From Phycisphaerae bacterium (GTDB lineage: Bacteria > Planctomycetota > Phycisphaerae > UBA1845 > Fen-1342), in assembly GCA_020058145.1 (NCBI GenBank), contig JAGVEP010000516.1, positions 1 to 32,516 of the forward strand: DNA of 32,516 bases, in the 5' to 3' direction. Below are positions 1 to 32,516 of this stretch, in pieces. Under the pieces are notes generated by a model. The model saw nothing but the letters and a program-made list of their open reading frames with translations. It was not told the DNA's origin and did no database searches. Within the stretch, counting starts at the first letter, position 1; each line of letters starts with the position of its first letter. Position numbers and translations under genes: made by a program.

Positions 1-114
1 CAGGCCCTAAACCACCCGCGAGTGTACGGAGGAGTCCGATTCTTTGTGAGTACCCGTTCATTCGCGACCGCCGCGAAAAATGGCAAAAGTCGAGGTTAGA
101 AACAGCACATAAGC

Positions 115-171
115 TGGGTGGAGTGGGCGTCTCGCCCGCGCCGCGGGCGGCCAAGATGGCCACCCCACCCA
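115..171. repeat. 57-nt multi-hairpin palindromic intergenic element
   Basis: Outer arms TGGGTGGAGTGG / CCACCCCACCCA pair 11 of 12. They enclose mini-hairpins with 3-nt loops: GGGCG-TCT-CGCCC, GCCCGC-GCC-GCGGGC (partly overlapping the first) and GGCCA-AGA-TGGCC. Confidence 0.75.
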
Positions 172-197
172 TGCGCTGATAATTGTGAGGCACTACA

Positions 198-1361
198 CTA
201 CTTAGTCCGCCGAACCACCAGGACTCCGTCCGCAGCGGCAACATACAGCGCCCCCGCCCCGCTGATTGTCAGCGCTTCCAGCGGCTGCGGCAGCCCGGCT
301 GCGAATAGCTCCGCCGGGTCGGGCGCCGTGCCGTCCGCAGAGATGGCCAAGCGCCGGATGCGGCCGTCGTCAGCCGTGCCATAGAACAGTTGGTCCAGCG
401 TCTCGACGCCGTACTTCGTGCTCGGGTTAAACGACAGCCCCGTGAGCAGGCGCGCCGATTCGGCGACCGGATCGGCGTAATCCGCAGTACTGGCCACAAA
501 AGCCAGCTCCCCGTCGTCGTCCGCGAACCCCACGACCGCGGGCCAGCCGTAGTTCCTGGCCGCCTGCACGCGATTGACCTCGGAGGTGCTGTGCGCATTG
601 CGGTCGAGCACGAACGGCACGCCGGTCTCGGGGTGAAACGTCAGGCTACAGGGGTTGCACAGTCCACGCGCGTAGATGGCTGACCCCGCTGTCGGGTTGT
701 CGGCCGGCACGGTGCCGTCATCGTGGTAGCGGAGGATCTTCCCAAGTGGTGAATCGGCGACCTGCGCGGCGTTGAAGTCCTCGGTATCGCCGAGACCGAC
801 GTAAAGTGTCCCATCCGGGGTAAAGCCGAGACCGCCGCCAATGCGGAGCGTGCCTGCACCGACGGGTAGCGCAGCCACGAACACCTCGCCGCCCGAAGCT
901 ACGTCGCCGGACGCGGAAAAATATACGACGCGCTGATCGACGATCGCCAGTGGATCACTCGTCGAGGAACCTGTATCGGAGCGGGAATAGAAGGCATAGA
1001 CGCGCCCGTTCGCGCTGAACCTGGGGTGCAGGGCGAGACCGAGCAGCCCGCGGTCACCAGCGGAATTCACGGGCACCGTCGCAAACGGGGCGTCCAGTAG
1101 CTGCCCGTCCTTGATGACGCGGATCCACCCGGTCTCCCGCTCGGCATAGAACACGCGACCGTCGCCGTCCCCGGCGATGGCGAGCGCCGACAGCGAGGGC
1201 GTACCCGTGACAAGGTACTCCGCCCGCAGCCCGTTCGCCACGTCGATGGGCGCGGGCCACGATTCCCGCCCCGGGGTGCAACCGACGATCATAAAAGCCA
1301 CGCTACCGACCAACAGCGCCCGCCGCGCACACTCTGCCAAGTCCGGCATGTCGACCTCCAC
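198..1361 (-). CDS. PQQ-dependent glucose/sorbosone dehydrogenase-like (beta-propeller) lipoprotein
   Basis: 387 aa; N-terminal hydrophobic stretch with lipobox-like FMIVGC; GDRGLLGLALHPRFSANGRVYAFYS, GDTEDFNAAQ, GKILRYHDDGTVPADNP and YARGLCNPCSLTFHPETG are typical of the GSDH family. Confidence 0.85.
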   Translation of the reverse strand: MEVDMPDLAECARRALLVGSVAFMIVGCTPGRESWPAPIDVANGLRAEYLVTGTPSLSALAIAGDGDGRVFYAERETGWIRVIKDGQLLDAPFATVPVNSAGDRGLLGLALHPRFSANGRVYAFYSRSDTGSSTSDPLAIVDQRVVYFSASGDVASGGEVFVAALPVGAGTLRIGGGLGFTPDGTLYVGLGDTEDFNAAQVADSPLGKILRYHDDGTVPADNPTAGSAIYARGLCNPCSLTFHPETGVPFVLDRNAHSTSEVNRVQAARNYGWPAVVGFADDDGELAFVASTADYADPVAESARLLTGLSFNPSTKYGVETLDQLFYGTADDGRIRRLAISADGTAPDPAELFAAGLPQPLEALTISGAGALYVAAADGVLVVRRTK

Positions 1362-1469
1362 GGATTTCCAACCGCACGTTGGTGCCGCAGAATCCTACTC
1401 GCCCGATGAATGGGCGCACAATGGCCGTCCCTGGGAAGGACGCGGCTCCCCGCGACCCCAGCCCTGGCG

Positions 1470-2030
1470 TTACTTCAGCCCCTCGAGCTCGGCGCGCAGC
1501 GCCAAGCGTGCCCGCCGAAGCAAGCACCGTACGGACTCCACGGTAGTATCCAGGACCGCAGCGATCTGTTCGTAGGAGCAGTCTTCGTATTCGAACAGCG
1601 TCAGCGCGATTCGCTGGCTGAGCGGCAGCGTGTGGACCGCCGCAGACACCTGGTACCGCAATTCGTCCTGCGAGACCTGCTGCTCAGGTCCAGGTTCCCG
1701 ACGGTCTGGCGGCTCGCCCGGCCCTTCGGGAAGGGTGGGGGTTCTCCCGCGCACGGCCCGCTGTTTCAGATAATTCAGAGTCGTATTCGTCGCGATTCGG
1801 TACAGCCAGGTGGATACTTTTGCGGTGGGGCGGAACTGGTCCGCGTTTTTTAGCGCCAGCAGGAAAACGTCCTGGGTCAGATCTTCAACCACGCGACGAT
1901 CACGGACCAAACGCGTGATATAACCAGCGATCCGGCCCCGGTTGCGGTCCACCAGCGCCGCCGCCGCATCGCGGGCGCCCGCAGCCGCGAGCAGCATGAG
2001 TTGCGTATCCACGTCGGCCGTCGGGTGCAT
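1470..2030 (-). CDS. ECF-type RNA polymerase sigma-70 factor
   Basis: DLTQDVFLLALKNADQFRPTAKVSTWLYRIATNTTLNYLKQRAVR (region 2) and LPLSQRIALTLFEYEDCSYEQIAAVLDTTVESVRCLLRRARLAL (region 4). Start chosen at the internal Met (2030); the ORF extends to 2129. Confidence 0.9.
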   Translation of the reverse strand: MHPTADVDTQLMLLAAAGARDAAAALVDRNRGRIAGYITRLVRDRRVVEDLTQDVFLLALKNADQFRPTAKVSTWLYRIATNTTLNYLKQRAVRGRTPTLPEGPGEPPDRREPGPEQQVSQDELRYQVSAAVHTLPLSQRIALTLFEYEDCSYEQIAAVLDTTVESVRCLLRRARLALRAELEGLK

Positions 2031-2280
2031 GCGCTGACCACTCCGCGCCGCCGCAGAGCGGCGCGGTACACTCGCCGTCGGATCAGCCGGACTCACACGG
2101 CTCCTACGGGGCCCCGCCATGACACCCATCCTGGGAGGTCAACTACGACTCCGCCCAACGTCATCCATAATACTAGGTGGCGTGTCAATGGAGGGCAATG
2201 GCGCCCCATATGCGGGAAAACCCTAATCCGGAGGGCGAAACCACAGTCTGGAAGCCTGTGCCACAGGTGTGGGATGGGCT

Positions 2281-3318
2281 CTAAAGCAACTCGTCGATTT
2301 CCGCCGGCCGCGTGATTCGCAGCGCTCGTTGGTTGTGCAACTGCCCCGGCAGGCCGGCATATTTGTTGCGGCCCTCCACCTGGAGGATCAGTTCCTCGCT
2401 GACTTGCTTGTCAAGCTGAATGATGTCACCCGGACGAAGGCTGCGCAGCTCGCTGAGGCTGATGCTGGCCCGGCCGAGGTAGGTGGTGAGGTGGACTCGC
2501 GCCCGGCTCAGGTTGCGGACGATCCGCTGGCGGACTTTCTCGGTGGTCCCCTTGCGCACGCTGCCGAACCACGACTGCGTCGCCAGTCTGCTGAGTATGG
2601 ACTCGATCGTATTGAACGGGATGCAGATGCTCATCGTCCCCGCACATTTCCCCATTTTGATCTCGAACGTGATGAGGACAACCACCTCGGTAGGGGCGAC
2701 AATATGGACCAACCGGGGATTGTTTTCCGTCTCGACAATCTCGAACTTGGCCTCGGCGAGGTTATGCCAAACTTCCGACAGATGTTCGAGCGCCCGAGTA
2801 ACCAGCCGTCGGATAAGCCGCCATTCGATGGCGGTCAGCGGGCGCTGGGGGATGTACGCATCTGAACTGCTCCCGCCCAGCAGCCGGTCGATGATCGGAA
2901 AAGCAATCAGCGGGCTGATCTCCAGGCACATCTTTCCTTCCAGCGGCGGGGCCTGGACGATCACGAAGCTGGTCGGATTCGGGAGCGAATGGAGGAACTC
3001 GCCGTAGGTGAGCTGTTCGACCCCAACGACACGAACCTCGACGATCGTGCGCAGAAAACCAGAGAGCGTCGCGCCGAAGTTGCGCGCGAAGCTGTCATGG
3101 ATCGCGCTGAGAGCGCGAATATGGTCCTTGCTGACGCGCTCGGGGCGCTCGAAGTCGTAATCCGTGACTTCAAGCTGCACACGCGGCGCGTCCACCGACT
3201 CAGGCCGCGGCGCGGCTGCGGGCGGGGCGGCGGTGAGACTCGACACCCCGCCGTCGGCCTCGGTCGCGACCGCTGCCAGCAGGGCATCGATCTCGTTGTG
3301 GTCGAGCATGTCGCTCAT
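2281..3318 (-). CDS. fliM: Flagellar motor switch protein FliM
   Basis: N-terminal LDHNEIDALLAAV; SKDHIRALSAIHDSFARNFGATLSGFLRTIVEVRV; PLEGKMCLEISPLIAFPIIDRLLGG; C-terminal SpoA-like LRPGDIIQLDKQVSEELILQVEGRNKYAGLPG. Confidence 0.93.
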   Translation of the reverse strand: MSDMLDHNEIDALLAAVATEADGGVSSLTAAPPAAAPRPESVDAPRVQLEVTDYDFERPERVSKDHIRALSAIHDSFARNFGATLSGFLRTIVEVRVVGVEQLTYGEFLHSLPNPTSFVIVQAPPLEGKMCLEISPLIAFPIIDRLLGGSSSDAYIPQRPLTAIEWRLIRRLVTRALEHLSEVWHNLAEAKFEIVETENNPRLVHIVAPTEVVVLITFEIKMGKCAGTMSICIPFNTIESILSRLATQSWFGSVRKGTTEKVRQRIVRNLSRARVHLTTYLGRASISLSELRSLRPGDIIQLDKQVSEELILQVEGRNKYAGLPGQLHNQRALRITRPAEIDELL

Positions 3319-3420
3319 CTACCCACGCTATCGGAAGTTGTGGCGGCGGGGTTTGAACGCAAAAGCTGCGCGTGCCCCACGCCGCGGCGGGCCGGCGCGA
3401 TATGGAGCTACAATGGCCGC

Positions 3421-4062
3421 ATGGAGATCGACCTCGCGCAACTGCCCATCCCTGACTGGGACTTCAATTGCCCGTCCTGCGCCTATCCGCTGCGCGGGTT
3501 GCCGGCCCACCGCTGCCCGGAATGCGGCACGCCGTTCGATATCCGTGACCTGGTGCGACCCTGGACGCGCCTGCGCCCGCCGCGCTTCACGGGCAGCGAG
3601 CTGCCGCTGCCGGACTTTGGGTCAGCCTGCACGCAATGCCACGGACCGCTGACGGGAGCCGTTCGTTGGGCCTGTCCGCACTGCGGCGCCGCGTTCGATC
3701 CCGAAACCTGGCGACCAGCGTCAGAGTGGTTCATCGTAGACAATGCACTGGCCGGCGGTGTGCCGATCCCGCTTGTGCAAACCCTCCTCGCGAGCGAATA
3801 CGTGCCACACGCCCCGGCGGACGAAAAGACCGCCTTCGAAATCTTCGGCGGGCAGAGCATAACGATCACCCGGCTGCGGGTGCCGCGGGAGTTCTATTTT
3901 GAGGTCCTGTGGTTGCTGCGCCAGGCCCGGCTGGATATCGCCGCCGCCCGCGCCGCCGCCCGGCGGGTCCAATGGCGTTGTCGGCGCTGCGGAGCACGCA
4001 ATCCCGGGCACTTCGAGGTGTGCTGGAACTGCCAGGAGCACGCCGCACCGCCGGCTACGTAG
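3421..4062 (+). CDS. Multi-zinc-ribbon protein with possible DUF2007-like central domain
   Basis: ATG at 3421 inside a longer ORF. Three C-x2-C type clusters: CPSC..CPEC, CTQC..CPHC, CRRC..CWNC; central segment WFIVDNALAGGVPIPLVQTLLASEYV. Confidence 0.7.
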   Translation: MEIDLAQLPIPDWDFNCPSCAYPLRGLPAHRCPECGTPFDIRDLVRPWTRLRPPRFTGSELPLPDFGSACTQCHGPLTGAVRWACPHCGAAFDPETWRPASEWFIVDNALAGGVPIPLVQTLLASEYVPHAPADEKTAFEIFGGQSITITRLRVPREFYFEVLWLLRQARLDIAAARAAARRVQWRCRRCGARNPGHFEVCWNCQEHAAPPAT

Positions 4063-4121
4063 CGTCTCTCGGACTGGTGCGGCTGCGTTTTGCGGGTTCG
4101 TCCGCTGCGCCCAGAATGTAG

Positions 4122-4138
4122 GGTGGGCATCGCCCACC
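4122..4138. repeat. Intergenic palindrome GGTGGGC-ATC-GCCCACC between convergent genes
   Basis: Perfect 7-bp stem with 3-nt loop between CDS ends at 4062 (+) and 4169 (-). Confidence 0.7.
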
Positions 4139-4168
4139 ATTTGACTACGGGCGCCCGCCGACGAACCG

Positions 4169-6409
4169 TCACAGGCAGCCGCCGTTCATGAGGCAGTTCA
4201 CAAACGGATCTATGTCGTCGAAGTCCACGACGCCGTCTCCGTTGCAGTCGCCGTTCAGAGGGTCACAGTTCGGGTACGCCGCCGCGTAGCCCGCCGGATC
4301 GGATAGCGCCAACACGAAAGGACTGATGTCGTCAAAGTCGACGCCGCCACTGCAATCCACGTCGCCAACGGCGCAGTCGAGTCCCCAACGGGCCCAATGG
4401 GCCGAGACGCTGCCGCCTGCGAGGTTAAAGTCGCCCCCGACGACCAGCTCATTTCGAAAGACAGTTAGGGCGTTCACGGGCGCATTGAGCCCGTCGCCGA
4501 GCGGTTGCCACGTCGCGCCGTTCCATCGGGCGATGAAATACGCACTTTGCCCGCCTGCGATCAGGAAGTAGCCGCCCGCAATCAGGTCGGCGTCATAGAC
4601 CGTCAGAGCATAGACCGGTGAGTCCATGCCGCCGCCGAGCGCGGACCAGGCGGCGCCGTCCCAGCGCGCGACGTAGCTCCCGGCGGGCAAGTAGAAGTTC
4701 CCGCCCGCGACCAACTGCCCGCCATGCACGACGAGCGTGTGCACCGCGCCGTACAACCCGTCGCCCAGCGGCTGCCAGGCATTTCCGTCCCACGCCGCGA
4801 CGCGGCTGGCGGGCTGGCCGCCAGCGGCAGTAAACAGCCCGCCCACAATCAACGTGCCGTCCAGGACGGCTAGCGCCCGCACTTCGTTGTCTGTGCCGTC
4901 GCCGAGCGGCTGCCAAATTGCCCCGTTCCAGCGGGCGATGTGATGAGCGGGCTGTCCGCCGGCGGCCGAAAACCAGCCGCCCGCGATCAACTCGCCGTTG
5001 TAGACGGCCAGCGCGAAAACCCATCCATTCACGCCGCTCCCCAGCGACTGCCAAGCCACGCCGTCCCAGCGCGCAATGCGATTTACCGGCAGTCCGCCGG
5101 CCGTGTTGAAATAACCACCCGCGATCACCTCGCCGTTGTAGACGGTCAGGGCCAGGACCGTGTTGTCCATGCCGCTGCCCAGCGGTTGCCAGTTCAGCCC
5201 GTCCCAACGCGCGATGCGCACCGCGGACTGGGCACCGGCGTGCGTGAAGACGCCCCCCGCGATCAACTGCTCGTCCAGCACGGTCAGGGCATAGATCGAC
5301 CCCGCCAGGCCCGTGCCGAGCGGCTGCCAGGCGGCGCCGTTCCAACGCGCCACGTTCTTTGCCGCCCCGCCGCCGGCGATCAACCCGCCCTCGTAGCTGG
5401 TCAGAGCATTCACGTCGTTGTTCATTCCGCTGCCCAGCGGTCGCCAAACCGCCCCATCCCACCGCGCGATGCACAGGGCGGGTTGTCCGCCGGCGGTCGT
5501 GAAAAACCCGGCGGCAACCAATTCGCCGCCATAGGCGCCCACCGCCAAGACGTAGTCGCTCATCCCGCTGCCGAGGGGTTGCCAGGCGGCACCATCCCAA
5601 CGGGCGATACGATTGGCGGCCTGCCCGCCCGCGACGGTGAAAAATCCGCCGGCGATCAACTCGCCATTGTAGGCCCCCAAAGCGAATACCCGGGAGTTCA
5701 TCCCGCTGCCGAGCGTCTGCCAGCCGGCCCCGTCCCAGCGGGCGATGTAGCCCACCGCCTGGCCGCCGGCCGTGGTGAACCAGCCGCCCGCGACGAGTTC
5801 CTGGCCATGGACGGTCAACGCACGCACGTCGTTGTTCATTCCGCTACCAAGAGCCTGCCAGGTTGCGCCGTTCCAACGAGCGATACGGTTCGCGGGCAGT
5901 GCGCCCACCATCGTAAAGGCACCGCCCGCCACCAGCTCGTCGTTGTATACCGCGAGCGCGTTGACGTACCCGTTGATGTAGATTTCCACGCCCAACGGGT
6001 GCCAGGCGGCGCCATCCCAGCGGGCAATGCGGTACGCGGTTTGCCCGCCGGCCGTCCCAAACTCGCCCGCCGCGATTAGCTCGCCGTTGTACACGGCCAA
6101 GGCGTTGACGCGGCCGGTCACTCCGCCGGCCAGCGGCTGCCAGGCGGTCCCGTCCCAGGCGGCGATCCTGCTGGCCAGCGTTTCCCCGGCCAGCGTGAAA
6201 TCGCCGCCGACCACCAGCAGCGCCGGTTGCGGGCCGTTCCCGTCGGGGTCCCACGTGGTTGCGGCGTAGACGGAGGCATTCACGCCGGGCAACCCCTGCT
6301 CGGGTCCGCTCAGCCAGGTTTGAGGACACTGTGCGTTGAGTAACGACGGGTACTGGGTTACACACAGCCATGCGATGAGCAACAGTGAGTGGCGACCGAG
6401 CCGGGCCAT
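4169..6409 (-). CDS. Secreted WG-repeat (delta-60/beta-propeller-like) protein with C-terminal dockerin-like EF-hand repeats
   Basis: Signal peptide MARLGRHSLLLIAWLCVTQYPSLLNAQ; 13 copies of the I/VA(R/A)W(D/N)G..W..L motif; C-term GDVDCSGGVDFDDISPFVLAL...GDCNGDGVVDFDDIDPFVNCL. Confidence 0.85.
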   Translation of the reverse strand: MARLGRHSLLLIAWLCVTQYPSLLNAQCPQTWLSGPEQGLPGVNASVYAATTWDPDGNGPQPALLVVGGDFTLAGETLASRIAAWDGTAWQPLAGGVTGRVNALAVYNGELIAAGEFGTAGGQTAYRIARWDGAAWHPLGVEIYINGYVNALAVYNDELVAGGAFTMVGALPANRIARWNGATWQALGSGMNNDVRALTVHGQELVAGGWFTTAGGQAVGYIARWDGAGWQTLGSGMNSRVFALGAYNGELIAGGFFTVAGGQAANRIARWDGAAWQPLGSGMSDYVLAVGAYGGELVAAGFFTTAGGQPALCIARWDGAVWRPLGSGMNNDVNALTSYEGGLIAGGGAAKNVARWNGAAWQPLGTGLAGSIYALTVLDEQLIAGGVFTHAGAQSAVRIARWDGLNWQPLGSGMDNTVLALTVYNGEVIAGGYFNTAGGLPVNRIARWDGVAWQSLGSGVNGWVFALAVYNGELIAGGWFSAAGGQPAHHIARWNGAIWQPLGDGTDNEVRALAVLDGTLIVGGLFTAAGGQPASRVAAWDGNAWQPLGDGLYGAVHTLVVHGGQLVAGGNFYLPAGSYVARWDGAAWSALGGGMDSPVYALTVYDADLIAGGYFLIAGGQSAYFIARWNGATWQPLGDGLNAPVNALTVFRNELVVGGDFNLAGGSVSAHWARWGLDCAVGDVDCSGGVDFDDISPFVLALSDPAGYAAAYPNCDPLNGDCNGDGVVDFDDIDPFVNCLMNGGCL

Positions 6410-6465
6410 GATCCATCTCCTTCTGCCAGCGTTTCGGCGGCAAATCAAGCGACCCGCGACCCGCT

Positions 6466-8073
6466 TCACGGGCACGCCGGGCAGTTACCGGCGAGACACG
6501 CCACGAACGGATTTATGTCGTCGAAGTTCACCAGGCCGTCGCAATTGATGTCCCCGCGGGCGCCGCGGACGTTCACGGCGACGGTATATTCGGTGACGTG
6601 TGTGTTGACCGAGCAGTTGACGTAGGCGGCATCGGTGACCACGAGCCGCAGCGTGTACGCACACGTCGGGAGGTTGCTCACGTCCCAGTTTCCGAGCACG
6701 CCGTTGATGACGGGCGCGTTGCCGCTCGCGCCGGGGACCTGCACCCAGGTATGAGCGGCGGCGCCAGTGCCGCCGGTGTACTGGAGCGCCCAGCTCGTCA
6801 AATGGGCGTCATTCGCCGTGCCGCGCACCTGCACGACCCCGTTGAGGTGCTCGCAGGAGAGTGGGGCGGTGATCGTCGCGACGGGTGCGGTGTTGTCGAG
6901 GACGAAATCGACGAAAGCGTCATTGAGCAGACCGCAGGTATCGACCGCCTGCACACGAATCCGGTAGTTTCCGTCCGGCGGGACGGGCACGGCGAGCGTG
7001 TTCCACGAAGCGAGTGGGTCGGTAATGACCTGGGTGTTGTACTGCGGATGGGCCGGGTCAACCGGTGCGTACGCCCCGCCCGCCACGGGTTTCCAGTTTA
7101 CGCTGTAATGGTCAAAGCAGCCGGTTGAATCGTGCGCCGTGCCATCGATGCAGATCGCCCCGCCCAGGATTGCGCCGGCGGCCGGGCTGCGGATCACGGG
7201 GTCCGCCAGATTGCGGTGGATAATGACCACCGTGACGGCCTCGTTTATCAGGCCGCACGCGTTGTATACGGTCAGCTTGAGGAAGTAAAAACCGTCCGCG
7301 ATGGCAGCCGTATTCCAGGTGTAAAGCGCCCCGTTGGAGGTACACTGCGGCGTGTCAGCGTCAGCGATGAAAGTCCAGTCGTCGCCGCCGCCCACGGGCA
7401 GGTAGTGCAACGTGTCGTGGTCGTAGTCGCCGTCGTCCTCACACGCGCGGCCGCGCACCGACACGGAATTGTCGCACTCGCAGGTCTCGTAGGCCGGCAC
7501 ACTGATTTCGGCGATCGGGGGCGTCAGGTCCGAGAAGAACGTCAGATCGTCGATCGCTTCGAAAGTGCTGTTGGCGCCCTGCACCTCGATGCGGCGGATA
7601 TTGGTGCTCGCTGAGGTCACAGTCACGCGGCGGTGAACCCCGACGTCACCGGCGCCCGCGGGTGGGACGACGACTGGGAATGAGTCAATCAAGCCCGCGC
7701 CGTTCACCGTGCTGTAGTAGCGGATGGTGTAGGTTGTCGCCCAGTCGCCCAGCGTGAAGCTGATTTCGCTGTGGGCTTGGGCAAAAACCATTCGCAAATA
7801 GTCGACACTGAAGCTCGGACAGCCCTGGTCGATCTTGATGCACTTGGTCCCGGAGGACGTGCCATTCGGCGGGCTGTAGATGCGCATGTAGAGCGTCGGG
7901 TTGTTGCCGCACGTTTGCGTCTGCACGGAAAACGTCACGCCGTCGTACTGGTTCGTGACCGCGGTGTTGACCGCGAGGTTTTCAAAGTCGATCGTGCACT
8001 GGGCCTCGGCGGACGCAACGCCGGCCACGAGCAAGGCAGGGACGATCCAAACAAGTGCATAGCGGGTAGACAC
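6466..8073 (-). CDS. Secreted Ig-like/adhesin-type protein with C-terminal dockerin-like repeat
   Basis: Signal peptide MSTRYALVWIVPALLVAGVASAEAQ; repeated Ig-like segments (e.g. SPAAGAILGGAICIDGTAHDS, APLSCEHLNGVVQVRGTAND); C-term GDINCDGLVNFDDINPFVACLAGNCPACP. Confidence 0.8.
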   Translation of the reverse strand: MSTRYALVWIVPALLVAGVASAEAQCTIDFENLAVNTAVTNQYDGVTFSVQTQTCGNNPTLYMRIYSPPNGTSSGTKCIKIDQGCPSFSVDYLRMVFAQAHSEISFTLGDWATTYTIRYYSTVNGAGLIDSFPVVVPPAGAGDVGVHRRVTVTSASTNIRRIEVQGANSTFEAIDDLTFFSDLTPPIAEISVPAYETCECDNSVSVRGRACEDDGDYDHDTLHYLPVGGGDDWTFIADADTPQCTSNGALYTWNTAAIADGFYFLKLTVYNACGLINEAVTVVIIHRNLADPVIRSPAAGAILGGAICIDGTAHDSTGCFDHYSVNWKPVAGGAYAPVDPAHPQYNTQVITDPLASWNTLAVPVPPDGNYRIRVQAVDTCGLLNDAFVDFVLDNTAPVATITAPLSCEHLNGVVQVRGTANDAHLTSWALQYTGGTGAAAHTWVQVPGASGNAPVINGVLGNWDVSNLPTCAYTLRLVVTDAAYVNCSVNTHVTEYTVAVNVRGARGDINCDGLVNFDDINPFVACLAGNCPACP

Positions 8074-8106
8074 GGCTGGCTCCTTTCTGGAGGTTTGATC
8101 TGGACG

Positions 8107-8128
8107 CCGCAGGGCTCAAGTCCCGCGG
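8107..8128. repeat. Imperfect intergenic palindrome CCGCAGGGCTCAAGTCCCGCGG
   Basis: Near-palindromic arms CCGCAGGG / TCCCGCGG between divergent genes. Confidence 0.5.
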
Positions 8129-8297
8129 CTCCAACGGAATAAACCGCGAAATTGCGGCGCGCGCCCGACGGGGCCTCGAAAAAAGGACCAACCCCAACGC
8201 GTTTTTCGGCGCGAGCGGACAAATTGCTGGAATACGTGCGGGGCGCCAGGCTAAACTGGGGTCTGCGAGGCGGGCCGGAGTCGTGCAGGACCGGGCG

Positions 8298-8930
8298 ATG
8301 GGCGCTGAACAAGATGCTCTTGCGCTGGTGCAAGCCGCCGTGGGCGGTGACGCGGCGGCGCTGAAGATGTTGCTGCTGAGCGGCCATGGGCGGTTGTGCG
8401 CCTATGTCGAACGGAGAATCCCGGCCGACCTGCGCGGGCTCATCGAACCCGAGGATGTCACGCAGGAGGCCTATATCCAGGTCTTTCAGCACATTCGCGG
8501 CTTTCGCGCAACCCACGCGGACGCATTCGCACGCTGGACCGCGACCATCGCCTTGCGAAAGCTGCGTAACACAATCACAGGGCAGCGCGCTGCCAAGCGC
8601 GGCGGCGGGAAGGGCCGGGCCGCGTATCAACCCACGACGGAGGACTCGATGGTGAGCCTGCTCGACCTGGTGGCGGCCCCCGGACGGACCCCGAGCCGGG
8701 TCCTGGCCCGCCGCGACGCCGTCGGCGCGATGCAGATGGCACTGGCGGGCATTCCGGAGCACTACCGCCAGGCGGTGTGGCTTGTGTATATCGAAGGCTG
8801 CCCGGTCGCGGTGGCGGCGGCACAACTCGGCAAGACCGAGCGGGCCATCCACGGGCTGTGCCGAAGTGCGCTCAAGCTGCTGCGTGAGCGTCTGGGTAGC
8901 GCGTCGCAATTTCTCAGCTCGACTGAGTAG
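8298..8930 (+). CDS. ECF-type RNA polymerase sigma factor
   Basis: LRGLIEPEDVTQEAYIQVFQHIRGFRATHADAFARWTATIALRKLRNTI and MALAGIPEHYRQAVWLVYIEGCPVAVAAAQLGKTERAIHGLCRSALKLLRE. GTG at 8283 is an alternative start. Confidence 0.88.
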   Translation: MGAEQDALALVQAAVGGDAAALKMLLLSGHGRLCAYVERRIPADLRGLIEPEDVTQEAYIQVFQHIRGFRATHADAFARWTATIALRKLRNTITGQRAAKRGGGKGRAAYQPTTEDSMVSLLDLVAAPGRTPSRVLARRDAVGAMQMALAGIPEHYRQAVWLVYIEGCPVAVAAAQLGKTERAIHGLCRSALKLLRERLGSASQFLSSTE

Positions 8931-9041
8931 CGGTCGCGGCGCGGTTTTGCTGGGCGCGCTGCCGCAATTCGTGGTTAGAGAAGCAGGGAATCGAGCCTGC
9001 CAGCCGTGCATGGCACGGACCGTAACGGCGTGAGGCGGCGT

Positions 9042-11810
9042 ATGCCGGCAAACGAGGCGCAGCCCCTGGAATCCGTGGATCCCGCGACGCGCGTCGCGGA
9101 GATCGTTGCGGGCACGATTCGGCGTCGTGAGTCGGGCGAAGAGTTATCGGACGACAGCGTAATCACCGCCCATCGCGACTTGATGCCGGCTCTGGGCGAG
9201 CGGCTCCGCGTGCTGCGGTTGCTCGAGCAGGCTGAGCTCGGCCTCGGGAGCGACAGCGGCTTGTCTTCCAGGTCCGCGGTCGAGCTCGCCGCCAGCCCCT
9301 GGGCGCGGGGCTTCGATGCAGACGCTTTACCGGGGTACGAAATCACGCGTGAGGTCCAGCGCGGCGGACAAGGGGTGATCTACGAGGCCGTTCAGAAGAG
9401 CACCAAGCGGTTGGTAGCCATCAAGGTGTTGAGCGGCGGACGCCTCGCGAGCTCGCAGGGCTGGGCGCGCTTCGAGCGCGAAGTCGAGATTCTGGCTCGC
9501 CTGCGGCACCCCAACATTGTCGCGATTCACGAAAGCGGGGTACTCGGGACCAGCGCGTACTTCGTGATGGACTACATCGCGGGGCAATCGCTGGACGAGT
9601 GGATCGCCCAGCACGGCGGACCAGGTGACACGGCGACGCTCGGCGCTGCTTTGCGCCTGTTCATCAAGATCTGCGAGGCGGTGAACGCCGCGCATCTGTT
9701 GGGCGTAATTCACCGCGACCTCAAACCGAGCAACATTCGGATTGACCCCGCGGGGGAACCGCGCGTACTCGACTTCGGTCTCGCCAAACTGGTCGCGGAA
9801 GAATCCGACGACTCAGCGGGCCTTCCGGCCCTGACGGTCACCGGTCAATTCGTCGGGTCGTTACCCTGGGCCAGCCCCGAGCAAGCGGAGGGCAGCCAGG
9901 ACAAGGTCGATATACGCACAGACGTCTATTCCCTGGGCGTGATCCTCTACCAGATGCTCACCGGGCAGTTTCCCTACCCGGTCAGCGGCCGCATGCGCGA
10001 CGTGGTCCACAATATCGTGCACGTTGAGGCGGTCCGCCCGCGCGCCTTGCGCCGTGAAATCGGCGACGAGGTGGAGACGATCGTGTTGCGCTGCCTGCAA
10101 AAGGAGCCAGCACGCCGTTACCAAAGTGCCGGCGAGCTGGCCCGCGACGTGGCCCGCTATCTGGCCGGGGAGCCCATCGAGGCCAAGCGCGATAGCGGCT
10201 GGTACGTCCTGCGAAAGACGCTGTGGCGTCACCGGGTGCCCGTTGCCCTGGCCGCTGCCGTCGGCCTGGTCGTCACGGTCTCGGCCGCCGCGCTCCTGGT
10301 CATGTACGGCGAGCAGGGGCGGTTGCTCGCGCAGGCGCAGCGGCAGACACGGAACGCCGAGCGCACCCGCGAACTGTTGCAGCGGACACTCGACGAGGTC
10401 ACACAGATCGGCCAGGGCGCCGACGTGACCCTGAAACGGGCGCTGTTGAGTGAGCTGGCGCGGTCCGTTGGACCGGACATGACGGACCAACCGGAAGTCG
10501 AAGCCATCGTCCGTGACGCGCTCGGCCGAACGTATCAGCGCCTGGGTCTGTACGAAGAGGCCGAGCCGCACCTGCGCGCGGCCCTGGCGCTGCGGGTCCG
10601 GCTCTACGGCCATGAGAATCTGGAGGTGTCCGCCAGTCTGCACAACCTGGCTGAGCTGCGCAAAGACCGGACGCAGCACGCGGAAGCCGAGAGCTTGTTC
10701 CGGGAGGCGCTGGCGATTCGTAAGAAATTGCTGGGGCCCGAACATGAGGACGTCGCGGCGACGCTCTACAGTCTCGGCGATGCCTTACAGAGCCAAGGCA
10801 AGCTGGCCGAGGCCGAGCCTCTGCATCGCCAAGCGCTGGCGCTGTTTCGCAAGTTGCGTGGCGATGAGCATCCGGATGTCGCCCACTGCCTCACGGGCCT
10901 CGGACTCTTGCTGACCAACCGGGAGGATTATCGCGCCGCCGAGACGTACCTCCGGGATGCGCTGGCGATGTACCGCCGCCTGCTCGGCGCGGCGCACCCC
11001 GACATTGCCAGCAGCGCGATCAACCTGGCCAAGCTGTTGCACATTTTGGGGGACTACGCGGCGGCCGATGCGCTCTTCCGCGAGGGCATCGCGACCTACC
11101 GGAAGCTGCTGGGGGATCAGCATGACAATGTCGCCTGGGGTCTACACCGCTACGCGCTGCTGTTGCAATCAGAAGGTGAGTACGCGCAAGCCGAGGGGGC
11201 GGCGCGCGAAGCGCTGGCCATCTACCGCAAGACTCTGGGCGACGACGACCCATACGTAGCGCGGACCCTTAACAGCCTGGGCACGATTCTGCTGGACATG
11301 GGCGACTATGCCGCGGCTGAGCCGTTGTTCCAGGAAGCGCTGGGCATCTGGCAGCGGCAACCGGGGCCGGAGCACCCGCCGGCAGCGTGGAATCTGAACC
11401 GCGTGGGCGAACTGCGACAATTGGCGGGCGACGACGCGGCCGCCGAGCCGCTGCTCCGCGCCGCCCTGGCGAGCCGCGGGCAGCGCAGCCATATCGAGCA
11501 CGGGTACGTTGTCCGCACGCTGAACAGCCTGGCCGCGCTGCTCGCGAAGCGCGGCGACTACGCTGAGGCCGAAGTGCTGCTGCGCGAAGCGCTCGGTTTT
11601 CGTCGCAACCTCCTGGGTGCTGAGCACCCCGAAGTCGCGGACAGCCTGAGCCGCCTCGGGGAAATCCTGCATCTGGAAGGGCAGGATGTGGACGCCGAAC
11701 CGCTCCTGGAACAAAGCTGCCAAACGCTGCTCAAGATTTTGGGTGCCCAGCATCCACAAACGGCCGTGGCCCTGCGTCGCCTGCGCGAGTGTCAGGCGAC
11801 CCGCCCGTAG
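9042..11810 (+). CDS. Serine/threonine protein kinase with C-terminal tetratricopeptide repeats
   Basis: Kinase motifs YEITREVQRGGQGVIYEA, VAIKVL, VIHRDLKPSNIRI, DFGLAKL, ASPEQAEG, DVYSLGVILYQMLTGQFPY; TM segment VPVALAAAVGLVVTVSAAALLV; about ten 42-aa TPRs (EAEPLxREALAIxRKLLGxEHPDVA). Start 9006 also possible. Confidence 0.95.
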   Translation: MPANEAQPLESVDPATRVAEIVAGTIRRRESGEELSDDSVITAHRDLMPALGERLRVLRLLEQAELGLGSDSGLSSRSAVELAASPWARGFDADALPGYEITREVQRGGQGVIYEAVQKSTKRLVAIKVLSGGRLASSQGWARFEREVEILARLRHPNIVAIHESGVLGTSAYFVMDYIAGQSLDEWIAQHGGPGDTATLGAALRLFIKICEAVNAAHLLGVIHRDLKPSNIRIDPAGEPRVLDFGLAKLVAEESDDSAGLPALTVTGQFVGSLPWASPEQAEGSQDKVDIRTDVYSLGVILYQMLTGQFPYPVSGRMRDVVHNIVHVEAVRPRALRREIGDEVETIVLRCLQKEPARRYQSAGELARDVARYLAGEPIEAKRDSGWYVLRKTLWRHRVPVALAAAVGLVVTVSAAALLVMYGEQGRLLAQAQRQTRNAERTRELLQRTLDEVTQIGQGADVTLKRALLSELARSVGPDMTDQPEVEAIVRDALGRTYQRLGLYEEAEPHLRAALALRVRLYGHENLEVSASLHNLAELRKDRTQHAEAESLFREALAIRKKLLGPEHEDVAATLYSLGDALQSQGKLAEAEPLHRQALALFRKLRGDEHPDVAHCLTGLGLLLTNREDYRAAETYLRDALAMYRRLLGAAHPDIASSAINLAKLLHILGDYAAADALFREGIATYRKLLGDQHDNVAWGLHRYALLLQSEGEYAQAEGAAREALAIYRKTLGDDDPYVARTLNSLGTILLDMGDYAAAEPLFQEALGIWQRQPGPEHPPAAWNLNRVGELRQLAGDDAAAEPLLRAALASRGQRSHIEHGYVVRTLNSLAALLAKRGDYAEAEVLLREALGFRRNLLGAEHPEVADSLSRLGEILHLEGQDVDAEPLLEQSCQTLLKILGAQHPQTAVALRRLRECQATRP

Positions 11811-11853
11811 TCCGAGACGGGGAAGTACCTTGCTTTCCGTGCGCGGCGTCCTG

Positions 11854-12032
11854 CCCGGCCGCTACGGGGTGGTGCGGGCGTCTCGCCTGCTCCGCCGTCG
11901 GACTCGGAGGTCCGACGCTACTCGGCCGGTACGGAGCCCGGCCGCTACGGGGTGGTGCGGGCGTCTCGCCCGCTCCGCCGTCGGACTCGGAGGTCCGACG
12001 CTACTCGGCCGGTACGGAGCCCGGCCGCTACG
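11854..12032. repeat. 83-bp direct tandem repeat, about 2.15 copies
   Basis: GCCCGGCCGCTACG recurs with exact 83-bp spacing (GCTACG at 11861, 11944, 12027). The two full units differ only at CCTGCTCC/CCCGCTCC. Confidence 0.93.
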
Positions 12033-12351
12033 TCGCGCGCTCACGGCTCTGGGTCGGGGCATACCGCGGCGACACGGCCCGGTAGGGTCGCCCGAATAGC
12101 CTCTTAAAGAGGATGATTTCCCCCATGTCATTGCCTTCGAGCCGGTGTCCAAGCCACTGCAAGAAATACCCGCCGGCCAGCAACGCCGCCGGCCGCCACC
12201 AGAGGTCCCACCGCCACTGATAGAGTTGCACACCCGCCACTACGACGGCGGCGATGGTGGCGGGAATCCCCACGTAGTGCAGGGCACGCGACGCCGGGAG
12301 TTGGTGTCGCTCAAACCAATTGCGAAGCCAGAATGGCCGAGCAGCAGACAT
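12028..12351 (-). CDS. Mpo1/DUF962-like small membrane protein
   Basis: FERHQLPASRALHYVGIPATIAAVVVAGVQLY...GYFLQWLGHRLEGNDMGEIILFKRLFGRP fits the DUF962 pattern; ATG at 12351. The stop codon lies inside the 83-bp repeat. Confidence 0.65.
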   Translation of the reverse strand: MSAARPFWLRNWFERHQLPASRALHYVGIPATIAAVVVAGVQLYQWRWDLWWRPAALLAGGYFLQWLGHRLEGNDMGEIILFKRLFGRPYRAVSPRYAPTQSRERAT

Positions 12352-12449
12352 GACGGGATCATAACGCTCCCCGCCGGGCCGGCAATCCTCCGGCCGCGGC
12401 AACAGTTGCGCCCGCGGCCCTCCGATAGATATCAAGACGGAGACCGCTC

Positions 12450-13064
12450 ATGATCGTGACTCTCGACGGCCGCCGCGTCGACGCGACCCTCACCACCGGC
12501 GTTACGCTGCACGACCTGATCGAGCACGTCCGCAGCACGCATTTGCCCGACCGGCTGGTCGTTTCCGTGGCGGTGGACGGAAAGGTGTTGGACGACGCGG
12601 CACTGACGACCGAGCTCAGCGCGCCCGTGAATCCGAGCGCCCAGGTCGACCTCGAATCGGCGGACCGCGCCGCGCTGGTCGCCACCACCTTGCACGGGCT
12701 CGCACAGGAGTTCGAGCACGCCGACAGCGGGCTCGCCGCAACGGCCGACCGCCTCAGTGCAGGCCAGGCGGCGGCCATCAGCGACGTCGGCGAATTCGTG
12801 CGGCTATGGCACACGGCGTATCGGGCGCTGGCGCAGTGCAGCGAGCTGCTGCGCTGCGACCTGACGGCTTGTCGCTACAACGGCGGCACGGTGCGGGACA
12901 GCCTCGCCGAGATGGTCGACAAGCTGACCCAGGTGCGTGACGCCCTGGAAGCAGGCGACGTGGTCCTTCAGGCGGACCTGGTGCGCTATGAACTGCCGGT
13001 GCTGGCCACGACCTGGCAGGAGCTGCTGACCGAGCTGGCGTCACAGATCGAGGCGGAGAAGTAG
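12450..13064 (+). CDS. Conserved hypothetical protein
   Basis: 204-aa ORF with GGAG ribosome-binding site upstream of ATG; mixed alpha-helical composition, no recognised family. Confidence 0.65.
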   Translation: MIVTLDGRRVDATLTTGVTLHDLIEHVRSTHLPDRLVVSVAVDGKVLDDAALTTELSAPVNPSAQVDLESADRAALVATTLHGLAQEFEHADSGLAATADRLSAGQAAAISDVGEFVRLWHTAYRALAQCSELLRCDLTACRYNGGTVRDSLAEMVDKLTQVRDALEAGDVVLQADLVRYELPVLATTWQELLTELASQIEAEK

Positions 13065-13105
13065 GCGTCACTCCGCTCCCTTACGGTCGCGGCTCTGACT
13101 GCCCG

Positions 13106-13130
13106 CCGTGCCTCGTTGCCTCGTTGCCTT
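13106..13130 (-). repeat. Degenerate 8-bp tandem array (minus-strand unit AGGCAACG/AGGCACGG)
   Basis: Plus strand CCGTGCCT-CGTTGCCT-CGTTGCCT-T, period 8. Confidence 0.8.
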
Positions 13131-13137
13131 ACCCCCG

Positions 13138-15225
13138 CTATTCCACTTCCAGCGACAACAAGTACTCCTGCAACGCCTTTCGCTTGTGCTCTTCCTGATC
13201 CCGAGCGGCGGCGACCTGTTTGCCCAGGTCGGCGATGCGGGCATCTACCTCGTCGAATGACTTGAGCTGGCGCTGGTACGCGTCCGTGTTCTTATCCAGC
13301 GTCTTGAGGTTCTCGCGAATGCGGCCTTGCTCGGCGACCGCTTCCTGACGCTGCTGCTCCAGCCGGGTTCGTTGCCGCGTGACCGTGTCCAACTCAGTCC
13401 GCAACGCGACAACTCGCTCCAGTGCCTCCTTGACCTTGGGTGAAATCACCTTCGCGCGCAGGAAGATGCGGATGTCGTCGAGCCCGATTTCGCTCAGCAC
13501 CACCGACTGGTCCGCGACGCGCTCCAGCTTGACCGGATAGGACGCGGTCTTGCCGGCTGCCGCCGTCGTCTTGAACCGCAGCAGATTCTGCGTCCGCTCG
13601 AACGGCTCTTTCGGTTCGAGGAGCTTCCAGTCCTCGCTGTAGGGCTGCTCGATGATCACCGTGCGGTCTTTGTCGGCCTTGTTCTTGATCTGGTATTCGC
13701 GGGCGTCCACGTACTTGTGCCGATGCCACAGCGTGCCCTTGGCGATCCGCAGGCTGACCAGTTCCTCCGGCTGCGGCTGCTGCTTGGTCAGGATTTCCGT
13801 CGACAGGTCGAGCGCGTAAGCGACCAGCCGCTTCTCGTCCGGCTTCAGATCGGGCAGTTTCGCGTCGCCGGCATAGAGGTTGTCATCGAAGACCGTGACG
13901 GGGCCCTGCATCAGGTTCAGCCCGGTCGTGTTCTTGAGTTCGAGCCCGTTGAGCGGGTATTTCGGGTGCGTGCCGGGGTTGAAGATGCTGACCTTGGCCG
14001 CTTCGACGCTTTGGTTGACGATCGGGAGCATCGCCGAGTGCTGCCGCGGGATCGAGACCGGCGTGTCGATGCGATACTGGAACAGTTCGCCTGCTTCTAG
14101 GGCGGTGGCGAGGGAGGAAACACCCGCTTCCGCGAGATCGATCGTCCGTGGTGTGTACGTCTCTTCGGCCTTCCACCCATCCGATACCTGTGGCGTGGCC
14201 TCGGCCGGAGCTCCTTGGGCACCACCCCGCCCGCCCGGCGCGGCTTTCGCCATCATCGCCATCTCCCGTTTCGGCTCCTCTTTTCTGGGAGTTTCCATCT
14301 GGGCAGCGAACCCGCCCTCATAGTCCGGCGGCCTCAGTGAAGCGTACAGTTCGAGTTTTTCGAGCGGTCGCGGGACGTACAGCGGCGTGTACAGGTCCAT
14401 GCGGAACGAAATCGGCCGGCCCGACACGAGCGACAGCCCGACGTTGTTCCAATCCTCCTCGGTCGCGTTCTCGACCGTCGCCCAACCCTGAACGAACGGC
14501 TGCTTGTCCTTTTCGTCGGACAGCACGAGCCGGTAGCTGGTCTTCCAGATCGGGGCTTCGAGCAGGTACGCGACGCGCACTTTGCGCTCGCCCTGGCCTT
14601 CGAAGTTCACGAGCACGGTTTTCTTGTCCGCGTCGTGAGCGGTGGCGAGCGTGGCGAGAGCCTTGCGCAGCTCGCCGTCGATCTTGTCGTTGGTGAACTT
14701 GAGGTCCTGTATCTTCGTCAGCTCGATCTGTTGCAAGCCGGTCTCGGTGAGAATGGTCAAATACTCGATTTCCTGCAGGACCTTGCCGTCGGGGCTCAGA
14801 ATCTGCGACTTTTCGACGCCGACGATGGCGCCCTTGATGGTCCGCGCACCGGTGATTTCGACCGGCTCGCCGCGAAGCTGGTCGAGCAGTTGAGCCAGTG
14901 ACGGCTTGCCGGTCAGGTCGACGCCGAAGCTCTTGAGCGCCTTCTCGATCGGGTCGCGCGAGGCGTAGCTGATGATGCCGACCTTGCCGCCGCTGAAATC
15001 CTGCACGACCATCGACTTGATGATGTCGTTGATTTGCTCGGTGCGGAATTTCAGCTCGGCCTGGGCGGTAGCGCGCACGTTGGCGTCGCACTCAAAATAC
15101 CCGACGCCGCTCGAAAACAGCGCTACACGCGTGACCGGCAGGTCCGCGCGGTCGGCAGCCGCCGCAAGCGGGACAGTGAGCATCAGAACGAACATGGCGG
15201 GAACTCCTGGCTGGCGGTGCAGCAT
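13138..15225 (-). CDS. Secreted DUF4139-domain-like protein with C-terminal coiled coil
   Basis: Start set by GGAGGT six nt upstream of ATG at 15225; signal peptide MFVLMLTVPLAAAAD; LPVTRVALFSSGVGYFE, KTSYRLVLSDEKDKQPFVQGWATVENATEEDWNNVGLSLVSGRPISF, PLYVPRP; coiled-coil C-terminus. Confidence 0.75.
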   Translation of the reverse strand: MLHRQPGVPAMFVLMLTVPLAAAADRADLPVTRVALFSSGVGYFECDANVRATAQAELKFRTEQINDIIKSMVVQDFSGGKVGIISYASRDPIEKALKSFGVDLTGKPSLAQLLDQLRGEPVEITGARTIKGAIVGVEKSQILSPDGKVLQEIEYLTILTETGLQQIELTKIQDLKFTNDKIDGELRKALATLATAHDADKKTVLVNFEGQGERKVRVAYLLEAPIWKTSYRLVLSDEKDKQPFVQGWATVENATEEDWNNVGLSLVSGRPISFRMDLYTPLYVPRPLEKLELYASLRPPDYEGGFAAQMETPRKEEPKREMAMMAKAAPGGRGGAQGAPAEATPQVSDGWKAEETYTPRTIDLAEAGVSSLATALEAGELFQYRIDTPVSIPRQHSAMLPIVNQSVEAAKVSIFNPGTHPKYPLNGLELKNTTGLNLMQGPVTVFDDNLYAGDAKLPDLKPDEKRLVAYALDLSTEILTKQQPQPEELVSLRIAKGTLWHRHKYVDAREYQIKNKADKDRTVIIEQPYSEDWKLLEPKEPFERTQNLLRFKTTAAAGKTASYPVKLERVADQSVVLSEIGLDDIRIFLRAKVISPKVKEALERVVALRTELDTVTRQRTRLEQQRQEAVAEQGRIRENLKTLDKNTDAYQRQLKSFDEVDARIADLGKQVAAARDQEEHKRKALQEYLLSLEVE

Positions 15226-15324
15226 GATCGACCTCCGAGTAACGGACCAGTGCCCGATGGGGTGACATTCTACCACTCTTATACGGTATCTGACGCCGGC
15301 GGCGGCGGATAGTTCCCGGGAAGA

Positions 15325-15375
15325 AGGCACGAAGGCACGGAGGGACGGAGGGACGGAGGGACGGAGGGACGGAGG
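15325..15375 (+). repeat. 8-bp tandem array AGGCACGA/AGGCACGG/(AGGGACGG)x4
   Basis: Six consecutive 8-mers read directly; regularly spaced GGG runs. Confidence 0.9.
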
Positions 15376-15384
15376 AATGCGAAC

Positions 15385-15420
15385 CAGTTCCCACGTTCCC
15401 ACCTTCCCACGTTCCCACCC
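15385..15420 (-). repeat. Second 8-bp array on the opposite strand (GGGAACGT/GGGAAGGT)
   Basis: Plus strand CAGTTCCC-ACGTTCCC-ACCTTCCC-ACGTTCCC-ACCC. Confidence 0.88.
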
Positions 15421-15515
15421 ATTTCCGCCGCCGCGCTCTTCAAACCGGTGTCTTTCCCGTGTAAAAGGGTGCCGAGACCGCAGAGTCCGCTATGCGGACC
15501 GCGTGCCAGGAGGCC

Positions 15516-16679
15516 ATGATGCCGGCGTCCAACAGCGCCCGAGTGCCCGATACAGAAGTCATTCCCGTCCCGCCGCTGAACTTGACGGGCCAGTTCGCCG
15601 GGATTCGCGACGAACTGCTCCGCGAGCTCACCGAGGTGGCGGCGTCGGGTGCCTACGTGCTCGGCCCGAAGGTGACGGCGTTCGAGGCCGACCTGGCGCG
15701 CTACTGCGGGACGCAGCACGCGCTCGGTTTGTCGTCCGGCACCGACGCCTTGCTCGTGGCACTGATGGCGCTCCACAGCGGCCCCGGCGACGAAGTAATC
15801 GTGCCCGCGTTCACGTTCTTCGCGACCGCGGGTACCGTCGCCCGCACCGGCGCCCGCCCCGTCTTCTGCGACATCGAACCGCGGACGTTCAACATCGATC
15901 CCGCCCAAGTCGAACGGCTGATCACGCCGCGGACCAAGGCCCTCATGCCGGTACACCTGTACGGCCAGCTCGCCGACATGCGGGCGCTGCTGGACATCGC
16001 CTCCCGGCATCGGGTGCCCATCATCGAGGACGCCGCCCAGGCGATCGGTGCCTGCGATACGGCCGGCACGCGGGCCGGCGCGTTCGGCTTGTGCGGTGCG
16101 CTGAGCTTCTACCCGACAAAGAACCTCGGGGCGCTCGGCGACGCCGGGGCACTGGTGACGAACGATGGCGATCTGTTCGAGACGTGCCGCAAGCTGCGGA
16201 TTCACGGCAGCGGTCACACGTACTATCACGAGCAGGTGGGCGGCAATTTCCGTATCGACGCGCTGCAGGCCGCGCTGCTGAGTGTCAAGCTCAAGCACCT
16301 GGAAACGTGGACGGTGGCGCGCCGCGCGCGAGCGGCGCGGTATACGGAGTTGATCGCGGCCGCCGGCCTCGCGCCCGAGCACGTGCGCCCGCCGGCGGAA
16401 ATCCACGGCCGGCACGTGTATCACCAGTATGTCCTGCGGGCGAGCCGTCGCGACGAGCTGGTGGAGTTCCTGAAGGCCCGCCAGATCGGCGCCGGCGTGT
16501 ACTATCCGCTGCCGTTGCACTTGCAGAAGTGCTTCGGCAATCTGGGCCACAAGCTGGGCGACTTTCCCGAATCTGAGCGTGCCGCGGCCGAGGTGCTGGC
16601 ACTGCCGATTTACCCCGAATTGACCGACGCACAGCAACACGCGGTCGTTAGGGCGCTGGCGGCCTTCTACCAGCAGTAG
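15516..16679 (+). CDS. DegT/DnrJ/EryC1/StrS-family PLP-dependent sugar aminotransferase
   Basis: GTQHALGLSSGTDALLVALMAL, DEVIVPAFTFFATAGTVARTGARPVFCDIEPRTFNIDP, HLYGQLADM, IIEDAAQAIGA, LSFYPTKNLGALGDAGALVTND, GHTYYHEQVGGNFRIDALQAA; AGGAGG upstream of ATG at 15516/15519. Confidence 0.93.
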   Translation: MMPASNSARVPDTEVIPVPPLNLTGQFAGIRDELLRELTEVAASGAYVLGPKVTAFEADLARYCGTQHALGLSSGTDALLVALMALHSGPGDEVIVPAFTFFATAGTVARTGARPVFCDIEPRTFNIDPAQVERLITPRTKALMPVHLYGQLADMRALLDIASRHRVPIIEDAAQAIGACDTAGTRAGAFGLCGALSFYPTKNLGALGDAGALVTNDGDLFETCRKLRIHGSGHTYYHEQVGGNFRIDALQAALLSVKLKHLETWTVARRARAARYTELIAAAGLAPEHVRPPAEIHGRHVYHQYVLRASRRDELVEFLKARQIGAGVYYPLPLHLQKCFGNLGHKLGDFPESERAAAEVLALPIYPELTDAQQHAVVRALAAFYQQ

Positions 16680-16841
16680 CGGCGGCAGCCTGAGACGGTC
16701 AAACGCCGCTTCCCGGCTGATTACTCTTGTTCGACGTATCGTCCAATACCCCGTCAATGAGGACCAAGAGCGCTAGTTTGTGGGCCGTATGACGCTCCGC
16801 CAACTCGAGCGTCGTGGCCAAGCGGGTCGGATTGAGCCGAA

Positions 16842-17084
16842 CTACTGGCGGCGCTTGCGGCGGGCTGGCGGCCGGCCGTTGGTTAGCATTTCGACGGCGG
16901 CGATGTGCAGATAGGGAACGTGGGTCCACCGCTCCCCGTCCTCAAACGCGATGAACACCTCGCGCTTGAGCGGCATGACGAGCTGGGGTTGGCGGATGTC
17001 GTAGTGCGTCCCGCTGGTCAAAACGACGCGGAAAGCCTGGAACGGCTCCCGTTGCAGCAAGTCGCGGATGTCGTCGGGTCGCAC
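16842..17084 (-). CDS. Small conserved hypothetical protein (VRPDDIRDLLQREPFQAFRVVLTSG...)
   Basis: About 80 aa from GTG at 17084; coherent domain-like sequence HYDIRQPQLVMPLKREVFIAFEDGERWTHVPYLHIAAVEML; upstream TATACT. Confidence 0.6.
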   Translation of the reverse strand: MRPDDIRDLLQREPFQAFRVVLTSGTHYDIRQPQLVMPLKREVFIAFEDGERWTHVPYLHIAAVEMLTNGRPPARRKRRQ

Positions 17085-17279
17085 ACCAATAGTATAAGCG
17101 GCCCCGGCCCCGCGGAACAACCGGCAACAGCGAAGCGCGGCGGCGCCCGGGCTGGCCGCCGCCCTGCGACAAGACGCCGTGGCCGCGGCAGTTCCACAGT
17201 TTGCGCGCGAGCCGGAAAACCGAGTTGATGCGGGAATACGGCCTTGCGACCGTGTGCAAGTGCTGCCGCGCAAGGAGCA

Positions 17280-17353
17280 TGGGCCCAGCAGGACTCGAAC
17301 CTGCGACCAACGGATTATGAGTCCGTCGCTCTAACCAACTGAGCTATGGGCCC
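17280..17353 (-). tRNA. tRNA with CAT anticodon (elongator tRNA-Met or tRNA-Ile2)
   Basis: GGGCCCATAGCTCAGTTGGTTAGAGCGACGGACTCATAATCCGTTGGTCGCAGGTTCGAGTCCTGCTGGGCCCA folds as a complete cloverleaf (7-bp acceptor, GCTC/GAGC D stem, ACGGA/TCCGT anticodon stem, GCAGG/CCTGC T stem); 3' CCA not encoded. Confidence 0.96.
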
Positions 17354-17489
17354 GAAGCGCACACAGTAAACAGGTTTATGGACATTTCCCAAAGGGCCGG
17401 CGGCGCTGACGACAACCTCTACGACAACCGGCCGGCCGCTTGGCGTACCTCTGCTCGACTGCTGGGGGCGCTGTGCGGAGGTGGTCGTC

Positions 17490-17925
17490 ATGCCCAAAGC
17501 CTCGCGAACGAAACCCGGAAAGCCATATCCGTCCTTTCCGTTGACGGCGCACCCCAACCGCCAGTGGTGCCAGAAGGTCCGCGGCTCTGGTCCATTATCG
17601 GCGCGTCGCGGGCGATTTGCACGCCGGGCGTCAGCCTGCGAGCGTAGCCGGCCGCGAATTGACGGTCAAGGAAATGGGCCACGAGTTCCTGACGTCCCAG
17701 CGGGAGCGTGTTTCATGCGGCCAGATTGGGGGCCGTTGGTTCGAGGACTGCCGGCGTGTCATCTGCCATTTCGCGAAGCACGTGGGTATCTCGCGGTCGC
17801 CGGCCGCGCTGAGCGCGTCGGATTTCCAGCGCTAGCGCCGGCTACTCGTCGCGCAGGGGCTGAGCGGCACGAAGGGCCTCGGCGTTTTCGCGCTGACGCG
17901 AGCGCTTCGGCCGTGGATGGTGCGA
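17490..17925 (+). pseudogene. Decayed phage-type tyrosine recombinase/integrase (N-terminal part)
   Basis: MPKASRTKPGKPYPSFPLTAHPNRQWCQKVRG in one frame; AALVHYRRVAGDLHAGRQPASVAGRELTVKEMGHEFLTSQRERVSCGQIGGRWFEDCRRVICHFAKHVGISRSPAALSASDFQR* in another; then RRLLVAQGLSGTKGLGVFAL after the stop. Layout matches planctomycete-type integrase N-termini. Confidence 0.7.
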
Positions 17926-17945
17926 GAAGGGTTCTCGCACCAGCG

Positions 17946-20246
17946 TCACGGGCCGGTGAACACGCGCTGGAAGATGGCGACGTCGGCGAGGTCCACACCA
18001 CCGTCGCTGTCCAGATCGGAATCCGGGAAGTGGTTGCCGGTGCAGCCGCCGGGACAGGCATTTCCGGGACCGGCCAAGCAGCCGGCAAACACGTTGAAGT
18101 CGCTGCCGTCCACGTCGCCGTCCGTGTCGAAATCGACCTCATAGTACATGCCGATCGCGTGCAGCATGGGCCGGATTTCCGGGTTCGCCATGAAGAGATC
18201 CCAGCAGAGCCCGGTGCGGTAGTTCTCGATCATCGGCGCGATCGTGCCCTCGTCGATTGCGATGTAGCCTGGTGCAAACCAGTTGTTCTGAGGATTGAAC
18301 GCGTCGACAAAGCCGGACACGCCCCAGAGGTTCGCGCCGTACACGTCGTAGTATTGCCGCACAGCGGCCAGCGACTCTGTCGGTGTGTACGGCAGCGCGC
18401 TTGCGGCCGCGGTTGGCGTGATGGTGCCGTTATCATTCGTCGGCGAATGGGCGGAATAGCCCCACGGGTTGAAGCTGGCCGTCAGACCCCACACATACGC
18501 GCTGTAGCCCGCATACGAATGCGGATTGCTGCTGCAGTAGTCGTGGTGCACCAGCGAGATGTTGCGCGCGTTGTCAAAGTAGTTCGCGTACACGTCCCGC
18601 TTGTAGCGCGGGTCGAAGCCCAGGTTCGAGTAGTGTGTGAAGAACAGCGGGCCGCCATACGGCGGACCGACCCAGATCGTGTGACCGTAGTAGCCTTGCC
18701 CGTTGACATAGCCACCCCCGCCGGCCCAGCCGTTGTGATAGCTCGACGCCGGCATCGGATACGTCGGCGACGCGACCGCCAGCAGGTACACAATCATCGC
18801 CTCATTGAACCCACGGATCGGCATGTTCATGTACCAGCCGTAATTCGGCGACCAGTGCCAGTACAGCACGTCGCCGCCCGCATAGCGGCGGTACCAGCTC
18901 CACTCGACAGATTCCCACATCTGCGTTGCCCGCGTGCGGATCTCCGTCTCGACCGGGTCGGCGGGATTGTCGAAATACTGCTGCGCCGTGAGGATGCCCT
19001 CGATGAGAAACGCGGTTTCAACCAGGTCGCCGCCGTTGTCCTGGGCGCCCGCGAATGGAAGCGTCGCGCCCGTGACGCCGTTGTAGTGGTGCGACCACGC
19101 GCCGTGGTAACGCGGCGTAACGTCTTGCACGAAGGCCAGGATTGTGCGGATGCGCGCCGCTGCCTGGGCCCGCGTAATGAAGCCGCGCTCCGCTCCGACC
19201 ACGATGGTCATGAGCCCCATGCCCGTCCCGCCGGTCGTCACGGTGTCGAACGGATGCCCCATGTTCATGCCCTCGCGGGCCATTCCGCAGTTCGGGTGCG
19301 CATCTTCCCAGAAATAGTGCAACGTCGTACGTTGAATGGTGTCAAGCAGCTCGTCGTCCGTTAGGCCGTCGTACAGGGCCGAGACGATCGCCGAGGCCGC
19401 CGTCTCCACGCCGTTCACCATCGCCGTCACGTAGTAGTAATACCGCGGGCTGCCCGCGCCGACACCGTCCGAGTAACCCGCCCCGATGACCAGCGCCCCG
19501 TTGATCTTCGTGTACGGCCCGCCCTGCGCCGTCGCGCGATAGACGTTGTAACCCGCTAAACCGCTTACCGACAGCGGCTTCCAAACCAGCGAAAGATGCT
19601 CGGCGTACGCGTTGGCGGCCACACCTTGCACGCCTGGCGACCCGCCGATGTGCCGAAGACGCAGGTTGTCCACGTAAACAGTGCCGCTGGTGCCGGCCAA
19701 ATTCTGCAGCACGAACGCCCAGATCTGGTTCAGCCCGGTCTGCTCGCGCGCCGACACGTCGAACGTGATCGTTGTCCACACGCCGACCATCGTCGGAATG
19801 CCCGTGGCCTGCTGCCAGACGTCCGGCGGATACCAGTTCGAGTCCCAGATGCCGATCAGGCCGGGCAGCCCACCAGACGAGGCCACGTATACGTCGGCCA
19901 GCAACTGGTCCTCGTTGGCCAAGTCGTAGGTGTGCGCGGACCAAAAGTGCCGAAACTCGACTTTGCGGTCCGTCTCATTCGTGATTGTCACGCGCAGGAC
20001 GTATGACCCGTCAGTCGCCGGCGGAGCACCGCCAACGTCGCCGGGTACGATCGCCACCGCCAACCCCGGATCGCCGGAGTTCGCGACCACGCTCAGGTCG
20101 GTCTCCGACGGCTCATAGCTGGCCAGCGGCGTGAAGATGTCTGCAGACGCCGGAATCACCGCGGGCAGCACCACGAGCGTGGCGACGAGCACCACCCGCC
20201 GACAACCTGCGCGAGACGCCGGCACACGTATCACGTTGGAGCACAT
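17946..20246 (-). CDS. Secreted PF10091 glucoamylase-like / GH144-like glycosidase with CBM-like, FN3 and C-terminal dockerin-like regions
   Basis: LLDTIQRTTLHYFWEDAHPNCGMAREG, GGTGMGLMTIVVGAERGFITRAQAAARI, DNGGDLVETAFLIEGILTAQQYF, PIRGFNEAMIVYLLAVASPTYPMP, WGVSGFVDAFNP, YIAIDEGTIAPMIENYRTGLCWDLFM; FN3 LAGYNVYRATAQGGPYTKI; tail DTDGDVDGSDFNVFAGCL and DLDSDGGVDLADVAIFQRVF. AAGGA upstream of ATG 20246. Confidence 0.85.
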   Translation of the reverse strand: MCSNVIRVPASRAGCRRVVLVATLVVLPAVIPASADIFTPLASYEPSETDLSVVANSGDPGLAVAIVPGDVGGAPPATDGSYVLRVTITNETDRKVEFRHFWSAHTYDLANEDQLLADVYVASSGGLPGLIGIWDSNWYPPDVWQQATGIPTMVGVWTTITFDVSAREQTGLNQIWAFVLQNLAGTSGTVYVDNLRLRHIGGSPGVQGVAANAYAEHLSLVWKPLSVSGLAGYNVYRATAQGGPYTKINGALVIGAGYSDGVGAGSPRYYYYVTAMVNGVETAASAIVSALYDGLTDDELLDTIQRTTLHYFWEDAHPNCGMAREGMNMGHPFDTVTTGGTGMGLMTIVVGAERGFITRAQAAARIRTILAFVQDVTPRYHGAWSHHYNGVTGATLPFAGAQDNGGDLVETAFLIEGILTAQQYFDNPADPVETEIRTRATQMWESVEWSWYRRYAGGDVLYWHWSPNYGWYMNMPIRGFNEAMIVYLLAVASPTYPMPASSYHNGWAGGGGYVNGQGYYGHTIWVGPPYGGPLFFTHYSNLGFDPRYKRDVYANYFDNARNISLVHHDYCSSNPHSYAGYSAYVWGLTASFNPWGYSAHSPTNDNGTITPTAAASALPYTPTESLAAVRQYYDVYGANLWGVSGFVDAFNPQNNWFAPGYIAIDEGTIAPMIENYRTGLCWDLFMANPEIRPMLHAIGMYYEVDFDTDGDVDGSDFNVFAGCLAGPGNACPGGCTGNHFPDSDLDSDGGVDLADVAIFQRVFTGP

Positions 20247-20317
20247 TTCCTTCTCCCTCGAAGCAACACACGCGCGGCCAACGGCCGCGCCAACCTCCCC
20301 GCGGGTAACTGGCGAAC

Positions 20318-20389
20318 AAGGACCAAGGGACTCAAACACTCAACCGCCGCATTGGGAACGCGGCGCTCTTCCGGGCGAGTCACATACCC
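20318..20389 (-). pseudogene. Degenerate tRNA-like sequence (tRNA-Gly CCC-like)
   Basis: Minus strand GGGTATGTGACTCGCCCGGAAGAGCGCCGCGTTCCCAATGCGGCGGTTGAGTGTTTGAGTCCCTTGGTCCTT: near-intact D arm, 5-bp anticodon stem with loop TTCCCAA, T-loop TTTGAGT. Acceptor stem does not pair. Confidence 0.6.
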
Positions 20390-20606
20390 AGCAATCTCGA
20401 TTGTAACACAAAAACCCGCGATCTGTACCTTGTTGATACCGAATACTTCATCCGCCGTGATACGGGCTGGCGATCACGCGGCTGCGGCTCGGCGGCTCTC
20501 AGGCTTCGCGAGGACCAAGCTCGACGACCAGACCCAGAAGACCCGGTTGCGCGGGCGGAGACGAGGGAGGACCGTCAGGTGCCGGCACGCCGGATGTTGA
20601 CGCCGG

Positions 20607-23600
20607 TCAGGGCGACAAGGTAACCGTCACGCTCCCCTTGATGACTTTCAGCGTGACCTGGTGCTCCGTGAACGCAGCCACCATCCCCGCGTCCGTCTGG
20701 ACCGCGCGAAGCACTCGTTCGCCGGGGACCCGGAAGACCAAACCGCCCGGCGGGATGTCACCCGCACCGTCCAGGGTGAGCACGATCTGGTTGCCGCCGG
20801 CGCGCAGCGCGTAAGACAGCCGGCCGTACTCCGTCGGCCAGCGCGCAATCGAGACGCCTGCCGGCATTTCCAGCCACTCCGGCCGAACCCCGGCAGCCAG
20901 TACGAGCGCCTCATCCTGGGTGCGCTCGTACACGAACATACTGCGAAACGCGTTCAGAAACTCCGAGCCTACCCAGGTGTGCGGCAAGTCCCCGATGAAT
21001 TTGGGCGCCGCCGGATCGTGCCACACGACCTCCGGCCACTGGTTCCAGCCCGTTGGACACTGATCGTGCAGGAAGAAATCCAACAACTCGTGCACCTGGC
21101 GCGGCTGTTCCAGCCGCACGAACGTCCCCACCAGCCGTAGCTCATAGGGCGTGTAGTTAAGCCACTCGAGTTTGCCGTCGCGGCGCTGGCAGAAGAAGTC
21201 ATAGTAGCGGGCAAAGGTGTTCTGTAGCAGCGGCCCGGGCAGGTTGTCGCCCTCTTCGCACGGAAAAAGGGCAATGGCGGTCGAGGTCGCGTCGAAATCG
21301 CCGAGTTCGGCACAGCCGGGGATGTAGCCGACGTGTTTTTGCTCTACCGCCAGGTTCACCGAATCGCGCAGGCTGCCGCGGAAGGCATCCCGCAGCCGGG
21401 TGAAGCGTGCCTCCGCCTCCGGCTGCCGCATAATCCGCGCCAGCCGCACGGCGTCCTTCAGGCCGCGTGCGATCCAGAAATCGTCCCAATAGGAGTGCAT
21501 GGGCTTGGCCGAGTAGCCCTCGTGGCTGATTGATTCCGGCACCAGTCCATAGCAGACGCGTTTTTCGGGCGGCCCGTCGCGGTACTCCGGCGTGAGCCGC
21601 TGTTTGCGCAATTCCTCGATGTAGCTCACGGCGGAAACGACTTGTGGCCAATGCCGCTGCAGGAATTGGGCGTCGCGCGTGAAGTTGTAGTACGCCAGCA
21701 GCGCGTAGAGGAACTCGCCGGCGCTGTCGTGTTCCGGGACCGGGTCGGGTCCGCGGCGGTCCACGACACAGGGGATCTTCCCGTTCTCGTATTGGTAACC
21801 CGCAAACCAATCCAGAAAGCGGCGCGCCGCTTCCGCATGGCCCGTGCAGAGCAGCGCTGTCGACGTCAGCGCACCGTCGCGAATCCAACTGCGTTCGTAG
21901 GTGCGCGATCCGGGTTGAATAGCCGGTCCGTCGGCGTTGATGAGGATGTACGCTTGCGTGGTCCGGAAGGTACTCACGAGCCGGGCAGCGTCGGCGGGCA
22001 GGGTAAGTTCGACGCGGTGTAGCATCCTCTCCCAATCGCGGCCCGCCTTCACACGGCGCGCGTCGAAATCGGCTTCCACGCGCCCGCGCTCATGGCTGGC
22101 GGCCTCAATTGAAGCGTCGTGAAAGGGCATTTCCACCACGACGGTCGTGTGTGCGCCGGGCTCCAGGTCGAGATTCCAGCGCCACGCGCCCGAGGCCAGG
22201 GCCGCGGGATCGGTAGCCGTCTGGGTGGGCGGCAGCTTGTTCGTCGCCAGATACTCAATCACCTCGCCCTGGTCGAAACGCGTTGCGCCGAACCCGTCGG
22301 GAGCGCCCCATGGCTTCAGTATCTTTTGGTCGTTTACGACCACGCTTCCGTTCTCGGCGCGGAGCGACGTGATTTGGGCTGCTCCGCCCGTTATGCCGAG
22401 GTCTTGCCAGGGTGGCAGCACCTGAAAAGGCCGGATTCCGACGTACAACGCGCCATTCAAGCGCGCCGCACCCCGATTCGACAGCCGATACTGCGCCAGC
22501 AACGTGGAATGTCCGGCCGGTCCATCCGCCAGCGCGGTGATCTCCAGCTCGGCGTCGTCCAGCTTCCACGTCACCGTAGGAATCGGCAGATAATCGTCCA
22601 GGAGCTTCTGCGTCCACGACGCATCGGCCCAGGTAATCAGCCGCCCATTCAGATAAAGGAACGGTTCGAGTCGAAACCCGAGCTTGTCCACTTCCAGGGC
22701 ACCCGCGACGTCGAACAGGGCTTCCTTGTCGTCCTCCGGGACGCCCACCACCGTCCACCACTGCTGCTGCCCCAGGAAGTAGCGGGGATACCAGCCGCGC
22801 GGCGACTCGCTGGCGATCGTCGCGAACATGCGGTTTCGCGATTCGCCAAACTCCGGCTCCAGCACCCGCAGCCGTTTTACACCTACCCCGCGGCCCCGAC
22901 TGGTCTGCCGCACGGCGAGGCGCAGCGCAGTGGCCTCGACGTCCCGCAAAGGAAGGTAATGCCGGCCGCCGCGGCCGGATTCCAGGGTGCTCACCGTCTG
23001 CCACTGTTGGCCATCTTCGGAAACGGACACGTCGTACGCGACCGGGTAATCGTCCTCGTCCCAGGTGACGGCTAGCCCACCAATTTCGCGTGCCGCCGGG
23101 AACTCGACGGCCAGCGACGGTTGCAAGTCTGTCGCGGCACTGTGCCAGTCGAGCCGGCCCGTTTCATCCAGGGTCAACCACGCGGCAGCGCCTGCCGCTG
23201 CGGACGATGCGCGTACGTGCAGCGGGCCGGCGGCGCGAACCTCGGGCAAGGCCTCAAAAGTCAGCTCATCAAACCAGAGCGAGCCCTTTCCGCCGCTGCC
23301 GGCGGCCACGGCGATCTCGAGCGCGCCCAGCGTCTCGAAACGCTGGCCCCCCGACGGTCCCCAGGCGAACCGGAACTTCCGCGCCGGGTACGACAGCGTG
23401 CGCCACTCGCGGGGGAACTCGAAACTGCGTCGATTCACCCACCACACGTTCTCGCCCGAGAGATCGAGCAGCTTGAACTCCAGGTTGTTGGCCGGTCCCT
23501 CGCCGCGCATCCGGAGTTGAAACCGGTAGTTCGCCGGCAAGGGCATGGGCAGGGCGCGTCGCAGGACGCAGAAGCCCGAGCCGCGCTCGAAGTCGAAGTC

Positions 23601-23783
23601 CAGCCGCAGAGCCTGGGCCTCGTGTCCCGCGTCCGGGCTGATGGACGCACGCACGCCGTCGGACGCCAGCACTTTCCACGTGTCTGGTGAGGCAAAGTCG
23701 TCGAGCAGCACCGGCTGGCACCACGCGGTCGCGGCCGCGAGTAGCACGATCGCCGTCGAAACGAAAGACCGAGCCTTGTTCAT
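20607..23783 (-). CDS. Secreted discoidin (F5/8)-like plus (alpha/alpha)6 six-hairpin putative glycosidase
   Basis: Signal peptide MNKARSFVSTAIVLLAAATAWC; N-terminal jelly roll; discoidin-like YPVAYDVSVSEDGQQWQTVSTLESGRGGRHYLPLRDVEATALRLAVRQ; six-hairpin hallmarks RTYERSWIRDGALTSTALLCTGHAEAARRFLDWFAGYQYENGKIP, HDSAGEFLYALLAYYNFTRD, WDDFWIARGLKDAVRLA, LPHTWVGSEFLNAFRSMF. Confidence 0.8.
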   Translation of the reverse strand: MNKARSFVSTAIVLLAAATAWCQPVLLDDFASPDTWKVLASDGVRASISPDAGHEAQALRLDFDFERGSGFCVLRRALPMPLPANYRFQLRMRGEGPANNLEFKLLDLSGENVWWVNRRSFEFPREWRTLSYPARKFRFAWGPSGGQRFETLGALEIAVAAGSGGKGSLWFDELTFEALPEVRAAGPLHVRASSAAAGAAAWLTLDETGRLDWHSAATDLQPSLAVEFPAAREIGGLAVTWDEDDYPVAYDVSVSEDGQQWQTVSTLESGRGGRHYLPLRDVEATALRLAVRQTSRGRGVGVKRLRVLEPEFGESRNRMFATIASESPRGWYPRYFLGQQQWWTVVGVPEDDKEALFDVAGALEVDKLGFRLEPFLYLNGRLITWADASWTQKLLDDYLPIPTVTWKLDDAELEITALADGPAGHSTLLAQYRLSNRGAARLNGALYVGIRPFQVLPPWQDLGITGGAAQITSLRAENGSVVVNDQKILKPWGAPDGFGATRFDQGEVIEYLATNKLPPTQTATDPAALASGAWRWNLDLEPGAHTTVVVEMPFHDASIEAASHERGRVEADFDARRVKAGRDWERMLHRVELTLPADAARLVSTFRTTQAYILINADGPAIQPGSRTYERSWIRDGALTSTALLCTGHAEAARRFLDWFAGYQYENGKIPCVVDRRGPDPVPEHDSAGEFLYALLAYYNFTRDAQFLQRHWPQVVSAVSYIEELRKQRLTPEYRDGPPEKRVCYGLVPESISHEGYSAKPMHSYWDDFWIARGLKDAVRLARIMRQPEAEARFTRLRDAFRGSLRDSVNLAVEQKHVGYIPGCAELGDFDATSTAIALFPCEEGDNLPGPLLQNTFARYYDFFCQRRDGKLEWLNYTPYELRLVGTFVRLEQPRQVHELLDFFLHDQCPTGWNQWPEVVWHDPAAPKFIGDLPHTWVGSEFLNAFRSMFVYERTQDEALVLAAGVRPEWLEMPAGVSIARWPTEYGRLSYALRAGGNQIVLTLDGAGDIPPGGLVFRVPGERVLRAVQTDAGMVAAFTEHQVTLKVIKGSVTVTLSP

Positions 23784-23845
23784 GGCGTTCCCCTGTTTGG
23801 GCTCGCCGTCCCGGAATGGTCATCCGGCTCCGGGCTGGGCCGCCT

Positions 23846-24907
23846 TCACTGGACGGGTCTGCACCCGCAGGACTCGCGCACGATCAACTCCGCCTCCAGG
23901 GTCACCCGCGTCGGTGGACGCTGCGGATCGGCGATCCGCTGGCACAACAACTCGATGGCCCGCGCGCCCATTTTCGCCATCGGTACCCGCACCGTGGTCA
24001 GCGGCGGGCGCATCATGCGCGCGATCCGCGTGTCGTCAAAGCCCACCACGGCCAGGTCCTGCGGCACGGCCAAGCCCGCCGCCGTTGCCGCCGCGACAAT
24101 CCCGGAAGCCATCTCGTCGTTGGCCGCAAAGACACAGTGTCTCGGTCCCGCCCACGCGCGCACGCGCTCCGTGCCCAGCCGAAACGCGGTTTCGTACTGG
24201 TAGTCGAGATAGTGGATGTCGTTCGGCACGACCGGCACGTTGGACCGCATGAGCACTTCTTTGTATGCCCGCAGCCGCGCGATCGTATCCACGTTGGTCG
24301 CGGGTCCGCCCACAAAGATGATGCGTTGCGCGCCGCAGCGCTCGAGCAGGTGACGCATCATCGCGACGGCCCCCTGTTTCTGATCGATCACGACGCTGTC
24401 GTGCACGGCGCCGTCGAGTTCGGCGTCGAGCACCACGTACGGCATGCGCGCGGTGGCCAGCGTCTCCTGAATGCGATCACGCAGCTCGGCCACCATGACG
24501 GCCACGCCGTCCAGCAGGCTGCGCTGTTGAATGGCACGCAGCAGCGAATGGCTGTCCGCGCTCTCGTGGGCCGAGGAGACAATCAGGTTGTACCCCGACT
24601 GGCGGGCCTGGAGATTCGCCCCCCGGATGATCTCGGAGTAGAACTCGCCGTGCAGGTCGGGCAGGACAAGCGCGACGATCTCGCTCTTGCGCAGCATCAA
24701 CCCACGGGCGAACGCGTTGGGCTGATACCCGAGCTTCTTGATCGCGGCTTCGACACGCGAACGAGTCGTTTCGTTTACCAGTTCGCGGCGGTTGATGACG
24801 CGCGACACGGTACTGATCGAGACTCTGGCCAACTTGGCCACGTCCGCAATCGAAGCGGGCACGTCACCTGGCCGCACGGAATGTCGCTGGGATGCTGTCT
24901 TTGACAC
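23846..24907 (-). CDS. LacI-family transcriptional regulator
   Basis: ASIADVAKLARVSISTVSRVINRRELVNETTRSRVEAAIKKLGYQPNAFARGL helix-turn-helix and hinge; periplasmic-binding-like core VVGFDDTRIARMMRPPLTTVRVPMAKMGARAIELL. Start is likely an internal GTG (24907/24910), though the ORF reaches ATG 24949. Confidence 0.95.
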   Translation of the reverse strand: MSKTASQRHSVRPGDVPASIADVAKLARVSISTVSRVINRRELVNETTRSRVEAAIKKLGYQPNAFARGLMLRKSEIVALVLPDLHGEFYSEIIRGANLQARQSGYNLIVSSAHESADSHSLLRAIQQRSLLDGVAVMVAELRDRIQETLATARMPYVVLDAELDGAVHDSVVIDQKQGAVAMMRHLLERCGAQRIIFVGGPATNVDTIARLRAYKEVLMRSNVPVVPNDIHYLDYQYETAFRLGTERVRAWAGPRHCVFAANDEMASGIVAAATAAGLAVPQDLAVVGFDDTRIARMMRPPLTTVRVPMAKMGARAIELLCQRIADPQRPPTRVTLEAELIVRESCGCRPVQ

Positions 24908-24929
24908 CACTTCCTGCGCATGATATCTT
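24901..24929 (+). promoter_or_regulatory. Sigma70-type promoter with extended -10 for the PF10091 gene
   Basis: TTGACA (24901-24906), 17-bp spacer, TGaTATCTT (-10 at 24924-24929). Confidence 0.65.
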
Positions 24930-24937
24930 TGGGCCGC

Positions 24938-26419
24938 ATGAAGAGTCAAATCACGGTGGCTACGCTGCTTACGTGCACGGCGCTGGCGCTGGGGCCCAGT
25001 GGCTCAGTGCCACCAGCGGATTCTATTCTGCGGACTGCCGAAACCGAAGCGGCGCTCCAATACCGGTTCAGCGACGCCGAGCAGGCCTTGCTCAACGAGG
25101 TCGAGCGGGGTTGCTTCCTGTATTTCTGGAAGGAAGTCGGGCAGCCGGCCCAGCTTGCCAAGGATCGTATGAAAGCCCCCGTGGCGAGTATCGCCGCGAT
25201 CGGCTTTCAGCTCTCGGCTCTGCCGATTGGCGTGGAGCGGGGCTGGATCACGCGGGACGAGGGGCTGCAACGGGCGCGCCGCGTTTTGACGGCGCTCCGC
25301 GAGCGCGACGACAACAAGAAATTCGGCGTGTATCTCCACTATCCGGACCCCAACACCGGCGGGCTTTCCCACGCAGGGTTTGAGATTCTCGCCAGCACCG
25401 TCGACCACGCACTGTTGCTGGCCGGCGTGATTACCGCGGGCCAGTACTTCGGGGGCGAAATCGCGCAGTACGCCGAGCGGTTCGTGGCCGACACCAACTG
25501 GCGGGCGTTCGCGGTGGGCGGCGGCGGCTACCTTTCCATGGGCTGGCGACCGGACGACCCCAAGAGCGTGGCAGGACCTGGCAAGTTCCTGGACGCACAC
25601 TGGAGCTTTGCCAGCGACGAGGAGCGGCTGGTCTACTTCCTGGCGGCCGGGGCCTCCGACCCCAATTTTGCCGTGGCGCCCGAGTGCTACTACCGCCTGA
25701 AGCGCGTCGTCCGGCAGCATGAGAACCGGCCCCCTTTTGTGGCCTCCTGGCCGGGCTCGGCCTTCACGTACGTTTTCAGCCACTGTTGGATCGACTGCCG
25801 CCGCCTCGCGGCCGATGATCCCGCGAGCTTCGGCGTAGCCGGCCCGCGCGTCGACTGGTTTGAGAACTCACGCCGCGCCCTGTTGACCCATCGCCAGCGC
25901 TGTATTGAGCAGTCCGCCCGGTACAAGACCCTGGCGCCCGACCGCTGGGGTCTCAGCCCCTGTTCGGCCCGCGACGGCTACATCGTCCCGGAGATTCAGC
26001 CCAGTGCCAGCGGCAACGACCAGTGGTTTGAAGGTACGGTCGCGCCGTACGCCGCCATCTCCGCGATCATGTTCACCCCTCAGGAGAGCCTGGCCGCCAT
26101 TCGTGCGTTCCGCGCCCTGCAGGACCGGAGCGGCCGGCCGCTCATTTGGCGCGACCCCAACGAGGGCGGCTACGGGTTCGTGGACGCCTTCAATCTCGAC
26201 CAGGGTTTCGCCTGCGACGACTATGTCGGAATCGACGTGGGCCCGACACTGCTCGCCATCGAGAACGCCCGCACGGGTCTGATCTGGAAGCTGTTCATGA
26301 AGGATCCCTCCGTGCGGCGTGCCATGGATCGTCTGGGCTGGCGCGCGAGCGACGACTCGCCGCCGGCCAGCGCCCCCGCTTCCGCACCGACCACGCCGAA
26401 TCCCAGCGATTTGCGTTGA
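24938..26419 (+). CDS. PF10091 glucoamylase-like / GH144-related protein (second paralogue)
   Basis: FLYFWKEVGQPAQLAKDRM, AIGFQLSALPIGVERGWITRDEGLQRARRVLTAL, EGTVAPYAAISAIMFTPQESLAAIRAFRALQ, GGYGFVDAFNLDQGFACDDYVGIDVGPTLLAIENARTGLIWKLFMKDP; N-terminal signal-like MKSQITVATLLTCTALALG. Confidence 0.85.
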   Translation: MKSQITVATLLTCTALALGPSGSVPPADSILRTAETEAALQYRFSDAEQALLNEVERGCFLYFWKEVGQPAQLAKDRMKAPVASIAAIGFQLSALPIGVERGWITRDEGLQRARRVLTALRERDDNKKFGVYLHYPDPNTGGLSHAGFEILASTVDHALLLAGVITAGQYFGGEIAQYAERFVADTNWRAFAVGGGGYLSMGWRPDDPKSVAGPGKFLDAHWSFASDEERLVYFLAAGASDPNFAVAPECYYRLKRVVRQHENRPPFVASWPGSAFTYVFSHCWIDCRRLAADDPASFGVAGPRVDWFENSRRALLTHRQRCIEQSARYKTLAPDRWGLSPCSARDGYIVPEIQPSASGNDQWFEGTVAPYAAISAIMFTPQESLAAIRAFRALQDRSGRPLIWRDPNEGGYGFVDAFNLDQGFACDDYVGIDVGPTLLAIENARTGLIWKLFMKDPSVRRAMDRLGWRASDDSPPASAPASAPTTPNPSDLR

Positions 26420-26444
26420 ACTCGCGGGCACCTCGTGTTATACT
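26416..26444 (+). promoter_or_regulatory. Sigma70-type promoter upstream of GH94 gene
   Basis: TTGAAC (26416-26421), 17-bp spacer, TATACT (26439-26444). Confidence 0.75.
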
Positions 26445-26446
26445 AC

Positions 26447-26460
26447 TGAAAACGCTTTCA
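26447..26460. promoter_or_regulatory. LacI-family operator TGAAAACGCTTTCA
   Basis: Fits the cre/LacI-type consensus TGWAANCGNTNWCA; overlaps the expected +1 of the promoter at 26416-26444. Confidence 0.8.
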
Positions 26461-26516
26461 TCCGGTCGGACACGGCAAGGCTGCGGCGTTTCTTGTGCGT
26501 TTATCGGACACACCTG

Positions 26517-28982
26517 ATGACGACCGTCGTGAGGGTTCCTGCAACCCTCGTTGAACATCGTGCTGCTCCGTCCGCGGTGGCGAATCGCTATGGGCATTTT
26601 GCCGCCGACGGCAGCGAGTACTTGATCACAGACCCACAGACTCCGCGCCCCTGGGTCAATGTTATCGCCAATCCCCGCTTGGGCCTGGTGGTCAGCCATA
26701 CAGGCAGCGGTTTCACGTGGGTCGATAACTCGCAGCTCGCCGTGCTCACCCGTTGGCAACAGGATCTTGCGCACGACTCGTCCGGCAAGTTCCTCTATGC
26801 GCGCGACACCGCCACGGGCGAAATCTGGTCGCTCTCCCCGGCCCCCGTCTGGCCACGCTATGAACGATACCTCTGTCGTCACGGCCTCGGCTACACCTGC
26901 TTTGACACGACCTTCGGCGGTATCCAGGCCAAGTGGACGCTTTTCTGCCACACGCGCGAAACCATCGAGTTTTGGCGCGTCGAGCTGTGCAACCACAGCG
27001 ATCGGATTCGCCGGCTGGAACTGACCGCGCTGCTCGAATGGAATTGCGGCGTGGCGCCTGCGCCGCGCCGTGAGTTCCAGAAGCTCTTCCTGGAGACGGA
27101 ATTCGACCTGTCCCGGCGGACGATCTACGCGCGCAACCACATGTGGGAAGTCCCCTCGGCGCGGCATGGGCACTGGAATGCCGATTTCCCTTACGTCAGC
27201 GCCTTTGGCTGTACCGCGCCGGTGGTTGCCGCCCAAGGCGACAAGGCGGCGTTTCTCGGCCGCAACGGCGACCTGCGCGCCCCCGAAGCCCTGCGCCAGA
27301 GCCTGTGGAAACCCGAGTTCGGCCGCCACAGCGATCCCATCGCGGCCTTGCGCAATGTCGTCGATGTGCGTCCCGGCCAGACCGTACGGCTGGGCTATGT
27401 GCTGGCCGTCGCCGAATCGCGCCCCGCAGTGGAACGGCTGCTGGAGCACCGGGCGCGGTGGTCCGACGCGGACGGCGCAGTGGACGCGCTGGACAGCGCC
27501 TTGCTTGAAACTCAATCCGCCTGGCGTGAGCGCCTGGCCGCCAGCCGCATCGCTACGCCCGAGCCCGCCTTGAACTACCTGGTGAACGACTGGGTGCGGT
27601 ATCAGGCCATCTCTGGACGAATCTGGGGCCGCTGCGGCTATTACCAGCAGAGCGGCGGCTACGGTTTCCGCGATCAGCTTCAGGATTCGCAGGTCTGGCT
27701 GACGATCAACCCGCAGAAGTGCCGGGACCAGATCAATCTCCATGCAGCCCACCAGTTCGCGGACGGCTCGGTTTACCACTGGTGGCACCCGCTGACGGAG
27801 CAGGGCCACGTCACGAAGATGACCGACGACCTGCTCTGGCTGGCGTTCTGCACCGCGAACTACATCAAAGAGACCGGGGACCTCGGGGTCCTCGGCGATC
27901 TCGCACCCTTCCTCGACGACGGCCAGCGGTATCCGCTGCTGGAGCACGTGCAGCGCGCCTTTCTCCGGGTGTTCAAACGTACGAGTGCCCGCGGTCTGCC
28001 GTATATCGGGGCGGGGGACTGGAACGATGGCTTGAGTGCCGTCGGACTGCAGGAGCGCGGCGAGTCGGTTTGGCTGGCGCATTTTCTGGTCGGATTGCTG
28101 GCGGATTGGGCGCATATTTACGCCCAGGTCGGCCAGCCGGAGCGGGCGACGGAGTTCCGGGAGCGCCGCGCACAGTTGATCGCGGCGATCAACGAACACG
28201 CCTGGGACGGCGCATGGTACATACGGGCCACGCTCGACGATGGTGCCAAGCTGGGCAGTCACGAAAACCGCGTGGGCCGGATTTTCCTCAACGCGCAGAC
28301 GTGGGCCGTGCTCAACGATGTGGCGCCGCCCGAGCGGGCCAGGCAGTGCATGGCCGCCGTGCGTCAACACCTGATTACCGAAGCCGGCGCTTTGCTGCTG
28401 GCGCCCGCTTTTGACCAGCCTATTCCCGAAATCGGGTACATCACCCGCTACGCCCCGGGCCTGCGCGAGAATGGCGGTGTTTACACGCACGCCGCCACGT
28501 GGTGCCTCGCGGCGGCGTGCAAGCTGGGGGACCACGAGCTGGTCGGGCACCTGCTCACGGCCATCAACCCGGCGCTTAAGGATCCGGAACGCTATTGGGC
28601 GGAGCCCTACGTCCTGCCCGGCAACGTTGACGGCCCCGACTCGCCGCACCATGGTCGCGCGGGCTGGACCTGGTACACCGGCGCGGCGCAGTGGCTACAC
28701 CGTGTCGTGACGGAGTGGGTACTCGGTGTCCGCCCCGAGTGGGACGGCCTGCGCATCGCCCCCTGCCTGCCGCCCGGCTGGCAGCACGCCACCCTGACGC
28801 GTCCGTATCGCGGCTGTTCGTACCAGATCCGCATCGCGCGTGCGTCTGCGGAAGAGGTCCACGCTTGGCCGGCGCACATGCGTGCGCAGGTCACGCTGGA
28901 CGGACAGAGCTTACCCACCAATTGCATTCGGCCCCCCGCCCAGCCCGACGTGCGCCACGACGTGCTGGTGCGGTGTCGGTGA
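26517..28982 (+). CDS. GH94-family beta-glucoside/oligoglucan phosphorylase
   Basis: YGHFAADGSEYLITDPQTPRPWVNVIANPRLGLVVSHTGSGFTW; GGYGFRDQLQDSQVWL; HWWHPLTEQGHVTKMTDDLLWLAF; IGAGDWNDGLSAVGLQERGESVWLAHFL; LLLAPAFDQPIPEIGYITRYAPGLRENGGVYTHAATW. ATG 26517 lies inside a longer ORF. Confidence 0.92.
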   Translation: MTTVVRVPATLVEHRAAPSAVANRYGHFAADGSEYLITDPQTPRPWVNVIANPRLGLVVSHTGSGFTWVDNSQLAVLTRWQQDLAHDSSGKFLYARDTATGEIWSLSPAPVWPRYERYLCRHGLGYTCFDTTFGGIQAKWTLFCHTRETIEFWRVELCNHSDRIRRLELTALLEWNCGVAPAPRREFQKLFLETEFDLSRRTIYARNHMWEVPSARHGHWNADFPYVSAFGCTAPVVAAQGDKAAFLGRNGDLRAPEALRQSLWKPEFGRHSDPIAALRNVVDVRPGQTVRLGYVLAVAESRPAVERLLEHRARWSDADGAVDALDSALLETQSAWRERLAASRIATPEPALNYLVNDWVRYQAISGRIWGRCGYYQQSGGYGFRDQLQDSQVWLTINPQKCRDQINLHAAHQFADGSVYHWWHPLTEQGHVTKMTDDLLWLAFCTANYIKETGDLGVLGDLAPFLDDGQRYPLLEHVQRAFLRVFKRTSARGLPYIGAGDWNDGLSAVGLQERGESVWLAHFLVGLLADWAHIYAQVGQPERATEFRERRAQLIAAINEHAWDGAWYIRATLDDGAKLGSHENRVGRIFLNAQTWAVLNDVAPPERARQCMAAVRQHLITEAGALLLAPAFDQPIPEIGYITRYAPGLRENGGVYTHAATWCLAAACKLGDHELVGHLLTAINPALKDPERYWAEPYVLPGNVDGPDSPHHGRAGWTWYTGAAQWLHRVVTEWVLGVRPEWDGLRIAPCLPPGWQHATLTRPYRGCSYQIRIARASAEEVHAWPAHMRAQVTLDGQSLPTNCIRPPAQPDVRHDVLVRCR

Positions 28983-29087
28983 GGAGCGTTTCTGCCGGGC
29001 GGGAGCATGTGCTCACGGCTGACACGGCCGTGGCATCCTCGAACCCTCCCGCAGCGCCGTTACAGTCGCGGTCTTGATCAACCCCGC

Positions 29088-29112
29088 GTGTGGCCGTGGC
29101 CAGCGGCCACAC
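29088..29112. terminator. Hairpin between convergent genes (GTGTGGCCG-TGGCCAG-CGGCCACAC)
   Basis: Perfect 9-bp stem with 7-nt loop between GH94 end (28982) and permease end (29114); no clear U-tract. Confidence 0.5.
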
Positions 29113-29113
29113 C

Positions 29114-29992
29114 TTACCCCTTCAGGCCCGTCGTCGCGATTCCGCGAATGAAGGTCCGCTGCGCGAACAGGAAGAGGATCACGACCGGCAGCACGATCAG
29201 CGTGGAGGCGGCGAGCAACTGGTTCCAGGGCGTGTCGCCCGAGCGGCTTTGGAGGAACTGCAGCCCCAGGGCAAGCGTGAACTGGTCCTGGTGCGACAGG
29301 TAGATGAGCGGGCCGATCAAGTCGTTCCAGACCGCCAGGCAATGAAACAACGCGACAACCGCCAGCGCGGGTTTGGAGAGCGGGAGCATGATGCGCCAGA
29401 AGCAACCCCAGCGGCTGCAACCGTCGAGCATCGCCGATTCTTCCAGCTCCCGCGGCAGCCCCAGGAAGAACTGCCGCAGCAGGAAGATGTTGAACGCGCT
29501 GCCGAACCAGGCGGGGGCCCAGAGGGGCCGAAATGTGCCGATCCAGCCGAGGTATTTGAAGATCATGTAGGTCGGCACCATGATGACCGGGAAGGGGATC
29601 ATCATGGTGGCCAGGCAGATCGCGAACATCAGGTTGCGGCCGGGGAAGTTGAGGCGCGCGAAGCCGTAGGCGGCGATCGAACTGGACAGGAGCATGCCGA
29701 TCAGGCTCAGCACCGTGATGATCAGCGTATTGCGCGCGTAGAGCACGTAGTTGAACGCGCCGCGTTCGACGGCGCGATCGCCGGTCGTCGCCGTGTCCTG
29801 GCCGACGCTCACACCGATCACGGCACGGTAGGCGTCCAAAGTTGGGTGCGCGGGGAGCGGGTCGGGCCGGAAGACTTCGCGCGTGGGCTTGAGCGAGACG
29901 CTCACCATCCAGAGCAAGGGGAGCAGGAACGCCGCCGCCGCGAGCGCGAGCAGCAGGTAGGTGAGAATCCGTTTGGCCGCGGACGGGTTCAT
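29114..29992 (-). CDS. Carbohydrate ABC transporter permease (MalG-type)
   Basis: LLPLLWMVSVSLKPTREVF; FINAL MOTIF-like ELEESAMLDGCSRWGCFWRIMLPLSKPALAVVALF (EAA loop). Confidence 0.93.
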   Translation of the reverse strand: MNPSAAKRILTYLLLALAAAAFLLPLLWMVSVSLKPTREVFRPDPLPAHPTLDAYRAVIGVSVGQDTATTGDRAVERGAFNYVLYARNTLIITVLSLIGMLLSSSIAAYGFARLNFPGRNLMFAICLATMMIPFPVIMVPTYMIFKYLGWIGTFRPLWAPAWFGSAFNIFLLRQFFLGLPRELEESAMLDGCSRWGCFWRIMLPLSKPALAVVALFHCLAVWNDLIGPLIYLSHQDQFTLALGLQFLQSRSGDTPWNQLLAASTLIVLPVVILFLFAQRTFIRGIATTGLKG

Positions 29993-30879
29993 CAGAGGCC
30001 TCGGTAGTGTACGGTTCGGCGGCTAAGTAGAAATACCAGGCCGGTGAGGGCCAGAATGATCAGGAACTGGACCCAGGCCAGTGCGCTGGCATACCCCATT
30101 TTCAGATAATTGAACGCGTTGTCGAAGAGGTACATGGTGTAGAAATAGGTCACGCGGTCGGGGCCGGGGCGCGTCCGCCACATCATGTAGGGCAGCGCAA
30201 AGACCTGCCACGAGGTGATAATGCCCATGATCACGTTGAAAAGGATGACGGGGCTGATGCCCGGCAGGGTCACGTGCCAGAGCTGGCGGGAGGCAGAGGC
30301 GCCGTCGAGCTTGGCCGCCTCGTACAGTTCCTCGGGAATCTCCTGCAAACCCGCCAGGTAGATCACGACCGGCGAGCCGATAAACCACAGGCTGACCAGG
30401 ACGAGCGAGACCATCGCCCAACGCGGGGATTCCAGCCACAGCGGGGGCTGCGCCACGCCGACGGTCCGCAGCGACGTGCTGAGCAGGCCGTACTCCGGGT
30501 TCATCATCCACATCCAGACGACGCCGGCGGCGACCAGCGGGACGATGGTGGGCACGAAGATGCAGGCGCGGAAGAAAGCCTGCCCGCGAACGCGCTGATT
30601 GAGCAGAATGGCCAGCAAGACCGCGAGCACCGTGCCGACCGGGATGGCGGTGCTCGCGTAGATCACGGTGTTCCAGACCGCCTTGTGAAAGACGGCGTCG
30701 TGGACGAGTTGCTGATAGTTGGCCAAGCCGACGAAGACCGGCGGCTGCAGCAGGGGATAGTCGCAGAAGCTGATATACAGGGAGATAACCATCGGCCCGG
30801 CGAGTAGCAGCAGAAAGCCCAGCCACCACGGCGCGGTCCACAGCAGGCCGGTGAAGAGCGAATGGCGCGCCGGTCTCAC
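29992..30879 (-). CDS. Carbohydrate ABC transporter permease (MalF-type)
   Basis: ISLYISFCDYPLLQPPVFVGLANYQQL; EAA loop EIPEELYEAAKLDGASASRQLWHVTLPGISPVILF. Stop overlaps the next start (TGATG). Confidence 0.93.
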   Translation of the reverse strand: MRPARHSLFTGLLWTAPWWLGFLLLLAGPMVISLYISFCDYPLLQPPVFVGLANYQQLVHDAVFHKAVWNTVIYASTAIPVGTVLAVLLAILLNQRVRGQAFFRACIFVPTIVPLVAAGVVWMWMMNPEYGLLSTSLRTVGVAQPPLWLESPRWAMVSLVLVSLWFIGSPVVIYLAGLQEIPEELYEAAKLDGASASRQLWHVTLPGISPVILFNVIMGIITSWQVFALPYMMWRTRPGPDRVTYFYTMYLFDNAFNYLKMGYASALAWVQFLIILALTGLVFLLSRRTVHYRGL

Positions 30880-32234
30880 CGCGCACCTCCCCGGCGATGG
30901 GCCGCCATGCGTTCGTAGTCCGCCACCACGCTATCCACTTTCGTTTGCGTCATGCGAATGGCCTCGGCGGGCTCGCGCGCCTCGCGCATCACGGTCTCCA
31001 GCAGGTACAGCATCTCCGTCCACGCCTCAGCCCAGGTCGGCATGGAGGGATAGCCGAACACTTCGGGCGAGGTGGCCATTTCATCGAACACGTGGATGTG
31101 CGGGTTGGGATGCCGGGCAAAGAACTCGGAGCCGGGGAGGCGATAAGGCGATACTTTGCCGTGCGCTTGGCACAGTTCCTCCATGACTTCCTGGCGGAGA
31201 ACGTATTCTAGAAACACCATGGCCTCGCGCGGGTGGCGGGCACCGGTGGGAATGACGAACACGTCCTCGCTGGCGAAGACGTGCTGGCGCTCACGCGTTA
31301 CCGACGGAAACGGCGCGACGCCGTAATCGAGATCCGGCGCATAGACCCGCGCCCAATTGGCCAGCCACGGCCCCTGGAAGACCATCGCGAGCTGACCGCT
31401 CAGGAAGGGGTTCTGGGCACTCTCGATGGCCGCGGAAGTGCCCTCGAATTGCAGGACCCGGTCGTTGCCGACCGCCGTCCGCAGCTCGCGGACCCAGCCG
31501 AGCGCCGCGTGGGTCGCGGGTGTGTCGAGCGTGAAGCGCCGGCCATCCCAGAGCTGGCCATCAAAGAAATAAGGCCAGATCCAGGTCCACCAGCCGAGCA
31601 TGGCCGGCGAAACGGTGAAGCCGAGCTGGACGATGCGACCCGCGCGGGGGTTGGTTGGGTCGCCGCCCTCAAAGCGGGTCAGCCGCTGGGCGTATTCGTT
31701 CAATTCCGCCGTGGTCTGCGGCGGATGATCCGGATCGAGGCCCGCGGCGCGGAAGAGGCTGCGGTTGTAGTAGAGCGCAATGGTGTAGGGCGTGCTCGGT
31801 AGCGCGTACAGCTTGCCATCGTAACGGCAGATGCTGAGCCAGATTGGCTTGAAGGCGTCCAAGTCGAGGCTGAACTCGCGCGCCAGGTCGTCCAACGGCC
31901 GCAACGCGCCCTGATCGGCGTATGGCGGGACAAAGCGATCGGGCAGGCCCGCGACGTCGGGGGGGTCGCCGCCGGCGGCGGAAATCAACATGCGCTTATC
32001 GACGTCGCCCAAGGCGTTGTAGTCGACCCAGATGCCGCGTCGCGTCCCCTCGGTTTGGTTGAACCGATCGACGATGCGCTGCATGGCCTGGCCTTCGACC
32101 CCGGTCCACTTTTCCCAATAGCGGACGATGGTCCGGTCCGGCGGAACCTCGTGAAGGCCACGCGGCCCGAAGGCCAACAGCCCCGCCGCGGGCAGCCCGA
32201 GCACGAGCACGAGGATAACGCCGCGAATGTTCAT
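30876..32234 (-). CDS. Extracellular sugar-binding protein (family 1, ABC transporter)
   Basis: VRYWEKWTGVEGQAMQRIVDRFNQTEGTRRGIWVDYNALGDVDKRMLISAAGGDPPDVAGLPDRFVPPYADQGALRPLDDL; LAMVFQGPWLANW; 4-bp ATGA overlap with the downstream permease. Confidence 0.93.
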   Translation of the reverse strand: MNIRGVILVLVLGLPAAGLLAFGPRGLHEVPPDRTIVRYWEKWTGVEGQAMQRIVDRFNQTEGTRRGIWVDYNALGDVDKRMLISAAGGDPPDVAGLPDRFVPPYADQGALRPLDDLAREFSLDLDAFKPIWLSICRYDGKLYALPSTPYTIALYYNRSLFRAAGLDPDHPPQTTAELNEYAQRLTRFEGGDPTNPRAGRIVQLGFTVSPAMLGWWTWIWPYFFDGQLWDGRRFTLDTPATHAALGWVRELRTAVGNDRVLQFEGTSAAIESAQNPFLSGQLAMVFQGPWLANWARVYAPDLDYGVAPFPSVTRERQHVFASEDVFVIPTGARHPREAMVFLEYVLRQEVMEELCQAHGKVSPYRLPGSEFFARHPNPHIHVFDEMATSPEVFGYPSMPTWAEAWTEMLYLLETVMREAREPAEAIRMTQTKVDSVVADYERMAAHRRGGAR

Positions 32235-32241
32235 ACGTGGA

Positions 32242-32516
32242 TCATGACTGCCTGGGCGTGGAAAACGCCACGGGGATTTCGGAACCGTTACTGGCGATCA
32301 GCCGCGCGTACCAGTGCCCACTAGCTTTGATCGTCCGGTTGAGCGTCGCGCGGTCGCAGCGTACCAGACCGAAGCGCCGGGCGAACCCTTCCGCCCACTC
32401 GAGGTTATCCAGCAGCGACCAGACCAGGTACCCGCGCAGGTCTACGCCCTCGGCCAGTGCCCGGCCAGCCGCGGCGATGTGGTCACGCAAGTAGGTAATG
32501 CGGCCTTGGTCATCCA
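32242..32516 (-). CDS. GH1 beta-glucosidase, C-terminal part (runs off window)
   Basis: EGVDLRGYLVWSLLDNLEWAEGFARRFGLVRCDRATLNRTIKASGHWYARLI is the GH1 C-terminal signature. Confidence 0.9.
   Translation of the reverse strand, partial: DDQGRITYLRDHIAAAGRALAEGVDLRGYLVWSLLDNLEWAEGFARRFGLVRCDRATLNRTIKASGHWYARLIASNGSEIPVAFSTPRQS

What the first reader, a model, noticed from the sequence alone, without database searches (positions are those of the whole stretch)
20607..23783. 1058-aa discoidin/six-hairpin protein: possible undescribed glycosidase family in a beta-glucan locus
Secreted protein with jelly-roll and discoidin-like N-terminus and an (alpha/alpha)6-barrel-like C-terminal half (ERSWIRDGA, HDSAGEF, WDDFWIARGL, LPHTWVGSEF). 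I cannot match it to a named GH family from memory. It sits 62 bp downstream of lacI on the same strand and between the two PF10091 genes, which suggests a role in the same pathway.
Basis: partly seen in the sequence, partly recalled or inferred. Interest (0 to 1): 0.75.

Follow-up and report, generated by a model that had tools for sequence, protein, structure and literature searches.

The report
Unnamed enzyme in beta-1,2-glucan loci
The gene encodes a secreted sugar-cleaving enzyme of a large, widespread and still unnamed family that sits beside the known beta-1,2-glucan digestion genes in hundreds of bacteria, and whose active site resembles enzymes that cut alpha-linked glucose, so it may remove the links that the known enzymes cannot.

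Summary
The 1058-aa ORF is real (minus strand, 20607-23783). [quoted passage not shown] No curated Pfam or NCBIfam family claims the barrel at a full-length score, and no PDB entry is a sequence relative of it. At least 563 relatives exist across several phyla. They sit in beta-1,2-glucan loci: PF10091/GH144, CGS-type GH94, SOGP or GH35 genes lie nearby in 63 of 79 sampled loci. In two Planctomycetota genomes where no GH144 gene was found, the homologue directly adjoins a beta-1,2-glucan GH94 phosphorylase. LacI-type operators are enriched upstream of it. Profile-profile alignment ties the barrel to GH15 (E 2.7e-10; reversed control 0.19), not to GH144. E755 and E918 align with the GH15 general acid and base, and in the model they lie in the matching loops. 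Most likely it is a secreted, inverting exo-glucosidase with a GH15-like pocket. The best guess for its target is a link that GH144, GH94, GH35 and GH3 do not cut, such as the alpha-1,6 bond of alpha-1,6-cyclised beta-1,2-glucans. Exo-beta-1,2-glucosidase activity is the main rival. No activity was shown.

The parts
20607..23783 (-). 1058-aa secreted six-hairpin glycosidase candidate (P0001)
23721..23783 (-). signal-peptide-like N-terminus, residues 1-21
   Evidence: AF2 helix 2-21; hydrophobic stretch in 73/73 homologues
23244..23711 (-). CBM11-like beta-sandwich, residues 25-180
   Evidence: profile search of PDB hits Endoglucanase H CBM11, E 1e-5; AF2 strands
22854..23222 (-). F5/8 type C (CBM32-like) domain, residues 188-310
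   Evidence: Pfam PF00754 E 9e-9; PDB profile hits E 2e-14
22104..22826 (-). beta-supersandwich domain, residues 320-560
   Evidence: AF2 strands; the GH94 match 8bou covers its last part and the linker
20934..22088 (-). linker helix and (alpha/alpha)6 barrel, residues 566-950
   Evidence: AF2; Foldseek GH94 and GH15; hhalign GH15
21876..21899 (-). Y629-ERSWIR-D636, GH15 subsite -1 motif; Y629 and D636 align with the positions of TtGA Tyr337/Asp344
   Evidence: PMC8626586
21519..21521 (-). E755, inferred general acid (alpha5-alpha6 loop)
   Evidence: invariant in 73 and in the 58-member wider set; aligned with the GH15 acid
21030..21032 (-). E918, inferred general base (alpha11-alpha12 loop)
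   Evidence: invariant; aligned with the GH15 base
17946..20339 (-). PF10091 protein, GH144-like (797 aa), downstream on the same strand
   Evidence: Pfam E 2e-67; PDB 4gl3, 5z06, 5gzh
23846..24949 (-). LacI-family regulator (HTH starts at residue 33, so the true start is probably near 24860)
24920..26419 (+). second PF10091 protein, GH144-like (499 aa)
26447..26460 (+). TGAAAACGCTTTCA, LacI-type palindrome between PF10091 and the probable GH94 start
   Evidence: enriched upstream of homologues
26319..28982 (+). [quoted passage not shown] domains start near residue 88
29114..32234 (-). sugar ABC importer: two permeases (29114-29992, 29992-30879) and binding protein (30876-32234)

Best explanation
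A secreted or periplasmic exo-acting glucosidase of a new sequence family with a GH15-like (clan GH-L-type) active site, working inside a beta-1,2-glucan catabolic system. Two carbohydrate-binding domains hold the glucan. The barrel pocket binds a non-reducing-end glucose (Y629, W633, R635, D636). E755 protonates the leaving oxygen and E918 activates water, with inversion. Its most likely job is to remove glucose held by links that the co-encoded GH144, GH94, GH35 and GH3 enzymes do not cut, above all the alpha-1,6 bond left after GH144 opens alpha-1,6-cyclised beta-1,2-glucans, so that the rest can be imported and phosphorolysed. Shown by computation: gene, domains, fold, conservation, locus association. 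Inferred: exo mode, acid/base roles, inversion. Most speculative: the alpha-1,6 target (about 0.35 alone).
For: Locus: PF10091, CGS-GH94, SOGP-GH94 or GH35 genes within about 10 kb in 63 of 79 sampled loci from several phyla, many on truncated contigs; PF10091 immediately upstream on the same strand in 37. Genomes: 17/17 with a strong homologue have PF10091 versus 10/44 without, p 1.6e-8. Where no PF10091 was found the homologue adjoins SOGP (L154) or CGS-type GH94 (L155). LacI operators upstream: 6 seen, 0.6 expected, p 3e-5. Mechanism: hhalign to GH15 prob 96.8, E 2.7e-10 over 289 columns, versus 0.19 for reversed GH15, 0.04 for the best of 20 shuffles and 0.49 for GH144; E755, E918, Y629, D636 align with the GH15 acid, base and subsite residues. 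TIGR01577 (oligosaccharide amylase) matches 56/58 members, best 7e-14. In the AF2 model E755 and E918 lie in the alpha5-6 and alpha11-12 loops, where GH15 and GH65 carry acid and base (PMC8626586, PMC12446779). The pair is kept in most 22-31% relatives. Many loci already hold GH144, GH35, SOGP and GH3 or GH1, so a further beta-1,2 hydrolase would be redundant.
Against: No activity data. GH94, which cleaves beta-glucosides, is as good a Foldseek match as GH15 (TM 0.57-0.60 versus 0.56-0.60), so anomer specificity is not settled. The core 25-member profile alone aligned to GH15 over only 54 columns (E 3e-5); the full-length alignment needs the distant relatives. Some GH144-bearing genomes lack the family. 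Alpha-1,6-cyclised glucans are reported from few genera in the papers read (PMC11842490). Gammaproteobacterial hosts carry CGS-sized PF10091 genes, whose expected product lacks alpha-1,6 bonds.
Confidence: 0.5

Rival explanations
1. A beta-specific exo-hydrolase: it releases glucose or sophorose from the non-reducing end of beta-1,2-glucooligosaccharides made by GH144 (or removes beta-1,6 side glucoses of OPGs), using the same E755/E918 pair with the sugar turned over, as GH94 does in the same fold.
For: Only beta-1,2-glucan enzymes are its constant neighbours; GH94, a beta-glucoside phosphorylase family, is a top Foldseek match and aligns full length by profile with probability 89.
Against: Many loci already hold GH3 or GH1 beta-glucosidases and two GH144 paralogues; the best helical-domain profile match is to an alpha-glucosidase family.
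Confidence: 0.28
2. A transglycosylase (retaining, like GH15-type dextran dextrinase 9ju0, or inverting) that re-links glucosyl units of beta-1,2-glucans rather than hydrolysing them.
For: Dextran dextrinase is among the closest structures, and its authors state that GH15 mechanism cannot be told from sequence (PMC12446779); loci often carry a GH35 gene, a family that includes a beta-1,2-glucosyltransferase (PMC8861115).
Against: Catabolic setting with importers and phosphorylases; most characterised GH15 enzymes hydrolyse.
Confidence: 0.12
3. A glycoside phosphorylase like GH94.
For: Same fold, GH94 among the top structural matches.
Against: The profile alignment puts invariant P879 at the GH94 phosphate-binding His and V938 at the Thr (ligand identities from own knowledge); an acid occupies the base position; secreted, where phosphate is scarce.
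Confidence: 0.03
4. A catalytically dead binding protein in the locus.
For: Two N-terminal carbohydrate-binding-type domains.
Against: E755, E918, Y629 and D636 are conserved from gammaproteobacteria to Bacteroidetes.
Confidence: 0.03

Closest known systems
GH15 (bacterial glucoamylase 1lf6, glucodextranase 1ug9, dextran dextrinase 9ju0)
   Same: Supersandwich plus (alpha/alpha)6 barrel; acid in alpha5-6 loop, base in alpha11-12 loop; Y..W-x-RD subsite -1 motif; hhalign E 2.7e-10; TMq 0.56-0.60
   Different: About 12% identity; Pfam GH15 not matched by the window protein and only weakly by 12/58 members; extra CBM11-like and F5/8C domains; long conserved loops (ISHEGYSAKPMHSYWD, ELGDFDATSTA) of its own; beta-1,2-glucan loci
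GH94 phosphorylases (cellobiose phosphorylase 8ho7, CGS GH94 domain 8rf0)
   Same: Domain order and fold, TMq 0.57-0.62; genomic partner
   Different: 9-13% identity, phosphate ligands apparently replaced, acid at the base position, secreted
GH144 and clan GH-S (5gzh, 5z06, 8xul)
   Same: (alpha/alpha)6 barrel in general; same loci
   Different: No sequence-profile relation (prob 0.1); GH144 structures were not among the 50 best Foldseek matches listed
GH133/GDE_C and GH78-type six-hairpin domains
   Same: Weak Pfam matches (GDE_C E 2e-5 for the window protein; rhamnosidase 6H up to 5e-8 in the family)
   Different: Partial, around the RD and EHDS motifs; below or just above curated cut-offs

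Membership tests
GH15 | sequence match to the GH15 family model | tested here: not met
   PF00723 absent for the window protein, best 4e-4 in 12/58; TIGR01577 38 bits against a 820.7 cut-off
GH15 | acid in alpha5-6 loop and base in alpha11-12 loop | tested here: met
   E755 and E918 by AF2 helices and hhalign
GH15 | Tyr and RD motif of subsite -1 | tested here: met
   Y629, R635, D636 invariant in 73 homologues
GH15 | alpha-glucosidic substrate, inversion | not testable with these tools
   needs assay
GH94 | phosphate-binding residues | tested here: not met
   His aligned to P879, Thr to V938; alignment of moderate probability, ligand identities from own knowledge
GH94 | fold with supersandwich | tested here: met
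GH144 / clan GH-S | PF10091 signature or profile relation | tested here: not met
   no PF10091 hit; hhalign 0.1
beta-1,2-glucan utilisation locus | co-located GH144, SOGP/CGS-GH94 and sugar transporter genes | tested here: met
   window genes and relatives
Any CAZy family | listed in CAZy | not testable with these tools
   dbCAN/CAZy not on hand; Pfam, NCBIfam and PDB have no sequence family for the barrel

The most novel reading that the evidence does not exclude
A new glycoside hydrolase family, kin to clan GH-L, whose members are the missing enzymes that break the alpha-1,6 link of alpha-1,6-cyclised beta-1,2-glucans (the osmoregulated periplasmic glucans of Xanthomonas, Ralstonia and Cereibacter), making alpha-glucosidases a standard part of beta-1,2-glucan catabolism.
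Probability: 0.33. Interest if true: 0.8.

Novelty: new variant of a known kind. Interest (0 to 1): 0.62.

Why it matters
Beta-1,2-glucans are virulence, symbiosis and osmoprotection factors in many Gram-negative bacteria, and new glycoside hydrolase families for them are still being found. Here a family with at least 563 relatives travels with those genes, is named only 'discoidin domain-containing protein' in the annotated plasmids where it was seen, and carries a GH15-like catalytic site. That makes a direct test possible of how the non-beta-1,2 links of periplasmic glucans are cut, a step for which no enzyme was found in the literature searched here.

Tried and rejected
Single-sequence search of the PDB found nothing for the barrel. 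GH144/clan GH-S kinship was rejected. GH94-type phosphorolysis is disfavoured because two phosphate ligands appear to be lost. A plain chance neighbourhood was rejected by the multi-phylum loci and genome co-occurrence. The acid-base distance could not be measured because the model coordinates are not exposed. The first hhalign with the narrower family misplaced the acid; the wider superfamily profile fixed it, so the acid assignment rests on that profile, on loop position and on invariance. The supplement of PMC8861115 showing the Ignavibacterium album cluster could not be read.

Full report
Observation. The ORF at 20607-23783 lies on the minus strand and encodes 1058 aa from an ATG. lacI ends 62 bp upstream on the same strand, and PF10091 genes lie on either side. 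Next to lacI, on the plus strand, are PF10091 and GH94, then a sugar ABC importer on the minus strand.

Anatomy. Pfam finds an F5/8C domain (192-295) and only weak six-hairpin hits: GDE_C E 3e-5, just above its cut-off, and Bac_rhamnosid6H below its cut-off. NCBIfam gives TIGR01577 oligosaccharide amylase at 36.9 bits against a cut-off of 820.7. A profile of 73 homologues recognises CBM32-like domains at about 190-312 and the CBM11 of Endoglucanase H at 27-180. AlphaFold2 with that alignment gives mean pLDDT 93.1 and pTM 0.91, with the order signal peptide, CBM11-like, F5/8C, supersandwich (320-560), linker helix, twelve barrel helices (597-948) and C-terminal beta domain. The catalytic part alone (739 aa) gives pLDDT 93.9. 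Foldseek against the PDB puts GH94 phosphorylases, GH15 dextran dextrinase, glucodextranase and bacterial glucoamylase, and the CGS GH94 domain among the best matches at TMq of about 0.5-0.62, all at 13% identity or less.

Family. The 80 kept come from Phycisphaerae, Bacteroidetes, Ignavibacteria, Calditrichia, Gemmatimonadetes, gammaproteobacteria (Methylocaldum, Competibacteraceae), former Deltaproteobacteria and others. Plasmids of Xanthomonas sacchari and Croceibacterium carry it next to TonB receptors and 'glucoamylase family' (PF10091-type) genes. In the annotated plasmid records it is called 'discoidin domain-containing protein' where it is annotated at all. All 73 aligned homologues have a hydrophobic, signal-peptide-like N-terminus.

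Neighbourhood. Clustering the genes within 10 kb gives PF10091 in 55 loci, CGS-type GH94 in 29, GH35 in 27, MFS_2 in 25, SOGP-type GH94 in 19, GH3 in 14, plus ABC importers, SusD/TonB, GH1 and LacI. One of the four beta-1,2-glucan enzyme groups is present in 64 of 80 including the window. The gene immediately upstream on the same strand is PF10091 in 37 loci. In the window's order and family, all 17 genomes with a strong homologue have PF10091, versus 10 of 44 without (Fisher p 1.6e-8). A rough chance of a PF10091 gene within 10 kb is about 1% per locus. Of 16 genomes whose locus showed no nearby PF10091 gene, 15 carry a PF10091 match elsewhere, several on CGS-sized ORFs. In two Planctomycetota genomes without a detected PF10091 the homologue directly adjoins SOGP (L154, an apparent operon with an ABC transporter) or CGS-type GH94 (L155). 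The partner enzymes are known from PMC8861115, PMC12102758 and PMC12369401.

Regulation. TGAAANCGNTTTCA, a LacI-type palindrome, occurs at 26447-26460 before GH94 in the window. Allowing one mismatch there are 32 copies in 1.44 Mb of loci; six lie just upstream of the homologue against 0.6 expected, binomial p 3e-5. Other copies precede GH94, PF10091, GH1 and lacI.

Mechanism. Across 73 homologues, D636, D675, D680, E684, D686, D704, E755, D767, D829, D831, E918 and D932 are invariant. With 32%-identical relatives added, E755 and E918 remain invariant. The helical domain with its distant relatives aligns to GH15 from the same taxonomic order with probability 96.8 and E 2.7e-10 over 289 columns. 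Reversed GH15 gives 0.19, the best of 20 column shuffles 0.04, GH144 0.49; GH15 against GH94 or GDE_C gives only 1e-5 to 1e-4. In that alignment E755 pairs with the GH15 general acid, E918 with the general base, Y629 and D636 with the Tyr and Asp of subsite -1 (TtGA Tyr337 and Asp344 in PMC8626586). In the model E755 lies between helices 705-727 and 765-784 (alpha5-6), and E918 between 894-906 and 936-948 (alpha11-12), where GH15 and GH65 hold acid and base (PMC12446779, PMC8626586). This is inference from homology and a model; the carboxylate distance was not measured.

Substrate. Known GH15 members act on alpha-glucosides and release glucose from non-reducing ends (PMC12446779). Beta-1,2-glucans with one alpha-1,6 link are made by Xanthomonas, Ralstonia and Cereibacter (PMC11842490). 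Once GH144 opens such a ring, trimming from the non-reducing end would stop at the alpha-1,6 unit, so a GH15-like exo-glucosidase would fill that gap (inference). Many loci already contain GH144 paralogues, GH3 or GH1, GH35 and phosphorylases, so an extra linear-beta-1,2 hydrolase would be redundant. Against this, GH94 shows the same fold cutting beta bonds, and the hosts are broader than the known producers. I give the GH15-like exo-glucosidase in beta-1,2-glucan catabolism about 0.5 as stated, and the alpha-1,6 target by itself about 0.35.

Novelty. No curated Pfam or NCBIfam family claims the barrel at a full-length score and no PDB entry is a sequence relative. Literature searches found no paper describing it, but CAZy itself could not be checked. 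It works like GH15; it is not filed as GH15 because the sequence-model criterion fails.

Noticed in passing
window 26447-26460; L045:9953, L049:3373, L055:9784, L056:1436, L059:9847, L090:4735 and 9907, L116:6041: LacI/CcpA-type palindrome TGAAANCGNTTTCA recurs upstream of the enzyme, GH94, PF10091, GH1 and lacI: a likely beta-1,2-glucan regulon operator.
   Followed up: partly
L154:8818-16894 (minus): Apparent operon ABC_membrane_2 transporter / SOGP / homologue, with no PF10091 gene found in the genome and no obvious signal peptide: possibly an intracellular version.
   Followed up: partly
L041, L042, L044, L047, L090, L091 and others (clusters c13, c18): A roughly 300-aa PEP-CTERM protein and a DUF1559/N_methyl-like protein recur in Phycisphaerae loci, the former often behind the same operator.
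   Followed up: no
L157:9178-11454, L158:9407-11692, L159:7479-9737, L160:8075-10489: A separate planctomycete protein family (about 760-800 aa, N-terminus of MWLKWLPWK type in three of four) at 22-26% identity keeps both putative catalytic Glu and the EWDSNGQ/YWDDFW motifs; unnamed.
   Followed up: partly
L037:7923-13961: 2013-aa protein joining GH2 sugar-binding domains to a relative of this barrel.
   Followed up: no
L038:8950-11649, L039:9260-11989: Relatives at about 26% that lack both catalytic Glu equivalents in the alignment: another activity, or misaligned.
   Followed up: no
L062:13178-17020, L072:13146-16622, L075:8018-11431, L118:4054-7905: 1138-1284-aa stand-alone proteins with two supersandwich domains and GH94, resembling the C-terminal part of cyclic glucan synthase (L062, E 7e-287), next to the homologue; several such genomes also hold CGS-sized PF10091 ORFs.
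   Followed up: partly
L036:8338-11635: The homologue is split over two overlapping frames in genome G002 (frameshift or assembly error).
   Followed up: no
window 9006-11810 (+), 2281-3318 (-), 13138-15402 (-): Ser/Thr kinase with a TPR array, FliM, and a MuiA-like protein elsewhere in the window.
   Followed up: no
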